Part shown: in pieces, positions 1 to 64,000 of the stretch
Layout of the letters: the number at the start of each line of letters is the position of its first letter
Position numbering within the stretch: position 1 is the first letter of the stretch
NCBI GenBank assembly: GCA_020831625.1
Contig: JAFIGD010000001.1
Coordinates: forward strand, 1-64,000
Length of the DNA: 64,000 bases
Direction: 5' to 3'
DNA from: Verrucomicrobiota bacterium
GTDB lineage: Bacteria > Verrucomicrobiota > Kiritimatiellia > SS1-B-03-39 > UBA6053
Program-made: the position numbers and the translations under genes
Notes under the pieces: model-generated
Told to the model about the DNA's origin: nothing
Database searches by the model: none
What the model saw: the letters and a program-made list of their open reading frames with translations, nothing else

Positions 1-131
1 GCATCCGCAGTCTTCCATCCGTGGTCTCACCCTCGCCCTGCCCCACAGCATCCGCGGTCTTCCATCCGTGGTCTCACCCTCGCCCTGCCCCACAGCATCC
101 GCAGTCTTCCATCCGTGGTCTCACCCTCGCC
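1..131. repeat. 47-bp tandem repeat, about 2.8 copies
   Basis: Units begin at 1, 48 and 95. The first two differ by one base (position 57) and the third is cut short after 37 bases. Each unit contains two versions of the core CATCCGYRGTCTT. The same core recurs in tandem near 35974-36005. The repeat is followed by a pyrimidine-rich stretch to about 176. No reading frame of note lies here; it is intergenic sequence upstream of the helicase. Confidence 0.9.
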
Positions 132-176
132 TCTGACCTCTTACCTCTTACTTCTGCCCTCTCCCGCCGAATCCCC

Positions 177-206
177 TTGCCTATTCCCCCCGAACTGTGC
201 TATAGA
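177..206 (+). promoter_or_regulatory. Possible sigma70-type promoter of the helicase gene
   Basis: TTGCCT at 177-182 and TATAGA at 201-206 are separated by 18 bases, close to a housekeeping promoter. It lies about 160 bases before the chosen ATG and would leave a long leader. The leader (207-363) shows no recognisable riboswitch. This is a prediction from pattern only. Confidence 0.3.
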
Positions 207-363
207 CACCCGCATTCCCCGGCAGTGGGTGGAATCCGCGACCCCGTCGCGCATCGATCTTCAGGCGTATTTCAATACCCTTCGACCTCCGTTTGCTGCT
301 GGCGTGTCCCCCGAGTCCGTATGGGGTCACGCACCAACAGCCACGGACACCCGAAAGAAAAAC

Positions 364-1791
364 ATGAAATATTCCAACATGTCCCGGCACGACCGCCGGG
401 GCTCAAACCGTCGCCGCGCCTCGTCCCCCAAAGCCCCCCCCGTCGCCCTGCGCCCGGAGCCGCCCAAGGACCGCAAAGTCACCCCCGAAGGCGAATTCAA
501 GCTCCTCATCCCCGAACTCGAACAGGCCCTCGCCGAAGAAGGCTATCAGGTCCCCTCCCCCATCCAGCAGCAGGCCATCCCGCCCATTCTCGAAGGCAAA
601 GACCTCATCGGCACCGCCCAGACCGGCACCGGCAAAACCGCCGCCTTCCTGCTCCCCGTGCTCCAGCGCCTGCAGGGCAAACCCCTCAGCGTCCAGTCCG
701 GACAGCCCAGGGTCGTCATCCTCACCCCCACCCGCGAACTCGCCGCCCAGATCGGCGAAAGCGTCCGCACCTACGGACGCCACCTCGCCTTCCGCCACAC
801 CGTCATCACCGGCGGCGTCAGCGCCGTCCCCCAGACCCGCGCCCTCAAACACGGCGTCGACCTCGTCATCGCCACCCCCGGCCGCTTCCTCGACCTCACC
901 CGGCAGAATCACCTCGACAGCTCCGCCGTCGAAGTCTTCATCCTCGACGAAGTCGACCGCATGCTCGACATGGGCTTCCTGCCCGACATCAAAACCATTC
1001 TCAAAACCGTGCCCAAACAGCGGCAGTCGCTCTTCTTCTCCGCGACCCTCTCCCCGCCCCTCGAAGCGCTCTCCCGTGAGTTCACCCACGACCCCGTCCG
1101 CATCTCAATCGAGCCGGAATCCCCCACCGTGGACCGCATCAACCAGTCCGTCCTCTTCGTCGACAAAGGCAATAAAGACCAGCTCCTCCTCTCCCTCTTT
1201 CAGGATCCCAAGGTCTCCAAAGTCATGGTCTTCACCCAGATGAAGCACGTCGCCAACAAAGTCTGCGAACGCCTCGCCGCCGCCGGCATCAAAGGCGCCG
1301 CCATCCACGGCAACAAAAGCCAGGCCGCCCGCACCGCCGCCCTCAACCGCTTCACCCGCGGCGAGGTCCGCGTCCTCGTCGCCACAGACGTCGCCGCCCG
1401 CGGCATCGACGTCGACGGCGTCACCCACGTCGTCAACTACGACCTCCCCATCGAACCCGAAAACTACGTCCACCGCATCGGCCGCACCGCCCGCGCCGGC
1501 ACCGACGGCACCGCCATCTCCCTCTGCAGCGGCCAGGACCGCAACCTCCTCCGCGGCATCGAAAAACTCCTCGAATCCCCCATCCCCGTCAACGAAGGAC
1601 ACCCCTGGCACTGCGAAACCTCCCGCCACGCCCGCGGCGAATCCCCCATGCGGCGCGGCGGCGGAGGCGGACGCGGCGGACGCAGTGGCGGCGGCGGCGC
1701 TCCCCGGAATTCCGGCGGACGCGGCGGACCCCGCCGGCGCGAATCCCACGGCCGCGGCGGCGCCCGCCCCGCACGCAACCCCAGCGTATAA
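364..1791 (+). CDS. DEAD-box ATP-dependent RNA helicase (RhlE-like)
   Basis: A 475-residue RNA helicase that unwinds structured RNA, probably in ribosome assembly or RNA turnover. Visible motifs in order: Q motif (GYQVPSPIQQ), Walker A AQTGTGKT, PTRELAAQ, TPGR, motif II DEVD (Val in place of the usual Ala), SAT, VFTQMK, ARGIDV and HRIGRTARAG. The tail of about 60 residues is an Arg/Gly-rich RGG-type RNA-binding extension. The frame is open upstream to 115, but the ATG at 364 gives a normal N-terminus (MKYSNMSRHDRRG). The upstream part is low-complexity and overlaps repeats, so I reject it. The glutaredoxin gene follows 12 bases downstream on the same strand. Confidence 0.93.
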   Translation: MKYSNMSRHDRRGSNRRRASSPKAPPVALRPEPPKDRKVTPEGEFKLLIPELEQALAEEGYQVPSPIQQQAIPPILEGKDLIGTAQTGTGKTAAFLLPVLQRLQGKPLSVQSGQPRVVILTPTRELAAQIGESVRTYGRHLAFRHTVITGGVSAVPQTRALKHGVDLVIATPGRFLDLTRQNHLDSSAVEVFILDEVDRMLDMGFLPDIKTILKTVPKQRQSLFFSATLSPPLEALSREFTHDPVRISIEPESPTVDRINQSVLFVDKGNKDQLLLSLFQDPKVSKVMVFTQMKHVANKVCERLAAAGIKGAAIHGNKSQAARTAALNRFTRGEVRVLVATDVAARGIDVDGVTHVVNYDLPIEPENYVHRIGRTARAGTDGTAISLCSGQDRNLLRGIEKLLESPIPVNEGHPWHCETSRHARGESPMRRGGGGGRGGRSGGGGAPRNSGGRGGPRRRESHGRGGARPARNPSV

Positions 1792-1803
1792 CCCCCGGCG
1801 AAC

Positions 1804-2094
1804 ATGTCCCAACCCGACATCGAAATCTACTACGCCGACATCTGCGGGCTTTGCCACAAAGCCATGGACTTTTTCCGCGCCCGCGGCCTCCCCTTCACCG
1901 CCCGGGAGGTCCACTGGGACGCGGAAAAAGACGACTGGGTCGACAGCCCCACCGTGCGCGAAATGAAACAGCGCGCCGGCGACGTCGACTTCGTCCCCCA
2001 GATCTTCATCCGCGGCACCCGTCACATCCCCGGCTGGCGGAAACTCGAACCCATGATCGCCTCCGGCGAATTCGACCGCCTCCTGGAGTCCTGA
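1804..2094 (+). CDS. Glutaredoxin-family thiol oxidoreductase
   Basis: A 96-residue protein with the thioredoxin fold and normal glutaredoxin length. The redox motif is CGLC near residue 14, preceded by a short beta strand (IEIYYADI). The cis-proline element VPQIFI is near residue 62 and a GG-like substrate site follows. It should reduce disulfides or glutathionylated proteins in the cytoplasm. The CGLC motif resembles the dithiol CPYC type but lacks Pro/Tyr, so substrate preference is unclear. It begins 12 bases after the helicase and could be co-transcribed. Its stop lies 6 bases before the palindrome array at 2100. Confidence 0.85.
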   Translation: MSQPDIEIYYADICGLCHKAMDFFRARGLPFTAREVHWDAEKDDWVDSPTVREMKQRAGDVDFVPQIFIRGTRHIPGWRKLEPMIASGEFDRLLES

Positions 2095-2099
2095 CCCCG

Positions 2100-2210
2100 A
2101 TTTCCGAAGTTCGGAAAACGCCCCGCGCGGTTTTCCGAGTCTCGGAAAACATCCGGTGCCATTTTCCGAACCTCGGAAATGGAATCCTCCGCGTTTCCGA
2201 CCCTCGGAAT
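2100..2210. repeat. Array of four 19-bp palindromes at 31-bp period (array 1)
   Basis: Each copy has the form TTTTCCGA-NNN-TCGGAAAA. Aligned copy starts are 2100, 2131, 2162 and 2193, exactly 31 bases apart. The central triplets are AGT, GTC, ACC and CCC. The three 12-base spacers are unrelated in sequence. The outer copies have lost one or two terminal T/A pairs. The array starts 6 bases after the glutaredoxin stop codon. Two more arrays with the same period are at 36801 and 63141. Confidence 0.92.
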
Positions 2211-2271
2211 TTTCGATTTTTTGCTTTCAACTTCCCCCGAAAGCTTATATTGATCCCTACTCATTCAAAAT

Positions 2272-2349
2272 GGTGGGTGTAGCTCAGTTGGTTAGAGCGC
2301 CAGTTTGTGGCACTGGAGGCCGCGGGTTCAAATCCCGTCACTCACCCCA
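2272..2349 (+). tRNA. tRNA-His (GTG anticodon)
   Basis: The cloverleaf closes fully. The acceptor stem 2273-2279 pairs with 2339-2345 and has one G-T pair. An extra G at 2272 (position -1) faces C73, which is diagnostic of tRNA-His. The anticodon loop reads TTGTGGC with anticodon GTG. The T arm is GCGGG-TTCAAAT-CCCGT. The CCA end is encoded at 2347-2349. An intrinsic terminator follows at once. Confidence 0.97.
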
Positions 2350-2353
2350 TTTT

Positions 2354-2381
2354 CGCCGTCCGTTTGGACGGCGTTTTTTTT
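2354..2381 (+). terminator. Intrinsic terminator after tRNA-His
   Basis: An 8-bp perfect stem (CGCCGTCC / GGACGGCG) with a GTTT loop is followed by eight Ts (2374-2381). It ends 6 bases before the stop of the convergent GH28-like gene. Confidence 0.93.
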
Positions 2382-2386
2382 ACCAT

Positions 2387-3853
2387 TCAACCCGCACCGG
2401 ATACCGGGATTTCCGAAAAATCAAACCGGTCCTCCCCGCCGCGAAAACCGCGCAAAAACGGACTTTCGATGCGGGCATCGACGCAGTTCCGAAGCCAGAC
2501 GCCGTGCATGGGCACGTCGTCGAGATGCGGATTCAGCTCCTGATTGGCGGCGGCCGCGTTGGCGGGCTGCGTTCCCTCTCCCGGCCAGGTGGTCATGACG
2601 TTGAGCAATTGCAGCCGGTCCACATTCTGCGCCACCACCGCCGCCGCCGCGACCCGTGCCTCGGGACAGTGATTGCTCATCTGACTCGACGGATACTTCG
2701 GCACCGTGACCGCCGCGTTCTCCACCGCATCAAAAATCAAATGCACATCCCGCAGCGTCACGTTTTCAATGCGCGCGCCGTCGGGCGCGGTGAACAGACA
2801 GCGTCCGCGGGTGTTCAGGGAAATATTGCTGAACTGAAGGTTCCGGCAAATCCCCCAGGTGCCGTCCTTGGGCCGGGCGTTGCACCCCACGTTCACGTAA
2901 ATCGCGCGCTGCAGAGGAATTTCCGTGTGCAGCGTGCCGGTGAGGTTCGACACCACCACGTTCTCCACCGTGCCCGTGTCCCACATCTCAATCTGCACCG
3001 CCCGCAGCGCCTGACGGATCACACAGCCGGTGAAGCAGATGTCACGTATAGGGTGGGTGTTCTCCGCGCCCAGCCCCAGTGCCGCGCAGTTGCTGGAGAT
3101 GATGCAGTTGCTGACCGCCACCCGCTCGCAGGACCGGGAATCGCCCATGGTCTTCAAAATAATCGCGTCGTCGCCGCAGGTAAGATCACAATCACTGATC
3201 CGCACGTCCCGGCAGCCGTTGAGATCCAGTCCGTCGGTGTTGGGGCCGTACAGATTGTTGGCAATGGTGATCGCGTGAATGTGCAGATCATCGCAGTCAT
3301 GCGCGTGCACCGTCCATCCCGGCGAGTTGGCGATGGTGATTCCCCGCAGACGCAGACGCCGCACCCGCTTGAACTCCAGCATCGGTGAAGGCCGGGCGGA
3401 TTTCTCGCGGTACCACGGATGGTTCGCGTTGCGGTACACCGGCGGCAGACCGTGCTCATCACAGTAAGCGTCCGGATCCACCCCCCGGCGAGCCAGCTCG
3501 CGCATGGGCTCGTTCCAAAACGCCATCCCGTTTCCGTCGATGATTCCATCCCCGACAATGGCGACATCCTCGCAATCCTCCGCCATCAGAAAATGATACG
3601 GCTGACGGTCCTTGTTGGCATCCTGAACTGTCAGTGCCGGATAGTCCTCAATCTTTCCCGACGCCTTAAGCACCGCCCGCGCGGGAATCTCCAGCGTCAC
3701 GCCCCCGCGCAGCCGGAAGGTCGCCAACTCCCAAATCCCCTGCGGAATCGCAACGATACCGCCACCGGCATCGTGGGCGCGGTCAATCGCGGACTGAAGT
3801 TTGGCGGTGCGCACTGAAACAGAATCGGAAACATCAAAATCAAGCAGAGACAT
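2387..3853 (-). CDS. GH28-like right-handed beta-helix glycosidase
   Basis: About 488 residues resembling the polygalacturonase (GH28)/pectate-lyase-fold family, probably hydrolysing an alpha-linked uronic acid or related polysaccharide fragment. An N-terminal segment (AIDRAHDAGGGIVAIPQG) matches the start of such beta helices. Two of the four GH28 motifs are clear: NTDG (in GPNTDGLDL) and GDD (in TCGDDAI), carrying the expected Asp residues. The usual GHG motif is replaced by ALGLGAEN, and RIK by RAVQIEM, so activity or substrate may differ. No signal peptide is visible, suggesting a cytoplasmic enzyme acting on imported oligosaccharide. I chose the ATG at 3853 with AAGG upstream; the frame is open to 3925. 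It stands alone, convergent with tRNA-His. Confidence 0.78.
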   Translation of the reverse strand: MSLLDFDVSDSVSVRTAKLQSAIDRAHDAGGGIVAIPQGIWELATFRLRGGVTLEIPARAVLKASGKIEDYPALTVQDANKDRQPYHFLMAEDCEDVAIVGDGIIDGNGMAFWNEPMRELARRGVDPDAYCDEHGLPPVYRNANHPWYREKSARPSPMLEFKRVRRLRLRGITIANSPGWTVHAHDCDDLHIHAITIANNLYGPNTDGLDLNGCRDVRISDCDLTCGDDAIILKTMGDSRSCERVAVSNCIISSNCAALGLGAENTHPIRDICFTGCVIRQALRAVQIEMWDTGTVENVVVSNLTGTLHTEIPLQRAIYVNVGCNARPKDGTWGICRNLQFSNISLNTRGRCLFTAPDGARIENVTLRDVHLIFDAVENAAVTVPKYPSSQMSNHCPEARVAAAAVVAQNVDRLQLLNVMTTWPGEGTQPANAAAANQELNPHLDDVPMHGVWLRNCVDARIESPFLRGFRGGEDRFDFSEIPVSGAG

Positions 3854-3991
3854 AAAGGACCTTGGGTAAGACATCAACAAATCAGAGACCATCCCCATGA
3901 TGAAATTATCCTGGAATTCAATCAAAAGCGACGAACTTTACCGGGAACACAAAAGCAACGCCGACTTCCGGTCCTCACTCCGCCCTCGAAA

Positions 3992-4100
3992 CACTCGTCA
4001 CTCGTCATTCCCCACTCGTCATTCGTCACTCCACACTCGTCACTCCACACTCGTCATTCCACACTCGTCATTCGTCACTCGTCATTCGTCACTCGTCACT
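3992..4100. repeat. CACTCGTCATTC-type tandem repeat downstream of RAYT 1
   Basis: Roughly ten degenerate copies of a 6-12 base unit (CACTCGTCATTC / GTCACT). The proximal copies supply the last codons and stop of the adjacent minus-strand transposase. Closely similar tracts follow the second RAYT (45470-45575) and the regulator ending at 24417. Confidence 0.88.
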
Positions 4101-5275
4101 CTCAAGGCTTCCATCCCCAGCCAGCCCTTCCCCGGCAGCTTCCGCCCCGCCGCCTTCCGGTCCTTCCCGAAACTCCCCCGATGCTCCGTCATCAAACGAC
4201 CCAAAAACGCATCCCCGCCAATCGCCACCCCGCGCGAAAACGTCTTCACCCGCTGACGCAGCATCCGCGCCATCGGCACCTCCCCCATCCGCTCCATCTC
4301 CGCCATCACCTCCACCTCGTCAAACCCCTTCCGGTCCCGCATCTTCTTCCGAATCCGGTCCACATCCGCCTTCGATTCCCCCTTCGCATACAGCCAAAGC
4401 CGATACGCCGCCTGCACCTCCCCCCAATCCTTCGGTGCCGCCCGCTGTTTGCGCTCCGCCTCCAACTGAGGACCGATCGCCCGCCAATCCCCCGTCCCCG
4501 GTTTCCCGCCTTCTTTCTTTTGCGCCTCCCGCAACTGCTTCAACCGAACCCCCTCCGCCTTTTGGGGCAAATGCCCCCGGGACAGCCTCACCAGCACGTC
4601 CAGCCCCTTCTGCTCCGTCTTCCCGCCCCCACACGCCGCCGCATAGCCACTCCACCGATACTCCATCGGATCCTCCACCATCCCCGCCCGAATCGGATTC
4701 AAATCAATATACGCCGCCACCGACATCAGCGCCAGCGGCGTCCCCTCCACCACCACACTCCGGTACCGCGCGTCCCAGAACGCCCCCTTGCAGTCATGCG
4801 TCCGGTTATACCACAGCGTATACCCATGCTTCAACACCCGCATAAACTCCGCCAAATCACACATCCGGTCGATCACCTGCGCATCCAGTTTCTTCTGATC
4901 CTCCTCCGGATGCAGCCCGTAAAACGCCTCCCACTCCTTCACCTTATCCTTCGACCAAACCAGCTTCAACCGCCGCACAACCTCATCATGCCCAACCTCT
5001 TCCTTTTCCGGCACCCACAGCAGCAAATGAAAATGATTCGACATCACGCAATACGTCACCACCGAAATCCCCGAAAACTCCGCCCACCGAAACGCCAGTT
5101 CCCTGAACGCCTCCTTCTCTTTCGTCCCCAGTAAAAAATCCTGCCCCCGCACGCGGCTCGTCACATGCACAAAATACCCGCCCTCCTTCGGCAGCACCCG
5201 CTCCCGCTTTTGGACAACCTTCTCCACACAAGGCCACCCCGGCCCCGGAATCTTCGATGACAAAGGAATAATCAT
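4082..5275 (-). CDS. REP-associated tyrosine transposase (RAYT), copy 1
   Basis: A 397-residue single-strand DNA transposase of the Y1/HUH superfamily. RAYTs are domesticated IS200/IS605 relatives thought to disperse REP palindromes. Family marks are YFVHVTSRV near residue 35, the metal-binding HFHLLL (from MSNHFHLLLWVP) near residue 100, and the signature YIDLNPIRAGMVEDP followed by YRWSGYAA near residues 195-215. It is longer than typical RAYTs because of a Lys/Arg-rich C-terminal domain of about 150 residues. A near-identical copy lies at 45544-46722. The two copies share the upstream leader as far as a REP sequence at 5321. The last residues, TSDE, are encoded by the downstream repeat tract. 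Confidence 0.88.
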   Translation of the reverse strand: MIIPLSSKIPGPGWPCVEKVVQKRERVLPKEGGYFVHVTSRVRGQDFLLGTKEKEAFRELAFRWAEFSGISVVTYCVMSNHFHLLLWVPEKEEVGHDEVVRRLKLVWSKDKVKEWEAFYGLHPEEDQKKLDAQVIDRMCDLAEFMRVLKHGYTLWYNRTHDCKGAFWDARYRSVVVEGTPLALMSVAAYIDLNPIRAGMVEDPMEYRWSGYAAACGGGKTEQKGLDVLVRLSRGHLPQKAEGVRLKQLREAQKKEGGKPGTGDWRAIGPQLEAERKQRAAPKDWGEVQAAYRLWLYAKGESKADVDRIRKKMRDRKGFDEVEVMAEMERMGEVPMARMLRQRVKTFSRGVAIGGDAFLGRLMTEHRGSFGKDRKAAGRKLPGKGWLGMEALRVTSDE

Positions 5276-5320
5276 AATCCTCCCCTATCCCACAAATCGC
5301 CACATTCAAGCCAAAACTTC

Positions 5321-5343
5321 TTTAAAATACCTGTTATTTTAAA
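5321..5343. repeat. REP sequence upstream of RAYT 1
   Basis: Nine-base arms TTTAAAATA and TATTTTAAA flank an asymmetric CCTGT centre. The same element precedes RAYT 2 (46768) and forms an inverted pair at 54503-54565. Similarity between the two RAYT loci stops at this element, marking the edge of the duplicated unit. Confidence 0.88.
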
Positions 5344-5399
5344 GTATTAAATTTATCATCTGATGCTTTATATTTGACATCACGTATAAAAATCGGATT

Positions 5400-5648
5400 A
5401 TGAAAGAAATGAGAACCACTCTTGATCTTGATCCGACGGTATTGCGTCAGCTGAAAGCCCTCAAAAAACGGGAGAAGAAAACCATCGGGCATCTGGCGAA
5501 CGCTCTCCTGGCGGAGGCTCTGTCCCGACATGAAGCCGCTCCCCGGCCCGAAACTGCCCCCGCTCTGGTTCTGCATTCCCAAAGCATGCGTGCGAAAATT
5601 GATCTTGCCGATAAAGACAGCCTCTGGGAAATTCTGGACAAAACATGA
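5400..5648 (+). CDS. vapB: VapB-like ribbon-helix-helix antitoxin
   Basis: An 82-residue small protein with an N-terminal ribbon-helix-helix DNA-binding region (MRTTLDLDPTVLRQLKAL then KKREKKTIGHLANALLAEAL). The C-terminal tail is presumably the toxin-binding part. By family knowledge it would neutralise the PIN toxin encoded next and repress the operon. Its stop overlaps the toxin start in ATGA (5645-5648), typical of such pairs. The start could be the ATG at 5400 or the in-frame ATG at 5409, which gives the more canonical MRTTLDLD beginning. The upstream 56 bases are AT-rich and begin at the REP element. Confidence 0.8.
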   Translation: MKEMRTTLDLDPTVLRQLKALKKREKKTIGHLANALLAEALSRHEAAPRPETAPALVLHSQSMRAKIDLADKDSLWEILDKT

Positions 5649-6079
5649 GTTATTCCATCGATGCGAATCTTTTGATATACGCCTGCAATGAAAATGCGCC
5701 GGAGCATAAATCGGCTAAACAGTTTTTAGAGGCCTGCGCCGCCGAAATGGATCTTCTCTGCCTGACCTGGCCCGCGCTCTTTGCCTTTGTGAGGATCTCA
5801 ACCCATCCCTCGATTTTCGAAAATCCTCTCACTCCGCAGACCGCCTGGTCAAATGTTGAAAAACTTCTGGCCCTCCCCCGGAGCCTTGTGATTTCTGAAT
5901 CCGAGGGTTTCCCTGAAATATATCGGCAGGCCACTGCGGGAATCGTGGTAAAGGGCAACCTGGTGCCGGATGCCCATATCGCGGCGCTGTTATTGCAGCA
6001 CGGTGTCAGCAGAATGTACACCGCAGACTCGGATTTCAGGAAATTTTCTTTTCTAGAGGTCATCAACCCTTTACGGTAA
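5645..6079 (+). CDS. vapC: VapC-like PIN-domain ribonuclease toxin
   Basis: A 144-residue PIN-domain protein of normal VapC length. The acidic site is visible: Asp in SIDANLL near residue 6, an acidic residue in the middle helix, Asp in VPDAHIAALLL near residue 110, and Asp in TADSDF near residue 127. VapC toxins are Mg2+-dependent RNases that cleave tRNA or rRNA. It overlaps the antitoxin by 4 bases and ends 9 bases before the Fur-family gene. Its codon use is less GC-biased than the neighbouring metabolic genes, compatible with horizontal acquisition. Confidence 0.85.
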   Translation: MSYSIDANLLIYACNENAPEHKSAKQFLEACAAEMDLLCLTWPALFAFVRISTHPSIFENPLTPQTAWSNVEKLLALPRSLVISESEGFPEIYRQATAGIVVKGNLVPDAHIAALLLQHGVSRMYTADSDFRKFSFLEVINPLR

Positions 6080-6088
6080 GCTCCAATC

Positions 6089-6478
6089 ATGCCCAGACAA
6101 CGGAAAACCAAACAACGTGACGCCATTGAGGCTGTTTTTGAAAGCAACCACCGCCCCCTCAGCCCCAATGAGGTGCACGATCTCGCGCGGCGCGAGGTGG
6201 AGAATCTGGGTATCGCCACCGTGTACCGGGCCCTGAATGATATGGTGGAGGAAAAACTTTTACGCTCGGTGGAACTTCCGGGTCTTGCACCCCGCTATGA
6301 AAAAGCCGGACTGAAACATCACCACCATTTCCACTGCAATGCCTGCGACAAGGTGTTCGACCTCGACGGCTGTCTGCTGAAAAACGACCTCAAGCTTCCC
6401 GAAGGCTTCAACGTCACCGGCCACGACATCACGCTCTCCGGCACCTGCCCCCGGTGCGGGGAAGAAACACCCGCATGA
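6089..6478 (+). CDS. Fur-family metal-responsive transcription regulator
   Basis: A 129-residue protein with an N-terminal winged helix (RDAIEAVFESNHRPLSPNEVHDLA) and the recognition-helix region GIATVYRALNDMVEEKLL. The C-terminal metal-binding dimerisation domain has HHHHFHCNAC and a closing CPRC, giving a four-Cys structural zinc site. Whether it senses iron, zinc, manganese or peroxide cannot be read from sequence. It overlaps the next gene in ATGA (6475-6478), so the two are probably translated together. Confidence 0.9.
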   Translation: MPRQRKTKQRDAIEAVFESNHRPLSPNEVHDLARREVENLGIATVYRALNDMVEEKLLRSVELPGLAPRYEKAGLKHHHHFHCNACDKVFDLDGCLLKNDLKLPEGFNVTGHDITLSGTCPRCGEETPA

Positions 6479-7926
6479 ACCTGCTCATCACCGGAGCCAC
6501 CGGATACGTCGGCGGCCGCCTGGTCCCCCGCCTGCTTGAGGACGGTCATTCGCTCCGCTGTCTGGTGCGCGATCCCGAACGCCTCAAAGGCCGCCCCTGG
6601 CTGGACAAGGTCGAGGTGTTCAAAGGGGATGTGCTGAAATCCGATGATCTCGACCAGGTCATGCTCGGTATCGACACCGCCTATTATCTGATCCACAGCC
6701 TCGGCGGCGGAGACGGATACGCCGAGCGCGATCTGCAGGCGGCCCGGGCCTTCGCGCAGGCGGCGAAAACCGCAGGCGTCAAACGCATTATTTATCTCGG
6801 CGGCCTGGCCAAAGAGGACCGGGAACTCTCCGAGCATCTGCGCTCCCGTCAGGCCACCGGCGACGCCCTGCGCGAAGCGGGCGTGCCGGTCACCGAATTC
6901 CGCGCCGGAGTGGTGGTGGGCTCCGGAAGCCTCTCTTTCGAAATGATCCGCTATCTGACCGAGCGCGTGCCGGTCATGGTCTGTCCGAGCTGGGTCTACA
7001 CCCCCGCGCAGCCTGTCGGCATCCGCGACGTGCTCGAATACCTCGCCGCCGCCCTTTCCCGCGAAGAAAGCCTCGGCAGGATCATTGAAATCGGCGGAGC
7101 CGACGTGGTCACCTACGGCACCATGATGACCGCCTATGCGGAGGCCCGCGGCCTGAAACGCCGCATGCTTCCCGTTCCCTTTCTAACCCCGCGTCTGTCC
7201 TCGTACTGGGTGCATTTGGTCACGCCGATCCCCTCCGCCATCGCCCGTCCGCTCATTCTGGGTCTGAAAAACGAAAACAAAGTCACCGATTTCTCCGCGC
7301 TGGAGATTTTCCCGGACATTACACCCTCCACCTATCAGGTGGCGCTGAACCGCGCCCTCGCACGCCTTGACGCCGGCGCGGTGGAAACCCGCTGGACCGA
7401 CGCCGCCGGAGACGCGTTCCCCCATGTTGTGCTCGAATCCCGCGAAGGGCTCATCCTTGAACACCGCCGCCGTCCCGTGCGGGCCGCCCCCGAAAAGGTC
7501 TTCAGCATCTTCAGCGGAATCGGCGGCGAACGCGGCTGGTTCTTCATGAATTCCGCCTGGCGGCTGCGCGGGGCCCTTGACCGCATGATCGGCGGGGTCG
7601 GCTTGCGCCGAGGGCGGCGGGATCCCGATCAACTCCGGGTGGGCGATGCCCTCGACTTCTGGCGCGTGGAGGCGGTCGAACCCGGTCACCTCATCCGCCT
7701 CCGCGCCGAAATGAAAGTCCCCGGCAAAGCCTGGCTCGAGTTTCAGGTCGAACCCCGCGATTCAGAACCCGGCTCCATCCTCACCCAGACCGCCTTCTTC
7801 GCGCCCAAAGGACTGTGGGGGCTGATGTACTGGTACGCCCTCTACCCCCTGCACGGCATCATCTTCAGCGGACTCATCCGCCAAATCGTCCGCCGCGCCG
7901 AACAGCGCGCCGAACAGAATGAATAA
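6475..7926 (+). CDS. NAD(P)-binding epimerase-like protein with DUF2867-type C-terminus
   Basis: A 483-residue protein with two parts. Residues 1-300 form an atypical extended SDR/NmrA-like Rossmann domain starting MNLLITGATGYVGGRL (GxxGxxG). The remainder resembles the DUF2867 region that follows such domains in YbjT-like proteins (ESREGLILEHRR through ALYPLHGIIFSGLI). The substrate is unknown. I chose the ATG at 6475 because it overlaps the Fur stop and removes an implausible short leader from 6454. Its position suggests regulation with, or by, the Fur protein. Confidence 0.82.
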   Translation: MNLLITGATGYVGGRLVPRLLEDGHSLRCLVRDPERLKGRPWLDKVEVFKGDVLKSDDLDQVMLGIDTAYYLIHSLGGGDGYAERDLQAARAFAQAAKTAGVKRIIYLGGLAKEDRELSEHLRSRQATGDALREAGVPVTEFRAGVVVGSGSLSFEMIRYLTERVPVMVCPSWVYTPAQPVGIRDVLEYLAAALSREESLGRIIEIGGADVVTYGTMMTAYAEARGLKRRMLPVPFLTPRLSSYWVHLVTPIPSAIARPLILGLKNENKVTDFSALEIFPDITPSTYQVALNRALARLDAGAVETRWTDAAGDAFPHVVLESREGLILEHRRRPVRAAPEKVFSIFSGIGGERGWFFMNSAWRLRGALDRMIGGVGLRRGRRDPDQLRVGDALDFWRVEAVEPGHLIRLRAEMKVPGKAWLEFQVEPRDSEPGSILTQTAFFAPKGLWGLMYWYALYPLHGIIFSGLIRQIVRRAEQRAEQNE

Positions 7927-7982
7927 CGATCTCCGCTTTTGATTTGCCACACGAACTTTCACACGTTAGGAAACCGGACATC

Positions 7983-8246
7983 ATGAGTACGATATGGAAT
8001 AATATTACCGAAAACAACGGCTTCGGCATCGCGGGTGCCGGTATTCTGCTGGTGTTCAGCGTGCTGATTCTGGTGAGCCTCTACATCGCCATGCTGCCCC
8101 GGCTTCTTTCGCTGGTGAGTCCCCTTTTGGACCCCAGGAAACCCCTTCCCGCCTCCGTCCCCGCCGGGGAGGGCGACCTCTCCGCCGAACAGGCCGCCGC
8201 CGCCGCGTCCGCGCGCCACTTTCATCTGACCCGAACCGAAGGCTGA
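7983..8246 (+). CDS. oadG: Oxaloacetate decarboxylase gamma subunit (OadG)
   Basis: An 87-residue small membrane protein. One transmembrane helix (AGILLVFSVLILVSLYIAML, about residues 18-37) is followed by a short soluble Pro/Ala-rich tail. In Na+-pumping decarboxylases, gamma assembles the alpha and beta subunits. Identity rests on size, topology and position directly before oadB (6-base gap) and oadA. I chose the ATG at 7983; the frame is open to 7944 without a better start. Confidence 0.8.
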   Translation: MSTIWNNITENNGFGIAGAGILLVFSVLILVSLYIAMLPRLLSLVSPLLDPRKPLPASVPAGEGDLSAEQAAAAASARHFHLTRTEG

Positions 8247-8252
8247 CCCTCC

Positions 8253-9380
8253 ATGGACCTGCTGATCACCTTTTTCCAATCCACCGGTTTTGCCTCCATG
8301 ACCTGGCAGCACGCGGCCATGATTTTTCTCGGCCTGGTGTTTTTGTTTCTTGCCATTCGTCTTAAATATGAGCCCCTGCTGATGGTCCCGATCGGCCTCG
8401 GCATGATCATCGGCAATATCCCCTACCCCGAATCCCTTGCACTCGGAACCAAAGACCCCGGCAGCGTCTTTTATATTCTCTATCAGGGGGTCGACAAAGG
8501 GATCTACCCCCCGCTGATCTTTCTCGGGATCGGAGCGATGACCGACTTCTCCAGCATGATCGCCAATCCCAAGCTGGTTCTCCTCGGAGCCGCTGCTCAG
8601 GTGGGGATTTTCATCACCCTGCTGGGCGGACTCGCCCTCGGCTTCACCGTCAACCAATCCGCCGCCATCGGCATCATCGGCGGCGCCGACGGCCCCACCG
8701 CGATTTTCCTCTCCTCAATTCTGGCCCCGGAACTCCTCGGCCCCATCGCCATCGCCGCCTACAGCTACATGTCCCTGGTGCCCATCATCCAGCCCCCGAT
8801 CATGCATGCGCTCACCACAAAAGAAGAACGCAAAATCCGGATGCCGCCGCCGCGGAATGTCACCCGCCGCGAACTGATCATCTTCCCCATTGCCTGCCTG
8901 GTCATCACCCTGTTGATTGTGCCGGCCACCATGACCCTGCTGGGCATGCTCTTTCTCGGAAATCTCCTCAAGGAATGCACGGTCACCGACCGCCTTGCCA
9001 ACACCGCCCGCAACGGCATGATTGACGTGGTGACGATTCTCCTCGGGTTCTGTGTCGGGGTCAGCACCCACGGCAGCAGCTTCCTCAGTCCGGAATCGAT
9101 TAAAATCTTTATTCTCGGTATCACCGCCTTCAGCATCGCCACCGCCTGTGGGCTGCTGTTCGCCCGGTTCATGAATCTCTTTCTGAAAGAGAAGATCAAC
9201 CCCCTTCTCGGTGCCGCCGGGGTTTCCGCCGTGCCCCAGAGCGCCCGCGTGGTGCAAAAGGTCGGACAGGATGCCGATCCCCAGAACTTCCTGCTCATGC
9301 ACGCCATGGCCCCCAACGTCGCCGGCGTCATCGGCTCCGCCATCGCCGCCGGGGTTCTCCTCTCCGTGCTTGCCCCCTGA
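8253..9380 (+). CDS. oadB: Na+-pumping decarboxylase beta subunit (OadB)
   Basis: A 375-residue polytopic membrane protein. It decarboxylates carboxybiotin and couples this to Na+ export. Family marks include GMIIGNIP, IYPPLIFLGIGAMTDF, the Asp-containing IIGGADGPTAIFLSS (part of the Na+ path), and SAVPQSARVVQ followed by NFLLMHAMAPNVAGVIGSA at the end. Length is normal for OadB, GcdB and MmdB. It lies between the gamma and alpha subunit genes in a clear operon. Confidence 0.93.
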   Translation: MDLLITFFQSTGFASMTWQHAAMIFLGLVFLFLAIRLKYEPLLMVPIGLGMIIGNIPYPESLALGTKDPGSVFYILYQGVDKGIYPPLIFLGIGAMTDFSSMIANPKLVLLGAAAQVGIFITLLGGLALGFTVNQSAAIGIIGGADGPTAIFLSSILAPELLGPIAIAAYSYMSLVPIIQPPIMHALTTKEERKIRMPPPRNVTRRELIIFPIACLVITLLIVPATMTLLGMLFLGNLLKECTVTDRLANTARNGMIDVVTILLGFCVGVSTHGSSFLSPESIKIFILGITAFSIATACGLLFARFMNLFLKEKINPLLGAAGVSAVPQSARVVQKVGQDADPQNFLLMHAMAPNVAGVIGSAIAAGVLLSVLAP

Positions 9381-9410
9381 TTTTCCCCGAACCTGATAAA
9401 GGATCTTTCC

Positions 9411-11237
9411 ATGAAAAATGTCGATTTTATGCTCACCGCCTTCCGCGACGGCTTCCAGTCCGTGTACGGAGCCCGCGTCTTCACCGATGACTTTATCCCC
9501 GCCGTCGAGGCCGCACGCGACGCCGGCATCCGCTACTTCGAAGCCGGCGGCGGCGCCCGCTTCCAGTCGCTCTACTTCTACTGCAACGAGGACGCCTTCG
9601 ACATGATGGACCGCTTCCGCGCCGCCGCCGGTCCCGACGCCAATCTGCAAACCCTCGCCCGCGGCGTCAACGTCGTCGCCCTCGAATCGCAGCCCGCCGA
9701 TATCGTGGACCTCCACGCAAAGATGTTCAAAAAACACGGCATGACCACCATCCGGAATTTTGACGCCCTCAACGATGTCCACAACCTCATCGACTCCGGA
9801 AAATCCATCACCGACCACGGCCTTAAGCATCAGGTCTGCGTCACCCTCATGGCACTTCCCCCCGGATGCGAAGGCGCGCACGACGCCGACTTTTACGAAA
9901 TGACCCTTCGCGAGATTCTCGACAAAGGCATTCCCTACGACGGGGTCTGCTTCAAGGATGCCAGCGGCACCGCCACCCCGGCCGTGGTCTACGAAACCAT
10001 CAAACGCGCCCGCAAAATTCTCCCCGAGGGCACCTACATCCACTATCACACCCACGACACCGCCGGCACCGCTGTCATCTGCAACAAAGCCGCGCTCGAA
10101 GCCGGGGCCAACGCGATCGACCTGTCGCTCGCCCCCTGCTCCGGCGGCACCTGCCAGCCCGACGTGCTCACCATGTGGCACGCGCTGCGCTACACCGACT
10201 ACCAGCTCGATATCGATATCGACAAGATCCGCGAAGCCACCCTGGTCTTCAAAGACTGCATGAAGGATTACCTGCTTCCGCCCGAGGCCACCTGCGTCGA
10301 GCCCATGATTCCCTGGTGTCCCATGCCCGGCGGAGCCCTCACCGCCAATACCCAGATGCTCCGCGACAACGGCATTCTCGACAAATACCCCGAAATCCTC
10401 GGTGCCATGAGCGAGGTCGTCTCCAAAGGCGGATTCGGCACCTCGGTCACCCCCGTTTCCCAGTTCTACTGGCAGCAGGCCTTCAACAACGTCATGTTCG
10501 GCCCCTGGAAGCAAATCGCGCAGCCCTTCGGTCAGATGGTCCTCGGCTACTTCGGCAAAACCCCGGTGCCGCCGGACCCCGAAGTCGTTAAAATCGCCGC
10601 CGAACAGCTCGGACTGGAGCCAACCACCGAACATCCCATCGACCGCAACAACGCTGATCCCAACAAAGGAGTAAAAGCCGTCGAGGCCGAACTCAAAAAA
10701 CACAACCTCCCGGTCACCGACGAGAACGTCTTCATCGTCGCCAGCTGCGGCGCCAAAGGGATCACGTTCCTCAAAGGCGAGGCCAAAACCATGGTCCGCA
10801 AAAAAGAGCCCCCCGCGGCGGCTCCGGCCGCTCCGGCGGCGGCATCTGCACCCGCGGCCGCGCCGAAACCCGCCGCCACCGGGAGCTACACCGTCGAGAT
10901 CAACGGAAAAACCTTCTCCGTGGCGATTGACGGCGACACCACTACGGTGGATGGTGAGGAGGTCAAGGTCAGCATCGAAACCGAAGCCGACCGCAAACCG
11001 AAAGCCAAGGCCGAAAGCGGCCCCCGCACCGAAATTCAGGCTCAGATCGCCGGAACCGTGTATCTGGTCAAAGCCAAGCCCGGCGACCGGGTCAAAACCG
11101 GCGATCCGGTCATCATCCTCGAAGCCATGAAAATGGAGGTTCCGCTCAAAGCCCCGCAGGACGGAATCGTCGAGGACATCCTCGTCCGCATCGGCGATCC
11201 GGTGAATTCCGGACAGGTCATCGCGGTACTGAAATAA
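9411..11237 (+). CDS. oadA: Oxaloacetate decarboxylase alpha subunit, carboxyltransferase plus biotin domain (OadA)
   Basis: A 608-residue cytoplasmic subunit. Residues 1-290 form an HMGL-like TIM barrel with metal ligands in FRDGFQS and the HTHD element, and the reactive Lys in GVCFKDASG. A conserved PYC/OADA domain runs to about residue 460, followed by an Ala/Pro linker. The biotin-carrier domain has EAMKMEV near residue 578. It transfers CO2 from oxaloacetate (or a related acid) to biotin, and OadB then releases it while pumping Na+. An AAAGGA ribosome site precedes the ATG. A methylmalonyl-CoA or glutaconyl-CoA substrate is unlikely given this subunit type but not excluded. Confidence 0.92.
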   Translation: MKNVDFMLTAFRDGFQSVYGARVFTDDFIPAVEAARDAGIRYFEAGGGARFQSLYFYCNEDAFDMMDRFRAAAGPDANLQTLARGVNVVALESQPADIVDLHAKMFKKHGMTTIRNFDALNDVHNLIDSGKSITDHGLKHQVCVTLMALPPGCEGAHDADFYEMTLREILDKGIPYDGVCFKDASGTATPAVVYETIKRARKILPEGTYIHYHTHDTAGTAVICNKAALEAGANAIDLSLAPCSGGTCQPDVLTMWHALRYTDYQLDIDIDKIREATLVFKDCMKDYLLPPEATCVEPMIPWCPMPGGALTANTQMLRDNGILDKYPEILGAMSEVVSKGGFGTSVTPVSQFYWQQAFNNVMFGPWKQIAQPFGQMVLGYFGKTPVPPDPEVVKIAAEQLGLEPTTEHPIDRNNADPNKGVKAVEAELKKHNLPVTDENVFIVASCGAKGITFLKGEAKTMVRKKEPPAAAPAAPAAASAPAAAPKPAATGSYTVEINGKTFSVAIDGDTTTVDGEEVKVSIETEADRKPKAKAESGPRTEIQAQIAGTVYLVKAKPGDRVKTGDPVIILEAMKMEVPLKAPQDGIVEDILVRIGDPVNSGQVIAVLK

Positions 11238-11263
11238 TCCACCCCACGCCAAAGGAGCGCCCC

Positions 11264-11773
11264 ATGAAACACATCCTCGCCATCATCGACGACGTCTACG
11301 AAGACCTCGAACTCTGGTACCCCAAGATCCGCCTCGAAGAGGAAAGCTGGAACGTGGTGGTTGCCGCCCCCGAGGCCGAAAAACTCTACAAGGGCAAGCA
11401 CGGCTACCCCTGCGTGAGTGACGCCGCCATCGCCGATGTCGCCGCCGACGACTACGACGCCCTGCTCGTGCCCGGCGGCTTCGCGCCCGACAAGCTCCGC
11501 CGCGATCCCAAAGTGCTCGACCTCGTCCGCGAATTCGACGCCGCCGGCAAGCCAATCGCCCACATCTGCCACGCCGGATGGATTCTCATTTCCGCCGGCG
11601 TGCTCAAAGGCAAAAAAACCACCAGCACCGTCGGCATCAAAGACGACATGAACAACGCCGGCGCGGAATGGATCGATCAGGCCGTGGTCATCGACGGCAA
11701 TCAAATCGCCAGCCGCACCCCCAAAGACCTTGCCGCCTTCTCCAAGGCCCTGGTCGACATGATCCGCGGCTGA
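11264..11773 (+). CDS. DJ-1/PfpI-family protein
   Basis: A 169-residue class-I glutamine-amidotransferase-like protein of the PfpI/DJ-1 group. The nucleophile elbow is AHICHAGW near residues 101-108 (Cys104), with an acidic residue in the N-terminal region. Members act as glyoxalase-III/deglycase-like enzymes, chaperones or peptidases; sequence alone does not decide. AAGGAG lies 8 bases before the ATG. It follows oadA by 26 bases and is probably in the same transcript. Confidence 0.85.
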   Translation: MKHILAIIDDVYEDLELWYPKIRLEEESWNVVVAAPEAEKLYKGKHGYPCVSDAAIADVAADDYDALLVPGGFAPDKLRRDPKVLDLVREFDAAGKPIAHICHAGWILISAGVLKGKKTTSTVGIKDDMNNAGAEWIDQAVVIDGNQIASRTPKDLAAFSKALVDMIRG

Positions 11774-11789
11774 ACCAGCGCGCGCGCAC

Positions 11790-12794
11790 ATGAAAATCCT
11801 CCACCTGGCCCGAAGCCGCCCGTCGCCGCACTTCACCCTTCCCGTTTTCCAAAACGCGTTGCGGGAACTCGGGTCGTTTGAGTTGCTGGAGTCTTCGGAA
11901 ACCCTCCCGAAGGAGGAGGTTCTGTCGCTTATCCGCGGTGTCGATGTGCTGCTCACCGGACACGGCACACTTCCCGTCCCTCCCGAGGTCGGCCCGGACC
12001 CGGGCAACCTGAAATACATTTGCCACCTCACCGGCACGCTCCAGGGCATGGTGCCGCCGGAACTGATCGACTCCGGACTCCTCATCAGCAACTGGGGCGA
12101 CGCGCCCGCCAACGCGCTGGCGGAATCGTCCCTCACCCTGCTCCTCACCCTGCTCAAGGAAATCCCCCGCCACATCCGCCACGTCCGCTCCGGTCTCTGG
12201 TGGGAAGCGGTGCCGAATGCCGCCCCGGGTCAGCTTCACGGCCTCACCGTGGGCCTCTACGGCTACGGCTTCTCCGGACGGGCGCTGCACAATCTTCTTC
12301 GCCCTTTTCAAGTCAAGGTCCGCGTCTACGATCCTTTTGTGGACGACATTCCGGAAGACGCGGAGCGGGTGGACAGTCTGTCCGAACTGTTTGCCGGCGC
12401 CCACGCCGTCTCCATCCACGCGGGCCTGACCCCCGAAACCCGCGGCAGTGTCACCCGCGACCTGCTGTCCCTGCTGCCCGACGGCGGCATCCTCGTCAAC
12501 ACCGCCCGCGGCGGACTGGTGGACCAGGAGGCGCTCTTCGCCGAACTGGAATCCGGCCGCCTCCGCGCCGGACTGGATGTCCTCGACGGCACCGATGATC
12601 TGCCGCCCGAACACCCCGCCCGCCATTGGCCCAACCTCGTGCTGACCCGCCACAAGCTCAACGTCAGCTCCTGGCCGGATCCCGGGTCCCTCTCCCCCAA
12701 GCACCACATCTGCCTCGAAAACCTCCGCCGCTTCCGCGACGGCGAGCCGATTCGCTTCCGCATCGACGCCCAGCGCTTAAGCCTGACCACCTGA
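11790..12794 (+). CDS. D-isomer-specific 2-hydroxyacid dehydrogenase
   Basis: A 334-residue NAD(P)-dependent oxidoreductase. The Rossmann motif GLYGYGFSG is near residue 152. The catalytic Arg is in NTARGGLVDQEALF, an acidic residue is in GLDVLDG, and a His is in LTRHKLN near the C-terminus. It would interconvert a 2-keto acid and a D-2-hydroxy acid, such as glycerate or lactate. The C-terminal helix after the His is longer than usual. It sits 16 bases after the DJ-1 gene and ends the cluster. A GC hairpin (12796-12812) without a T-run separates it from the convergent FAD enzyme. Confidence 0.87.
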   Translation: MKILHLARSRPSPHFTLPVFQNALRELGSFELLESSETLPKEEVLSLIRGVDVLLTGHGTLPVPPEVGPDPGNLKYICHLTGTLQGMVPPELIDSGLLISNWGDAPANALAESSLTLLLTLLKEIPRHIRHVRSGLWWEAVPNAAPGQLHGLTVGLYGYGFSGRALHNLLRPFQVKVRVYDPFVDDIPEDAERVDSLSELFAGAHAVSIHAGLTPETRGSVTRDLLSLLPDGGILVNTARGGLVDQEALFAELESGRLRAGLDVLDGTDDLPPEHPARHWPNLVLTRHKLNVSSWPDPGSLSPKHHICLENLRRFRDGEPIRFRIDAQRLSLTT

Positions 12795-12812
12795 GCGGGG
12801 CGCGGATCCCCG

Positions 12813-14153
12813 TTACAGGATGATCGAGCCGCCCTCCCGCAGGCGCTCACGCAGGGTGGCGGGATCGACCTGCCAGGTGGGCGTGGCGTCCAAGGCCAGC
12901 GCGGCGGCCTCCCCGGCGGCCTCGCCGGTCTGGTTCATGGTGATCATCACGCGGATCGCGCCGTAAGCGCCGGGATCGGCGTCAATCATGCGGCCGGCCA
13001 TGATCAGATTCGGACAGTCGCGCCGCACCATGCTGCGGTAGGGAATCTGATAAAACAGTGCGGTCTCCTCCCCCTCCGGCCGCCAGCGGCTCCACAGCCG
13101 CTCGTTGTGACGGATACTCACCTCGCGTCCGTCGAGATAACGGAAAATATGCCCGCCGCCCTCCGGATAATGAATATCCACGCGGTAGGTCCCGTTCGCG
13201 ATGGCATCGTCGAAGCGAACGCCGTATAGCACCTCTTGCTCCGTAAGCTGATGTTCGGCGCGGAAGCGGCGGGTTTCGCGCACCCCGATGGACGAGGACA
13301 AATCGTAAAGGCAGAGCTGGTCCCGCCGTTCGGGCATATGCTTCCGCACCATATCCATCATGGCGCGGATATGGCGGCGGCCCTCCATCTCCGCGAAAGT
13401 GAACTGGGTCGCGTCCGCCACATTGGCTCCGAACACATGCGTTTCCGCGTGAACCCGCACCGGGGCTCCGTTGGGAATGGCGCAGCTCCAGCCGGCATCC
13501 TTGGGCACATCGAATTCCTCGCGGTGCTCGTTGTAAAACGCCCGCATATCGATTCCCTCCAGTCCGGCGATTTTGGCGCAGGTGGTGGGCGGCTGCAGGT
13601 CGGGCCGCACGCTGAACGGTGCCCGGCAGTCTTTGGCCAGATCCCCGTCCCCGGTGGCGTCGATGAACACCTTCGCGCGAATGGCGCTTCGTCCGTCCTT
13701 GTTTTCCACGAAAACCGCGTCCACCCGGCCGTCCTCATGAAATGCGGCTCCGCAATAGTAGGTGTGCAGAAAAGGGATCACCCCGGATTCACGCACCAAG
13801 CCGTCCAGCTCGATGGTCAGTTCCTCGGTGTTCAGCACATAGCGGGCGTCCGGATTGCGCTCCCGCACCTCCACCGCGTCGCGCTGTTTCAGCCGCTCCA
13901 CCATTTCCAACGACAGCCCGGCGATGATCTGCTCCTCGAACTTGTCATCCAGATCGTTGTGCCAGATACAGACCAGACCGCAGGTGGCCACGCCGCCGAA
14001 GCGGTTCTGTTTCTCAACAACCGCCACCCGCAGTCCCCGCCGCGCCGCCCGCACCGCCGCAAACACTCCCGTGCAGCTGCCTCCGAGGACACACACATCC
14101 ACATCAAGAATCACAGGGGTGGCACGGGCGGGTTCGAGCAGGGTGTTTTTCAT
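12813..14153 (-). CDS. FAD-dependent oxidoreductase (FAD_oxidored family)
   Basis: About 446 residues. The N-terminal FAD-binding motif is VCVLGGSCTGVFAAVRAARRG, in the GxGxxG class with Ser-Cys in place of the usual Gly-Ser/Pro. It is followed by RFGGVATCGLV and a second FAD-contact motif FIDATGDGDLA near residue 180. The C-terminal part has the typical RMIDADPGAYGAIRVM. Relatives are common in PVC and Bacteroidetes carbohydrate clusters, but their substrates are mostly unknown. I chose the ATG at 14153; a GTG at 14183 in the same frame is possible. It lies between the dehydrogenase and a large secreted metalloprotease, on the minus strand. Confidence 0.8.
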   Translation of the reverse strand: MKNTLLEPARATPVILDVDVCVLGGSCTGVFAAVRAARRGLRVAVVEKQNRFGGVATCGLVCIWHNDLDDKFEEQIIAGLSLEMVERLKQRDAVEVRERNPDARYVLNTEELTIELDGLVRESGVIPFLHTYYCGAAFHEDGRVDAVFVENKDGRSAIRAKVFIDATGDGDLAKDCRAPFSVRPDLQPPTTCAKIAGLEGIDMRAFYNEHREEFDVPKDAGWSCAIPNGAPVRVHAETHVFGANVADATQFTFAEMEGRRHIRAMMDMVRKHMPERRDQLCLYDLSSSIGVRETRRFRAEHQLTEQEVLYGVRFDDAIANGTYRVDIHYPEGGGHIFRYLDGREVSIRHNERLWSRWRPEGEETALFYQIPYRSMVRRDCPNLIMAGRMIDADPGAYGAIRVMITMNQTGEAAGEAAALALDATPTWQVDPATLRERLREGGSIIL

Positions 14154-14236
14154 GCGATCAACCCTATCGAAAAACAAATACACTTCAAACGAAAAGACGT
14201 TTGTTTCAAGTTCTCAAATGCAACGGAAATGCGCGG

Positions 14237-17200
14237 CTACGGCTTCCGCACCCGCACACGGTACACGCGGTGGTTTCCGGGGTCGGGGTCGGTGAAGTCC
14301 AGCGTGCCGCCGTTGCCGTCGACTTCGTCGCCGAGGTCGGTCCAGGCGTCGGGATCGGTGAGGTTGTCGGTGAACTGCAGGCGGTAACGGCGGCCGGGAA
14401 CAGTGTTGATACCGGTGAGGGTCATGCCGCCGCCGTTGACTTGCGGGGTGATGACTTCGAAGACCTGATCAGGATTCGTCGGATCGAGTCCCCAGATGTA
14501 CACCGTGCGGAGGGGCACCTGCACCCCGCCCTTGTCGACGGTCAGCGGAATTTCCCCGCCCTCCTCGAAATACACCTCAGCCCAAAGATCGGGCACATCG
14601 GCGTCGTTGCTGGAATAATCCTCGGGCCGCACCGTGAGCACAGCCACGACGGAGGGCACATCGCCGCCCGCATTGCTGACCACGACCTGATAATCGCCGG
14701 CATCCGATTCCGCAACTGGATCGAAGACCAGACTGGCGGCGGTCGCACCGCCAAGCAGAACCTCGTTTTTGAACCACTGGTAGCTCAAATCCTCACCCGT
14801 GGCGGTGACGCTCAGGGTCGCGCTCTGCGTGGCGTAGACGGTTTGGCTTTGGGGCTGGGCGGTGATGAGAGGCGGGGACGCAAGATCCACATTGGTGCTG
14901 ATGCTGTTCACCTGCAGCACCCAGTTGCCGCGGGTGGCGATGGCAAAGCCGTTGAAGACCTCCGGGCCGTTCGCCACTGAGAAGGTGCTGTTGACGGTGC
15001 ACACGCCATCCACCGTGGAAAAGTTCCAGATAATACCGTTGTTGTTGCCGCTGCCGCTCCGATTACCGTCCGGGGTCGTAAACACGCTGCGCAGGCGGAT
15101 CTGCGTGGAGTTGATGCGCTCCAGCCGCAGGGTCACGGGCGTGGGGAGGTCCTGATGGAATCCAGTCATATTTTGCGCGTGACTCACGCCGTCCAGCGCC
15201 GTGCCACCACCCGCGTAATCCATCAGACCGGTGGGGCCGGCTCCCTGCCGGACCAAACCAAATGACATATTTCCGGCGGAACTCCGGCTGCCGGGCTGAT
15301 GGACATACCCCTGCCAGAGGTCGGTCACCATGGTTTGCGCGTTGCCGGTGACATTGGGACCGTGGAAAAATCCAAAGCTGATGGAGCGCCCGGAGTTGTT
15401 GCTCGTGTTGGAGCGCAGGGTGAAACTCAGTTCCAAATAGTCTCCCGTTTCCAACAGAGGAACCTCCTGGAAATTCGAGACAACGCCCTGAAACGCATCG
15501 GTTCCCGAGCGGGTCATCGTATAGGTTCCGTCGTTTTCGCTGACGGTTCCGCCGTTTATCACATGGAGGTCGTTGACCGCGAAGGGAAACGGTTCGGTGA
15601 CCACGATCATGGCGGGCGCGGACGCCACCTCGCTTTGCATGTTGGACACGAGTACGGTGTAGGTGCCGTGGTCGGAGAGCGTCGCGTTTTCAAGGATGAA
15701 GGTTGCGGCGTTCGCGCCGGGAATATCCACGCCGTCTTTCCGCCATTGAAAGGCGGGCGCGGGATAGCCGGTGGCTTCCACGGTCAGGCTGACGGACTGG
15801 CCGACAGTGGTGCCGACAGTCACCGGCTGGAGGGTGATTTCCACGTCCTGCGGGGAGGTGAGCGTGGTTTCCTCCGCGATATTGCTGGGATTGCTTTCCC
15901 CTTTTTCGTTCACGGCGCTGACATAGTAGTAGAAGGTTGTGGACTCGGGCAGATTGCTGTCCACGTATTCGGTGACATCGGCCGCCGCGGTGTGCGCCAG
16001 GGCCCAGGGCCCCGAGGCGGATGCGGAACGGTAAATCAGGTATGCATCCTCGTCGGCGGCGTTGTCGGTCCAGGTGAGTTCAATTTCCGAGGTGCCGAGG
16101 GCCACGGCCACCAGACCGGTGGGGGCGGCGGGGGGCGGGTCGGTGACCGTCAAGGTGGCGATGTTGCTGGTGTCGGAGCCCTCGCTGTTGGTGACCACGG
16201 CATAATAGTCTCCGGCATCGGAGGGGCTGATGTTTTCCAGCACCAGCGTGTCTCCGGTGATCCCCAGGGCCCCGGCTCCCGCTTTGTACCAATTCACGGT
16301 CGGGGCGGGAAAACCGACGTAAAGGATCCGGAATTCGGCGGTGCGGGTTTCGGGCAGACTCAGCGACTGCGGCTGCCCGTAGATCATGGGTTCCGTCGGA
16401 TTTTCAGCGGTGCTGACGATCTGAATCGCGTTGATGGCGGAGCCAGGGTTGTTGGCCTCCAGTCGGAACATCGATGTGCTGACATTGCGGAAAATCAGAT
16501 AATTCCCCAACCGTTCGTCCACCGGAGAATTGGGCCCGGTCGCGGTGGATTCCTTGAAGCCCACCCAGGTGTCGTAGTTGGGATAGTCCCCCACCCCGTC
16601 TCCGGCCACGAGAGAGTTATGGCCCCAAATGGACGACAGCGGACTTTGTCCGCCGGGAATCAGCACGTATTCATTCGGACTGGCATCCCGGCCGTCACCT
16701 TCATGGTGATCAAAATACACAAAGATATCATAATGATCGAAGGGAATACCGCCCACTTCCACGACCGGACCCGCGGTGTCGCCCCGCACACGCAGGCCTC
16801 CGTACATGAGCCGCCCGTTGGTGGTGGTGGTGTCCACCAGGGTCGATCCGGAAGGACTGTGGTTGGGATGGTTCCGGCTGCGGTACCGGGTCCACGTGGT
16901 GGTGACCACGCCGTCACGGTCTTTCAAGTCGTTCACCGTTGCATCCCAGGTCTCGCCGATATTTCCCTGGGGGGCGTTGTTCCAATTGGGCTGCATGAAA
17001 AACGCCCCGGCCTGGTCAGTGGATGCCAGGGACCCGTTTGCGCCGTAGGTGCCGAGAAAATTGATGCCGATGGAATCGCGTTGAATCGGCGAGGTGACAT
17101 CCAAGAGCACAGAATCGGACACCGTGAAATTTCCCAGGGCGTCATACGCCACTGCGGTGATAAAGAACGAGCCCACCGGAAGGTTGGTCCAGTTCAGGCT

Positions 17201-19372
17201 GTAGGGCAGCGTGCTGTCCTCACCCAGATATGCGGACCCGATGAAAAACACAACCCGGTCAATCCCGTTGTCCGAGGCCGCATTGGCGGCGATCTCGATG
17301 TCACTGCCCACGATGCTCAGCATCCCGGTGGTCGGATAGGTGATGGAAACCGCGGGCGGGGTGAGGCCAACCGGGTCGTCTTGAACAAACGCCGCGTCCG
17401 GAATCCCCGTGGATGCCATGCTGAGCGTGCTCCATTCCAAACTGAGGGCGGGATTTCCGTCACGGTTGAACATCTCCACGCGGATGCGGTGTCTCCCGGC
17501 GTTGAGGGGAATATTTCCTGAAACGGGCGAGGCCAGACTTTTCAGTCCGTCATTCCCGATCAGGAGCATATCACCAATGTAAAGTCGCGATCCATCCCTT
17601 GAACGCAACGTGAACGTGTACACATCATTGGCGGGCACCTCCACATATCCCTCATACACAAACGCGAAATTACTGTTCCGGTTGCGAGGTTCCAAACTCA
17701 AATTCCCCACGGTTCCCTGTTTGACCGGCAGTAGGTTCTCCCAGTTCGGAAGCTGGTTATACACGCCCTCGTAGTAGGTGTAACGGAGGCCGGAAAGGGT
17801 CTGCGCGGGATTTTCCGGAGCCCGGAACGGCACATCGCCGACATTCACCCACATCTGCGCCGTGGCGGTGCCGCCTTTCATGTCCGAGACCGTCACGCTC
17901 ACCAAATACACCCCGGCGGTGTCCCAGGTTTTGGTCTGCGTGCCGCTGTTGACAATGTTGTAGGTGTCGTCGCCGAAATCCCAGTCAAAGGCCAGGGTGT
18001 CGCCGTCCGGATCGGAGGCCGTCACGGTGAGTTCGTAGGGCACACCCGGCTGCACCCCGGTGAGCAGGGTTTGGGGAAAAGAGGCGACGGGGGGCTGGTT
18101 CGCGCCGATATCGGCGTCATAGTTGATAACAACTTCGATCCACTCGTGGGTCTGACCGTTGACTAAATCGCTGCCGCGCAAAACAGGGGTGATGTGGAAT
18201 CCGTCGGGGTTATTGTTGAGTCCGGCGGGTTCGCTGTAGGTGCGGCCGATTTTGATGGAACTGTCGTTGCGGTCCTGTCCGCCCGGCCGGGAGTTGGGCG
18301 TGGTGTCGAGCCGGTTGGAGCCGTTTGACAGTTTGGCATGCACGGTCACAGCATTGCGGTTGTAGTCGGACCGCCCGAACCCTCCGTCGGTGGCCGGCAC
18401 ATGCCCGAATCCCAAAATGATTTCCCGGTTCCAGTCCCAGGAGGGACTGGGCGGGCTCATGGGGATGCGCAGGGCCCGGACCAGACTTTGCGACTGGCGC
18501 CGGTCGGAATGAACATAATTATATATGCGGTGGGTCCCGCTGTTGGTCACCGCCACCACTTCCCCGCGGCTCTCCTCAAGAAACTTCAGTTGCCGGCGGA
18601 ACATGGGATTAAACATTGTGTTTGCGCTGTTGCCCCCCATCACACACCAGCCGTCCTGATACTCACCGTTTGAACCCGCCGTCGAACGCGGGTGTTCACC
18701 TTCAGGCACATCCCAGGAGTTCGCATGGTATACCCCCCAGTTGTGACCCCATTCGTGCAGCGTGACCCCGCCGGTGAGACTGCTCCCCACCCAGGCGAAA
18801 CGGCCGCCCACATACGCCAAACCGGTAGAGGAGATCATTTTCACGTTCGACATCGGCACCCATCGGTCAAAATTGTTCGGATCCAGACTGCCGCCGTTCC
18901 AAGCCCCCCCCTGATTGCGCACCGCCTGCAGACAGTGCTGTTGCAGCATTCCGAAACTGCCCCGGTAAAAATCCGCGGTTTCCTGCAGATCCAGCACCTG
19001 CGTGACCACCAGCCGGGGGATGTCATGACCGTTGAACCGCTTGGGACCGAACCAGGTCTGATGATAGCTCGCACTGTAGTAGCGCTGCGAGGCGTCGTTG
19101 AGCTGATGGTCTAACGTCGCGAACGCGGGGGGATTGTCCCAAACCGGCGCGTCTTTGGGGCGAACCAGTATGACCAAGACCGTCTTCGGCCCCTTTTGAT
19201 GAGAGGTGTTTCGGGAATCCCAACTTGGATACTCATTATCCACCCAATGGTGATACACCTCGGTCGGCGGGGTCAGTTGCGTCGGCGGACTGGCCGGATT
19301 AAAGGTTAAAGGCTGAGCTGAAACCGTTGACAGCAGACTGAACAACACGAGGGCAATCGAACCTATTTTCAT
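14237..19372 (-). CDS. Very large secreted multidomain metalloprotease (PKD, PA14, Ig-like, FN3)
   Basis: 1711 residues with a signal peptide (residues 1-19, cleavage after VSA). The catalytic zinc motif HEWGHNWGVYH is at residues 206-216, with a Met-turn-like DGWCVMGG about 30 residues on, as in metzincin/gametolysin-type peptidases. Downstream in order: PKD domain (about 425-515), PA14 (525-670), a Big-like domain (675-765), a beta-rich region (775-985), Ig-like (995-1075), FN3 (1080-1170), Ig-like (1180-1255), a lectin-like region (1260-1500), Ig-like (1500-1575), and a C-terminal domain with WGLDPTNPDQVF (1590-1711). It probably acts on glycoproteins or matrix outside the cell. GGAG precedes the ATG. 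It is divergent from a XylR-type regulator; its C-terminal domain recurs at 20833. Confidence 0.82.
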   Translation of the reverse strand: MKIGSIALVLFSLLSTVSAQPLTFNPASPPTQLTPPTEVYHHWVDNEYPSWDSRNTSHQKGPKTVLVILVRPKDAPVWDNPPAFATLDHQLNDASQRYYSASYHQTWFGPKRFNGHDIPRLVVTQVLDLQETADFYRGSFGMLQQHCLQAVRNQGGAWNGGSLDPNNFDRWVPMSNVKMISSTGLAYVGGRFAWVGSSLTGGVTLHEWGHNWGVYHANSWDVPEGEHPRSTAGSNGEYQDGWCVMGGNSANTMFNPMFRRQLKFLEESRGEVVAVTNSGTHRIYNYVHSDRRQSQSLVRALRIPMSPPSPSWDWNREIILGFGHVPATDGGFGRSDYNRNAVTVHAKLSNGSNRLDTTPNSRPGGQDRNDSSIKIGRTYSEPAGLNNNPDGFHITPVLRGSDLVNGQTHEWIEVVINYDADIGANQPPVASFPQTLLTGVQPGVPYELTVTASDPDGDTLAFDWDFGDDTYNIVNSGTQTKTWDTAGVYLVSVTVSDMKGGTATAQMWVNVGDVPFRAPENPAQTLSGLRYTYYEGVYNQLPNWENLLPVKQGTVGNLSLEPRNRNSNFAFVYEGYVEVPANDVYTFTLRSRDGSRLYIGDMLLIGNDGLKSLASPVSGNIPLNAGRHRIRVEMFNRDGNPALSLEWSTLSMASTGIPDAAFVQDDPVGLTPPAVSITYPTTGMLSIVGSDIEIAANAASDNGIDRVVFFIGSAYLGEDSTLPYSLNWTNLPVGSFFITAVAYDALGNFTVSDSVLLDVTSPIQRDSIGINFLGTYGANGSLASTDQAGAFFMQPNWNNAPQGNIGETWDATVNDLKDRDGVVTTTWTRYRSRNHPNHSPSGSTLVDTTTTNGRLMYGGLRVRGDTAGPVVEVGGIPFDHYDIFVYFDHHEGDGRDASPNEYVLIPGGQSPLSSIWGHNSLVAGDGVGDYPNYDTWVGFKESTATGPNSPVDERLGNYLIFRNVSTSMFRLEANNPGSAINAIQIVSTAENPTEPMIYGQPQSLSLPETRTAEFRILYVGFPAPTVNWYKAGAGALGITGDTLVLENISPSDAGDYYAVVTNSEGSDTSNIATLTVTDPPPAAPTGLVAVALGTSEIELTWTDNAADEDAYLIYRSASASGPWALAHTAAADVTEYVDSNLPESTTFYYYVSAVNEKGESNPSNIAEETTLTSPQDVEITLQPVTVGTTVGQSVSLTVEATGYPAPAFQWRKDGVDIPGANAATFILENATLSDHGTYTVLVSNMQSEVASAPAMIVVTEPFPFAVNDLHVINGGTVSENDGTYTMTRSGTDAFQGVVSNFQEVPLLETGDYLELSFTLRSNTSNNSGRSISFGFFHGPNVTGNAQTMVTDLWQGYVHQPGSRSSAGNMSFGLVRQGAGPTGLMDYAGGGTALDGVSHAQNMTGFHQDLPTPVTLRLERINSTQIRLRSVFTTPDGNRSGSGNNNGIIWNFSTVDGVCTVNSTFSVANGPEVFNGFAIATRGNWVLQVNSISTNVDLASPPLITAQPQSQTVYATQSATLSVTATGEDLSYQWFKNEVLLGGATAASLVFDPVAESDAGDYQVVVSNAGGDVPSVVAVLTVRPEDYSSNDADVPDLWAEVYFEEGGEIPLTVDKGGVQVPLRTVYIWGLDPTNPDQVFEVITPQVNGGGMTLTGINTVPGRRYRLQFTDNLTDPDAWTDLGDEVDGNGGTLDFTDPDPGNHRVYRVRVRKP

Positions 19373-19424
19373 ATAAGCGTCTCCAAAGAAAACATGTGGC
19401 CGCAGGTGACGGCGTGACCGGGTC

Positions 19425-19436
19425 TGATAGTTATCA
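19425..19436. promoter_or_regulatory. Candidate operator in the divergent protease/regulator region
   Basis: A perfect 12-base palindrome, TGATA-GT-TATCA, lies in the 93-base gap between the metalloprotease start (19372) and the regulator start (19466). Its position fits autoregulation or control of both genes. Short palindromes arise by chance, so the call is tentative. Confidence 0.3.
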
Positions 19437-19465
19437 TATCGTTATTTTACCCGCATGGAGATCGC

Positions 19466-20683
19466 ATGTGTATGTCCCGAACCGTAAAAAAAGTTGCGTT
19501 GAATCGTTATTTAAGATTAACGGGAATCATGGAACCTTATTTCACGCTGTATTCCCGGAGCAATGTGCTGGACCTTATCAACCGCCGCATTGCCGAGGGG
19601 GTCTTTGAGTCGGCGGAGCGGCGGCAGTGTCCCTACATGATCGAACTCCGGAATGTGATGGGAGATGACAATCTTTGTGCGGGGGTGATCGGATTGTTCT
19701 GGTCGCAGGACGATCTTCCCGCCGAAAGAGAGCCGTATCTTCCCGCAGTCAACCTTTCCAACACGCCCGGTGCGATTCCGGGCATGGGAAATGTTCTCAG
19801 TGATGACGTGGAGGTCGGACGCATGGCCGCCCGGCATTTGCAGGAACGCGGCGGGACGCGTTTTCTCGGCCTGGGGGCGAGTCGTACCCAATACAGCAGG
19901 GAAAGACTGGCCGGATTCCAGGCGCAACTGCGGGAAAAAGGACTGGACTGTCAAACACGCGAACTGGAGTCCCATAAACCCTACAGTGAATGGAGTCCCC
20001 ACCATTATCAGGAATTCATCTGGGAGCAGGTGAGCGATCTCATCCTGAGTCTGCCCATGGACACCGGAATTTTTGTGGTGTCCGACTGGCTGGCCTGGCC
20101 CGTTCTCCGCTCCATCGAACGCCATGATCCCGCCCGCCTGCAAACTCTGGGGGTTCTGGGGGTGGACAACCTTCACGGCGGCCGCTTTGACCCCCGCAAA
20201 ACCATGCGGCTTTCCTCCATTCTGCCCGGATTCAGACAGTCCGGCCGCATGGCGCTGGAGCTGCTCATGGACCATGTGTTTGACGGAAAAGATCTCGACG
20301 TCGTCCTCCGGTCCCCGCCGGAGACGCTGATTACCCGGGCCTCCACCGCCGGTCCCGCCTGTGCCGATCCGATTCTCGCCAAAATTCAGCGCGAAATCTG
20401 GCTGCGGATCCGAAATCAGGAACCCGTGATCCTCGGCGACCTGGCCCGGCAAAACGGAATGAGTCCCAGCACCTTTGAAAAAAAATTCCGGGCCACCATG
20501 GATAAGTCCGCACGCGAAACGGTCACCGACATGCGGATCGACTACGCCAAAACGCTGCTGCGGGAAAAGAAACACCCCATCGGGGAGATCTGTTACCTCT
20601 GCGGCTACGCCAACCCCGCCTCCTTCTCCAACGCCTTCAAAGGCGTCACCGGTCTCCCGCCCAGGGAGTGGCAGCGGGGGTAG
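19466..20683 (+). CDS. XylR-type regulator (LacI-like sensor plus AraC HTH), 1
   Basis: A 405-residue one-component regulator. Residues of about 25-295 resemble the LacI/periplasmic-binding sugar sensor (GVIGLFW, DDVEVGRMAARHLQERG, GVLGVDN). The last 105 residues are an AraC-family double helix-turn-helix (ILGDLARQNGMSPSTFEKKF and IGEICYLCGYANPASFSNAFKG). It would bind a sugar ligand and activate nearby hydrolase genes, here the divergent metalloprotease. The start is uncertain: ATGs at 19466, 19472 and 19529 are all in frame. A 147-base dispersed repeat begins 9 bases after its stop. Confidence 0.86.
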   Translation: MCMSRTVKKVALNRYLRLTGIMEPYFTLYSRSNVLDLINRRIAEGVFESAERRQCPYMIELRNVMGDDNLCAGVIGLFWSQDDLPAEREPYLPAVNLSNTPGAIPGMGNVLSDDVEVGRMAARHLQERGGTRFLGLGASRTQYSRERLAGFQAQLREKGLDCQTRELESHKPYSEWSPHHYQEFIWEQVSDLILSLPMDTGIFVVSDWLAWPVLRSIERHDPARLQTLGVLGVDNLHGGRFDPRKTMRLSSILPGFRQSGRMALELLMDHVFDGKDLDVVLRSPPETLITRASTAGPACADPILAKIQREIWLRIRNQEPVILGDLARQNGMSPSTFEKKFRATMDKSARETVTDMRIDYAKTLLREKKHPIGEICYLCGYANPASFSNAFKGVTGLPPREWQRG

Positions 20684-20691
20684 GCGCTTTT

Positions 20692-20838
20692 GAGTGTGGA
20701 GTGAATGCGCGGCGAAGCCGCTTTGGAGTGCGCGCAGCGAGTGCAACGAAGCTACCGCTTTACCCCTGCGACAATACGAAACGGCCCGACCACCGGCAAA
20801 ACCGCCGCAAAGCGGCAGCTTCGCGAATCTCGCTACGG
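20692..20838. repeat. Dispersed intergenic repeat, copy A
   Basis: About 147 bases that align closely with 24428-24583. It carries several inverted segments: GCGGC-GAA-GCCGC near 20711, and an arm pair around the TTCGCGAA core near 20820. It lies just downstream of a XylR-type regulator, as does copy B. Its end touches the last codons of the broken minus-strand gene. Confidence 0.87.
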
Positions 20839-22024
20839 CCTCCACACCCGCACGCGGTACGCGCGGTGGTTTCCCGGGCTGGGATCCGTGAAATCCAGAA
20901 TACCGCCGGTGCCGTCAACCTCGTCTCCGAGATCGGTCCAGCCGCCGGGATCCGTGAGATCGTCGGTGAACTGCAGTCGGTAGCGGCGGCCGGGGACGGT
21001 GTTGCTGCCGCTGAGGGTCATGCCGCCGCCGTTGAGTTGTAGGCCAATAACCTCGAAGACCTGATCAGGATTCGTCGGGTCGAGCCCCCAGATGTACACC
21101 GTGCGGAGCGCAACCTGTACCCCGCCCTTGTCGACGGTCAGCGGAATTCCCTCCCCGGCCCCAAAGAATTCCGCCGCCCAAAGATCGGGCACGTCGGCAT
21201 CATTACTGGAACACCACATACGCGGGACCGTCCACGGCGTCCGCCGCGGAGGTGGCAAGGGACTCCTCCAGCACACCGTTCCATCCGCCGGTGTCGTCGC
21301 GGATAAATTTGGACTCGCCGTTCACGGTGATCCGCTGGGTGCGCGGCGGGACTTGGCGGGTTCCGGCGAAATAAACATACAGATCATAGAGGTCGTAAAA
21401 ATAACGGTAGGCCCCGAGCGTCTCCTCGGGGACAATGGAGAAAATCATCGAGGTCCAGCCCTGACGGCCGAAATCATTGCCGCCCACGCCCCACTGCGTG
21501 GAACTCTGAGCCGCGTCGAAGGCTCCGCCATACATGGGAATCCGATACTGCTGCGCATAGGTCATGTAATAGTTGCCCTCCTGCGTCCACCCTTTGTTGC
21601 CGTAATGACTCATGTGCATGTTCAGCCGGCTCACCAGCAAATCATAATGCGACTGCCGCGCCCCCTGTTGGTTCAACACCAGCATTTGCAGAAGATTGGA
21701 CCCGTAGCACACCGCCACCCAGTTGGAGGCATAGGGATTGATATCATTGTCGAAACGGAAGCAGTCCCCCTCCCAGTACTCCAGCGAGGACTGGAGTTTC
21801 CCCGCCACGAAACTCCGCTGGGCTGAACTCCATCCGTTATACGCCAGATCATAGGCCACCGCATAGGCCTTGCCCACGTTGGCCCGCTCCAGCCCCTTGC
21901 CGCCCGGGACCGTCACGGCGGTTTGAATTTCGGACAAGCGCTCCGGAGAGATCAGCAGATGCGGAAAGCTCTGGGCAAAAACGGTTGAACCCAGAAAACA
22001 GCAAAACAGAATCAAATACTTCAT
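20833..22024 (-). pseudogene. Broken secreted protein: heparinase-like N-terminus, out-of-frame C-terminal domain
   Basis: The first part (22024 to 21203) encodes 273 residues. It has a signal peptide (MKYLILFCCFLGSTVFAQ) and an alpha/alpha-toroid-like segment resembling heparinase II/III or alginate-lyase N-termini (NWVAVCYGSNLLQ, GWTQEGNYYMTYA). It stops at TAA right where another frame continues as SSNDADVPDLW and runs to 20833. That second part is about 115 residues and nearly identical to the C-terminus of the 1711-residue metalloprotease. Toroid lyases are normally far longer. I infer an internal deletion plus frameshift. A short functional 273-residue protein is the alternative. Confidence 0.62.
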
Positions 22025-22140
22025 CCTATCACCCTACCCGATCCACCCCGATACGTATACCGCACATTTGGACAGGTTCCCCTTGATTCTGGACGCGGCC
22101 TCACGCTCTATTCTCACACCGCACTCCCCACTCCGCACGC

Positions 22141-22173
22141 AAAAAAAAAACCGTTCCCGGCTTTCGCCGGAAA
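22141..22173 (-). terminator. Intrinsic terminator of the PEP-CTERM gene
   Basis: On the minus strand, a CCGGC-GAAA-GCCGG hairpin (extended by flanking A-T pairs with one mismatch) is followed by a run of ten Ts (22141-22150). It lies about 80 bases after the stop at 22254. Confidence 0.85.
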
Positions 22174-22253
22174 CAGGCCTCACATAAAGAAGAGATCAGC
22201 TCAGAGGTCCGGACGTGTCCCGAGCTGTCCTGAGTTGTCCGATCCTCCCACGC

Positions 22254-23093
22254 TCAGGACCGCCGCCGCCGAAACAGCAACAGCGATCCCAGCGCGATCC
22301 CCACCAGCGCAAGAGTGCCGGGCTCGGGGATGGCGGTGACGGTGAATTCAAGCACCTGCATGTTGCGATCTTGGGTCGAATTGATGCGTTCATGGTAAAT
22401 CCCGAACCCGGTGACGTTATCCAGCGTGACCGAACCAAAGGTCAGGGCACTCAAGGCTCCGACAGTGTCTCCCGACGGATTGTTGGCGAACATGGACACG
22501 GGCGTGCCATCCGTGGGGCTGTAAGCGACCCAGCTCAAAGCATTGATGTCTTCAATTTGGATATTCAGCGAGGTGAGATTCGCGATGTACCATTGGGTAT
22601 CTTGTCTGGCCATGAGACTGAAGGTGCCGCCACTGGTTTGAGCATTGACGCGGACCGCAGGCACAGAAGTGGCATCGAAAGCCTCCACCTCCCACCAAAG
22701 GAGATTGGCCGCATAGTTGGATTGACTCGTCGAATTGCTGAGCTGTAAAAAATCACCGTTTGGGGCATTTGCATCCCGCCCTTCGATCCGAGAAAACAGG
22801 CTTGGAGCACTGGTCCCCGTTCTCCAGGAAGACGTGGCCCATCCAAAATCAGGAGAGGCGGGTGCATTATCGTACGTCTGATTCGTGATAATTGCGGTCA
22901 TGTGTGAACGGTAAAGGAAAGTTCCTGCATCACTGTTGATCGTGCCCGCCGGGGTGGAGGTTGTGCTGTTTTGCATACTCACCTGACGATTATTCAAAAT
23001 ATCAAATGCAGGTCCCCAGGAGACCAACACGTCGGCGGACGCGATGCCCAGGCACATGGCGGCGAGAAGCGGTTGAAAAATTTTAATATTCAT
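22254..23093 (-). CDS. PEP-CTERM-anchored exported protein
   Basis: A 279-residue protein with a signal peptide (MNIKIFQPLLAAMCLGIASA). The C-terminal sorting signal is complete: IPEPGTLALVGIALGSLLLF followed by RRRRS. This is the target of exosortase/EpsH-type processing, implying such a system elsewhere in this genome. The middle of the protein is Ser/Thr/Asn-rich and beta-like with no recognised catalytic domain. PEP-CTERM proteins are usually surface or exopolysaccharide associated. It is divergent from a XylR-type regulator at 23281, with a paired 9-base direct repeat between them. Confidence 0.9.
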   Translation of the reverse strand: MNIKIFQPLLAAMCLGIASADVLVSWGPAFDILNNRQVSMQNSTTSTPAGTINSDAGTFLYRSHMTAIITNQTYDNAPASPDFGWATSSWRTGTSAPSLFSRIEGRDANAPNGDFLQLSNSTSQSNYAANLLWWEVEAFDATSVPAVRVNAQTSGGTFSLMARQDTQWYIANLTSLNIQIEDINALSWVAYSPTDGTPVSMFANNPSGDTVGALSALTFGSVTLDNVTGFGIYHERINSTQDRNMQVLEFTVTAIPEPGTLALVGIALGSLLLFRRRRS

Positions 23094-23195
23094 GTGTTAT
23101 GTCTCCGGTTGAATGGTCGTGAATACTTTATTGCGGACTTGAGAATAATTTCAGTGTATTACGGTACTACATTTCTCCCGCCGGGAACACCCAAC

Positions 23196-23225
23196 TTTTA
23201 GACAGAATTATCTTATTTTTAGACA
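23196..23225. promoter_or_regulatory. Candidate AraC-type operator (two direct repeats, 21 bp apart)
   Basis: TTTTAGACA occurs at 23196-23204 and again at 23217-23225 with identical sequence. A 21-base centre-to-centre step places both half-sites on the same DNA face, the spacing known for AraC-family half-sites. It lies between the divergent PEP-CTERM gene and the AraC-HTH regulator. Confidence 0.55.
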
Positions 23226-23280
23226 ACCAACTTCAGGCGTTTCTTGACTCCCTTCCGCTTTTGGGTAAACCGTATCCAGG

Positions 23281-24417
23281 ATGAAATCCTCTGATCAAAG
23301 CTCTCCCCCCCGCCTGCGCCGCATTTTTACGCATGTGATGAGTGATTACGGATTTGGACTGCAATATTTGCGGGGAATGCAGCGGTTTCGGCGCACGCGG
23401 CCGGACTGGCTGTTCGTGCGGGGTCTTCCGGAAGGAGTTCATCTTCAGGAGCCGGAAAGCCTGGAGGGCGCTATCGGCCATTATTCAGATGAAGTCTTGG
23501 AAATCGACCCGCTTCGCGCGGCGGGAATCCGGCATGTCGTGAACAGCTCCAACCGAAACCGGATCGCATCTGTGCATCGGGTGCTCAACGACGAACTGTC
23601 GATTGGCCGCATGGCGGCAACGTATTTTTTGCGCAAGCGGTTCAGGAATTTCGCGGTCATGGAAGTGGAAAAGTGCGGATTTTCGGCATTGCGGGTTCAA
23701 GGCTATGCGGAGGCTCTGGCACATCACGGTATTTCCGAGGTGCACCGTTTTGAGCTGTCGGACTATGAGACCCTGGCCCGGGCAGCGGACCTGTATCCGC
23801 TGGCCTTGTTTGTGGTGACGGATCTCAGAGCGCAGACGGTCATGAACCTTCTGCTCGTGGAGGGCGCGCGCATCCCCCAGGATATCGCGGTGCTGGGGGT
23901 GGATGATGATGAAATCATGGCCCCGTTTTGCGCGGTGCCCCTGTCGTCGGTCCGCATTGACGGAGAGGGAATCGGCTATGCGGCCTGTGAAACGCTGGAA
24001 AAGCTTCTGGCGGGGCGGGAAGCGCCGGAGGAAAAGCTATTCACCCCGCTGGGTGTCGCCGAGCGCCGGTCCACCGAGTTGGTGGCAGTCGCGGACCCCC
24101 TGGTGCGCCGTGCCCAGGCCTATATCGAGGAAAATCTGCTGACACTCGCCGATGTCGTCGAAATCGCAGACGCCCTGCATGTCCACCGCCGCACCCTCGA
24201 CCGCGCCTTCCGCGCCGCCATCGGCATCACTCCCTTCGACTGGCTGACCCAACGCCGGGTCAAACGTGCCGAGCAGCTGCTGCTGGACACCGATTTCACC
24301 ATGGAGGTGATCGCGGAGCGGTCCGGCTTCGTGGAATACGAGCGCATGCTGCGGGGATTCAAAAAGGCGGGGATGCCCACACCATCGCGGGTGAGGAGAA
24401 TAACGAGTGACGAGTGA
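23281..24417 (+). CDS. XylR-type regulator (LacI-like sensor plus AraC HTH), 2
   Basis: A 378-residue protein. The sensor part includes DELSIGRMAATYFLRKRF, FVVTDLRAQTVM and IAVLGVDDDEIM, typical of LacI/GalR-type ligand domains. The final 100 residues form an AraC double HTH (LADVVEIADALHVHRRTLDRAF and MEVIAERSGFVEYERMLRGF). It lacks an N-terminal LacI HTH, so DNA binding is C-terminal as in XylR. It is divergent from the PEP-CTERM gene, its likely target. The last residues, TSDE plus stop, are supplied by the GAGTGACGAATGACGA repeat. Confidence 0.87.
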   Translation: MKSSDQSSPPRLRRIFTHVMSDYGFGLQYLRGMQRFRRTRPDWLFVRGLPEGVHLQEPESLEGAIGHYSDEVLEIDPLRAAGIRHVVNSSNRNRIASVHRVLNDELSIGRMAATYFLRKRFRNFAVMEVEKCGFSALRVQGYAEALAHHGISEVHRFELSDYETLARAADLYPLALFVVTDLRAQTVMNLLLVEGARIPQDIAVLGVDDDEIMAPFCAVPLSSVRIDGEGIGYAACETLEKLLAGREAPEEKLFTPLGVAERRSTELVAVADPLVRRAQAYIEENLLTLADVVEIADALHVHRRTLDRAFRAAIGITPFDWLTQRRVKRAEQLLLDTDFTMEVIAERSGFVEYERMLRGFKKAGMPTPSRVRRITSDE

Positions 24418-24603
24418 CGAATGACGAGAGTGTGGAGTGCGGAGTGAATGCGCGGCGAAGCCGCTTTGGAGTGCGCGCAGCGAGTTGAACGAAGCTGCCG
24501 CTTTACCACCGCCGCAAAACGAAACCGCCCGACCACCGGCAAAACCGCCGCAAAGCGGTAGCTTCGCGAAGCTCGCTACCGCACCAAAGACGCTTCGCGT
24601 CGC
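24405..24603. repeat. Dispersed intergenic repeat, copy B, with GACGAGTGACGA leader
   Basis: It begins with three GAGTGACGA/GAATGACGA units overlapping the regulator's stop codon. It continues from 24428 with the sequence shared with 20692-20838. An inverted pair CGGTAGC/GCTACCG encloses TTCGCGAA near 24557-24582. An extra 20 bases (CGCTTCGCG-type) follow that are not in copy A. Confidence 0.87.
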
Positions 24604-24625
24604 CAATCCACCGCATTCCGCACTC

Positions 24626-24658
24626 AAACAAAACAGGCCTTGGGTTTCCAAGGCCTGT
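24626..24658 (-). terminator. Intrinsic terminator of the nqr operon
   Basis: A perfect 11-bp stem (ACAGGCCTTGG / CCAAGGCCTGT) with a four-base loop lies 27 bases downstream of the nqrF stop. On the minus strand it runs into TTTTGTTTG. Confidence 0.8.
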
Positions 24659-24684
24659 CTTTGAATCCAAACGGAATAAATTCC

Positions 24685-25902
24685 TCAGCTGAACTCGTCG
24701 TAGGAGATCATTTCTTTCTCCACACCGATGTTATACAGCATATTGTTCACCGCCGCGATCATCGGGGGCGGTCCGCACATGTAGTACTCGATTTCGGTGG
24801 GATCGTCGTGCTTGAGCAGATACTCGTCCTGACAAACCTGGTGAATGAAGCCCGTGGGGCCTTTCCAGTTGTCTTCCGGCTGCGGCTCGCTGAGTGCGAT
24901 CGTGTAATCGAAGTTGGGGAACTCGGCCTTGATGGCGTCAAAATCCTCCATGTAGAACAGCTCTTTCTTGGAGCGGCCGCCGTACCAGAAGGTGACCTTG
25001 CGATCGGTTTTCAGCGTGTGGAACAAATGGAAAATGTGGGACCGCAGGGGCGCCATGCCCGCGCCGCCGCCGATGTAGCACATTTCACGCTGCGACTCGC
25101 GGATGAAGAATTCGCCGTAGGGGCCGGACACTGTGACTTTGTCGCCCGGCTTCAAATTAAACACATACGTGGAGCACACACCGGGGGGAACATCCAGCCC
25201 GCGCGGCGGGGTGGCGATACGGATGTTGAGCATCACTTGGTTGCCCTCCGCGGGATGATTCGCCATCGAATACGCCCGGAAACACTCTTCCTCGTTTTTG
25301 TGGGAAAGGTCCCAAAGCTTGAAATGATCCCAGTCGCCGCGGAATTTCTCTTCGATGTCAAAGTCTTTGAAGGAGATGTCGTATTTGGGCACGTCCAACT
25401 GAATATATCCGCCGGCTTTGAAGTTCAGGTCCACACCTTCGGGGAGGTCGACGATCAGCTCTTTGATGAACGTCGCCACGTTGTGATTCGAGCGCACAAT
25501 CCCGTCGAACTTTTTGATTTCCAGCACTTCGTCGTGCACATGGATTTTGAGGTCGTTTTTGACCTTCAACTGACAGCTCAGGCGGGTGCCCTCTTTCTGT
25601 TCCGGCTTGGAGATCTGGCTTTTTTCGGTGGGAATCAAATCGCCGCCGCCCTCTTTCACCTGGCATTTGCACATGGCGCAGGTTCCGCCGCCGCCGCAGG
25701 CGGAGGGCAGGAAGATGTTGTTGGAGGCCAGGGCGCTGAGCAGGCTCATGCCGGGCTCAACCTGGAGAACCTTTTTGCCCTCGTTGATGTCAATCGTCAC
25801 CGTGCCGCCGGGAGACAGGGCCTTGGAGGTGAACATCAACCCGAACACCAGCGCGCAAATGACGACGGTAAATACGACAACACTCAGAAAAATAAGTAAC
25901 AT
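24685..25902 (-). CDS. nqrF: Na+-translocating NADH:quinone reductase subunit F
   Basis: A 405-residue electron entry subunit that oxidises NADH. It has one N-terminal membrane helix (about residues 2-24). A 2Fe-2S ferredoxin domain carries CGGGGTCAMCKC near residue 70 with the last Cys in RLSCQ. The FAD-binding RAYSMANHP is near residue 205 and the NADH-binding region has CYIGGGAGMAPLRS and CGPPPMI. Length matches NqrF. It is the last gene of the operon, 33 bases after nqrE. AAAGGA precedes its start. Confidence 0.96.
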   Translation of the reverse strand: MLLIFLSVVVFTVVICALVFGLMFTSKALSPGGTVTIDINEGKKVLQVEPGMSLLSALASNNIFLPSACGGGGTCAMCKCQVKEGGGDLIPTEKSQISKPEQKEGTRLSCQLKVKNDLKIHVHDEVLEIKKFDGIVRSNHNVATFIKELIVDLPEGVDLNFKAGGYIQLDVPKYDISFKDFDIEEKFRGDWDHFKLWDLSHKNEEECFRAYSMANHPAEGNQVMLNIRIATPPRGLDVPPGVCSTYVFNLKPGDKVTVSGPYGEFFIRESQREMCYIGGGAGMAPLRSHIFHLFHTLKTDRKVTFWYGGRSKKELFYMEDFDAIKAEFPNFDYTIALSEPQPEDNWKGPTGFIHQVCQDEYLLKHDDPTEIEYYMCGPPPMIAAVNNMLYNIGVEKEMISYDEFS

Positions 25903-25935
25903 GATAGAATCCTTTCGTTTACAGACACCTCAGGC

Positions 25936-26547
25936 CTACGGCACCTGTAAAGAGACACTGGAAAAGGTTTGGAAGCCGAGCGCCATCAGTCCGGTCAGAA
26001 TGAAGGTGATCCCGAGGCCGCGCAGACCGGGAGGAATATTGGAGTACCGCAGTTTGTGACGGATACCGGCCAGAGCCACGATCGCGAGAAAGAAGCCCAT
26101 GCCCGAGCCGAACCCGAACGCGGCGGATTCGGCGAAATTGTAGTCGCGCTCCACCATGAACAGCGATCCGCCCAGAATGGAGCAGTTCACCGTGATCAGC
26201 GGCAGGAAAATCCCCAGGCTGTTGTACAGCGGCGGGAAAAACCGGTCCAACAGCATTTCCACGAGCTGCACCGTGCTGGCGATCACCGCGATGAAGCAGA
26301 GGAAGTTCAAAAAGCTGAGATCGACACCGGCCGGAAGCAGCGCCGCGCCTTCGCGAAGCAGACCGTTGAAAATCAGGTTGTTCAGCGGGGTCGTGATGCC
26401 CAGCACAAACACCACCGCGAGGCCGAGACCGAAGGCGGTATCCACTTTTTTGGACAGCGCCAGGAAGGAGCACATCCCCAAAAAGTAGGCCAAAATCATA
26501 TTGTTTACGAAAATGGCGCGAACAAAAATATCAATCAGATGGGTCAT
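25936..26547 (-). CDS. nqrE: Na+-NQR subunit E
   Basis: A 203-residue membrane protein with six predicted helices. Conserved marks: [18 protein letters not shown] (with the Cys that helps coordinate the intramembrane iron centre) and [14 protein letters not shown] with a second Cys. It forms part of the Na+ path with NqrD. I chose the ATG at 26547 (MTHLIDIF), as AGGAG sits 8 bases upstream; the earlier ATG at 26553 is too close to it. It follows nqrD by 11 bases. Confidence 0.95.
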
Positions 26548-26558
26548 GAACATTCTCC

Positions 26559-27164
26559 TCAGGCTTCTTCGTATTTTTTAGTGACGGTGCGCTGCAGCCA
26601 GATGATCAGGCCGATCACCACGAACGCGCCGGGCGCGATCACCATGAGTCCGTTTCCGGGATAGGATTCCGGCAGCACCTGAAATCCGAACAAAGCGCCG
26701 GCCCCCAGGAATTCGCGGAACGCGGCCACGATAATCAGAATCGCGCTGTAGCCCAGACCGTTGCCCAGACCGTCAAAAAACGCTTCTTTGGGCGGATTCT
26801 GCATCGCGAACGCTTCGGCGCGGCCCATCACAATACAGTTGGTGATGATCAGGCCCACGAACACACTCAGCTGCTTGCTGGCTTCGAACGCGAACGCTTT
26901 CAGCAACTGGTCCACGGTGATCACCAGGGTCGCGATCACCACCATCTCCACAATCATGCGGATTTTGGGCGGAATATGATTGCGCATCAGCGAAATAATC
27001 GTGTTGGACGCGGCCACCACCAGGATCACCGCGATCGACATGATGAACGCGGTGTTCAACTGGGCGGTCACCGCCAGCGCCGAGCAGATTCCCAGCATTT
27101 GAACCGTGATCGGATTGTTGTCCGACAGGGGATCCAGAACTATGTCTTTTGGATTCTTAGCCAT
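26559..27164 (-). CDS. nqrD: Na+-NQR subunit D
   Basis: A 201-residue polytopic membrane subunit homologous to NqrE/RnfE. It begins [19 protein letters not shown] and contains [18 protein letters not shown] and [16 protein letters not shown], each with a conserved Cys for the shared iron site. The ATG at 27164 has AAGGAG upstream and overlaps the nqrC stop by 8 bases. A longer open frame to 27215 is rejected. Confidence 0.95.
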
Positions 27165-27876
27165 GGGATGCGACTCCTTCCGTTGCTTCCGTTGCTTCCG
27201 CCCGAAGAGATTCAAACACCTTCTCGTTGTAGGTGCGGAAAATGTTGTTCATAAAACGCTGAATGCCGTTGCCGGTGATGGTGGCGCCGCTCATGCCGTC
27301 CACCTGGGTGCGGCTGTTGGGCTCGGCCCGGCCTTTCGCCACCTCAAGGGTGACCGGAGCGCCGTCGTCCCAGAGCTTCTGACCCCGGAAATTCCGTTGG
27401 AACCAGGGCTTGGAACATTCGCCGCCCAGACCCGGGGTCTCCCCGTGATCAAAAAACGTCACCCCGCGGATCGTCGCCAGGTCGGTTTCAAGCCCGATGT
27501 AACTGTGAACCGTGGACCAGAGTCCTTTGCCTTCGGCCGGAAACGCGTACGCGACGATCTGGTCATCTCTGGACAGGATATACAGCGGACCGGCTTCGGT
27601 GTCTTCGGTCGTGACAAAATTATCGAAATAAAGCGGAATCCATTCGCGGGGAACGCGTCCCTGCGTGAACAGACTGTCCCGCTCCTCAAGGGTCAGCGGA
27701 TTGCCCTGCGGATCAAAATCGGGGAACAGCGCTTTCAGCACGTTGATCTGATTGTCGATCCGCTGGTTCCGCACCTGGATCGGAAGCAGAACCGTTCGGA
27801 TTCCCGCCAGCGACAGACTGCAAACCAGGCAGACGATCGCCGCGAACTTAATGGTGTGGATTTCATCCTTTTGCAT
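27157..27876 (-). CDS. nqrC: Na+-NQR subunit C
   Basis: A 239-residue subunit with an N-terminal membrane anchor ([17 protein letters not shown]) and a periplasmic domain carrying covalent FMN. The flavinylation motif [10 protein letters not shown] is near residue 200, the Thr being the attachment site. Other family marks are [13 protein letters not shown] and [11 protein letters not shown] chose the ATG at 27876, which overlaps the end of nqrB by 14 bases. It also overlaps nqrD by 8 bases, so translation is coupled. Confidence 0.95.
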
Positions 27877-29110
27877 AGCTGAACTTCCGGAGATAAGCGT
27901 TTCGTTTGGCGATGTGACCGCGCACAACATAGTAATCAATAATCGGCGCCATCACGTTCATAAAGATGATGGCCAGCATCACCCCTTCCGGGAAGCCGGG
28001 ATTGGTGACACGCACCAGCACCGTCACCACCCCGATGAGCACCCCGTAAATCCATTTGCCCAAATCGGTCTGGGCGGCGGAAACCGGGTCGGTGGCCATG
28101 AACACAATTCCGAACAGGAAACTGCCCATGAACAGGTGATAAATAAACGGAACCTGCGTCCAGGTGGTCAGCGTCACATCGCCCACCACGCCCGAGGGCA
28201 GGAAGTTCATCAGAATCGCGGTGCCGAGCAGCCCGGCAACCCCGCCCGCCATGATCTTCCAGGAACCCACGCCGGTGACAATCAGAATCGCCGCGCCGAG
28301 CAGAATCGGAATCGCCGCGGTTTCCGCGATACTGCCGGGCATCAGCCCGCCGAAAATCGTGGCCAGACTGAATCCGTCCGAACTCAGGCGTTCCGCGACG
28401 TCCGCGCCCTGACCGCCGTAAGAGGCGCCGAGGCCCAGCGGCGTGGCGCCGGTTTTGCCGTCCACATATTTACCCACTTCGGGATCAAAATAACGGAACT
28501 TCGCCCAGACATCGCCGGTCATGTCCTTCGCATGCGCGAAGAAGAGATAGGCCCGGGCGGTCAAGGCCGGATTCAAAATATTAAAACCGGTGCCCCCGAA
28601 AATTTCTTTGCCGATGACCACCCCGAAGGTGATGCCGACCGCGACCTGCCACAACGCGATCGTCGGCGGCAGCGTCAGCGGAAACAAAAGGCCGGTGACG
28701 AGAAAGCCCTCGTTGATTTCGTGTTTCCTCACCACCGCGAAGGTCACCTCCCAGATGCCGCCCACGATATAGGACGTGAGCACGATGGGCATGACAATCA
28801 GCGCGCCGCGGAAGAGAACCATGAACGTGTTGGCCTCGATCCCGCTGTAGTGATAATAATTGTATCCGGCGTTGAAGATACCCCAGAGCAGACAGGGGAG
28901 CAGCGCGATCACCACCGTGAACATCACCCGTTTCAGGTCCACCGCGTCACGGACGTGGGTGTTCCCTTTGGTCACGTCCGGCGGCGTCAGCGCAAAGGTG
29001 TCCTGCGCTTCAAACAACGGATAAAATTTCTCGAATTTGCCGCCCTTGTGAAAGAGCGGTTCGATTTCTTTATGCTTCGATTCAATTGTTTCTTTAAGAT
29101 TCTTGTTCAT
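27863..29110 (-). CDS. nqrB: Na+-NQR subunit B
   Basis: A 415-residue membrane subunit with about ten helices. It carries covalent FMN and riboflavin and binds quinone. Family marks: FFAHAKDMTGDVW, GNTHVRDAVDLKRVM and the C-terminal GVMLAIIFMNVMAPIIDYYV. The flavinylation site reads DGFSLATIF, with Leu where most NqrB proteins have Gly (SGAT). Its Thr is still present. It starts directly after the nqrA stop (TAAATG). Confidence 0.95.
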   Translation of the reverse strand: MNKNLKETIESKHKEIEPLFHKGGKFEKFYPLFEAQDTFALTPPDVTKGNTHVRDAVDLKRVMFTVVIALLPCLLWGIFNAGYNYYHYSGIEANTFMVLFRGALIVMPIVLTSYIVGGIWEVTFAVVRKHEINEGFLVTGLLFPLTLPPTIALWQVAVGITFGVVIGKEIFGGTGFNILNPALTARAYLFFAHAKDMTGDVWAKFRYFDPEVGKYVDGKTGATPLGLGASYGGQGADVAERLSSDGFSLATIFGGLMPGSIAETAAIPILLGAAILIVTGVGSWKIMAGGVAGLLGTAILMNFLPSGVVGDVTLTTWTQVPFIYHLFMGSFLFGIVFMATDPVSAAQTDLGKWIYGVLIGVVTVLVRVTNPGFPEGVMLAIIFMNVMAPIIDYYVVRGHIAKRNAYLRKFSYAKG

Positions 29111-30481
29111 TTAGAAACCTTCCTCCTGAATGAGGGACAGGGTTTCGGCGACAATCGCGCCGAAATCGGTTTTGGAGGGACAGACAAAGGTGCAGAGCGC
29201 GAAATCCTCGGGGTCCGTCTCAAGAATGCCGAGGGCGATGGCGTCGTCGGTGTCCTTCGAAATACAGGCCCGGGAAAGCGGATCCACCATGATATCCAGG
29301 GGCACGTACTTATCGTAAATTCCGGTGAGCACCAGGGCCCGCTTGCTGCCGCGCGTGTTGGTGCCGAAGCTGAACTTTTTGCCTTTCACCCAGGCGCTCG
29401 GAACCACTTTGTGCGCGCTGAACATCTCGGTCGTCGGCGCGTACCATCCCAACAGATGCCGCTCGCGGTCTTCGGGCAAAACCACAAATCCCTGATCGTA
29501 AAAATTCACGCCGCCCTTGAGATCGACTTTATCCCCGTACAGCGCGTCCCCGCGGATGACCCGGGTTTCCTCTTCGATCAACGCGCCGTCCAGAACGGAG
29601 GCAAGCGACATGCCGGTGGTGACCGTCACATAGCCGCGCAGTTCCGGTTTGACCCCGTTTCCGGCGATCATCACGGTTTGCGTGGCCGGGATCGCGCCGT
29701 TGAGCAGCAGCTCGCCAATGCGCAGCACGTCGGACACCCGCAATGTCCAGACCGAATCGCCCGGCAACACCGGATCCAGCAAATGAATGTGAGTACTGGT
29801 ATTCCCGGAAGGATGCGGCCCGTCGAAATAATTCACCTGAACATTCGAGGCTTTGGTCAGCACATCGGGGGTCACGGACTTCGCGGCGGACAGACAAAGA
29901 TGCACCGGACCGTCGGTCAAACGCGTCAGGGCGTTCAGACCGGCCTGGAGTTCCTCGTTTTTGCCGCGGGCAAGCACGTGCGCGTCCGGACGGAACGGCG
30001 CGGTGTTCATGCCGTTCACAAAAATCGATTTCGGGGCGACCGAGGCGTCCGCGATCACATTGAACGGCCGCTGACGGATCAGCGCCATCATTCCCGTGTC
30101 TTTCAACAGCGCCAGCAGCTCCGCCCGGGAGGTTTTCAACAAACCGTCAACCGTGTATTTGCTGAAGGTCTCCCGCTCGTTGCTGTCGCCCGGCTCAATG
30201 ACAACCTCCTGGAGGGAACGGCGGTCACCCAGTTTAATCTCCAGAATTTTACCGGCCACCGGCGAGCGCAGGAGAAAATCCTCCTGATCTTTCCGGCGCG
30301 CGAGGACACCGCCCTGCTTGACCGTGTCGCCTTCTTCGACCAGCATTTTAAATTTAACGCGTTTGTACTCGGATGGAAAAACCGAGACAGTTCCCTTCAG
30401 CGGCACCGAGCGAACATGGTCACTCGGAGCCCCCTCCATAGGGATGTCCAATCCATTTTTAATCTTGAAATCGGCGGTCAT
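29111..30481 (-). CDS. nqrA: Na+-NQR subunit A
   Basis: A 456-residue cytoplasmic, membrane-associated subunit and first gene of the operon. It begins with the usual FKIKNGLDIPMEGAP and has a biotinyl-lipoyl-like N-terminal region (FKMLVEEGDTVKQGGVLA). Its role in ubiquinone interaction is known for the family. AGGA lies about 7 bases before the ATG. The gap to phoU (30482-30782) is AT-richer than its surroundings and should hold the divergent promoters; I cannot place the -10 and -35 boxes with confidence. Confidence 0.95.
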   Translation of the reverse strand: MTADFKIKNGLDIPMEGAPSDHVRSVPLKGTVSVFPSEYKRVKFKMLVEEGDTVKQGGVLARRKDQEDFLLRSPVAGKILEIKLGDRRSLQEVVIEPGDSNERETFSKYTVDGLLKTSRAELLALLKDTGMMALIRQRPFNVIADASVAPKSIFVNGMNTAPFRPDAHVLARGKNEELQAGLNALTRLTDGPVHLCLSAAKSVTPDVLTKASNVQVNYFDGPHPSGNTSTHIHLLDPVLPGDSVWTLRVSDVLRIGELLLNGAIPATQTVMIAGNGVKPELRGYVTVTTGMSLASVLDGALIEEETRVIRGDALYGDKVDLKGGVNFYDQGFVVLPEDRERHLLGWYAPTTEMFSAHKVVPSAWVKGKKFSFGTNTRGSKRALVLTGIYDKYVPLDIMVDPLSRACISKDTDDAIALGILETDPEDFALCTFVCPSKTDFGAIVAETLSLIQEEGF

Positions 30482-30782
30482 GGGCCCGTCCTGGTGGAAA
30501 GTGTTAACCTTTTAACGAAATAAAACGGCGGCACCATACACGCGCAAGGCGGAATGTCAAACGGGTTTTATGTCTGCTTGACGTTTTGTGCGGCCCGATA
30601 GAAACACGGGGCTTTCGCGCCGATTTATGACAAACCGCTCACAACTTCCTCACATTCTTTCGGTATATCTAAAAGGCATGTACACATCTGCCTCCTCTTT
30701 TGGATTGGATTCCGCGATAAATGACGTACGCTCTGAAAAAGTCACCCCCATGTCCGGGGTGCTGTTTCTGCGAGAACCGCCT

Positions 30783-31469
30783 ATGCCCGTCCATCTTCAA
30801 CGCGAAATCAATCTGCTGAACCGCCTCATCCTGCAAATGGGCGGTCAGGTGGAGGAAAACCTCCGCCACGCCCTGCTGGCCCTCAGGAACCGGGACGCCT
30901 CGCAGGGCGCGGAAATGCGGAAGCGCGATGATCTGGTCAACCGCCTGGAAATCCGGGTGGAGGAATCCTGCCTGAAAATTCTGGCCCTGCATCAGCCGGT
31001 CGCCTCGGATCTCCGCTACATCGTCGCGATCATGAAGATCAACAACGAACTCGAACGCATCGGCGATCTTTCGGAACACATCGGACGCCGGGCCATGCAT
31101 CTTGCGGACAAGGTCTATCCCGCCTTTCCCGATGCCATCGATGAAATGTCCTCACTGACCCGGGATATGCTGCGGCAGGGTCTTGACGCCATGGTCAAAC
31201 TGGAAATCGAACCCTGCCGGAAAATTCTTGAACAGGATAAACAGGTCGACGCCCACAATGCGGACGTACACCGCTGGTTCGGGGATGAGGCCCGCAAACA
31301 CAACGACCAGACGCTCGATTTTTGCATCCACACCCTGCTCACCGCGCGCGAACTGGAACGCATCGGCGATCATGTCTGCAACATCGCCGAAGATGTCATC
31401 TACCTCGTGTCCGGGGAAATCATCCGCCACATGGAGCAGGATGAAAGCGCCGGACGCGCCGCGGGCTGA
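30783..31469 (+). CDS. phoU: Phosphate-signalling protein PhoU
   Basis: A 228-residue all-alpha protein made of two repeated three-helix bundles. Metal-binding repeats are visible: INNELERIGDLSEHIGRRA (about residue 82) and ARELERIGDHVCNIAEDV (about residue 190). PhoU restrains the PhoR/PhoB phosphate response and the Pst transporter. No pst genes are adjacent. The ATG at 30783 (MPVHLQREI) gives normal length; the frame is open to 30588 but that extension is not PhoU-like. The next gene is convergent, 7 bases away. Confidence 0.93.
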   Translation: MPVHLQREINLLNRLILQMGGQVEENLRHALLALRNRDASQGAEMRKRDDLVNRLEIRVEESCLKILALHQPVASDLRYIVAIMKINNELERIGDLSEHIGRRAMHLADKVYPAFPDAIDEMSSLTRDMLRQGLDAMVKLEIEPCRKILEQDKQVDAHNADVHRWFGDEARKHNDQTLDFCIHTLLTARELERIGDHVCNIAEDVIYLVSGEIIRHMEQDESAGRAAG

Positions 31470-31476
31470 CCCCGGC

Positions 31477-32406
31477 TCAGCCTTCGATCAGCCGTTCCAC
31501 CTTGAGCGTATCCGCCGCGAACGAGCGGATGCCCTGCGCGAGTTTCTCCACCGCCATCGGATCGTCGTTGTGCATCCAGCGGAACATTTTCTCGTCCAGA
31601 TTCAGCCGGGTCAACCGGCCGTCCGTGGAGGTCTCCGGATCCAGAACCCGCTCGACCGCCGCGTCCGACTGATGCAGCTCCGCCAGCAGCGACGGACTGA
31701 TCGTCAGTAAATCGCACCCCGCCAGCGCCAGGATTTCACCGATATTGCGGAAACTCGCCCCCATCACCTCGGTTTTGTAGCCGAACGTTTTATAATAGGT
31801 GTAGATTTTCCGGACCGACTGAACCCCGGGGTCCTCGGCGCCGACGTACTCTTTGCCGGTGTCCTTTTTATACCAGTCATAAATCCGCCCCACAAACGGG
31901 GAAATCAGTTGCACCCCCGCCTCGGCGCAGGCCACCGCCTGGGCAAACGAGAACAGCAGCGTCAGGTTGCAATGGATCCCGTCCTTTTCCAACCGCTCCG
32001 CCGCCCGGATGCCCTCCCAGGTGGAGGCGGTTTTGATCAGCACCCGCTCACGCCCCACCCCGGCTTTTTCATACAAATCAATCAAATGACGCGCCTTCGC
32101 GATCGTCCCCTCCGTGTCAAACGACAAGCGCGCGTCCACCTCCGTCGAAACCCGCCCCGGCACGATCTCCAGAATTTTTCGCCCGAACAGCACCAGCAAC
32201 TCATCCAGCTTCGCCTCGGTGGATTTCTCAGAGTGATCCTTCAGCACCTGATCCAGCAGCGGACGGTACGCCGCCTGCTCCACCGCCTTCAAAATCAGCG
32301 AAGGATTCGTGGTCGCGTCCTGCGGGCGGTACTCCCGCATGGTTTCAAAATCTCCTGTGTCCGCCACCACCGTGGTGAATTGCCTGAGTTGCTCCAACTG
32401 GTTCAT
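31477..32406 (-). CDS. tal: Transaldolase (TalB type)
   Basis: A 309-residue TIM-barrel enzyme of the non-oxidative pentose phosphate pathway. It moves a dihydroxyacetone unit between sedoheptulose-7-P and glyceraldehyde-3-P. The catalytic Lys is in [12 protein letters not shown] near residue 132. [12 protein letters not shown] marks the N-terminus and [11 protein letters not shown] the C-terminal segment. GGAG precedes the ATG at 32406; the longer frame to 32442 is unsupported. The 263 bases to the next gene show no gene or clear element. Confidence 0.95.
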
Positions 32407-32705
32407 TCGCGTCTCCTTCGTGTGGGTTCTGAATCGTGACAAAGCTGTTCCTAATACACAAACCGGCTGGCATCAAGCGAAAGCGGGCGGAAGAAAAGCA
32501 GGGCGCATCCCGTAATTGGTGAAGATCCGCGGCCTTTAGCGAGCCTGCGAACGGGTGGGGGTTTCGGTTGGGGATGAAATCCGCGTTAGGATTTGGATTA
32601 GGACTTGTGCGCCGTGGCGCATTAGTACAGGATCGACACCCCCTTCAAAATCGATTATCTTTCAAAGGTCCTGTAAGGCCCTCACCCCCCGGGCGATATG
32701 AAATC

Positions 32706-33455
32706 ATGCAATTAACCAACAAACGGATCCTCGTCACCGGCGGCGGCGTGCGCATCGGTCGCGCCATCGCCGGGGCCTTCTCGCGCGCCGGCGCTGATGT
32801 GGTCATTCATTACCGCACCAGCAGCGACGCCGCCGAGGAGCTGGCCGAACAGCTTCGCGTCGCCGGGGGACGCGCCGACACCGTCTGCGGGGATCTCGCC
32901 ACCGAAAAAGGAACCGCCTCCGTCATGGAGCAATCGCTTCATCACGGCCCGCTCGACGGACTCGTCAACAACGCCGCCGTGTTCAACCGAACCCCCCTCG
33001 CCCAAAGCGACCGCGGCACCTTCCTCCGCGAATTCGGCCCCAACCTCCTCGGCCCCCTCGAACTCATGCGCGCCGTCGCCGCCCAGCCGCATCTGCAAAA
33101 ACATCCCGGCGCCGTTGTCAACCTGCTCGACCGCCGGATTGCCGCGCACGACGCCGGAGCCGTCCCCTACCATCTCTCCAAAATCGCCCTGGCCGAAGCC
33201 ACCCGCCTCGCCGCCATTGAATTCGCCCCCCGCATCCGCGTCAACGGTGTCGCCCCCGGAGCCATTCTCCCGCCGCCGGAAATCGGTGACGATCCCGACT
33301 ATTTAACCCAACACGGGGGGAAAGCCCCCCTCACCCACCGCTGCACCCCGGAGGATATCGCCTCCGCTGTGCTCTACTTCTTCACCTCTCCCGCCGTCAC
33401 CGGACAAATCCTGTTCATCGACGCCGGACAACATCTCCTGGGAAATGGCGTATGA
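32706..33455 (+). CDS. SDR oxidoreductase, pteridine reductase/FolM-like
   Basis: A 249-residue classical short-chain dehydrogenase. The nucleotide motif is TGGGVRIGRAIA, with an Arg-rich turn as in pteridine reductases. NNAA is in place and the catalytic YHLSK is near residue 158. The C-terminus, FTSPAVTGQILFIDAGQHL, is typical. It overlaps the dihydroneopterin aldolase gene by 4 bases (ATGA), which supports a role in folate or pterin reduction. Exact substrate is inference. The ATG at 32706 starts the Rossmann strand properly; the frame is open to 32568 without domain support. Confidence 0.85.
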   Translation: MQLTNKRILVTGGGVRIGRAIAGAFSRAGADVVIHYRTSSDAAEELAEQLRVAGGRADTVCGDLATEKGTASVMEQSLHHGPLDGLVNNAAVFNRTPLAQSDRGTFLREFGPNLLGPLELMRAVAAQPHLQKHPGAVVNLLDRRIAAHDAGAVPYHLSKIALAEATRLAAIEFAPRIRVNGVAPGAILPPPEIGDDPDYLTQHGGKAPLTHRCTPEDIASAVLYFFTSPAVTGQILFIDAGQHLLGNGV

Positions 33456-33808
33456 CCGACAGAATCTTTATCCGTGATCTTGCCCTCCGCTGCATCATCG
33501 GCATCTATCCCGAAGAGCGCGAAAAAATTCAGGACGTAATCCTCAACGTCGAAATGGATGTCGACTCCCACGCCGCCGCCGCCGCGAGCGACAACATCGA
33601 AGATGCCGTCGACTACAAAACCATCACCAAGCAGCTCATCGCCTTCGTGGAGGACAGCAGCTACAATCTCATCGAAACCCTCGCCGAACGCTGCGCCGAA
33701 ATCTGTCTCGCTCCCGCCAAAGTCCGCCGCGTCATCGTCACCATCGACAAACCCGGAGCCCTCCGCTTCGCCCGCAGCGTCGCCGTCCAGATCACCCGCT
33801 CGAAATAA
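33452..33808 (+). CDS. folB: Dihydroneopterin aldolase
   Basis: A 118-residue enzyme that splits 7,8-dihydroneopterin to 6-hydroxymethyl-dihydropterin and glycolaldehyde in folate synthesis. It has the family's N-terminal IGIYPEEREKIQDVILNV, the substrate-site NLIETLAE with conserved Glu, and the catalytic Lys region DKPGALRFARSVAV. Normal length. Translation is coupled to the preceding SDR gene. No folK or folP is next to it. Confidence 0.93.
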   Translation: MTDRIFIRDLALRCIIGIYPEEREKIQDVILNVEMDVDSHAAAAASDNIEDAVDYKTITKQLIAFVEDSSYNLIETLAERCAEICLAPAKVRRVIVTIDKPGALRFARSVAVQITRSK

Positions 33809-33816
33809 TACCGTCA

Positions 33817-34287
33817 TTGAAAACCACCCCCGCTTTGATCTTCCGTGAGGCCGGACCTTCAGACATCCCCGCGATGCTGCAAATCGAACGCGCGTCTTTT
33901 GCGCCCCACCGTCAAAGCACCGCCAAATCGCTCCGTCTGAGTCTGGCCAGCTCTTTTCAATCGGTTTGGGTCGCCGAAAAAAATGAGGGCGGCACAAACC
34001 GGATTGTGGGTGCCGCAGTCCTGTATCCGCACAAAAACCGGCTGAGAATTTATTCCATCGCCGTGGACCCGGCCTGCCGGGGAGAAGGTCTTGGAAACGC
34101 ATTCATGTCGAAAATCCGTGAAATCGCGGAAAACCGGGGATGCCGGGAGATCTCGCTGGAGGCCGACGCCTCGGACACCCGGCTGGTGAACTGGTACACG
34201 CAACAGGGATTCACCTTTCTCAAAACGCTGCCCGACTACTACGCCCCCGGCGAACACGCGGTCCGCATGACCGCCCGGCTTGTGTGA
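33817..34287 (+). CDS. GNAT-family N-acetyltransferase (RimI-like)
   Basis: A 156-residue acetyl-CoA-dependent transferase. The acetyl-CoA site is IAVDPACRGEGLGNAFM near residue 78, and the C-terminal WYTQQGFTFLKTLPDYY is typical of RimI-like members. Its substrate is unknown; ribosomal protein or small amine are options. The start appears to be TTG at 33817, 8 bases after folB. It converges with the channel-like gene. Confidence 0.82.
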   Translation: MKTTPALIFREAGPSDIPAMLQIERASFAPHRQSTAKSLRLSLASSFQSVWVAEKNEGGTNRIVGAAVLYPHKNRLRIYSIAVDPACRGEGLGNAFMSKIREIAENRGCREISLEADASDTRLVNWYTQQGFTFLKTLPDYYAPGEHAVRMTARLV

Positions 34288-34299
34288 GCTGCGGTGCCC

Positions 34300-35766
34300 T
34301 CAGGACTGCGGCGGTTTCCACTTCCAGTGAATCGCCGCCATGCGGGTCAAAAATCCGCCGACGGTGGAGACCCCGACAATCCACACCACCCGGTTCAAGT
34401 CCAACTGATCGGCCTGCCAGCCGAGCGCCAGAGAAATCAGCACGCCCCAGATCAGCGCCACTTCGGCATAAAAATCGGTGGTCAGCACCGCCATGCGCCC
34501 GTCTGAGCGGATGGTGTCCCGCACAATGCCCCCGCCGGTGGCGGTGATCACCGCCATCAGCGGCCCCCAGAGCCAGAGCGGCTCCACCCGCATCTCCACC
34601 GCCACCACCACCGCCGCCACCGTGAAGGAGGCCAGACCCAGCGCGTCCGCAATCAGAATAATCCGTTCCGCCAGTTTGCCGCCGCGCTCCGTCCCGCCTT
34701 TCAACACCCTTAAAAGGAAATGACCCAAACTCACGGTAATGAGAACGGTCAGCAAATACGCCGGGGTTCGAATCATGGCGATCGGCACCCGTTGCAGCAG
34801 CAAATCCCGCACAATCCCCCCGCCGAGAGCGGGCAGAATTGAGAAAAGCACCCCCGCGTTGAAACTGTACCGTTCCCGTCGGGCGAGTAGAAATCCGCTG
34901 ATCGAAAAGGCGATCACCCCAATGATCTCCAACGCGAAAAACCAGCGGCTGGACACCGTGATCGACAGCAAAAGTGGATGCAGGTACTCCCGTTGGACCT
35001 GTCCGAGGCTGCCTTCCTTTCTCATGGACTCCAACACCGCGTTGAAACGCTCCAAATCCGCCTCGTCCGTCAGCTTCCGGCTCAACAGAAAGTGAATCGG
35101 CGCACTCGCGCGGAGGGCCGGATGCTCGGCGATCCGCGTCTGCTGCCCCTCCCGCCAGGCCAGCGTCTGAAAAATCAACCGGTCCGCCGGAACCAAATCC
35201 ACCTCCCCGGACAGCAGCGCGTAAAGAGCCTCCCGCTCGTTTCGGTAAAAAATCTGACTTTCCTGAAGCGCCGGCTCGGAAAGCAAATCCGTCAACGCCG
35301 GATCGGCATAGGCGTATCCGCTGATCCGCCCCAGCCTCAGGCGTCCATCCGCCAACAACACCCGCAGATCATTTTTTGTCGAAAAATCAAGTTGGCGGCG
35401 TTCGCCGCGGCGATGAATCAGGACCGTCTCTTCATAACGGTACGGATGGGAAACATGGGCGTACGCCTCCCGCTCCCGGGTGTGAAACGCGCCGCTGATG
35501 ACATGAAGCCGTCCGTCTTGAATCGCATCCAGCTGATCCGACCAGTCCATGCGCGCCCACTCGGAGCGCAGATCCATGCGCCGCAGAATCTCTCTCAGAA
35601 TCACCACGTCCAGTCCGCTCACCCCCTGAACGTTATCCTGGCGAATTTCCATCTGATAAGGCTCCCAATCCGTCCACCCGGCGGACCACGTCGCCGCTCC
35701 CGGACGAACAATCGCCGGAACAAAGGCTGACACCAAAATAAAAAATTGAAGTATGCGCGCAGTCAT
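34300..35766 (-). CDS. Fusion of solute-binding domain and TRIC/UPF0126 membrane channel domain
   Basis: 488 residues. A signal peptide (about 1-24) leads to a family-3 periplasmic solute-binding domain (about 25-270: GLDVVILREILRRM, DWSDQLDAIQDGRLHVISG, LAWREGQQTRIAEH). After a spacer, seven hydrophobic helices (about 280-488) carry the two TRIC/UPF0126 signatures GGGIVRDLLL and GGGIVRDTIR. Free-standing UPF0126 proteins are about 200 residues and have been linked to glycine or cation transport. The fusion suggests ligand-gated ion or amino-acid flux in the inner membrane. It is alone on its strand. Confidence 0.8.
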   Translation of the reverse strand: MTARILQFFILVSAFVPAIVRPGAATWSAGWTDWEPYQMEIRQDNVQGVSGLDVVILREILRRMDLRSEWARMDWSDQLDAIQDGRLHVISGAFHTREREAYAHVSHPYRYEETVLIHRRGERRQLDFSTKNDLRVLLADGRLRLGRISGYAYADPALTDLLSEPALQESQIFYRNEREALYALLSGEVDLVPADRLIFQTLAWREGQQTRIAEHPALRASAPIHFLLSRKLTDEADLERFNAVLESMRKEGSLGQVQREYLHPLLLSITVSSRWFFALEIIGVIAFSISGFLLARRERYSFNAGVLFSILPALGGGIVRDLLLQRVPIAMIRTPAYLLTVLITVSLGHFLLRVLKGGTERGGKLAERIILIADALGLASFTVAAVVVAVEMRVEPLWLWGPLMAVITATGGGIVRDTIRSDGRMAVLTTDFYAEVALIWGVLISLALGWQADQLDLNRVVWIVGVSTVGGFLTRMAAIHWKWKPPQS

Positions 35767-35884
35767 GAATCTGATTCAAATACCAGATTCAACCGCATAA
35801 CAAACCCGCCAGCGGGAAACAATCCCGAAAGCCAGCACGCCATCCGGTCATCCTGATGTGTGACGGAAATGCAGCCTCCTCCCC

Positions 35885-36144
35885 ATAGATTCCTTGCCCC
35901 AAAGATCAGTGTCAAACAGTGTTCATCAGTGGTTTCTGTTTCTCTCTGCCACAAAGCCCACCTACGGCGGGTAAGCATCCGTGGTCTTCATCCGTGGTCT
36001 TCATCCCTCCCTGCCTCAAAGCATTCGTGTCCATTCGTGTATATTCGTGGTTCCCACCTCCCCCACCCAATCCATCCGGTCGATCCCGTCGATCCTGTCA
36101 GAATAAACCGCGCCCGAGCACTTTAGTCCCTTCCTTCCCTTCTG
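35885..36144. repeat. Text-like degenerate repeat tract
   Basis: This gene-free tract joins several short-period repeats: ATCAGTGTTCATCAGTGG-type units (35905-35935), CATCCGTGGTCTT in tandem (35974-36005), CATTCGTGTCCATTCGTG-type units (36022-36052), and GGTCGATCCCGTCGATCCTG (36078-36100). The CATCCGTGGTCT core is the same as in the tandem repeat at 1-131. The last portion matches 36732-36794 beyond the nucleotidyltransferase cassette. Confidence 0.8.
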
Positions 36145-36155
36145 TAAAATATTGT

Positions 36156-36467
36156 TTACCGGTTCAGTTCCCTGCGAATCTCTTGAAAACCCGGGACACG
36201 ATACTTCTGACACAGCGCTTCAATTCGATCCAAATCCTCTTCCGGATTTCTCAGTTCCACACCGTATCCTTTCTCTTGCAAAATTCCGGCAAACGTTTCC
36301 AGCCCCGTCAGCTCCACATTTCCCGCCAAATCAATATCAGATGTCGTCCGGACATACTTATGAGCGGCCAGCGCCAGCGCACCAATCACCAACAGCTCGT
36401 GCCCCTGTTCAAACGCCAGTTCGGCAACCGCTTCCGACTCCGCCAAAAGATCGGGGTTCTTATCCAT
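36156..36467 (-). CDS. Short nucleotidyltransferase-like protein (possibly internally deleted)
   Basis: A 103-residue protein with the start of a nucleotidyltransferase fold: VIGALALAAHKYVRTTSDIDL, where RTTSDID is the acidic motif seen in DUF6036/AbiEii-type enzymes. The end (DLDRIEALCQKY) resembles the final helices of the same family. The roughly 80-100 residues normally between are missing. It may therefore be an internally deleted relic or a minimal form. It starts directly after the stop of the small upstream gene (TAAATG), so the two form an operon, possibly toxin-antitoxin-like. Confidence 0.6.
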   Translation of the reverse strand: MDKNPDLLAESEAVAELAFEQGHELLVIGALALAAHKYVRTTSDIDLAGNVELTGLETFAGILQEKGYGVELRNPEEDLDRIEALCQKYRVPGFQEIRRELNR

Positions 36468-36728
36468 TTAACGCACGATTTTTTGAGGCTTGAAATCGCG
36501 GAGCCGCTGATGGAGTGACAGCGCAAGGCGCATGCGCTCTTCCACCGACATGGACCGAATTCGCGAGAGTTCCGCCACGCGGGAGGCCTCCGCCGAAATG
36601 CTGGGGCGGGAAGCGGGAAAACGGTCGGCAGGGTGTAAATCAGACGCAAACTGAAAATATACATCCGCAATATCCGCGTCAAGTATCAACACGATGTTTA
36701 ACCAACGGCGGCCGCGCAGTTCCGCCAC
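36468..36728 (-). CDS. Small hypothetical protein paired with the nucleotidyltransferase
   Basis: Up to 86 residues. The recognisable part is the C-terminal half, ASRVAELSRIRSMSVEERMR followed by LALSLHQRLRDF. It resembles small helical partner proteins found before such nucleotidyltransferases. The start is uncertain: the open frame begins at a GTG at 36728, and the only in-frame ATG (36551) leaves 27 residues. The first 35 residues look non-family and may be untranslated. It directly abuts the downstream gene. Confidence 0.45.
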   Translation of the reverse strand: MAELRGRRWLNIVLILDADIADVYFQFASDLHPADRFPASRPSISAEASRVAELSRIRSMSVEERMRLALSLHQRLRDFKPQKIVR

Positions 36729-36731
36729 CCT

Positions 36732-36794
36732 CCCCCACCCTAATCATCGGGCCGATCCCGTCAAAAAATCGCCGCCGGACTTTGTTCCCTTCTG
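36732..36794. repeat. Imperfect direct repeat flanking the nucleotidyltransferase pair
   Basis: This segment matches 36059-36144 with gaps: CCCCCACCC-AATC, then CGATCCCGTC, then CTTTRKTCCC and TTCCCTTCTG. The two copies enclose 36156-36728. It lies just before the palindrome array at 36801. Confidence 0.6.
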
Positions 36795-36800
36795 ATGGAG

Positions 36801-36850
36801 TTTTCCGAAGTTCGGAAAAGTCCATTCCTTAAATTCCGAGGTTCGGAAAT
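36801..36850. repeat. Two 19-bp palindromes at 31-bp period (array 2)
   Basis: Copies TTTTCCGA-AGT-TCGGAAAA (36801-36819) and AATTCCGA-GGT-TCGGAAAT (36832-36850) start exactly 31 bases apart. A 12-base spacer separates them. The array ends 6 bases beyond the stop codon of the minus-strand helicase. Confidence 0.9.
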
Positions 36851-36856
36851 TGGCTC

Positions 36857-39070
36857 TCACAGCTCCCGGTAGAGCGGATGGTCGAAGCGGGGGTCGATGA
36901 GGAGGGCCTGCCCGCGGTCTTCGGGTCCGCGGATGACGCGGCCGAGGGCCTGGCGCACCCGGCAGAGCCCCGGGAGCGTGTAGGCGGTCGCAAAACCGTC
37001 CTCGCCCCGCTCCTGATGCCAGGCGCGGAGCAGTTCCCGTCCCGGCTCCACGCCGGGCAGGCCGATTCCGACCACGACCACGCCGGTCAGGGCTTCGCCC
37101 GGCAGGTCGATGCCTTCATTGAGAACCCCGCCCAACACGGTCAGGGCTGTGATCGGGCCGGGCTGACTCCGAAACGGCTCCAGAAACGCCCGCGCCTCCT
37201 CCTCCTGCAGGCCGCGCGGCGGCGTGATCACCGGCCCCATCCACAAATCATCCGCCGGCAGCCGCCGCCGCACTTCGTCGAGCACACTGTACGACGGCAG
37301 GTACACCAGATTTTTACCGGGATTGGCTTCGAGGAACTGCCGGATCCGCGCGGTGAGCTTGTCGAACATCTCCGGCCCGCGCGACCGCCAGACCACGGGG
37401 ATTCCGTATTCGCGTTCAACCCGGAAGCGGGCGCGGTCAAAGGGCGACGCCAGGATCAGTTCCCGGTCGATTCCGCGCGCGCTGCCGGTCAGCCGCCGGA
37501 AGGACTCCATCGGCTGGAGGGTCGCGGAAAAGAGCACCGCCGCCCGGAGGGCGTCCAGATCGCGGGCCAGCGGTTCGGCCGGATCGCGGCAGAAATGCAC
37601 CAGCGCACCTCCCTCCCAGTAGGTGGCGTGGGCGCTTTGGTGGCGTTCGACCGACATCCAGAAGGTCTGCATCGCGCGCAACAGGTCCGGCCGGGGATCG
37701 TTCGGCCCGGCGGCCCGCTCCGCCAGACTCTGCTCCAGCGCCTCGCGGGCCTGTCGGCAGGCTTCCCCGACCTCGCGCGGCGGAGCCTCGGTCATGCGGA
37801 CCCCTCCCCGTTCACTCATCTCCAGCGCTTTCGCCGCCCGTCCCGCGCGCCGCAACACATTGGCAAGGTTGCGCTGTTCCGACGGCAGCGCCCGAATCGC
37901 TTTAGCGATGTCCGGCAAAGGCAGGATCGCGGAGTACATGCCCCGCGCGCGTTCGGGCAGATGATGCGCCTCGTCGATCAGCAGCCCGGTCCGCTCCGGC
38001 GCGTTTTCAAATAAAAACCCGAGTTTCGCCCCGGGATCGAGCGCGAAATTCACATCGCCCAGCACCACATCCGCCTCGCGGACCGCGTGCATTTGAAAGG
38101 CGTAGGGACAAAGCTGATGCGCCTCGGCAATGCGCGGCCACACCGCCCGGCTCCAGTCCTCTTCGGCGCGCAGTGCCTCCAGCCCGCGTTCGAGCCGGTC
38201 GTAAAATCCCAGTGCCAAAGGACAGGCTCCGCAGTCGCAGGGCGAACCGGTCCGGTTGCAAATCCGGTCCCTCGCCACCAGTGTGAGCGCCCGGAAGCGG
38301 GCTCCGGCACCGCGCAGCAGCGCGAAGGCCTCCTCAAACACATTTTTGCCGGTGTTGCGGCAGGTGGCGATCACCAGATGATCGATCTCCCCGCGTCCCA
38401 GTGCCTGCAGGGCCGGAAACAGAACCGCCAGCGTTTTGCCGATCCCCGTGGGTGCCTCCGCGTACAGGCGTCCGCCCGTGGAAAAGACCTGATTCACCTG
38501 TTGCATCAGTTCGGTTTGCCCCGGCCGCGTGTCTGAAAACGGAAAGCGCATCGTTTGCAGGGATTCGTTGCGGGTTTGGATCCAGGTCCGGCGCTGTTCC
38601 GCAAAGGCCTGATACCGCGCCAGGGCCTGTTCGACCTCCGCTTCGATCTCTTCCCCGGTGTGCGGGAGGTCCACAATCCAGCCGTCCCCGCGGTCGGGCG
38701 GAACATACCGAAGCCGCGCCGCCGGAAAACTCCCGTGCTCCTGCCGCCACATCCAGGCGTAGATCAGCGCCTGCAGGCGGTGCTCGGAGACATCGGGATG
38801 GATTTCGTCCGCCGCGAGTCGCGTGGTCTTGATTTCCTCAAGAACGACACCCGATTCGGTGTGCTCAATCAGATCCACCCGGCCGTGCAGTTCAAGGTCG
38901 CGCCAGGTCACGCACAGCGGCACTTCGGTCTGCACCGATCCGCTCCGGCTTTTCTGAATGCGCCGGTGCGCGCGGGTGCCGTCGGTTCCCCGCAGCAGAC
39001 TGAACAGACCGCTGTGCAAATCTCCGCTGCGGCCGGCGAAGGCCGCGAGGTCCCGGACCGCAACCCTCAC
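36857..39070 (-). CDS. XPD/DinG-like superfamily 2 DNA helicase with N-terminal nuclease-like region
   Basis: 737 residues. Residues of about 1-180 resemble a RecB/Cas4-type PD-(D/E)XK fold (HGRVDLIEH, VVLEEIKTTR, LQALIYAWMW). The helicase follows: Walker A APTGIGKTLA near residue 205, an iron-sulfur Cys cluster ICNRTGSPCDCGACPLA near residue 270, DEAH in LIDEAHHLPE near residue 365, and motif VI QALGRVIRGPEDRG near residue 715. XPD/DinG enzymes unwind damaged or R-loop DNA 5' to 3'. The start is a GTG whose GTGA overlaps the argC stop. Its stop lies 6 bases from array 2. Confidence 0.88.
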   Translation of the reverse strand: MRVAVRDLAAFAGRSGDLHSGLFSLLRGTDGTRAHRRIQKSRSGSVQTEVPLCVTWRDLELHGRVDLIEHTESGVVLEEIKTTRLAADEIHPDVSEHRLQALIYAWMWRQEHGSFPAARLRYVPPDRGDGWIVDLPHTGEEIEAEVEQALARYQAFAEQRRTWIQTRNESLQTMRFPFSDTRPGQTELMQQVNQVFSTGGRLYAEAPTGIGKTLAVLFPALQALGRGEIDHLVIATCRNTGKNVFEEAFALLRGAGARFRALTLVARDRICNRTGSPCDCGACPLALGFYDRLERGLEALRAEEDWSRAVWPRIAEAHQLCPYAFQMHAVREADVVLGDVNFALDPGAKLGFLFENAPERTGLLIDEAHHLPERARGMYSAILPLPDIAKAIRALPSEQRNLANVLRRAGRAAKALEMSERGGVRMTEAPPREVGEACRQAREALEQSLAERAAGPNDPRPDLLRAMQTFWMSVERHQSAHATYWEGGALVHFCRDPAEPLARDLDALRAAVLFSATLQPMESFRRLTGSARGIDRELILASPFDRARFRVEREYGIPVVWRSRGPEMFDKLTARIRQFLEANPGKNLVYLPSYSVLDEVRRRLPADDLWMGPVITPPRGLQEEEARAFLEPFRSQPGPITALTVLGGVLNEGIDLPGEALTGVVVVGIGLPGVEPGRELLRAWHQERGEDGFATAYTLPGLCRVRQALGRVIRGPEDRGQALLIDPRFDHPLYREL

Positions 39071-40128
39071 GGATAGGCACCGGGCTGCTCCAGCCCCAGG
39101 GTTTCCGGAAAGTCGAACAGACGGTTCATGTTCTGCACCGCGCTGCCCGCCTGCCCCTTGACCAGGTTGTCGATATGGCTGACCACCCGCAGGGTGCCGG
39201 TCCGCTCATCACTGTCCACAATCAGGAAACAGCTGTTGCTGCCCCGCACGTGGGCGGTGCCCAGTCCGGTGGCCGCGGAACGGTCGAAGACCTTCACAAA
39301 CGACGAGCCCGCATAAAAATCGCGGTAAAGATCCACAATCGCCTCCCGGTCCTGCCCCGGCTCCAGGCGGCCGTACAGGGTGGAGAGAATCCCGCGGGTG
39401 GCGGGCACCACCTGGGCGGTAAACGTGAGCACCGCCTCTTTGCCGGAGAGCTTGCCGAGGTTCTGTTCCACTTCGCAGACGTGCTGGTGACCGCTGAGCC
39501 GATAGGCGTTCATGTGGTCGTGCCGGGCCGGAAAATGGAAGAGCGGATTCGGTTTTTTGCCGGCGCCGGACACCGCGGTTTTGCAGTCGGCGATCAGATG
39601 CGCCGGATCCACAATGCCGGCCTTGAGCGCCGGGGCGAAGCCCAGCAGCACGCTGACCGCGAAGCAGCCGGGATTGCCCACAATTGCCGCGCCGTTGTAA
39701 TCCGACAGGCCCAGCTCCGGCAGGCCGTACACCGACTCCGGCAGCAGTTCGGGGGCGAAGTGGGTCGGGTCAAGATTGATGCGCCGGGCGTACTCGGCGT
39801 AATCGCTTTCGGTGCGGAAGCGGAAATCGCCGCTGAAATCGATCACCTTCGCGCCGCGTTTGCGCTCTTCGGCCGCGAGGCGCATCCCCACTTTGTCGGG
39901 CGTGGAGAAGAACACCACGTCGAAATCCTGTTGCGCGGAGGGATCGTCGGGCGAAACGATCATGTCGTCAATGTGTCCGGTCAGGTGGGGATAGATCTTG
40001 GAGACAGGGATGTTCACGTCGTCCTTGGCCACCAGACAGGCGATGTTCACCTCGGGATGACGCAGGAGACATTCGATCAGACCGACACCGCCGTATCCGC
40101 CGGCGCCTACAATTTTTGCTTTAATCAT
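39067..40128 (-). CDS. argC: N-acetyl-gamma-glutamyl-phosphate reductase
   Basis: A 353-residue NADPH-dependent enzyme for the third step of arginine synthesis. It has the N-terminal GAGGYGGVGLIECLLRHP, the catalytic Cys in GNPGCFAVS near residue 154, and the substrate-binding His region PARHDHMNAY and SGHQHVCEVE. The ATG at 40128 starts the Rossmann fold; the open frame to 40566 is antisense to the amidase. It is 13 bases after the amidase gene and overlaps the helicase start. No other arg gene is in the window. Confidence 0.94.
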   Translation of the reverse strand: MIKAKIVGAGGYGGVGLIECLLRHPEVNIACLVAKDDVNIPVSKIYPHLTGHIDDMIVSPDDPSAQQDFDVVFFSTPDKVGMRLAAEERKRGAKVIDFSGDFRFRTESDYAEYARRINLDPTHFAPELLPESVYGLPELGLSDYNGAAIVGNPGCFAVSVLLGFAPALKAGIVDPAHLIADCKTAVSGAGKKPNPLFHFPARHDHMNAYRLSGHQHVCEVEQNLGKLSGKEAVLTFTAQVVPATRGILSTLYGRLEPGQDREAIVDLYRDFYAGSSFVKVFDRSAATGLGTAHVRGSNSCFLIVDSDERTGTLRVVSHIDNLVKGQAGSAVQNMNRLFDFPETLGLEQPGAYP

Positions 40129-40141
40129 ATCAAGGGGTATT

Positions 40142-41188
40142 TCAGGGTTGGAATGAACGTTGAGGGGAATCCGCGGCCAGCAGCGCCGCGCGGCGCACTT
40201 CACGGAGATACAGATCGATGCCCTGGGCGATGCTTTGCGCCAGCCGCTCGCGGTGGGCGGCGGCGGCCAGTTTCGCCGCCTCGGCGGGATTGGACAGGAA
40301 ACCGACTTCGACCAGGGCGGCCGGCGCGGGCGAATCCCGCAAAACGGAGAACCGGGCCCGGCGCACCCCGCGGTCCTCGGCGCCGGTGGCCGCGAGCATG
40401 GACCGCTGCAGCGCGAAGCCGAGGGCCATATTGGCTTCATCGAAGGCGTTGCCGGGATGGGCCAGTTGCGAGGGCTGAGCCTGGGTGCTGTGATTGGTTG
40501 ACACCTCCCCGGGAATCGCCAGCACAAAGGTTTCGATGCCGGAGGCCGAGATGTTTGTGCTCGCATTGGCGTGAATACTCACAAACACATCCGCGTTCCA
40601 GGCCGCCGCCCGGCGCGGACGCTCCTCGAGACTGAGATACTGATCCTGATGCCGGGTGAGATACACCGTGTAACCGGCGGCGCTCAAATGACGCCGCACC
40701 CGCAGAGAGATGTCAAGGCACACCGCTTTTTCGGTCAGCCCGGCGGCGCTCACCGCCCCGGCATCCTTTCCGCCGTGACCGGGATCGAGAACCACCACCT
40801 GATGTCCGGCGCCGCCGAGGAAACGGGTCGGCTGCAGAATCGGCCGCAGCGTTTTCTCCAGGTCCACCTCGGAAAAGCTCCAATGCCCCTGCCGCACCAA
40901 GACCGGCTGATTCAGCCAGATCATCACGTCGTTGAGCCAGACCCGCCGCCCGCCCGTTTCCCCGCGCAGGGTGAACACCTGACCGCGCATTTCATAGGTG
41001 CGCTCCGTCTCATTCATCCGCTGAAACCCGTACGTCCGGGCGAAGGTGCGCAGGGGAATGCCCCGTTCGGAGGCGTGAATCCCCGCATCCGGGTCTCGCG
41101 GGGAGGGCCGGCCGCCCGAGGCGATTCCCGAAACGGGAAACAGGGAAAGCGCGCAAAGTGCCAGAAGCACGTAAAAACGGGATTGCAT
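40142..41188 (-). CDS. N-acetylmuramoyl-L-alanine amidase (Amidase_3)
   Basis: A 348-residue secreted cell-wall hydrolase. It has a signal peptide (about 1-23), then a small beta domain (about 45-110) resembling copper-amine-oxidase-N-like or AMIN-type modules. The zinc amidase domain has its ligands in DPGHGGKDAG, GLTEKAVCLD, SIHANAS and LVEVGFLSN. It cleaves the amide bond between MurNAc and the peptide during cell separation or turnover. First gene of the amidase-argC-helicase run. Confidence 0.93.
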   Translation of the reverse strand: MQSRFYVLLALCALSLFPVSGIASGGRPSPRDPDAGIHASERGIPLRTFARTYGFQRMNETERTYEMRGQVFTLRGETGGRRVWLNDVMIWLNQPVLVRQGHWSFSEVDLEKTLRPILQPTRFLGGAGHQVVVLDPGHGGKDAGAVSAAGLTEKAVCLDISLRVRRHLSAAGYTVYLTRHQDQYLSLEERPRRAAAWNADVFVSIHANASTNISASGIETFVLAIPGEVSTNHSTQAQPSQLAHPGNAFDEANMALGFALQRSMLAATGAEDRGVRRARFSVLRDSPAPAALVEVGFLSNPAEAAKLAAAAHRERLAQSIAQGIDLYLREVRRAALLAADSPQRSFQP

Positions 41189-41285
41189 GGGGGCGAAAAA
41201 AGAAAAGGTGTGGATTACGGAGGTTCGAATGCTTGACCAAGAGAAGGGAAAGCACTAGGAGTAGGGATATAAGGAGTTCGTATCT

Positions 41286-42662
41286 ATGTCAAAAACATTG
41301 CAACAAGTCAGCCCCCGTATTCGTGAAACCTACAAGCGCGCCCAGGAGGCCCTGCAGAAAAACAACACCGCTTATGCGGTGGATTTGCTGTTGTCTGTGC
41401 TCGAACTGGAGCCGGAGATTCACGAGGTCCGCACCGAATTGAGAGAAGTTCAACTGGAGGCGGCTAAAGGCAAAAAAAACAACGCGTCCATCTCCAGCCT
41501 GAAAGGCATGGGCAAAAAAATGGGCGTTCAGAGCGCCATCAAAAAAGACCCCGCCAAGGCCCTGCCCCTCGCGGAGGAACTCCTGAAAATCGACATCAAC
41601 AACCCCTCCTTCCACGATGTGTACTGCGAGGCCGCCAAAGCCTCCAACAACGTCGGAGCCGCCGCCGTCACCCTGGCAGCCATTCTCAAATACGACCGCA
41701 AAAACGACAAACTTCTCGAAAAACTCGGGCATCTCTACATCGAACTGGGCGACAGCCAGAGGGCCCGCGAGGCCTTTGAAAAGCTTGGCGATCTCCGTCC
41801 CGGCGATCAGACCGTGATCAAATGGATCAAAGACACCGCCGCCATGGACACCATGCGCGTCGGCAACTGGGAGGCAGAAGGCGACTTCCGCGGCAAACTC
41901 AAAGACGAAAACGAGTCCGCCGCACTTGAACAGGGCTCCCGCGCTCAGCTCATCGGCAGCGATCTGCAGAAGATGATCGACACCCAGCGCAAAAAGCTGG
42001 AGGCCGAACCCGAAAACCTCAATCTGTACCGCCCGCTCGCCGACTCGCTGGTCAAAGCCGAACAGTTCGACGAGGCCCTGGAAATCCTCAACCGGGCCGA
42101 CGAAAAAGCCAACCACGCCGACCCCGTCATTCAGCGCTCCATCTCCGCGGTCACGGTGCAGATCTATCAGCACAACATCAAAGTGCTCAAATCTGAAGGC
42201 GATCTCGAAGCCGCCAAGGCCCAGGAGGTGGAAATGAACGCCTTCCTGCTCGAGGACGCCGCCGACAAGGTCGCGCGGTATCCGAACGACCTCGGCTTCA
42301 AGTTCGACTACGGCAAACTGCTCATGCAGACCGGCGAACTCGACAAGGCCATCGGCCAGTTCCAGCAGGCCCAGCGCAATCCCCAGCGGCGCATCGACGC
42401 CCTCTACCTCATGGGCTCCTGCTTCAAAACCAAAGGCCAGTACGACATCGCCGCCGCCCAGCTCTCCAAAGCCGCCGAGGAACTGCCCTCCATGGATGAC
42501 AAAAAAATCAGCATTCTCTACGAACTCGGGGAAGTGCTCGAAGCCCAGGGCAAAATTGAAGCCGCCATGGAATTCTACAAACAAATCTACTCCGTGGATA
42601 TTGGGTACCGGGATGTGGCGTCCAAAATCGAAGCCGGTTACAAGCGCGCCAAAGCGGAATAG
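41286..42662 (+). CDS. TPR-repeat protein
   Basis: A 458-residue helical-repeat protein without signal peptide. TPR-like units are seen at about residues 15-50, 95-165 (GHLYIELGDSQRAREAFEKL), 225-270 (YRPLADSLVKAEQFDEALEI) and 335-440 (YGKLLMQTGELDKAIGQFQQ). A charged coiled-coil-like segment lies between (about 190-225). It is likely a protein-interaction scaffold; the partner is unknown. AAGGAG lies 10 bases before the ATG. Its end overlaps the start of the next gene by 50 bases. Confidence 0.85.
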   Translation: MSKTLQQVSPRIRETYKRAQEALQKNNTAYAVDLLLSVLELEPEIHEVRTELREVQLEAAKGKKNNASISSLKGMGKKMGVQSAIKKDPAKALPLAEELLKIDINNPSFHDVYCEAAKASNNVGAAAVTLAAILKYDRKNDKLLEKLGHLYIELGDSQRAREAFEKLGDLRPGDQTVIKWIKDTAAMDTMRVGNWEAEGDFRGKLKDENESAALEQGSRAQLIGSDLQKMIDTQRKKLEAEPENLNLYRPLADSLVKAEQFDEALEILNRADEKANHADPVIQRSISAVTVQIYQHNIKVLKSEGDLEAAKAQEVEMNAFLLEDAADKVARYPNDLGFKFDYGKLLMQTGELDKAIGQFQQAQRNPQRRIDALYLMGSCFKTKGQYDIAAAQLSKAAEELPSMDDKKISILYELGEVLEAQGKIEAAMEFYKQIYSVDIGYRDVASKIEAGYKRAKAE

Positions 42663-43599
42663 CCGGGCCGCCCCCGCGGGCCTGTTGCTTCTGAGCCTTC
42701 TCACCGCCGCCTGCGGTTCGAATTCCTCCGCGCCCGGCCCGTCAGGTCTGACCGTCCGCGTGGCTCCGCTTCACGACTACGCCTGGCTGGACCGGAATGA
42801 ATCCGGCCAGCCGGACCAATTCAAACCCGAATCCGAACGAGAAGCCCTCTACACCGATCTCACCGCCCGCCCTGCCGACCTGCTCGTCCTGCGCGGACTC
42901 GGCCATCCCGAAACCCTCGATCATCTCCAAGAAGCCCTCGCCGGCCGCGCCGCCGCGTATGAATACGCTGTATATCTCCCCGGTCCCGACCGCTACCACG
43001 GCATCGGCTTTCTCAGTCGGAGGCCCTTCAACGAAACCCTCGATCTGAGCCTGCAAACCTTCCGCATCCGCGATCAGCTTCACCAGCCCTTCGCCGGAGC
43101 CGTCCGCTTCGGGAACCTTTGGATCTGGAACGCCCGCGCCCCCTCCCCCTCAAACGACTATGAACAGCGCCGCAACGAAGCCCGCCTGCTCAGTCAGGCG
43201 ATTCGCGCCCAACTCGCCGAAGGCCGCGACGTTCTGCTCTCCCTGCACAGCCGCGAAGACCCCGGCACGCCCATGCTGCGCATGATCGAAGACACCGGCC
43301 TCCTGGAAATCTCCGCCGCCGATGACCGCGCCGACCGCTGGACTTTCCGCGATCCCGGGCACATCAACTACCGCCGCGACCAGTGGCTCTTCGCCTCACC
43401 CGGACTGGACCGGCGCATCGACGCCGCGCGGGTGCTCGACACCCCGGACCTCCGCGCCGCTGGCCCCTTCCGGCATCAGGAACTCACCCTCCCCCTCAGC
43501 GAAGATCCGCCAGCAGACGGTCACACGCCGTCTCCAGCAGATCCAGCACCCGCTCAAACCCCTGCGCGCCCCCGTAATACGGATCCGGCACTTCCGTAA
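42613..43599 (+). CDS. Lipoprotein with degenerate endonuclease/exonuclease/phosphatase fold
   Basis: About 328 residues. The lipoprotein signal is LLLLSLLTAACGSN, with the lipobox Cys near residue 34. EEP-like elements: PADLLVLRGLG, YHGIGFLSRRPF, and near the end WTFRDPGHINYRRDQWLFASP, which resembles the YRIDYIF strand. The usual catalytic GDFN is not seen (LLSLHSRED occupies that place), so it may be inactive. The start (ATG 42613) lies inside the TPR gene. The last 104 bases overlap the opposite-strand phosphatase gene and encode a Pro-rich tail, suggesting loss of an earlier stop. Confidence 0.65.
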   Translation: MWRPKSKPVTSAPKRNSRAAPAGLLLLSLLTAACGSNSSAPGPSGLTVRVAPLHDYAWLDRNESGQPDQFKPESEREALYTDLTARPADLLVLRGLGHPETLDHLQEALAGRAAAYEYAVYLPGPDRYHGIGFLSRRPFNETLDLSLQTFRIRDQLHQPFAGAVRFGNLWIWNARAPSPSNDYEQRRNEARLLSQAIRAQLAEGRDVLLSLHSREDPGTPMLRMIEDTGLLEISAADDRADRWTFRDPGHINYRRDQWLFASPGLDRRIDAARVLDTPDLRAAGPFRHQELTLPLSEDPPADGHTPSPADPAPAQTPARPRNTDPALP

Positions 43600-43957
43600 C
43601 CCCCGTTTCCGGCGCGTAATCCATCATGCGCTTCACTTTCGCACGGGACGCATCATCCTCCGCCAGTGCCCGCAACTCGCGGTAATTGTCATCGTCCATT
43701 GCAATCAGCAGGTCGAATTCATCAAAATCGCGAAGCAGCACCTTACGGGCGATACTGGTCAGCATGTACCCGCGTTTCGCGGCATGATCCAGCATCCGCG
43801 CATCCGCTGGCTTGCCCTGATGATAGGCCAGCGTGCCCGCCGAATCGATTTCAAAAGCATCCCCCAGCCCCGCGTCCTCCACTTTCGCGCGGAACACCGC
43901 CTCCGCCGAAGGCGAGCGGCAAATATTCCCCAGACAGACAAACAATAATTTTTTCAT
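43496..43957 (-). CDS. Low-molecular-weight protein tyrosine phosphatase
   Basis: A 153-residue phosphatase with the P-loop CLGNICRSP at residues 9-17 and the general-acid loop DPYYGG near residue 126. Normal length. It dephosphorylates phosphotyrosine proteins, often exopolysaccharide kinases, or arginine phosphate in some species. It lies 23 bases downstream of the MFS gene on the same strand. Its 3' end is overlapped by the convergent lipoprotein gene. Confidence 0.94.
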   Translation of the reverse strand: MKKLLFVCLGNICRSPSAEAVFRAKVEDAGLGDAFEIDSAGTLAYHQGKPADARMLDHAAKRGYMLTSIARKVLLRDFDEFDLLIAMDDDNYRELRALAEDDASRAKVKRMMDYAPETGVTEVPDPYYGGAQGFERVLDLLETACDRLLADLR

Positions 43958-43980
43958 AGAATTCTCCAGTCATTCACAGA

Positions 43981-45273
43981 TTAAGGCCTCGGAAACACCG
44001 GCAGCACCTCCGGCGGTAAAATCCCGCGTTCCGCGTACACCGGCCGCGCGATCCGACGCAGTGCGGGCAGACGCAGCCGGAAGATCAGACCCGCCACCAT
44101 GCAAATCAACGCCCCCGCCGTCATCGTCTGCTGAACCCCCAGCGGCTCCGCCACTTTTCCATAGATCAAAGAGCCCAGCGGCATCGCCCCCATGAACACC
44201 ATGCCCATCAAACTCATCACTCGTCCCCGCAAGTGATCATCCACCAGCGTCTGGATGATGGTGTTGGTTCCCACAAACACCCGAATTCCCGCCATTCCGG
44301 CGAAAAACTGCATCACCAGCGCCACCGCAACCGATGTCGTGTGCGAAAACAGAATCAGGGACAAACCGAACAGCAGCACACTCTGATAAATCACCGTGCC
44401 CAGCCCCAGCACCGATTTACGCGAAGCCAGGCGCAACGACGAAATGACCGCGCCAAGCCCCGTCGCCGAAAGCAGCAGCCCGTAGGTCCCCGCGTCGCCG
44501 TCCAGCACCGTCTCCGCAAACATCGGCAGCAGGGTGTTGTACGACTGACCGAACAGCGCGACCGCAATCATCAAAATCAGCAGGTCCCGCACCGGCGGAA
44601 AGCCGAAGGCGTAGGAAAACCCCTCCCGCATCTGGCCGAAAACCGTGCCCGGGTTTTCGCGCGGCGCCATCGGACGCGGCTTCAATTCCGCAAAACAGCG
44701 CACCGCAATCGCGCAGAACACCGCGTGCAGCAAAAAACAAACCCCCTCCCCCATCCACGGAATAATCAGCGTCCCCGCCAACATCGGCCCCACAAGCCGC
44801 GCCGAATGGAAAATGGTTGAATTCAATGCGATTGCATTCGACAGTTGCTCCCGGTCCTCGACAATATCCACCACCAGTGCCTGACGCGCCGGCAGTTCGA
44901 ACGACTTCGTGATCCCCATCACCACACAGGCCGCGAACACCTGCCACACCTCCACCCGGTCCGTGATTGTCAGCACGCCCAGCACGACCATCGTCGCCCC
45001 GTCGATCAACTGCGCGATCACGATCAGCCTGCGCCGGCTGATGTAATCCACCAGCACGCCGCCGAAGGGAGAAAGAAAAAACGTCGGAGCCTGCTTGTAA
45101 AACATCAGCAGCCCCAGCGAAACCGGATCCCGCGTCAGCCGATAGGTCAGCCAGCTCAAGGCCGCCAACGACATCCAGGTTCCATTTATCGCGATCGACT
45201 GCCCCAGAAAAAAGAGGCGGTAATTGCGATATTGAAACGGCCGGAGGATGTGAGCGATTGTATTTTTCATCAT
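43981..45273 (-). CDS. Major facilitator superfamily exporter (MFS_3/EntS-like)
   Basis: A 430-residue membrane transporter with about twelve helices. It begins FQYRNYRLFFLGQSIAINGTW, typical of MFS_3 and enterobactin-exporter-like proteins. The intracellular motif GGVLVDYISRRRLI is near residue 75 and SFELPARQALV near residue 130. It probably exports a small molecule or drug; substrate unknown. It precedes the phosphatase gene in a likely two-gene operon. Confidence 0.88.
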   Translation of the reverse strand: MMKNTIAHILRPFQYRNYRLFFLGQSIAINGTWMSLAALSWLTYRLTRDPVSLGLLMFYKQAPTFFLSPFGGVLVDYISRRRLIVIAQLIDGATMVVLGVLTITDRVEVWQVFAACVVMGITKSFELPARQALVVDIVEDREQLSNAIALNSTIFHSARLVGPMLAGTLIIPWMGEGVCFLLHAVFCAIAVRCFAELKPRPMAPRENPGTVFGQMREGFSYAFGFPPVRDLLILMIAVALFGQSYNTLLPMFAETVLDGDAGTYGLLLSATGLGAVISSLRLASRKSVLGLGTVIYQSVLLFGLSLILFSHTTSVAVALVMQFFAGMAGIRVFVGTNTIIQTLVDDHLRGRVMSLMGMVFMGAMPLGSLIYGKVAEPLGVQQTMTAGALICMVAGLIFRLRLPALRRIARPVYAERGILPPEVLPVFPRP

Positions 45274-45394
45274 CAGAAGCGGACACCCTAGTCAGAAATC
45301 AACCCTGCCTGCAAGGACAGGATGAATAAAAAATATTCTGTTTAAGCGGTCCAATCAATCAGGAACCAGCACCTTCATTTTACCGCTTCCCTAC

Positions 45395-45575
45395 CCAAAC
45401 GTCTCACCTCTCACCCACGCGTTCCGCGTGGCAAGCTCTTACCTCTTTTCCTGGCCTCCGAGCTCCTCCTCATTCGTCACTGATCATTCGTCACTCGTCA
45501 CTCCATACACTCGTCACTCGTCTCTCCACACACTCGTCATTCGTCACTCGTCATTCCCCCCACTCGTAACTCTTA
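45395..45575. repeat. Degenerate repeat tract downstream of RAYT 2
   Basis: CTCACCTCTCACCC/CTCTTACCTC units (45399-45450, similar to 129-165) are followed by CACTCGTCATTCGTCACT-type repeats (45470-45575). The end of the transposase gene (TSGGNDE) is encoded within it. The stretch 45288-45395 holds nothing I recognise. Confidence 0.8.
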
Positions 45576-46722
45576 GTGCTTCCATCCCCAACCAGTCCCT
45601 GCCCGGCAACTTCCGCCCCGCCGCATTCCGGTCCTTGCCGAAACTTCCCCGATGCTCTGTCATCAACCGCCCCAAAAACGCATCCCCGCCAATCGCCACC
45701 CCGCGTGAGAATGTCTTCACCCGCTGACGCAGCATCCGCGCCATCGGCACCGCACCCATCCGCTCCATCTCCGCCATCACCTCCACCTCATCAAACCCTT
45801 TCCGATCCCGCATTTTCTTTCGAATCCGGTCCACATTCACTTTTGATTCCCCCTTCGCGTACAGCCAAAGCCGGTACACCGCCTGCACCTCACCCCAATC
45901 CTTCGGCGCCACCCGCTGCCGTGACTCCCGGTCCAGCTTCTCCCCGATTTCCCGCCAGGTCCCCGGCATTTCTTTGTTCAACGTCATCGTCCTCACCCCC
46001 TCCGCCTTCTGTGGCACCACCCCCCGCGCCAGACGCACCAGCATCTCCAGCCCCTCTCGCTCCGTCTTCCCACCCCCGCACGCCGCCGCATAGCCACTCC
46101 ACCGATACTCCATCGGATCCTCCACCATCCCCGCCCGAATCGGATTCAAATCAATATACGCCGCCACCGACATCAGCGCCAGCGGCGTCCCCTCCACCAC
46201 CACACTCCGGTACCGCGCGTCCCAGAACGCCCCCTTGCAGTCATGCGTCCGGTTATACCACAGCGTATACCCATGCTTCAACACCCGCATAAACTCCGCC
46301 AAATCACACATCCGGTCGATCACCTGCGCATCCAGTTTCTTCTGATCCTCCTCCGAATGCAGCCCGTAAAACCCCTCCCACTCCTTCACCTTATCCTTCG
46401 ACCACACCAGCTTCAACCGCCGCACAACCTCCTCATGCCCAATCTCCTCCTTCTCCGGCACCCAAAGCAACAGGTGAAAATGATTCGACATCACACAATA
46501 CGTCACCACCGTAATCCCCGAAAACTCCGCCCACCGGAACGCCAGTTCCCTGAACGCCTCCTTCTCTTTGGTTCCCAGCAAAAAATCCTGCCCCCGCACA
46601 CGACTCGTCACATGCACAAAATATCCGCCCTCTTTCGGCAGCACCCGCTCCCGCTTTTGGACCACTTTCTCCACAAAAGGCCACCCCGGCCCCGGAATCT
46701 TCGATGACAACGGAATAATCAT
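45544..46722 (-). CDS. REP-associated tyrosine transposase (RAYT), copy 2
   Basis: A 392-residue near-duplicate of the protein at 4082-5275, with the same HUH-superfamily marks (YFVHVTSRV, HFHLLL, YIDLNPIRAGMVEDP). Identity is very high over the first 240 and last 130 residues. A segment of roughly 40 residues (after PQKAEGVR, up to APKDWGEVQA) differs in sequence and length. The frame is intact, so both copies may be active. The leader and REP sequence are shared with copy 1. Confidence 0.88.
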   Translation of the reverse strand: MIIPLSSKIPGPGWPFVEKVVQKRERVLPKEGGYFVHVTSRVRGQDFLLGTKEKEAFRELAFRWAEFSGITVVTYCVMSNHFHLLLWVPEKEEIGHEEVVRRLKLVWSKDKVKEWEGFYGLHSEEDQKKLDAQVIDRMCDLAEFMRVLKHGYTLWYNRTHDCKGAFWDARYRSVVVEGTPLALMSVAAYIDLNPIRAGMVEDPMEYRWSGYAAACGGGKTEREGLEMLVRLARGVVPQKAEGVRTMTLNKEMPGTWREIGEKLDRESRQRVAPKDWGEVQAVYRLWLYAKGESKVNVDRIRKKMRDRKGFDEVEVMAEMERMGAVPMARMLRQRVKTFSRGVAIGGDAFLGRLMTEHRGSFGKDRNAAGRKLPGRDWLGMEALRVTSGGNDE

Positions 46723-46767
46723 AACCTTCCCCTATCCCACAAATCGCCAGATTCAAGCCAAAACTTC

Positions 46768-46788
46768 TTTAAAATACCTGTTATTTTA
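46768..46788. repeat. REP sequence upstream of RAYT 2
   Basis: TTTAAAATA-CCTGT-TATTTTA, identical to the core at 5321. The final two arm bases have changed. It lies between the transposase start and the GH43 gene. Confidence 0.87.
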
Positions 46789-46806
46789 GAAAGATTTTCG
46801 CCTGTA

Positions 46807-48294
46807 TCATATGTTCAAATTGCTCAAAGACGCCCGACTGAAGACGGCGGCCTCCGAACAGGGCTGTCCGTTGCCTGAAGCATAGACCCCGGCCATCAGG
46901 CCTGTCCAGCCCGTGGCCACCTCTGTGCAGAACAACCGCCGTTCCGCCGTCGCAAAGGAACGCAGGTCCGGCTCCGCCTCCGCGGCGAGCATCGTGAAGA
47001 CACGGGCGTTGCCCGAAATCCGCAAACAAACTGTCCCGCCTCCGGTCCAATCAAACACCTCCTCCACACACAGGTCCAACACCCGCCGCCGCAACAGCAG
47101 AACCGGGCTGTCACCGCGACGCGTCACCACCCACTCCAGATGGCAGTCATCCGCCATGACCAGGGCCAGCCCCGCCTCCTCTCCGTCCCGCTTCGGGGCG
47201 AACCGCATATCCGCCGTCCAGGTGAACGCGTAGCGATCCAGCCGAATTCCCCGGAACGCCTCCGGCTCCGCGTCGCTCAGCGTCGACGCGCCGCCCGACA
47301 GGCGGAGTCCCCCGGACACCACCGCCTGTGAGAGGTCCGGCCTTCGCCGCGCCACCCACCGGGGCCCCAAACAATCTCCCTCGAATCGGTCCTCAAACGG
47401 TTCCGGCGCGGGCCCGCTTTCCTCCACCGGCTGTGAAATCACCGGCCAACCCTCTTTCCAGTGCATCGGCGCGTAAAAGGTTTCCCGACCCAAATGATGA
47501 AACGCCTGCCCTCCGAATCCGTGATGCCGCGTCCCCAAAAACACGATACCCCACTTGCCGTCCTCCTCTTCGAACCAATCCCCGTGACCCGTATACCGCA
47601 CCGGATGGTTCGGCAGATGCCGGTGCGTTAAAATCGGATTCTGTGGACAGGGTTCAAACGGTCCCCAGGGCGACACCGACCGCGCCACGGTCAGACAATG
47701 CCCCCAGCCCGTGCCGCCCTCCGCTGTCAGCAGGTAATACCAACCGCCAACCCGATAGAGATGGGGTCCCTCGATATCGTCCGTGCACCATGGGCGCGCG
47801 ATTTCACGGAGCGGTGTCAGCAACCGGCCCGACCGCACATCAATTTCGGCCTGAACAATGCAAAATCCGTGCCTTCGTGTGTAGTACACCCGGCCGTCCC
47901 CGTCGAAAAACAGCGACGGATCAAACCAGGGCTCCCCCTCATCCGTAATCCACACCGGATCCGACCAGGGGCCCGCCGGATGTTTGGCGGACACAATAAA
48001 ATTCCCCCTGCCCCCCACCTGCGTGCTGATCACATAAAAAATTCCCCCGTGATAACGCAGAGTCGGCGCGAAAATTCCTTCCGAACAGCGTGTCTTCGAA
48101 AAATCCATCTGCTCCGGACGGTGTAAGGCGTGCCCCTCAAGTGTCCAGGTGCGCAAGTCCCGGCTTTTGTAAATCGGCAATCCCGGAAAATACTCGAATG
48201 TGCTTGTGCACACATAGTAATCCCCTCCCGCGCGACAGATCGAGGGATCGGGATGAAACCCCGGCAACACCGGGTTCCGCATCGGCTCGGTCAT
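46807..48294 (-). CDS. GH43-family beta-xylosidase/alpha-arabinofuranosidase
   Basis: About 495 residues, no signal peptide. The five-blade propeller carries the GH43 acidic triad: Asp in NPVLPGFHPDPSICR, Asp in GEPWFDPSLFFD, and the general acid Glu in TDDIEGPHLY near residue 180. A C-terminal beta-sandwich (from about residue 310) is the accessory domain common in GH43 subfamilies acting on xylan or arabinan side chains. It probably trims oligosaccharides in the cytoplasm. Its start overlaps the sulfatase stop in ATGA, so desulfation and hydrolysis are co-expressed. Confidence 0.92.
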   Translation of the reverse strand: MTEPMRNPVLPGFHPDPSICRAGGDYYVCTSTFEYFPGLPIYKSRDLRTWTLEGHALHRPEQMDFSKTRCSEGIFAPTLRYHGGIFYVISTQVGGRGNFIVSAKHPAGPWSDPVWITDEGEPWFDPSLFFDGDGRVYYTRRHGFCIVQAEIDVRSGRLLTPLREIARPWCTDDIEGPHLYRVGGWYYLLTAEGGTGWGHCLTVARSVSPWGPFEPCPQNPILTHRHLPNHPVRYTGHGDWFEEEDGKWGIVFLGTRHHGFGGQAFHHLGRETFYAPMHWKEGWPVISQPVEESGPAPEPFEDRFEGDCLGPRWVARRRPDLSQAVVSGGLRLSGGASTLSDAEPEAFRGIRLDRYAFTWTADMRFAPKRDGEEAGLALVMADDCHLEWVVTRRGDSPVLLLRRRVLDLCVEEVFDWTGGGTVCLRISGNARVFTMLAAEAEPDLRSFATAERRLFCTEVATGWTGLMAGVYASGNGQPCSEAAVFSRASLSNLNI

Positions 48295-49520
48295 GGCGTG
48301 CACGGATCCCCGACGTCCCGAAGCCATTTCAGCAACTGTGTCCGCAAATCCGACTCCGTCTCCCGCAGCGCCTCCGATCCGGCCAGATTGTTAAATTCAT
48401 CCGGATCCGCCCGCAAATCATACAGCTCCCAAACCGGACGGGCCACCGCCGGTCCGGAGGCGTCAAGACGCTCCGGCGGCGGAACCCGGTACGGCTCCGG
48501 CCCCAAATTCCAAATCAGTTTGTATGCCCGGGTGCGAATGCACCGGCAGGCCCCGTTGTAATACACACCGAAAAACGGAGCTTCGTCGGGCGAAGCGCCC
48601 TCTGGATCGCACACCCGGTCCGCAAACGCCGTGCCGTCCGCCTCTGCAAGCGGCGGCAGCCCCGCCAATTGCAGCAGGGTCGGCAGAAAATTCAAATTAC
48701 TCTGCACATCCCCCAGCCGCCGCCCCGCCGGAATCCCCGGTCCTCTGAAAATACAGGGGATTTCCAGGCCCGGATCATACAGCGTCCACTTGTCCCGGCG
48801 GGACTCGATGCCGTGATCCGACGTGAACACCACAATTGTCTCATCCCGCAATCCATGCGCGTCAAGCGCGGCCAGAATACGCCCGACCCCCTCGTCCGCC
48901 TGACGAATCGCCCCCTGCAATCCCGCAAAATGATGTTCCGCCTCCCCGGTCCGCTCCAAATACGGCGGCACCTCCACACCCCGCGAACGGTCCGGAACCG
49001 CGCCGCCGAACCAAAAGGGCGTATGCGTCTCATTGAATCCGATTTGCGCGTAAAAGGGACGGTCGTCCGACCGGGTTTCCAAAAAGGCCGCGAAGCCCTC
49101 CGCCACCTCCGGAGCCGACTTGAACATAAAGGGATACTGCGGATCCCCGGTCTGCGGCACCTCATAGCGCTCAAAGCCCAGACGTTTCCACCCGCCTTCA
49201 TCCGCCTCATGCTGAAACGAAAACAGCACCGGCTCATATCCCCGCTCCCGCAACAACTCCGCCGCATGTTTCACCCCGTCGTTCAAGCGGAAACCGTGAT
49301 GCGTCAGGCCCACCAGCCCGTTCCGCTGCGGAGCCAGCCCCGTCATCGCCGCCCCCCGCGAGGGACTGCAAATCGGCGACACTGAAAAATACCCGTCCAG
49401 CGTCACCCCCTCCGACGCCAGCCGGTCAATGTGGGGCGTGTGAACCGTCCCGTGACCGTAACACCCGAACCACTTTCCGGAATCATGCGTGGAAATCACA
49501 ATCAGATGAGGTTTTTTCAT
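48291..49520 (-). CDS. Sulfatase (S1 family, Cys type)
   Basis: A 409-residue sulfatase. The maturation motif CSPSR (in SPICSPSRGAAMTG) near residue 51 supplies the Cys converted to formylglycine. Metal-site elements include VISTHDSGKWFGCYG at the N-terminus and VVFTSDHGIE near residue 235. No signal peptide is evident, so it may act inside the cell on sulfated oligosaccharides before GH43. It needs a formylglycine-generating enzyme; a related domain is encoded at 58918-61257. It is divergent from the LacI regulator. Confidence 0.92.
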   Translation of the reverse strand: MKKPHLIVISTHDSGKWFGCYGHGTVHTPHIDRLASEGVTLDGYFSVSPICSPSRGAAMTGLAPQRNGLVGLTHHGFRLNDGVKHAAELLRERGYEPVLFSFQHEADEGGWKRLGFERYEVPQTGDPQYPFMFKSAPEVAEGFAAFLETRSDDRPFYAQIGFNETHTPFWFGGAVPDRSRGVEVPPYLERTGEAEHHFAGLQGAIRQADEGVGRILAALDAHGLRDETIVVFTSDHGIESRRDKWTLYDPGLEIPCIFRGPGIPAGRRLGDVQSNLNFLPTLLQLAGLPPLAEADGTAFADRVCDPEGASPDEAPFFGVYYNGACRCIRTRAYKLIWNLGPEPYRVPPPERLDASGPAVARPVWELYDLRADPDEFNNLAGSEALRETESDLRTQLLKWLRDVGDPCTP

Positions 49521-49566
49521 GAATCCAGCCTACACCGAATCCCCTCCGGAAAAAGAGCCCGGATAA

Positions 49567-49580
49567 ACGCAACCTTGCAT
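49567..49580. promoter_or_regulatory. Candidate LacI-family operator, site 1
   Basis: ACGCAA-CC-TTGCAT, a 14-base near-palindrome between the sulfatase start (49520) and the lacI start (49610). A matching site at 50646 has the same arms with GG in the centre, i.e. the same motif on the other strand. Position allows repression of both divergent genes. Confidence 0.65.
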
Positions 49581-49609
49581 TCCCGACGCGTCAACGCTAT
49601 CCTGCCGCC

Positions 49610-50638
49610 ATGAGTCCCACGTCCCCCCGCATCACCCTCGGCATGATCGCCCAAAAAGCCGATGTCTCCCGGGCCACCGTGTCCCGCGCCCTGCGCAACC
49701 ATCCTCAGTTGCCCCGCCACACCTGCGAGCGCATTCAGGCCATCGCCGAAGATATGGGGTGGCGGCCCGATCCCGAAACCTCCCGCCTCATGCATCACCT
49801 CCGCGAAAGCCGCCAGGTCCAGCGGGTCTCCACCCTCGCCATTCTCAACGACTACCCGGGCCGCAAAGATCCCTACAACGATCCCTACACCGCCGCCCTC
49901 CTCCACAGCGCCCGGCGGCGCGCCGACACCCTCGGTTATCACATCGACGAACTCTGGCTGCGCGAACCCGGCCTCACCGCCCGCCGCGCCACCGGAATCC
50001 TCCACGCCCGGGGCATCACCGGGGTTCTCGTCCCTCCCGAAATTGACCCCCTCCCCCAACTGCCGCTCGACTGGTCGAGTTTCAGCTCCGTCGCCACCAC
50101 CACCACCGCCCAGCCCGCGACCATGAACCGCGTCCTGCCCGACAACTACGGCAATCTCTGCAAACTCATGGACGCCCTCCTTCGGCGGAAACGCAAGCGC
50201 GTTTGGCTCCTCAGCCTCAAAGGCCTCGAGGACCGCACCGAACACTGTCCCAGCAACGTGTACCACGCCTACACCGCTCAGACGCCGTCTCTTACCACGC
50301 TCCCGGTTTTCTACTGGGACACCTACCCCTGCGGAGACGACGCCGCCGCCGCCATGACCGAACTGTACGTCCGACACAAACCCGACACCGTCATCGTCGC
50401 CGACGCCTGGCTGCTCGACACCCTCGAACGCCGCACCCAAACCCGGCGCCGCAAAGACTACCTCGCCCTCTGCTACTCCAACGCCCAGCCCGGCCTCCCC
50501 GGCATCAACCAGCGCCCCGAACTGGTCGGCTCCGCCGCCATCGACCTCCTCTCCGCCCACATTCTCCGCGGCGAAACCGGACTCCCCGAAGTGCCCAAAC
50601 TCCTGCGCATCCCCGGAACCCTCGAAGGCGACCTCTGA
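49610..50638 (+). CDS. LacI-family transcription regulator
   Basis: A 342-residue regulator with an N-terminal LacI HTH (ITLGMIAQKADVSRATVSRA followed by LRNHPQLPRHT) and hinge, then a sensor domain. The sensor is divergent from canonical periplasmic-binding-like members, with weak GVDN-like motifs. It likely senses a sugar released by the sulfatase or GH43. Operator-like palindromes lie on both sides of the gene. The one downstream also precedes the secreted-protein gene. Confidence 0.88.
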   Translation: MSPTSPRITLGMIAQKADVSRATVSRALRNHPQLPRHTCERIQAIAEDMGWRPDPETSRLMHHLRESRQVQRVSTLAILNDYPGRKDPYNDPYTAALLHSARRRADTLGYHIDELWLREPGLTARRATGILHARGITGVLVPPEIDPLPQLPLDWSSFSSVATTTTAQPATMNRVLPDNYGNLCKLMDALLRRKRKRVWLLSLKGLEDRTEHCPSNVYHAYTAQTPSLTTLPVFYWDTYPCGDDAAAAMTELYVRHKPDTVIVADAWLLDTLERRTQTRRRKDYLALCYSNAQPGLPGINQRPELVGSAAIDLLSAHILRGETGLPEVPKLLRIPGTLEGDL

Positions 50639-50645
50639 TTCAGCA

Positions 50646-50659
50646 ACGCAAGGTTGCAT
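50646..50659. promoter_or_regulatory. Candidate LacI-family operator, site 2
   Basis: ACGCAA-GG-TTGCAT, 49 bases before the secreted-protein ATG at 50708 and 8 bases after the lacI stop. Same arms as site 1. It suggests the secreted protein belongs to the same regulon. Confidence 0.65.
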
Positions 50660-50707
50660 GCGAACAGCGTGTCCCGACACCCGTGTAAGGACTATTCTGC
50701 ATTTCTT

Positions 50708-51346
50708 ATGAAAACATTCCTTCACACCCTCCTTGCCATGCCGCTTGCCTTTGCCGCCGCCACACTCCACGCGCAGGAGCCCCTGACAGCATTGCCCCGC
50801 CTCAGTGGCCGCGTTCAATATGTCAAAAACCCCGGAGCCGGTTCCGGGGCCATGAAATTCATAGACAGCCCTCTGCCGCAACCCGAAATCCGGGTGGGAC
50901 CCACCCGCGAATCCGGTGTCGCCATGGGTGCGCTGCTCGCCTTTAAAACGACCCCCGAAATCCGGCGGCACATCGCCGACGGCTCCCGGCTCGAACTTCT
51001 CATTGATGTCGACGGCACCTCCCGCGGCGGAGCCCCCGCCGATCTGGTCGTCGCCCTCCTCAACACCGGCAGCACCGATGATCATTCCGCCTTCGTCCAC
51101 TTCGGGGCCTGGAACAATGCGGCGAATTTCGCCGAAGTCGGCATCCTCGAAGCCGACCCCGAAAAAGGTCTTCATCTCTTCAACATCACCGAAGCGCTCC
51201 GCGCCGCCGCCACTCAGCCCACCGAAGCCACCCCCGTTATTTGGTTTGCCATCTACCTTCCCGAAGATAAAATCGCCGGCGGACAGGAAGGCGAACACGT
51301 CATCCTCGGCGGCAATCCGCGCATCATCGTCCGCCCCGGACGATGA
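50708..51346 (+). CDS. Secreted protein of unknown function
   Basis: A 212-residue protein with a clear signal peptide (MKTFLHTLLAMPLAFAAATL then HAQ). The mature part is beta-rich with motifs such as GALLAFKTTPEIRRHI and LIDVDGTSRGGAPADL. The pattern suggests a jelly-roll or carbohydrate-binding-like fold, but I recognise no family. There is no PEP-CTERM or lipobox. The position right after lacI, behind operator site 2, links it to the sulfated-glycan module. Confidence 0.7.
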   Translation: MKTFLHTLLAMPLAFAAATLHAQEPLTALPRLSGRVQYVKNPGAGSGAMKFIDSPLPQPEIRVGPTRESGVAMGALLAFKTTPEIRRHIADGSRLELLIDVDGTSRGGAPADLVVALLNTGSTDDHSAFVHFGAWNNAANFAEVGILEADPEKGLHLFNITEALRAAATQPTEATPVIWFAIYLPEDKIAGGQEGEHVILGGNPRIIVRPGR

Positions 51347-51400
51347 ACTCTTAACAGATTGTTCAATATATACATGAATTCGATTTGAATACTCGGGCGA

Positions 51401-51429
51401 AAAGGATTAGGATCATAAACACATCCTTT
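51401..51429. promoter_or_regulatory. Inverted repeat upstream of the third XylR-type regulator
   Basis: AAAGGAT (51401-51407) and ATCCTTT (51423-51429) face each other across 15 bases, 16 bases before the ATG at 51446. It could be a self-operator. One half also resembles a ribosome site, so the call is weak. Confidence 0.25.
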
Positions 51430-51445
51430 AAAATCCAACCGCCCG

Positions 51446-52639
51446 ATGTTTTCAGAAAACCACCTATCCAATACCCCTCTTGCCCCTTCCCGCCCGCTGG
51501 TGGCTCTGGTCGGATTTGCAATGAGCGGTCTGGACGCGGAAATTCTGCGCGGCATTCAGGAATACGCCCACAACTATAACTGGCAGCTGTTCAACGCCAA
51601 TTCGGAGTGGGGCATCGAACAAGTTGAAGGCAATGCCGAACTGATCCACGGTGTGATCGCGGTGGTGGCGGATGCGGAACGGGCCGAATGGCTCCGCACA
51701 TTGAACTGCCCGGCCGTGAATGTCTCGAACACCTTTCCGGAAACCTATGGATTCCCCGCTGTGCTCAGCCAGGATTCACGGGTCGGAGAGCTGGCCGCCG
51801 AATACTTTCAGGAACGGGGGTACAGCAATTTCGCGGCGTATTTTCTGCCCGGGGACCATCCATACCGCTACATCAACACCCGCGCCGCCGCGTTCGCGCG
51901 GACCGTGAAGGCCCGGGGGCGGATCTGTCACGGCATCCTGGATGTCTATCCGGAAGAGCGGGCCGCCCGGTTAAAGGCCGAAGGCTGGGAAATGAAAACC
52001 CTCCGGGATCTGCCCAAGCCCTGCGGCATATTCTGCATCGACGATCAGCAGGGATCCTACATCAGCTTTATGGCCCTCTCGCGCGGCCTGCGGATTCCCT
52101 CCGAAGTGGGGGTTCTGGGCGGTGACAATTTTCAACTCTACTGCAATATGTCCAACCCGCCCCTGTCCAGCGTGGACCTCGACGGCCCGCAGATCGGCCG
52201 AACCGCGGCGGAAACCCTGCAACGCTTTATGAGCGACGGCAAACCCGCGCCTTACGAACTCATTGAAGTGCCGCCCCGGGGCGTGGTGAGCCGCGCCACC
52301 GTGGACACATCCGCCATACAGAACCCCCTGCTTGCCCGCACCCGGCAATATATTCTGGAGCACAGCCACGAACGAATCAATGTCAGCGACATCGTTCGGG
52401 CCGTGCGAACCAGTCGGCGCAAACTCGAAACCCTCTACCAGGCGGAACTCGGCTTAAGCCTGCTCCAATCCCTCAATCAGGCCAGAATCGACCACAGCCG
52501 CCGCCTCTTGCAGGACACCGATCTGCCCCTGTACAAAATCGCGGGCCTCTGCGGTTTCCGCGACACGCATCAAATGAACCGGGTGTTTACCCGGCACGGT
52601 GCACCGTCGCCCAAGGAGATCAGGAAAAATACGCCTTAG
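51446..52639 (+). CDS. XylR-type regulator (LacI-like sensor plus AraC HTH), 3
   Basis: A 397-residue protein. The sensor domain starts PLVALVGFAMSGLDAEILRG and includes DSRVGELAAEYFQERGY, FCIDDQQGSYIS and EVGVLGGDNFQLY. The C-terminal AraC double HTH has INVSDIVRAVRTSRRKLETL and LYKIAGLCGFRDTHQMNRVF. As with the other two XylR-type proteins here, DNA binding is C-terminal. It follows the secreted-protein gene on the same strand; its target is not obvious. It converges with the YlbF-like gene 4 bases away. Confidence 0.87.
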   Translation: MFSENHLSNTPLAPSRPLVALVGFAMSGLDAEILRGIQEYAHNYNWQLFNANSEWGIEQVEGNAELIHGVIAVVADAERAEWLRTLNCPAVNVSNTFPETYGFPAVLSQDSRVGELAAEYFQERGYSNFAAYFLPGDHPYRYINTRAAAFARTVKARGRICHGILDVYPEERAARLKAEGWEMKTLRDLPKPCGIFCIDDQQGSYISFMALSRGLRIPSEVGVLGGDNFQLYCNMSNPPLSSVDLDGPQIGRTAAETLQRFMSDGKPAPYELIEVPPRGVVSRATVDTSAIQNPLLARTRQYILEHSHERINVSDIVRAVRTSRRKLETLYQAELGLSLLQSLNQARIDHSRRLLQDTDLPLYKIAGLCGFRDTHQMNRVFTRHGAPSPKEIRKNTP

Positions 52640-52643
52640 TGCC

Positions 52644-53075
52644 TTAGCAGCTGCAGCCGCCGCCGCAACCGCCGCCGCAGCAGCCGCCCTGTGGCTTCAC
52701 TTCATCCGCCGTGGGCACCCGGCCCAGTTCAAAAGACTTGGTCACATACCGCACCACGGTGTCGCGCAGTTCTTCGAAGCCCTGCTGCGCCTCCACAAAT
52801 CCGCCGGCCACCGGATGCAGCAACAGACGCTCGCGCTGATCTTCAAAATCGCGGATTTCCTCTTCGGTGAGGTCCGAGCCGGACTCCTGTTTCTGAACCA
52901 GCATCGACTGCTTGTCGCTGAGTTCCTGATACATCGACTGCGCCTGCGTGTCGTTCATGAACGCGTCCAGCTTAGCTTTCATGGCCTTATAGCTGTCCTG
53001 AGCCACCAGGGCCTCGCAAAGCTCGCGGGTTTTGGCAATAACGGGCGTGTCCTGTTCGTTGAGAAGTTGGGTCAT
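52644..53075 (-). CDS. YlbF/YmcA-like protein with Cys-Gly tail
   Basis: A 143-residue helical protein resembling the Com_YlbF family (VIAKTRELCEALVAQDSYKA, MYQELSDKQSMLVQK). In Bacillus, YlbF, YmcA and YaaT form an Fe-S-containing complex that modulates RNase Y and phosphorelay output. Here the C-terminus ends in CCGGGCGGGCSC, giving five Cys residues in twelve. This could ligate a metal or Fe-S cluster. Whether that role applies here is inference. The gene is divergent from hflX. Confidence 0.75.
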   Translation of the reverse strand: MTQLLNEQDTPVIAKTRELCEALVAQDSYKAMKAKLDAFMNDTQAQSMYQELSDKQSMLVQKQESGSDLTEEEIRDFEDQRERLLLHPVAGGFVEAQQGFEELRDTVVRYVTKSFELGRVPTADEVKPQGGCCGGGCGGGCSC

Positions 53076-53154
53076 GTTGGGTTCCTTCTGAGATTGATGT
53101 TAGAGGGGGAATACGCTATTCCAAAATCCATGAAATGCAATATCGGAAGCGCAA

Positions 53155-54456
53155 ATGTTTGACGTCCGCGAAAAACCGAAAATGGTCGAGCGGGCCTTTC
53201 TGGTCGGGGTTCACCTCAAAAACGACGCCCCGGCCGAGGCCGAGGACCTCCTGCGGGAACTCCACGAGTTGGTGACCACCCTGGGCATCGGCATTGTCGG
53301 CAGCGCCCTCGTGGATGTCCGCCAGTGGCAGGCCCGTCTGCTCATGGGCAGTGGCAAGGCGGAGGAAATCCTAGAACAGATCCAATCCGCCAATGCGGAC
53401 TGTGTCGTGTTCGACAACGAACTCAGCCCCGCCCAGCAACGCAACTGGGAGGCCTTCACCGGACGCACCGTGATCGACCGCCAGGAAGTGATTCTGGATA
53501 TTTTCGGCGCCCGGGCCCAAACCAAAGAGGCCAAACTTCAGGTCGAACTCGCCCGCATGGAATACAATCTGCCCCGGCTCAAGCGCGCCTGGGGACACCT
53601 GGGCCGTCAGGGCGGCGGCAGCGGAGGGGGAGGCGGCGGAGGAGGCGGCGCGCACCGCGGCGAAGGCGAACAACAGATCGAAATGGACCGCCGCATGGTC
53701 CGCGAACGCATCAGCAGCCTCAAACGCGAACTCACCGATGTGCGCGGACACCGCGCGACCCAGCGCAAAGAACGCAGCCGCATTCCCCTGCCCCACGCCG
53801 CCATCGTCGGATACACCAACGCCGGCAAAAGCTCCCTGCTCAAAGCCCTCACCGGCTCGGAGGTCTACGTGGCCGACAAACTCTTCGCCACCCTCGACAC
53901 CACCACCCGCCGCATCGAACTGCCCAACGGCCGCCCACTGCTCATGACCGACACCGTGGGCTTTGTCCGCCGCCTGCCCCACCGCCTCGTCGAATCCTTC
54001 AAAGCCACCCTCGAAGAGGCCGTCCTCGCCGACTTTCTCGTGCATGTGCTCGACATCAACGCCCCGGAGGTCGAGGCCTTCCACCGCACCACCCTCGAAG
54101 TCCTGCAAGAACTCGGGGCCGACCAGAAACGCATCATCACCGTCTTCAACAAACTCGATGTCCCCGGAGCCGCCGCCGCCCGCGCCGCGGTGCAACTGCA
54201 CCATCCCGATGCCGTCTTCGTCTCCGCGGTCACCGGCGAGGGCCTCGACCGCCTTCAGGAGCGCATGGCCGACCTGCTCGCCGACCAGATCCGCCACCTG
54301 AAACTCATCCTGCCCCACAGCCGCTCCGACCTCGTCGCCCGCCTCCACGAACACGCCCACGTCAACCACTGCGCCTACGAAGACGACGGTGTCCACGTCG
54401 ACGCCACCGTCCCCCGCCGCCTCGCCGACGAACTGACCGCCTGGACCCTCGCCTGA
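53155..54456 (+). CDS. hflX: Ribosome-associated GTPase HflX
   Basis: A 433-residue GTPase that splits stalled 70S ribosomes under stress. The N-terminal HflX domain has LLMGSGKAEEI and VFDNELSPAQQRNWE. The GTPase domain has G1 GYTNAGKSSLL, G2/G3 DTVGFVRRLPH and G4 NKLD. The linker, normally GGGIGTRGPGETQLE-like, is expanded to a glycine tract (GGGSGGGGGGGGGAHRGEGE) near residues 158-178. The start could also be the ATG at 53182 (MVERAFLV). Confidence 0.92.
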   Translation: MFDVREKPKMVERAFLVGVHLKNDAPAEAEDLLRELHELVTTLGIGIVGSALVDVRQWQARLLMGSGKAEEILEQIQSANADCVVFDNELSPAQQRNWEAFTGRTVIDRQEVILDIFGARAQTKEAKLQVELARMEYNLPRLKRAWGHLGRQGGGSGGGGGGGGGAHRGEGEQQIEMDRRMVRERISSLKRELTDVRGHRATQRKERSRIPLPHAAIVGYTNAGKSSLLKALTGSEVYVADKLFATLDTTTRRIELPNGRPLLMTDTVGFVRRLPHRLVESFKATLEEAVLADFLVHVLDINAPEVEAFHRTTLEVLQELGADQKRIITVFNKLDVPGAAAARAAVQLHHPDAVFVSAVTGEGLDRLQERMADLLADQIRHLKLILPHSRSDLVARLHEHAHVNHCAYEDDGVHVDATVPRRLADELTAWTLA

Positions 54457-54502
54457 CATCCCGCCTCCGCCCTGCCCCCACCAAGGTGCACTATCGCGCA
54501 TC

Positions 54503-54565
54503 TTTAAAATACCTGTTATTTTAAGCAATTCCCGCACATTCATTTAAAATAACAGGTATTTTAAA
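54503..54565. repeat. REPIN: two inverted REP sequences
   Basis: Element 1 (54503-54525) has CCTGT in the centre. Element 2 (54543-54565) has ACAGG, so it is the same element reversed. A 17-base gap separates them and centres are 40 bases apart. Both share TTTAAAATA/TATTTTAA arms with the REPs beside the two RAYT genes. It lies in the gap between hflX and the antiporter, far from either transposase. Confidence 0.88.
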
Positions 54566-54624
54566 GAATCTGCGTGCAGATTATACGACGTTGATTTTCC
54601 CAAGCCATCCGATATCACACGGGT

Positions 54625-56652
54625 ATGCAGGACTATGCTTTTCTTCAAGACATGGCGGTGGTGATGGTTGTTGCCGGCCTGGTCACCCTGATTTTCCACC
54701 GCCTCAAACAACCGGTGATTTTGGGCTATCTTCTCGCGGGGCTGATCATCGGCCCGTACACCCCTCCCTTCGCATTCGTCAGCGACGCGGCGGTCATCGA
54801 CACGCTTGCGGATCTCGGCGTTGTGTTTCTGATGTTCTCCCTGGGGATGGACTTCAACTTGCGGAAATTGAAAAAGGTCGGGAAATCCGCTCTGATGGTG
54901 GGGGTTTTTGAAATCCTGATCATGGTGCTCACGGGATACTTTCTGGGTGCCGCTCTGGGATGGGGCAAACCGGACAGCCTGTTCCTGGGCATGATCCTGG
55001 CGCTCACGTCCACCATGATTGTGGTCAAGAACCTGCGCGACCGGGATGAGATTCACACCCCGCACGCGGAAATGATCTCCGGAATCAGTCTTTTTGACGA
55101 TTTGGTTGTCATCATCCTGATGGTGGGGTTGCAGGGATTCTCCAGAACCGGAAGCCTGCCCGCCTCGGAGATGTTCGGCCTGTTGGGCGGGGTATCCGCG
55201 TTTCTGGTGGCGGTCGTGGTGGTGGGGGTTCTTTTTCTTCCGCCGATCCTGCATTACATTGCCCGCAAGGCCAGTGACGAAATGCTGCTGGTCGCCGCTC
55301 TGGGAATCTGTTTCGGAATCTCCCTGTTCGCGGTGAAACTTGGGTTCAGCGCCGCGCTGGGCGCTTTTCTTGCCGGAGCGATTATCGCGGAATCCAGAGA
55401 TGTCGGCCGGGTGTCCGCGCTCACACAACCGCTTCGCGACATGTTTGTCGCCGTGTTTTTTGTCGCGATCGGCATGCAAATCAACCCGGAATTTTTCGCG
55501 GCCGGTCTTGTGCCCGCCCTCGTGATCACGGCGGTGTACATGGTGGTGAAGATCAGCGCCTGCGCCTTGGGCGCCTTCCTCGCGGGCCGGGAGGCCCGGA
55601 CCGCCATGAAAGTGGGCACAAACATGGCGCAGCTCGGCGAATTCGCCTTCCTCCTCGCGGCGTTGGGCGAGCAAATGAACTTCACCAGCCGTTTTCTTTA
55701 TCCGCTGGTTGTCTCGGTCACCTGTCTAAACGCCCTCCTTCGCCCCTATTTGGTGGACAACAGCGACCACTTCACCGCCTGGCTGGGACGCCGGCTTCCG
55801 CGGCCGCTGGTGAACCAGCTCCTGCTTTTCCAGAAACGCCGCAGTCAGCTTCAACTGGAAAATTCCTCCCGGGCGGTCCGCAAGGCGCTCCACAAAGTGA
55901 TTGTTCAGGTCATCCTCACTCTGATCCTTATCGCCGCGGGTTTTCTGTTGTCCGGCGTTCTGCTCCACACCCTCCCCGACTCCATTCACGCTAGACTTTC
56001 CCTGCCCGCCGAATTGCCCGGCATGGTACTCTGGGGCGTCACCGCCCTCCTGCTTCTCCCGCTGTATGTCGGCGGACTTCTCAAAATGAGGGCGCTGTCC
56101 ATGATGCTCTCGGAACTGACGGTCACAGAACGCCGGGACTCTCCCGGACGGCGCACGCGCCGCTCCGCGGTGCAGTCCGTCTACTTCACCCTCCAGTTAA
56201 TCCTGCTGCTCCTGGTCACAGTGCTGTCCAGCGCCGCCATGTTGCCGCCGCGCGACACGGCTTTGATCCTTGTCCTGCTCGTCACCGCGGTCGGCATGTG
56301 GAAGTGGCCCTCCTTCAACCGTTGGTACTCCCAGGGCAAATCCGCTCTCATCACCGCCTTTCAGGAATTCCCGGCACCCGCCCCGTCCATACCCGACCCC
56401 CTGCGCCTGACCGATGCGCATTTGCGCACGGTGCGGGTGCTTCCGGGGCCCGTTGAAGGCAAACTCATCCGCGAACTCGGACTCAGAACCGAAACCGGCG
56501 CCACCATCGTCGCCCTGGACCGCGACGGCAAAAGCCGGGTCAATCCCGGACCCGACATCGAATTGCTCCGCGGCGACCTTCTCCTCCTTTTAGGCACCGA
56601 ATCACAACTCGATGACGCGGAAAAACATCTTGGCAGCGGGCTGAACCCTTGA
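54625..56652 (+). CDS. CPA2-family cation:proton antiporter with TrkA-C-like domain
   Basis: A 675-residue membrane protein. The first 390 residues are a KefB-like Na+/H+ or K+/H+ exchanger core (KQPVILGYLLAGLIIGPYTP, SGISLFDDLVVIILM with the ion-binding Asp pair, GFSAALGAFLAGAIIAES). A linker with two or three more helices follows (about 420-550). The C-terminal part (about 590-670) resembles a TrkA-C/RCK-C regulatory domain (LTDAHLRTVRVLPGP, IELLRGDLLLLLGTE). It would set cytoplasmic pH or K+/Na+, complementing the Na+ pumps in this window. Confidence 0.88.
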   Translation: MQDYAFLQDMAVVMVVAGLVTLIFHRLKQPVILGYLLAGLIIGPYTPPFAFVSDAAVIDTLADLGVVFLMFSLGMDFNLRKLKKVGKSALMVGVFEILIMVLTGYFLGAALGWGKPDSLFLGMILALTSTMIVVKNLRDRDEIHTPHAEMISGISLFDDLVVIILMVGLQGFSRTGSLPASEMFGLLGGVSAFLVAVVVVGVLFLPPILHYIARKASDEMLLVAALGICFGISLFAVKLGFSAALGAFLAGAIIAESRDVGRVSALTQPLRDMFVAVFFVAIGMQINPEFFAAGLVPALVITAVYMVVKISACALGAFLAGREARTAMKVGTNMAQLGEFAFLLAALGEQMNFTSRFLYPLVVSVTCLNALLRPYLVDNSDHFTAWLGRRLPRPLVNQLLLFQKRRSQLQLENSSRAVRKALHKVIVQVILTLILIAAGFLLSGVLLHTLPDSIHARLSLPAELPGMVLWGVTALLLLPLYVGGLLKMRALSMMLSELTVTERRDSPGRRTRRSAVQSVYFTLQLILLLLVTVLSSAAMLPPRDTALILVLLVTAVGMWKWPSFNRWYSQGKSALITAFQEFPAPAPSIPDPLRLTDAHLRTVRVLPGPVEGKLIRELGLRTETGATIVALDRDGKSRVNPGPDIELLRGDLLLLLGTESQLDDAEKHLGSGLNP

Positions 56653-56695
56653 AAACTGATTTACAAACCCCCGGATCCCCCATATGGGTGGGCGC

Positions 56696-57118
56696 ATGAA
56701 AATCGCCAAAGAATTCCGCTGGGAGATGGGGCACCGTCTTCCGAATCATGACGGCGCGTGCCGGAATGTGCACGGCCACTCCTACCGGATGCAGGTGGAG
56801 GTCGAGGGCCATGTCGATCCCGAAACCGGGATGGTCATGGACTTCGGGGACATCTCCGCCATCGTCAAACCCCTGGTCGCCGAACTCGACCACGCCTTCC
56901 TCTGCCAGGACAGCGACACCGAAGTCCTCGAACTGCTCGAACGCATGGACATGAAGCGGGTGATCATTGACGTGCCCTCCACAGTCGAGAACATCTGCAA
57001 GCTCTTCATCGACCGGCTTCGCCCCGTGTTCGCCAACGTCCCGCAGGTGCGGACCTTCACCGTCCGCATCTGGGAAACCGCCAGCTCCGAAGCGGAAATG
57101 TCCGTCGATCTTGTATGA
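56696..57118 (+). CDS. queD: 6-carboxytetrahydropterin synthase (QueD/PTPS family)
   Basis: A 140-residue homologue of PTPS. It makes 6-carboxy-5,6,7,8-tetrahydropterin from dihydroneopterin triphosphate in queuosine (7-deazaguanine) synthesis. Zinc ligands and the catalytic Cys are in GHRLPNHDGACRNVHGHSYR; MVMDFGDIS and the Glu in WETASSEAE are also conserved. I prefer the ATG at 56696, though 56684 is in frame. No queC or queE is adjacent. Confidence 0.92.
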   Translation: MKIAKEFRWEMGHRLPNHDGACRNVHGHSYRMQVEVEGHVDPETGMVMDFGDISAIVKPLVAELDHAFLCQDSDTEVLELLERMDMKRVIIDVPSTVENICKLFIDRLRPVFANVPQVRTFTVRIWETASSEAEMSVDLV

Positions 57119-57124
57119 TTGATC

Positions 57125-57160
57125 TTAATCGTAATCTTAATCGTAATCGTAATCGTAATC
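57125..57160. repeat. Hexanucleotide repeat (KTAATC), six copies
   Basis: Six tandem hexamers (TTAATC or GTAATC) begin 7 bases after the queD stop. They contain several near-start and stop triplets but no coding sense. Confidence 0.9.
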
Positions 57161-57227
57161 GATTCCAACCCCGATGATTGACTGACTTCTCCCGACCGTA
57201 AATTCCGGCAGCGCTTCGAAAAGGTTG

Positions 57228-57938
57228 CTAACCCGACATCTCCTGTCGCTGCTCATCGTCGCGGATACGGGAAAGCGCCGAGGAAATCAACCCCGTCGGC
57301 ACCGCCACCACCCCCAGACCTGTCAACAGAATCACCACCGTGAACATCCGGCCCGCCAGCGTCACCGGATACGCATCGCCGTAGCCCACCGTGGTCAGCG
57401 TGCAAACCGCCCACCAGATCCCGTCGAACACACTGCGGAACACATCCGGCTGCGCCTGATGCTCAAAATGATAGATCCCCATCGCCAGTAAATAAATCAC
57501 GATGCCGGAGGCGAAAAAAAACAAAAACAGCTCCTCCCGAACCATTTGAAAGGATTGCCGAAGCCGATTCATCCCCTTCACGTATTTCGTCAACTTGAAC
57601 AGCCGGAAAATCCGAAACAGACGAAACAGACGGATCGCGCGCAAATCAAACCCCAGGCTTAAAAAAAACGGCAGGATCGCCAGCAAATCCACCCAGCCGA
57701 AAAAGCTGAACGCATACGCCCGGCGGGGACGGGCATACATCAGGCGAACCGCATACTCCCCAGTGAAGCAAAACACCGAGAACACCTCGAAAACCGCCAG
57801 CCCTCTCCGAAACCGGGGAGACAGATCCGGCAGGGTTTCCAAACTGAACGTCACCGCCGACAAAAACACCAGCACGACCACAGCGCATTCCATGCGGCCC
57901 AGCTTCACACGTCCTTGATCGTCCAGGGTAATTTTCAC
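57228..57938 (-). CDS. Voltage-gated-type potassium channel
   Basis: A 236-residue six-helix channel subunit. The S4-like helix has regularly spaced Arg/Lys (RAIRLFRLFRIFRLFKLTKY, about residues 101-120). The selectivity filter is TLTTVGYGD near residue 190, followed by the inner helix. Short cytoplasmic ends, no RCK domain. Tetramers would pass K+ in response to membrane potential. It converges with queD. The 172 bases before the next gene show no element I can name. Confidence 0.9.
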   Translation of the reverse strand: MKITLDDQGRVKLGRMECAVVVLVFLSAVTFSLETLPDLSPRFRRGLAVFEVFSVFCFTGEYAVRLMYARPRRAYAFSFFGWVDLLAILPFFLSLGFDLRAIRLFRLFRIFRLFKLTKYVKGMNRLRQSFQMVREELFLFFFASGIVIYLLAMGIYHFEHQAQPDVFRSVFDGIWWAVCTLTTVGYGDAYPVTLAGRMFTVVILLTGLGVVAVPTGLISSALSRIRDDEQRQEMSG

Positions 57939-58110
57939 GCCCTTATCCTTACCCTCCGATAAAGATCATCAACTTAAAAATACCAATTTGAAGTCCATCA
58001 ATCAAAAGGATACATTTTTGTTCCCATGTCCCTCAGCAAGAAAGGCTTGATCTTTCAGCAGGCTTGTTCACATTCACCTGAAACCGCAACCTCACAAACA
58101 AAGAAATCCC

Positions 58111-58926
58111 TTGGCCCTTTTCCATTCCCATTTTTTTTCCGAAACGCTCGGCATGCAGACCGGCGCGGCCGTCATCATTCCGCAACCGGCCGGCGCGCGT
58201 CAGATTGGCGTGGACACGGTCCATCAAGACCAGGGAACCTGGCCCTGTCTCTGGCTCCTGCACGGGCTGTCGGATGATCACACCGGCTGGACCCGCCGCA
58301 CCGCCATTGAGCGTTACGCCGAAGCCGCCGGCATCGCCGTGGTCATGCCCGACGTTCACCGCAGCTTCTACACCAACATGGTTCACGGCGGTGCCTACGG
58401 GGATTTTCTCCATGAAGAGCTGCCGCGGCTTATTCGGAGCTTTTTTCCGCTGTCCGCCGCGAAACGCGACAACGCGGTGGCAGGTCTCTCCATGGGCGGA
58501 TACGGAGCTTTCAAATGGGCCTTGAGCTGTCCGGAAAGTTTTCAGGCCGCCGCCAGCCTTTCGGGCGTCATGGATATTTCCGCCCGGTTTCAACAGTTGC
58601 GGACGCAGGAACCCGACAGCCTTCGCCGCGAAACCCTGACCCTGGTCTTCGGCGACCGGGATCCGGGCGGCGGCCCGGACGATCTCTTTCCCCTCGCGCA
58701 ATCCCTCGGCGGCAAAGCACCGCCCCTTCTGCAAATCTGCGGAACCGAAGACTTTCTCTATCCTGAAAACCTCCGTTTCCGCGATCACGCCCGAAATTGC
58801 GGAGTGCCGCTCGAATACCGCGAAGGGCCGGGAGACCACGAATGGGGTTTCTGGGACCGCGAAATCCAAACCGTTCTCGCCTGGCTCCCCGAACAGGGCT
58901 TCGGCACCGGAAATTCCTTATCGTAA
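58111..58926 (+). CDS. Esterase D/CE1-like alpha/beta hydrolase
   Basis: A 271-residue esterase. The nucleophile elbow is GLSMGGYGA near residue 128, with the oxyanion region LWLLHGLSDDHTGWTR near residue 48. An Asp lies in CGTEDFLYP and the catalytic His in GPGDHEWGFW. Close relatives include acetylxylan and feruloyl esterases and S-formylglutathione hydrolases. No signal peptide is visible. The start is a TTG at 58111, supported by the family-like MALFHSHFFSETLGM; the ATG at 58153 is the alternative. Its last 9 bases overlap the convergent gene. Confidence 0.85.
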   Translation: MALFHSHFFSETLGMQTGAAVIIPQPAGARQIGVDTVHQDQGTWPCLWLLHGLSDDHTGWTRRTAIERYAEAAGIAVVMPDVHRSFYTNMVHGGAYGDFLHEELPRLIRSFFPLSAAKRDNAVAGLSMGGYGAFKWALSCPESFQAAASLSGVMDISARFQQLRTQEPDSLRRETLTLVFGDRDPGGGPDDLFPLAQSLGGKAPPLLQICGTEDFLYPENLRFRDHARNCGVPLEYREGPGDHEWGFWDREIQTVLAWLPEQGFGTGNSLS

Positions 58927-61257
58927 AATCACATCCTCCAGCCAGGAATCGGCCTCGGCGCCGCCGATGATCAGACGGAAGCCCAAATCCGACTGACGGT
59001 TTCCGTGGCGGTGCCACTCCCGGGTCTCCAGCCCAAGAACGTGAGGCAGGCTCGACCAGGCACCGCCCCGGGACATCGGATACCGGAAAACCCGCATCCG
59101 CCCGTTCTCTTGGAACCTCGCCTCGCGCCGGTCACCCGACGCTGTCCATTCCAACACCCCGCCCAACACCCCGTAAAGCCCCGCCGCATCCGGGATCACC
59201 CCGTAAACGGAATTCGCCTCCGGCGAATCAGGGTTCACCCGCAGCGCGTGTACCGCATGCAGATCCGTCCCCCCCCGAACCGCGCTGCCGCGTCCGCCCC
59301 CGGTGGCGAAATGAAGCCACTCCGGTTCCGTCGGCAGCCGGGCGAGCAAATCCTCATGCCGCGCCGACAGCGTTTCCAACCACTCAATAATCTGAAGGTA
59401 ATCCCGCCGGGTCACCGGCAGGTCGGCCGTCCCGGAAGGCAACGCCGCCGCCTCCCCGCTTTGCACCGCCGCCCACTGGGCGCGGGTCACCGGCGTTTCC
59501 GCCACCCAAAAGCCCTCCGCCACTTCCACCCGGGTCACCGGATCATCCTCCACCCGGCCCCTCGGCTGATACTGCAAATGTTCCGGCAACGCCCACGTGC
59601 CCGGTTCGGTCCGGCGCAGGCGGATTTCAACACCCTCTTGCAAGGCGATCGCCACCCACGGACCGTACAAATCCACCCCGTGCGCATCCGCCCACCCCGG
59701 AAGCGGCGGCGCAAACGCCTTCTGGCCCCGTGTCAAAAACATTCCCGATTCCTGAGCGCCCCCCTCCTGCAGCACCCGCTGCGCCGCACCCTTCTCCCCC
59801 GAACGCCAAAGCGTGTTGGCCCGATAAAGTGTTTTGAAAAACTCCGCCTCTTCGCGCTCACGCGCCTCGATTTCGTCCAGCAACTCCGCCATCGTCGCCG
59901 AACGGCCGATCAGTTTCCGCACCGTCCGGGCCGCCTCGGCCGCCCGGAACCAATCCGAGCGCTCCGCGAAGGCCCTCGCCGCCTCCCCCTCCCGTTCCGC
60001 CAGAACCTCACGGGCTCTGCGGGACAAATCACGATGTGCCTCCGGCCACGCCGCATCCTCCGGCAGCCACAGCATCGACCCGTCCTGAACAAGAAACAGC
60101 CACTCACCGGGCCCCGGATCGGCTCCCCCCCCCACCGTGTGCGCGGCGGTCAGCACCTCCAGCGCGCCGAACGCCTCGCCCAACCCCAACAAAACCCCGG
60201 CGGTAAATTCCGGATCGTGCTCCGGAGCATCGAACGGAGCCTCCACCACATGACGGCGCACAAACCTCAGCAAAGCCTCCGGCGGTCCGGCGGCGCTGTG
60301 TCCGCCCTCCACAACCGACAACTCCGCCTCGATGCCCAAAGCCCGCCACAGCGCCACCGACGCCTCCGCATCCCGGTGATCCCCGCCGTAATCACGGTCG
60401 CCCCGCACCATATACAGCGGTGGCATCCGGTTCGAAACATGCGGAAAATTGTTGCGGATCCGCAGACTGTGACGGGTGCCGTCATTCCAGGCCGGATGCG
60501 GCCCGTGATGCAGCGCCGGCACCGAAAACCAGCGAGGTTTGCCAAATTCACCGAACGCCTCAAGCATCGGCCGGGTGTTCAGCGCCCCCGCCCACAGAAA
60601 CGTCCCCGCCACATTCACCCGGGTTTCGCCCCAGGGCAGACCCTGTGTGTGTAACGAATCCTGCGGCACCATGCCGATCAGCCCGATGGACCGAGCCCCG
60701 GCGCTGTGCCCCGCCAACATCACCCGCTCTGTCATCACATTCCAGTGCGCCCCGTTCTGTTGCAAAAAACGGATGCCGCAAAGCGGATCACTCACCGGCG
60801 CGGGCCAGCCGCTCTCCCGGGCCAGCCGATAGCCCACCGAAGCCACCGCAACCCCGTGATCCAGCACATAGCGAAACGACTCCGAAAAACTCCGCCGCGG
60901 GTCATGCACATTGATATTCGGCGTTCCGCCCATGAACCCGCCCCCGTGCACATGCACCAGAAGCGGATACGGCCCCTCCACCTCCTCCGCCGGTAAAATC
61001 AAATTCACCGGCAGGCCCCTCGACTCCACCGCCATCTCCTGAGTCCAGACCGACACCTCCGCCGCCACCAGCGCATAATGACGGTACCCGTTTTCCAACA
61101 CCGTCGGCTCCACCGCCAACGCCGCCGCCAGCAAAGCCGCCTCGTCATTCTCAACCACAGGCGGCAGCAACGCCGGAATGGTTCCCGCACAGACCGTCCA
61201 CGCGCCGGAAACACACCAAACAAACATCCGGCGGAAAAACAGAAGCCATATTTTCAT
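58918..61257 (-). CDS. Exported fusion of carboxylesterase and formylglycine-generating-enzyme-like domain
   Basis: 779 residues with a signal peptide (about 1-25). The first half is a BD-FAE/carboxylesterase-like alpha/beta hydrolase (LLVHVHGGGFMGGTPN, LAGHSAGARSIGL with the Ser nucleophile, His in VEGGHSAAGPP). A helical linker (about 400-510) leads to a C-terminal FGE/SUMF1-type domain (FWVAETPVTRAQWAAV, LPTEPEWLHFATGGG, YGVLGGVLEWTASG, LGFRLIIGG). True FGEs carry two active-site Cys; I see none in the expected segment here, so it is probably a lectin-like or enzyme variant. Likely acts on acylated polysaccharide outside the cytoplasm. Confidence 0.8.
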   Translation of the reverse strand: MKIWLLFFRRMFVWCVSGAWTVCAGTIPALLPPVVENDEAALLAAALAVEPTVLENGYRHYALVAAEVSVWTQEMAVESRGLPVNLILPAEEVEGPYPLLVHVHGGGFMGGTPNINVHDPRRSFSESFRYVLDHGVAVASVGYRLARESGWPAPVSDPLCGIRFLQQNGAHWNVMTERVMLAGHSAGARSIGLIGMVPQDSLHTQGLPWGETRVNVAGTFLWAGALNTRPMLEAFGEFGKPRWFSVPALHHGPHPAWNDGTRHSLRIRNNFPHVSNRMPPLYMVRGDRDYGGDHRDAEASVALWRALGIEAELSVVEGGHSAAGPPEALLRFVRRHVVEAPFDAPEHDPEFTAGVLLGLGEAFGALEVLTAAHTVGGGADPGPGEWLFLVQDGSMLWLPEDAAWPEAHRDLSRRAREVLAEREGEAARAFAERSDWFRAAEAARTVRKLIGRSATMAELLDEIEAREREEAEFFKTLYRANTLWRSGEKGAAQRVLQEGGAQESGMFLTRGQKAFAPPLPGWADAHGVDLYGPWVAIALQEGVEIRLRRTEPGTWALPEHLQYQPRGRVEDDPVTRVEVAEGFWVAETPVTRAQWAAVQSGEAAALPSGTADLPVTRRDYLQIIEWLETLSARHEDLLARLPTEPEWLHFATGGGRGSAVRGGTDLHAVHALRVNPDSPEANSVYGVIPDAAGLYGVLGGVLEWTASGDRREARFQENGRMRVFRYPMSRGGAWSSLPHVLGLETREWHRHGNRQSDLGFRLIIGGAEADSWLEDVILR

Positions 61258-61386
61258 TGTGCCACCAGGCGCCTTTCTTGACCAACCAAAAACTCAATTC
61301 GGTTAAACATAAAATAACCATAGCTGAAAAGAAAATCGAAAATCAAGAGAATTAGTCAGCCTATCTCACAAAAAACCTCAAAACAT

Positions 61387-61413
61387 AAAAAAATCCCGCA
61401 AACCCTTGCGGGA
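61387..61413 (-). terminator. Intrinsic terminator of tRNA-Leu
   Basis: On the minus strand a TCCCGC / GCGGGA stem with an 8-base loop is followed by seven Ts (61387-61393). It lies about 35 bases beyond the tRNA 3' end. The rest of 61258-61448 is AT-rich and gene-free. Confidence 0.87.
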
Positions 61414-61448
61414 AAGCGGGATAGGAATTGAGAGGTCAAGTCTCAAAA

Positions 61449-61535
61449 TGGTACACCCGAGAGGAGTCGAACCTCCACGCCCTTGCGGGCACTAGAACCT
61501 GAATCTAGCGTGTCTGCCAGTTCCACCACGGGTGC
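61449..61535 (-). tRNA. tRNA-Leu (CAG anticodon)
   Basis: An 87-base class II tRNA. The acceptor GCACCCG pairs with CGGGTGT. The anticodon stem CTAGA/TCTAG encloses loop TTCAGGT with anticodon CAG. A long variable arm (TGCCCGCAAGGGCG) marks Leu. The T arm GGAGG-TTCGACT-CCTCT is complete and CCA is encoded at 61451-61449. Confidence 0.96.
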
Positions 61536-61600
61536 GTGAAAAGCAATATGCGAGACATTACCGAAAAACGCCGAAGTGTCAATCCTCCCCAACAGGATTT

Positions 61601-62428
61601 TTACGCCTCTTGAATCAAGGCCCGTATCCGTTCCGCCGCCTGAAACGCCGCCTCCAAAAACGCACCGTGCTCCCCGTGCCGCTCCGGAGTCCAGCTCACC
61701 TCAAGCTGCGGAGCTTTCCGATACACACTCCGGCGGATAAACGCGGCGATCGCATCCCAGTCCGCATGCCCCTCCGGATCAAACGGGTTCCAGTGACGAT
61801 CCTTCTGCGTGTCATTGTCGTTCAAATGCAGAATCTCCAGCCGGGAGGCACAATGGGCCATCAGCCACTCCGAATTGCCTGAAATCAGCGCGTGTCCCGG
61901 ATCAAAGGTGAATCCGATGAAGTCCGCCGGAAACCGCTCAAACACCGCCTCAAGCGTCCGTCGGTCATTTCCGGCGATGTAGTGATTCTCAATGGCGATT
62001 TTCACCTCATGTTCACGGGCCGTCTCCTCAAGCGCCGCCAAGCCCTCCAGCAAAAAATCAATCTCCTCCCGGGTCACCGCGCCTCTCCACGGCACATGGT
62101 ACACCACCGCGTCACCGCCGAACGCCCGCGTCAGCGCGATCCGGTCCCGAAACAGCGCCAGGGCCTGTTCCCGGACCTTGGCCTCCGGCGACCACAGATC
62201 CACATTCCTTGGATGACATCCGTGCACATCCTGAACCCTCACCCCGCTGGCCGCCAAAGCCTCCGCCCACTCCGCCCGCTCCTCCGCCGTGAACGGCTCC
62301 GGTTTCGTCCACTTCCAGGCCAAATGCAGATGCGTGAACCCCGCCGCGCGAATCCGCCGCAGGTTTTCCTCCACCGACACACCCGGAGCGAACGCCTTGT
62401 CCGAAATTGAGAATCCGTCCTGAATCAT
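61601..62428 (-). CDS. Sugar phosphate isomerase/epimerase (xylose-isomerase-like TIM barrel)
   Basis: A 275-residue AP-endonuclease-2/IolE-like barrel. Metal-site residues are seen in KIAIENHY (Glu), FTFDPGHAL (Asp/His), ILHLNDND (His) and the late Glu in LEVSW. Members isomerise or epimerise keto-sugars such as tagatose, psicose or inosose. The substrate is not readable. Its ATG overlaps the phosphoesterase stop by 4 bases, so the pair is co-translated. Confidence 0.87.
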   Translation of the reverse strand: MIQDGFSISDKAFAPGVSVEENLRRIRAAGFTHLHLAWKWTKPEPFTAEERAEWAEALAASGVRVQDVHGCHPRNVDLWSPEAKVREQALALFRDRIALTRAFGGDAVVYHVPWRGAVTREEIDFLLEGLAALEETAREHEVKIAIENHYIAGNDRRTLEAVFERFPADFIGFTFDPGHALISGNSEWLMAHCASRLEILHLNDNDTQKDRHWNPFDPEGHADWDAIAAFIRRSVYRKAPQLEVSWTPERHGEHGAFLEAAFQAAERIRALIQEA

Positions 62429-63129
62429 TTCTTTTCTCCTTCCGATTCACCCGTCGGCCGTGGCGGATACAACTCCAAAAACCGCGCCCCCAGTTGCTTC
62501 CGCTCCAGACTATGGGGATGCATCAGCGAATGAAAATTCACTTTCCCGTCCACCACCGTCATATAGCGGGTCGCGCTGCTTGGATCATCAGGACGGTTAT
62601 ACCCCACACTTCCCGGATTCATCCAAAACGAATCCCGGTCCAGATAACAAAGCGCCGGATGATGCGTGTGTCCCAGAACCACCGCGCGCGCCGCCTCCGG
62701 CACCTCCGCCGCCGTATCCCCCCGAAACGCGTCAAACGCATACAGCGAGGGAATCAACTCGTATCCCTGATAGCGGTGAATCATAAAATAATCGATCCCG
62801 TCATGCGCGAACCGAATTGATTCCGGCAGATTTTCCAAATACACAATATGGTCATCATCCAACTGCGCCGCGTTCAGTTCCGAAAAACTCTCCGGATGTG
62901 TCAGCGACGCCTTCCCTTGACGGAAATAGCGGACAATTTTTTCATCATGATTTCCCCGCACGCAGGGGATGCCTCGATCACGGATACAGTCCACCACCTC
63001 GCGGGCATGCAGACCCACATCCACCAGATCCCCGGCGCAATAGATCAGATCCGCATCCCTCTCCGCCTTCAACACCGCCTCCAGACAGCGAATGTTCGCG
63101 TGAATATCCGAAATAAACAATATTTTCAT
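62425..63129 (-). CDS. Metallophosphoesterase (YfcE/calcineurin-like)
   Basis: A 234-residue protein with the phosphoesterase motifs in order: ISDIHAN (D-x-H), YCAGDLVD (GD), CVRGNHDE (GNHD), and LGHTHHP (GHTH). It hydrolyses phosphate mono- or diesters with two metals; the substrate is unknown. The ATG at 63129 is chosen because it starts MKILFISD; the frame is open to 63162. It precedes the isomerase gene with a 4-base overlap and lies next to array 3. Confidence 0.92.
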   Translation of the reverse strand: MKILFISDIHANIRCLEAVLKAERDADLIYCAGDLVDVGLHAREVVDCIRDRGIPCVRGNHDEKIVRYFRQGKASLTHPESFSELNAAQLDDDHIVYLENLPESIRFAHDGIDYFMIHRYQGYELIPSLYAFDAFRGDTAAEVPEAARAVVLGHTHHPALCYLDRDSFWMNPGSVGYNRPDDPSSATRYMTVVDGKVNFHSLMHPHSLERKQLGARFLELYPPRPTGESEGEKK

Positions 63130-63140
63130 GACCGCCGTCC

Positions 63141-63221
63141 TTTTCCGATCCTCGGAAAACACCTCCCGAAGTTTTCCGAACTTCGGAAAATGAAACGGCG
63201 CGTTTTCCGAACCTCGGAAAA
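63141..63221. repeat. Three 19-bp palindromes at 31-bp period (array 3)
   Basis: Copies of TTTTCCGA-NNN-TCGGAAAA start at 63141, 63172 and 63203, exactly 31 bases apart, with triplets TCC, ACT and ACC. A decayed fourth copy fits the same register at 63234. The 63203 copy is extended by CGGCGCG/CGCGCCG flanks into a 15-bp stem with one bulge. The array lies directly after the lpd stop on the minus strand. Confidence 0.92.
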
Positions 63222-63251
63222 TCGCGCCGCTCGTTTCCGGGAGGGTTCCGG

Positions 63252-64000
63252 TTACTTTTTCTTTTTCTTGGGCTGATAAAAATGCGGGCTGTGACCGTAG
63301 AAGGCTTCCGCGCTTTCCATCACCGTTTCAGAGAGGGTCGGATGGGGATGGATGGTGAGCGAGAGGTCTTCGACGGTGGCGCCCATTTCAATGGCCAGCG
63401 TGCCTTCGGCGATCAGTTCGCCCGCGCCCGGCCCGCAAATCCCCACGCCGAGAATCTGTTCAGTTTCGGGATGGGTAATGAGCTTGGTGAGTCCGTCGCT
63501 GCGGTCCAGCGTGGTGGCGCGGCCGGAGGCGCTCCAGGGGAATTTCCCGATTTTCACGGCAATGCCCTGGTCTTTGGCCTCCTGCTCGGTGAGTCCCGCC
63601 CAGGCGATTTCCGGATCGGTGAACACCACCGCGGGAATCGCGGCGGGATCGTAGATGGAGCGTTTGCCCATGATGGCCTGCACCGCGACTTTGCCTTCGT
63701 AGGTGGCTTTGTGCGCCAGCATGGGTTCGCCGGCGACATCGCCGATGGCCCAGATGTGCGAATCGTGCGTGCGGCGCTGGGAGTCGGTCTCGATCCAGCC
63801 GCGGTCATTGACTTTGACCCCGGTGTTTTCGAGGCCGAAGCCTTTGGAATTGGGGCGGCGGCCGATGGAGATCAAGACCAGCTCGAAGGACTCTTCGGTC
63901 TTGTTGCCTTTTTCGTCTTCGAAGGTGACCTTCACCGCGTCGCCGGTGTCTTCAAGCCCCGCGACTTTGGTCTTGAGTTTGATTTCCTTGAAGGCCTTTC
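63252..64000 (-). CDS. lpdA: Dihydrolipoamide dehydrogenase, C-terminal part (cut by window edge)
   Basis: The frame stays open from 64000 through the window end, so only the last 249 residues are visible. They include the FAD-binding [20 protein letters not shown], the linker to the dimerisation domain ([21 protein letters not shown]) and the active-site His-Glu region [21 protein letters not shown] is the E3 component of pyruvate and 2-oxoglutarate dehydrogenase complexes or the glycine cleavage system. A Lys-rich tail ends the protein. Confidence 0.94.

Follow-up and report, generated by a model that had tools for sequence, protein, structure and literature searches.

An Inverted Hairpin Doublet in a Kiritimatiellia Genome Is Probably a Pair of Solo Left Ends from a Multi-Copy, IS-Like RAYT Element

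The stretch of DNA analyzed here (64,000 nucleotides, hereafter the window) lies within contig 15 of the 4.9-Mb genome of a Verrucomicrobiota bacterium of the class Kiritimatiellia, assembled into 111 contigs (G000). Two identical 21-bp palindromes, each with the structure TTAAAATA-ACAGG-TATTTTAA and inverted to each other, are located at 54503-54567, flanked by hflX on one side and a gene encoding a Na+/H+ antiporter on the other (Table 1). The doublet reads ...GCATCT TTAAAATACCTGTTATTTTAA gcaattcccgcacattcat TTAAAATAACAGGTATTTTAA AGAATC..., its feet point outward in the style of a REPIN, and as single-stranded DNA it is predicted to fold as a whole with −20.2 kcal/mol (z = −10.8). When the hairpin was searched for as a 22-mer with up to three mismatches, it was found in the 64-kb window at the doublet, at tnpA copy 1 (5321) and at tnpA copy 2 (46768), and nowhere else, with 0.00 matches expected in a shuffled window. 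The preliminary description of this locus, in which two inverted hairpins between hflX and the antiporter gene were said to match the hairpin flanking the RAYT genes, is therefore borne out by the motif search. An intrinsic terminator is not favored as the identity of the hairpin, because its stem consists entirely of A-T pairs.

Table 1. Coordinates of the hairpins, transposase genes and adjoining features in the window.
Feature	Position	Strand	Remarks
tnpA copy 1	4082..5275	-	397-aa Y1/HUH transposase, RAYT-like (NHFH, YIDLNP)
GAGTGACGAATGACGAG array	3970..4105	-	joined to 3' end of tnpA copy 1; repeat also dispersed without tnpA
Left-end hairpin, tnpA copy 1	5322..5342	-	DNA beyond (higher coordinates) unrelated to other copies
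tnpA copy 2	45544..46722	-	392-aa Y1/HUH transposase
GAGTGACGAATGACGAG-type array	45465..45570	-	joined to 3' end of tnpA copy 2
Left-end hairpin, tnpA copy 2	46769..46789	-	one mismatch; 18 bp from stop codon of neighboring GH43 gene
hflX	53155-54456	+	one flank of doublet
Doublet arm 1	54504..54524	-	ACAGG loop on - strand; foot TCT/AGA, hflX side; agrees with local GC skew
Doublet arm 2	54544..54564	+	ACAGG loop on + strand, then AGA; opposes local GC skew
Na+/H+ antiporter	54625-56652	+	other flank of doublet; Pfam

The two tnpA products match Pfam Y1_Tnp (PF01797; E = 3e-9 and 2e-9 for copies 1 and 2, respectively) and share 89% identity over 395 amino acids, and each gene has one hairpin upstream and zero downstream. 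The HUH motif and the Y-x-x-x-NP tyrosine motif that characterize TnpA_REP/RAYT class 2 are present, as NHFH and YIDLNP, in the window proteins and throughout the family, and 23 of 24 family proteins have a HuH-Y spacing of 106 amino acids, together with Y[IV]DLNP and a long C-terminal domain. These features are shared with subclass 2.3 of Quentin et al. (2018; PMC6006769), which likewise has an NH-hydrophobic-H HUH motif, Y-x-x-x-NP (there YVDLNP), a median HuH-Y spacing of 110, a long C-terminal domain and several copies per genome, whereas the protein is longer here (~395 amino acids, against a median of 325 in subclass 2.3) and its copies are 91–98% identical. With the NCBIfam RAYT model NF047646, the window proteins scored 49.1 and 49.7 bits, below the cut-off of 80, and they are at best remote members of that equivalog. 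The C-terminal domain gave no significant match in Pfam; a PDB profile search placed the Y1 transposases 2xm3, 2xo6 and 2xma on top, although weakly (E ~0.1), and an AlphaFold model built from five sequences had a pLDDT of 41. In a phylogenetic tree, the family tnpA were separate from the class-level tnpA, save for one misread long-branch row. In terms of its sequence, TnpA is thus best described as a long, subclass-2.3-like RAYT, subclass 2.3 being the best fit within the published scheme (PMC6006769). Adjoining the left end of tnpA copy 1 at 5402-6079 are a small DNA-binding-like ORF and a PIN-domain toxin-like gene, which form a probable toxin-antitoxin pair.

Across the genome, about 25 matches to the hairpin were found (up to three mismatches), mostly intergenic singlets, and most of the solo hairpins whose surroundings were read lie between genes or at the ends of genes. 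The tnpA subfamily is represented by three complete copies and by fragments cut at contig ends (four 5' ends and four 3' ends), that is, by 7–11 near-identical copies at which the assembly is broken. The preliminary description regarded two transposases and one doublet as a complete small system; these counts hold for the window, but the genome contains at least seven tnpA and over a dozen solo hairpins. TnpA is of the RAYT class by its motifs, yet it departs from the low-copy, diverged and housekeeping-like profile of domesticated class 2 genes as well as from the canonical REP tag. More distant tnpA lineages also occur in G000, for example on contigs 65 and 28, where the diverged tnpA (L201 and L202, respectively) follow CAACAGGTG motifs, in one case twice, with other stems.

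Alignment of about 14 tnpA copies from G000 and its sister genome G002 revealed conservation from the hairpin into tnpA and unrelated DNA directly 5' of the hairpin. Since homology stops exactly at the hairpin in these copies, the hairpin marks the left border. Solo copies have in common the hairpin and the AGA on its tnpA-ward side and then diverge, which gives a solo unit of 24 nt, TTAAAATAACAGGTATTTTAAAGA. The foot is TCT/AGA rather than the canonical GT[AG]G (GTAG/GTGG) of REPs, and the hairpin lies only on the upstream side of tnpA. A right-end hairpin was sought around the tnpA copies and none was found. The G002 copies diverge right after the LRV codons and take their stop codon from the flanking DNA, and the right end of the element is therefore tentatively placed after these codons. 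In G000, the tnpA 3' ends run into GAGTGACGAATGACGAG arrays, which are also found at many places without tnpA. These minisatellite arrays adjoin every tnpA 3' end seen in G000 and occupy dozens of places in that genome (contigs 17, 42, 43, 72, 31, 88, and others), and fewer in G001; a second dispersed minisatellite, GATTACGATTAAGATTAAG (L220, 4600-4707), has dozens of sites in G001 and is found downstream of some G000 tnpA. Terminal inverted repeats, the hallmark of TIRYT/TIRtron elements, were not found around the window tnpA copies. By contrast, class-level tnpA relatives have terminal inverted repeats AGGGACAGG...CCTGTCCCT that match the TIRtrons of PMC3733652; TIRtrons with AGGGACAGG-type repeats were seen at loci L182-L200 of G052, G096, G041 and G014, and G040 has 24 tnpA matches. 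The ACAGG core that they have in common suggests that the hairpin and the TIR may be homologous.

Among 97 genomes, the window-type hairpin is abundant only in G000 and G002, the latter with tnpA of the same subfamily at roughly 74–86% identity, whereas there were two matches in G003, one in G009 and none in the other 93. Elsewhere in the family, every tnpA is accompanied by its own version of the hairpin; the ACAGG loop is constant, whereas the AT-rich stem varies and often contains a single mismatch three pairs away from the loop, as in CCAATAATGCA-ACAGG-TGAATTATTGG. In 24 hairpins, 35 compensatory cells were counted in the stem vs. 21.8 ± 3.1 after shuffling (0 of 500 shuffles), and the pairing collapsed once the partner strand was slid. 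A covariance model built from the family hairpins detected them in each of the nine family genomes that have this tnpA family. It gave no match in the two family genomes lacking it (G005 and G006), nor in any of 28 genomes from outside the family. An upstream hairpin was found at 25 of 25 family tnpA loci, although this count is partly circular as most model rows come from these loci, while a downstream hairpin was absent from the 25 loci except for strong copies at L047. At the latter locus, in the complete genome G008, two inverted hairpins lie downstream of tnpA (2944-2974 and 3047-3077), and a cluster of three hairpins occurs near 850 kb of contig C1 of the same genome, away from any full-length tnpA match. 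These comparisons indicate that the hairpin is cognate to this tnpA family. They also uphold the earlier proposal that the hairpins match a RAYT-type transposase and recur in the genome, and the check suggested with it, namely whether the hairpin occurs elsewhere in the genome and is rarer without this RAYT, came out in its favor (~25 in G000; 0 of 2 and 0 of 28 without this tnpA).

The orientation of these elements follows replication, as far as GC skew, which serves here as a proxy for fork direction, can tell. In G008, in which the skew minimum is not at dnaA, all ten tnpA are concordant with skew, with six on the + strand of the positive-skew arc and four on the - strand of the negative-skew arc, while ORFs are split about evenly over both strands. 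In G000, G002 and six further draft genomes, 47 of the 53 hairpins whose local skew was clear (1.6 kb masked on each side) are concordant, compared with 51–56% of the ORFs in the same windows. Combined, 57 of 63 hairpins or tnpA are concordant vs. 396 of 754 ORFs (52%; Fisher p = 4e-10), although a few of the 63 sites may be orthologous between genomes; when the doublet, three putative orthologs and a degenerate copy were left out, 52 of 57 remained concordant (p = 3e-10). The bias holds for solo hairpins alone (19/21, p = 3e-4) and for tnpA alone (33/36, p = 5e-7). The orientation of IS200/IS605 elements is known to follow replication, as they are excised from and inserted into the lagging-strand template (PMC5371812), whereas no report of such a bias in RAYTs or REPs was found in the literature examined. 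The present bias is thus the signature of IS200/IS605-type single-strand transposition, and multiple copies and a precise end, demonstrated here for the left end, are likewise as in these elements.

The evidence on insertion and REARRANGEMENT comes from comparing site flanks with those of G002 and other relatives. At one solo site (C36:41894), G002 is collinear but lacks the hairpin, with a net difference of roughly 40 bp. Collinearity ends at five of the six solos tested, three solos sitting 10–24 bp from the end of homology, and it also ends at the window doublet, tnpA copy 2, the C59 copy and the C201 copy of G002. By comparison, about 3 of 10 comparable hairpin-free junctions were breakpoints (p ~0.02, a hand estimate from a small and informal control), and a location of the hairpins at rearrangement breakpoints is a lead rather than a result. 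For tnpA copy 2 and the C59 and C201 copies, no clean empty site was identified, and their flanks are apart in the relatives. A hairpin-only empty site was considered for the doublet, where hflX and the next gene are 38 bp apart in G002; however, the whole 2.2-kb antiporter segment is gone there, and this is therefore a segment difference and not a clean hairpin insertion. Two segments are missing from the otherwise collinear G002:C435, 45320-52645 (7.3 kb, with tnpA copy 2 and the GH43 gene) and 54457-56678 (2.2 kb, with the doublet and the antiporter gene), each with a hairpin or tnpA near one edge, and 14154-24674 of the window (10.5 kb) is absent from G002:C442, with no hairpin at its edges.

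Taken together, we consider it probable that both arms of the doublet are solo copies of a left-end hairpin belonging to a multi-copy, IS-like RAYT element, and that TnpA moves both the element and the solos. In this model, TnpA would bind the ACAGG hairpin in single-stranded form on the lagging-strand template, cut at the foot of the hairpin and just after AGA, and join the cut strand to another exposed single strand; the same reaction would spread the tnpA-bearing element, whereas short or one-ended events would spread the 24-nt solo. The inverted doublet could have arisen from two opposite insertions, or from one copy that was duplicated and inverted, and would not be a replicating REPIN. 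In favor of this model are the numbers of hairpins (~25) and of near-identical tnpA copies (7–11), the exact left border in about 14 copies, the compensatory stem with its constant loop, the co-occurrence in nine of nine genomes, the upstream hairpin at 25 of 25 family tnpA loci, the 57 of 63 concordant orientations and the one empty solo site. Against it, no right-end hairpin was found, nor was any site seen to be cleanly empty of a complete tnpA element; in addition, one doublet arm opposes the bias, and most hairpin sites lie at collinearity ends, which implies that rearrangement contributes. The element has apparently been mobile recently. The sequence supports recognition, strand bias and exact left borders, whereas we infer the cleavage, the intermediate and any current activity.

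The preliminary description had instead called the doublet a REPIN, which a RAYT mobilizes in trans. In a true REPIN/RAYT system, a domesticated RAYT would mobilize inverted doublets in trans and the singlets would be decayed doublets. The cognate relationship of the hairpin to a RAYT-like tnpA and the strong fold of the inverted doublet with its outward feet fit this picture, but the arrangement of the hairpins does not. In P. fluorescens, 61% of REPs are in doublets, 93% of the doublets are inverted, and the REPIN is the common and better conserved replicative unit (PMC3116915). Here, no inverted close pair other than the window doublet was seen in G000-G003, G008 and G009, and the doublet has no second copy in G000; the remaining close pairs, about 15, are direct tandems (start-to-start ~28–110 bp), and the other dispersed copies are mostly exact singlets. 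With one inverted doublet and ~15 direct tandems there is therefore no REPIN population, which speaks against the REPIN as the unit and leaves the window doublet as an incidental REPIN-like structure with no REPIN family behind it. Further, tnpA is itself multi-copy and nearly identical and the hairpin lacks a GTAG-type foot, and this explanation is unlikely. Nor did the idea of a RAYT acting solely in trans hold up, since the copy number, the strand bias and the left ends that stop sharply against unrelated DNA point to a self-moving, IS-like element.

Alternatively, the hairpin might be a regulatory site of tnpA (an operator or transcript structure), with the solos being sites of the same regulator and tnpA multiplied by recombination or duplication rather than by its own transposition. 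The hairpin is indeed directly upstream of tnpA, in several relatives near a -35-like TTGACA, and the collinearity breaks at most sites are in line with recombination; however, the solos are near-exact 24-mers between unrelated DNA, one is absent from an otherwise collinear sister locus, they too are oriented with replication (19/21), and duplication would carry DNA beyond the hairpin whereas the left border is exact, all of which makes such a role improbable. The hairpins might also be left over from other mobile DNA, or be sites into which tnpA elements preferentially insert, instead of element ends. ISs that insert into REPs do exist (ISPpu9; PMC8450116), and no right-end hairpin was seen, but insertion into an existing hairpin would usually give hairpin sequence on both sides and predicts hairpins kept in genomes without tnpA, neither of which was seen, and the hairpin sequence tracks the tnpA lineage; we regard this possibility as very unlikely.

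The IS-like element favored here can be compared with three known systems. As in the REPIN/RAYT system of P. fluorescens (PMC3116915), short extragenic palindromes are cognate to a RAYT and the inverted window doublet has outward feet, but singlets and direct tandems dominate, a GTAG/GTGG foot is lacking, tnpA is multi-copy, and there are ~25 hairpins instead of hundreds. As in IS200/IS605 elements (IS608, ISDra2; PMC5371812), a Y1 HUH transposase, an end hairpin, multiple copies and a replication-following orientation are found. However, the Y-x-x-x-Q motif and short core protein of these elements are replaced by YIDLNP in a protein of ~395 amino acids with a large C-terminal domain, no tnpB was seen, solo ends are dispersed, and, except at L047, a hairpin occurs at the upstream end only and not at both ends. 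The element thus works like IS200/IS605 without being a member, given its Y-x-x-x-NP motif and the left hairpin as the only one found. With TIRYT/TIRtrons (PMC3733652), it has in common the ACAGG core, located here in the hairpin loop, and the TIRs of its class-level relatives fit the GGGGWSAS type; unlike in TIRtrons, the left end of the window element is self-complementary and the right end has no inverted copy.

A RAYT/REP host is already known in the PVC group, Opitutus terrae (PMC3733652). Subclass 2.3 was reported from Chromatiales and Alteromonadales, neither it nor subclass 2.1 with REP-like sequences, and there was no evidence of mobility for class 2 RAYT genes (PMC6006769). New here, therefore, would be a cognate hairpin of a 2.3-like RAYT and a strand bias of the IS200/IS605 type, from which we infer activity. 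It is about an even chance that this class 2 RAYT transposase belongs to an autonomous, recently active IS that uses the lagging-strand template, disperses its solo left-end hairpins as REP singlets and sits at rearrangement junctions. RAYTs are usually seen as tamed and non-mobile, whereas here a 2.3-like RAYT is accompanied by a cognate hairpin, near-identical copies, exact left borders and strand bias. The common ACAGG core links the hairpin family to the TIRtron repeats of the same class and suggests a route by which a TIR could give rise to a REP. In these PVC-group bacteria, a RAYT-type element still seems to spread via single-stranded DNA at the replication fork and, if this is true, it would be a living link that stands between mobile elements (IS200/IS605 or TIRtrons) and REP/RAYT systems that have been domesticated.

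What the first reader, a model, noticed from the sequence alone, without database searches (positions are those of the whole stretch)
58918..61257. Esterase fused to a formylglycine-generating-enzyme-like domain in an exported protein
The protein pairs an alpha/beta hydrolase with a SUMF1/FGE fold. The FGE half lacks the visible catalytic Cys pair, so it is probably not a sulfatase activator. It may be a sugar-binding module as seen in some FGE-fold proteins. This is an unusual architecture next to another esterase gene.
Basis: partly seen in the sequence, partly recalled or inferred. Interest (0 to 1): 0.5.

Follow-up and report, generated by a model that had tools for sequence, protein, structure and literature searches.

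The report
Exported esterase with cysteine-less FGE domain
The gene encodes an apparently exported ester-cutting enzyme, probably acting on polysaccharides, joined to a domain that looks like a sulfatase activator but lacks its catalytic cysteines; the same fusion is kept in a handful of other uncultured bacteria, so it is real and rare, but built from known parts.

Summary
Confirmed. Window 58918-61257 (-) encodes 779 residues: a signal-peptide-like start, an alpha/beta-hydrolase of the BD-FAE/hormone-sensitive-lipase kind with invariant Ser185, Asp289 and His320, a helical middle (about 346-522) and a C-terminal PF03781 (FGE-type) domain. The FGE cysteine pair is absent: that domain has no Cys in any of 9 copies, window included, one of them cut off before the site. 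A true FGE with the pair lies elsewhere in the genome (1 of 6 PF03781 proteins). The fusion is not an assembly accident: 8 other metagenome-assembled genomes encode it, 7 to the end and 1 cut by its contig, at 47-78% identity, and the FGE part is constrained about as strongly as the esterase. It is rare: 4 of 12 genomes of the order, 3 of 387 sampled from the phylum, own genome included. GH43, GH39, GH94 or GH95 genes lie within 4 kb of 5 of the 8 other copies. Best reading: a secreted carbohydrate esterase whose cysteine-less FGE-type domain binds substrate or surface glycan. Substrate and binding role are inferred, not shown. New combination of known parts; modest interest.

The parts
58918..61257 (-). 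whole gene, 779 aa esterase-FGE fusion
   Evidence: homologs
61183..61257 (-). signal-peptide-like start, about residues 1-25 (boundary approximate)
   Evidence: hydrophobic N-terminus seen in the sequence and in homologs; no predictor run
60223..61182 (-). alpha/beta-hydrolase (BD-FAE / HSL type) domain, residues 26-345
   Evidence: Pfam BD-FAE and Abhydrolase_3; mostly confident part of the AlphaFold2 model, except about 233-255; VIA Z 20.3-20.4 to BD-FAE 6tkx/6xyc
60940..60948 (-). oxyanion-hole motif HGG, residues 104-106 (role recalled for the family)
   Evidence: invariant in 9 of 9 rows
60703..60705 (-). nucleophile Ser185 in GHSAG
   Evidence: invariant in 9 of 9 rows
60391..60393 (-). 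probable acid Asp289 (Asp293, also invariant, is the alternative)
   Evidence: invariant in 9 of 9 rows; the choice between the two is inference from the family pattern
60298..60300 (-). probable catalytic His320
   Evidence: invariant in 9 of 9 rows
59692..60222 (-). helical middle region, residues 346-522, no Pfam family
   Evidence: least conserved part
58921..59691 (-). cysteine-less FGE-type (C-type-lectin fold) domain, residues 523-779
   Evidence: Pfam PF03781; profile match to TvpA 2y3c 2.6e-11, PorK, SUMF2, ToxD, EgtB; no Cys
58975..59070 (-). segment RGGAWSS...GFR (residues 730-761), where true FGEs carry the catalytic Cys pair
   Evidence: alignment with the genome's own FGE; 8 complete rows

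Best explanation
An exported serine esterase of the BD-FAE / hormone-sensitive-lipase kind that removes acyl groups (acetyl, perhaps feruloyl) from a polysaccharide or oligosaccharide, with a C-terminal FGE-type C-type-lectin-fold domain that lacks the Cys pair and serves as a non-catalytic binding module, holding the enzyme on its substrate or on a surface glycan. Shown: the fusion, its conservation, the invariant Ser/Asp/His set, the missing Cys pair. Inferred: export, carbohydrate as substrate, and binding as the role of the FGE-type domain.
For: Pfam BD-FAE well above cut-off. Fold matches of the esterase half: tannase 4j0k Z 21.5, lipase Lip_vut4 6nkf 20.7, BD-FAE 6xyc 20.4 and 6tkx 20.3, GH43-CE 6mly 19.0 (rows within 1 are tied). 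BD-FAE is a feruloyl and acetyl xylan esterase (PMC8165983, abstract and section 11). HGG, Ser185, Asp289, His320 in 9 of 9. FGE part: best solved relative TvpA; the fold is called a general ligand-binding one that can also have enzyme function (PMC5006420, passages). Constraint: dN/dS 0.15 for the FGE part, 0.20 for the esterase part, window against L027; 76 of 257 columns invariant against 105 of 320, L029 left out. Carbohydrate enzymes near other copies: GH94 (L030), GH95 (L028, and L032 by 85% BLASTP identity), GH39 (L029), GH43 (L034). In the window a GH43 (37% identical to L034's), a sulfatase with CSPSR and a Peripla_BP_3/HTH_18 regulator lie 6-12 kb away. L033's neighbour P0002 also ends in a PF03781 domain.
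Against: No substrate and no ligand is shown. Other esterases match the profile better than BD-FAE does: lipase 7wol 1.3e-16, 6aae (titled chloramphenicol-metabolizing) 1.5e-15, BD-FAE 2.7e-12, though the first two align over a shorter stretch. The GH families differ between loci; no background rate was computed for these carbohydrate-enzyme-rich genomes. No GH was found among the 2 neighbours scanned each at L027, L031 and L033. In related genomes the FGE-type domain also sits on kinases and M56 peptidases, so sensing is as likely a general role as sugar binding. The FGE part could not be modelled (mean pLDDT 36.1).
Confidence: 0.5

Rival explanations
1. The FGE-type domain does not bind sugar but makes a protein-protein or structural contact (as PorK/GldK does in the T9SS ring), anchoring or oligomerising the esterase.
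For: PorK/GldK entries are the next solved matches after TvpA (9.5e-6 to 1.4e-5); 6 of 8 domain sequences match the GldK model weakly.
Against: The window scores 19.8 bits against a GldK cut-off of 350; TvpA matches better (2.6e-11). No T9SS gene was looked for.
Confidence: 0.25
2. The FGE-type domain is a sensor module for a small ligand or surface antigen that controls the esterase.
For: PF03781 domains are fused to Ser/Thr kinases (5 of 10 proteins) and M56 peptidases (2 of 10) among the long ones I picked from related genomes; FGE-type folds are putative antigen sensors in DGR systems (PMC10907252, passages).
Against: Pfam shows no signalling domain in this protein; the C-terminus is conserved, not hypervariable (RHGNRQxDLGFR in 8 of 8 complete rows).
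Confidence: 0.12
3. The FGE-type domain has its own chemistry, for instance a metal site using His667, His670 and His751.
For: His667 and His670 are invariant in 9 of 9 rows and His751 in 8 of 8 complete rows; at the first two, the related domain L012 has Ser and a gap, so they are particular to this family; FGE and EgtB are metal enzymes (recalled).
Against: No known metal motif was recognised; the structure of this part is unknown, so it is not known whether these His come together.
Confidence: 0.05
4. A working FGE that activates sulfatases, fused to an esterase.
For: PF03781 above cut-off; 52 sulfatase matches in the genome.
Against: No Cys pair in the 8 rows that reach the site; a canonical FGE with the pair exists at contig C67 (L001).
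Confidence: 0.01
5. Artefact: a chimeric contig, or a decayed domain without function.
For: The homologs come from metagenome bins; five of eight contigs are under 10 kb.
Against: Nine copies, the others 47-78% identical to the window's, with both domains in one frame; dN/dS 0.05-0.15 in the FGE part for three pairs, the two lowest with saturated dS.
Confidence: 0.02

Closest known systems
BD-FAE (bifunctional feruloyl / acetyl xylan esterase, PDB 6tkx, 6xyc; PMC8165983)
   Same: alpha/beta-hydrolase with Ser-Asp-His triad; Pfam BD-FAE above cut-off; fold match Z 20.3-20.4 over 249-250 residues
   Different: 19% identity; the BD-FAE chains in the PDB are 293-300 aa and so lack the middle and FGE-type parts
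TvpA, Treponema denticola variable protein (PDB 2y3c)
   Same: FGE-type C-type-lectin fold (PMC5006420, passages); best profile match of the C-terminal domain, 2.6e-11
   Different: TvpA is a DGR variable protein; here the C-terminus is conserved and attached to an esterase
Formylglycine-generating enzyme (PDB 6s07, 5nxl, 1y1e; own-genome copy L001)
   Same: same Pfam domain PF03781; RLPTE.EW and GFR motifs
   Different: no Cys pair; 23% identity to L001
Bifunctional GH43-CE BACEGG_01304 (PDB 6mly)
   Same: multidomain protein whose esterase half has the same fold (Z 19.0)
   Different: by its title the partner is a GH43, not an FGE-type domain
Prolyl oligopeptidases with 'formylglycine-generating sulfatase' domain (PMC4522959; only a figure legend seen)
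   Same: another alpha/beta-hydrolase listed with an FGE-type partner
   Different: different hydrolase family; details not seen

Membership tests
BD-FAE-like / HSL-type esterase | Pfam BD-FAE above the curated cut-off | tested here: met
   68.3 against 26.8 bits; also L028, L030, L034, the three homologs scanned
BD-FAE-like / HSL-type esterase | HGG motif, GxSxG nucleophile, Asp and His of the triad | tested here: met
   HGG 104-106, GHSAG 183-187, D289, H320 invariant in 9 of 9 rows; geometry not measured
BD-FAE-like / HSL-type esterase | feruloyl/acetyl esterase activity on xylan | not testable with these tools
   needs an assay
Formylglycine-generating enzyme (sulfatase activator) | PF03781 domain | tested here: met
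   61.8 against 23.3 bits
Formylglycine-generating enzyme (sulfatase activator) | C-terminal copper-binding Cys pair (C....C after GGS; copper role recalled) | tested here: not met
   no Cys in residues 523-779; aligned positions are Ser and Leu; absent in the 8 rows that reach the site
DGR variable protein (TvpA type) | hypervariable C-terminal repeat with template repeat and reverse transcriptase | tested here: inconclusive
   C-terminus conserved across homologs, which speaks against it; no search for a template repeat or reverse transcriptase was made
EgtB / PorK-GldK | NCBIfam equivalog score above cut-off | tested here: not met
   window domain: 18.4 against 360 and 19.8 against 350 bits

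The most novel reading that the evidence does not exclude
The cysteine-less FGE-type domain is an unrecognised glycan-binding module, in effect a carbohydrate-binding-module family, that these bacteria attach to different exported enzymes (this esterase family; perhaps the protein P0002 beside the L033 copy) and that travels between distantly related polysaccharide degraders of similar habitats. It would explain part of the surplus of FGE-domain genes in such bacteria.
Probability: 0.3. Interest if true: 0.5.

Novelty: new variant of a known kind. Interest (0 to 1): 0.3.

Why it matters
[quoted passage not shown] Here is a concrete, testable case: in this genome 5 of 6 PF03781 proteins lack the Cys pair by motif search, and one of them is a conserved part of a likely carbohydrate esterase. 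If the domain binds glycans, it would give a function to a class of proteins now named after sulfatase modification.

Tried and rejected
Structure of the FGE-type domain: the full-length AlphaFold2 model (9 sequences) is mostly confident up to residue about 512 and poor after it; the domain alone with 8 sequences failed (mean pLDDT 36.1), so no fold search was made with it, and the fold is argued from sequence profiles only. In the 50 rows shown of the 1000 chains re-aligned to the full model, all aligned ranges lie within residues 37-362; no FGE entry is among them, which says nothing because that part of the model is poor.

The genome-contig scan with the single protein confirmed none of 18 stretches; the scan with alignment A1 gave 9 loci, of which L035 (30% over about 84 residues, 6e-5) was dropped as an ordinary alpha/beta-hydrolase. 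Both scans rest on short peptide patterns, so the count of copies is a lower bound. Search for shared neighbours by all-against-all BLASTP (ORFs of 200 aa or more of 8 loci and 14 window ORFs): besides the fusion gene itself and antisense ORFs of it, matches are those between the two Opitutales loci L028 and L032, and L034's GH43 with the window's GH43, 10 kb from the window gene (37%). L033's neighbour P0002: its first 472 residues have no solved relative (best E 0.44) and the whole has no Pfam family besides PF03781, so calling it an enzyme is a guess. The idea of a DGR target was set aside because the C-terminus is conserved; not tested further.

Literature: no paper of the library holds both 'formylglycine-generating enzyme' and 'feruloyl esterase'. 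The other searches list no paper that by title or start of abstract describes this fusion; several lists were capped (15 of 293; 10 of 15, 12 and 18), and bodies were read only where passages are cited. So 'not in print' is not claimed beyond that.
Full report
OBSERVATION. The ORF 58918-61257 (-) is real: 779 aa, ATG start. Pfam gives BD-FAE at 88-235 (8.8e-19), Abhydrolase_3 at 100-318 (1.9e-12) and FGE-sulfatase at 565-763 (1.1e-16), all above their curated cut-offs. The 14 NCBIfam models listed (acetyl esterase, HSL groups, EgtB, GldK and others) are all far below cut-off. The first 25 or so residues look like a signal peptide, as in homologs, but no predictor was run.

THE FUSION IS CONSERVED. 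Own genome included, full-length matches were found in 4 of 58 relatives (own, G001, G002, G011), 4 of 12 genomes of the order (the same four) and 3 of 387 sampled from the phylum, one of them cut by its contig end (own, G001, G330; at most two candidates per genome scored). A pattern scan of the named species genomes with the alignment of the first four gave eight loci with the fusion, with these identities to the window protein: L027 78, L028 59, L029 62 (cut by its contig at about residue 714), L030 52, L031 52, L032 60, L033 49, L034 47%. With the window that makes nine copies. Record titles call them PVC group bacterium (L027, L029, L033), Opitutales (L028, L032), Phycisphaeraceae (L030), Planctomycetota (L031) and Verrucomicrobia (L034); these are labels of metagenome bins. 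Three titles carry T3Sed10; one paper explains that name as sediment of the soda lake Tanatar-3 and places g__JAIUMY01, the accession prefix of L028, in Canadian soda lakes (PMC13274419, passages). So at least 4 of the 8 appear to come from soda lakes; the origin of the rest was not checked.

NOT SIMPLY VERTICAL. I compared the fusion with one other protein of the window, 53155-54456, which I read as an HflX-type GTPase (no family search was made). Identity of that protein and of the fusion: L027 95 and 78; L034 84 and 47; L028 58 and 59; L032 57 and 60; L033 45 and 49; L030 42 and 52; L029 41 and 62; L031 40 and 52%. The two orders disagree most for L034 and L029. Gene transfer or old paralogs would explain this; so would wrong binning of short contigs (L029 5.0 kb, L034 9.1 kb). 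Pairwise values suggest two groups, window/L027/L028/L029/L032 and L030/L031/L033/L034; no tree was built.

ESTERASE HALF. HGG (104-106), GHSAG (183-187), Asp289, Asp293 and His320 are invariant in 9 of 9 rows. Asp289 as the acid is inference from the family pattern. The AlphaFold2 model of this half is mostly confident, except about residues 233-255. VIA-align gives Z 21.5 to a tannase (4j0k), 20.7 to a rumen lipase (6nkf), 20.4 and 20.3 to BD-FAE (6xyc, 6tkx) and 19.0 to the esterase of a GH43-CE fusion (6mly), over 249-276 residues. BD-FAE removes feruloyl and acetyl groups from xylans (PMC8165983, abstract and section 11). By profile, lipase 7wol (1.3e-16) and the esterase 6aae (1.5e-15) score better than BD-FAE (2.7e-12), over a shorter stretch, so homology does not fix the substrate.

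FGE-TYPE HALF. No Cys occurs in residues 523-779 of the window protein or in the same part of the other eight; L029 ends before the critical site. Aligned with the genome's own true FGE (L001, which carries GGSFLCHPDYC and matches solved FGEs at up to 2.5e-79), the two Cys positions are Ser and Leu. Profile search of solved structures, 10 distinct sequences at E up to 1: TvpA 2.6e-11, PorK entries about 1e-5, SUMF2 7.8e-5, ToxD 1.4e-4, EgtB 1.5e-4, the other two 0.12 and 0.3. The FGE type of C-type-lectin fold is described as belonging to a general ligand-binding motif that can also have enzyme function (PMC5006420, passages). Selection: window against L027 dN/dS 0.20 esterase, 0.24 middle, 0.15 FGE part; L028 against L032 0.08, 0.11, 0.05; window against L032 0.12, 0.22, 0.14; dS is above 1 in the last two pairs and thus saturated. 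Invariant columns: 105 of 320, 23 of 177, 76 of 257, L029 left out. The FGE part is under constraint like the catalytic part, which argues for a function. Its structure could not be modelled.

GENOME SETTING. The window's genome has six PF03781 matches; one, L001, has the Cys pair by motif search. It has 52 matches to the sulfatase family, some of them pieces of one gene, one of them in the window (48291-49520) with CSPSR, the formylglycine-site pattern as I recall it. So sulfatase activation has its own enzyme. Among long PF03781 proteins that I picked from this and related genomes, 5 of 10 are kinases and 2 of 10 M56 peptidases; of 9, single ones carry Ig-type, PA14, zinc-ribbon or hydrazine-synthase-alpha domains. 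These are examples and not rates.

NEIGHBOURS. Upstream in the window, on the same strand, lies a xylose-isomerase-like TIM-barrel protein (61601-62428); downstream is a convergent esterase (58111-58926). Six to twelve kb away are a GH43 with GH43_C2, a sulfatase and a Peripla_BP_3/HTH_18 regulator. Beside other copies: GH94 about 4 kb off and an SMP-30 lactonase-like gene (L030), GH95 1.5 kb off (L028; L032's copy is 85% identical by BLASTP, not scanned), GH39 (L029), GH43 with GH43_C2 directly beside the gene (L034), another alpha/beta-hydrolase two genes away (L031), a protein ending in an FGE-type domain (L033), an SHD1 protein (L027). That is 5 of 8 loci with a named GH family; one to six neighbours per locus were scanned, none of L032's, and no background rate was computed. 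GH43 alone has 9 matches in the window's genome (8 above cut-off) and 5 in L034's. The GH families differ between loci, and the only neighbours shared are those of the Opitutales pair and the GH43 of L034 and window.

CONCLUSION. The best mechanism is an exported carbohydrate esterase with a non-catalytic FGE-type binding module (0.5 for the whole; about 0.85 for esterase activity alone). It is a rare, conserved combination of known parts. It becomes more interesting if the domain proves to be a glycan-binding module used on several enzymes.

Noticed in passing
L033:2065-4119 (P0002): Neighbour of the L033 copy: 684 aa protein with a PF03781 domain at its C-terminus and a long N-terminal part without Pfam or solved relative; possibly another enzyme-FGE fusion.
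   Followed up: partly
L001:1480-2574 (G000 contig C67): The genome's only PF03781 protein with the Cys pair by motif search (1 of 6).
   Followed up: yes
window 46807-52639: Carbohydrate cluster: GH43 with GH43_C2, sulfatase with CSPSR, Peripla_BP_3/HTH_18 regulator. The 593 aa ORF at 49517-51298 between them has no Pfam match and a biased composition, so it is probably not a gene.
   Followed up: partly
window 45544-46722: IS200-like transposase (Y1_Tnp, 2e-9) just beside the GH43/sulfatase cluster.
   Followed up: no
L066:3732-7172: 1146 aa protein with a hydrazine-synthase-alpha middle domain and a C-terminal PF03781 domain.
   Followed up: no
L059:742-4479, L059:14932-17820, L060:3219-6614, L064:2513-4627, L046:759-4028, L047:2317-4917, L048:2-3247: Ser/Thr kinases (first five) and M56 peptidases (last two) with PF03781 domains in related genomes; L048 has three such stretches.
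   Followed up: no
window 58918-61257 and L027-L034: Identity of the fusion among genomes disagrees with that of the HflX-like protein (47% against 84% for L034, 62% against 41% for L029): gene transfer, paralogs or misbinned contigs.
   Followed up: partly
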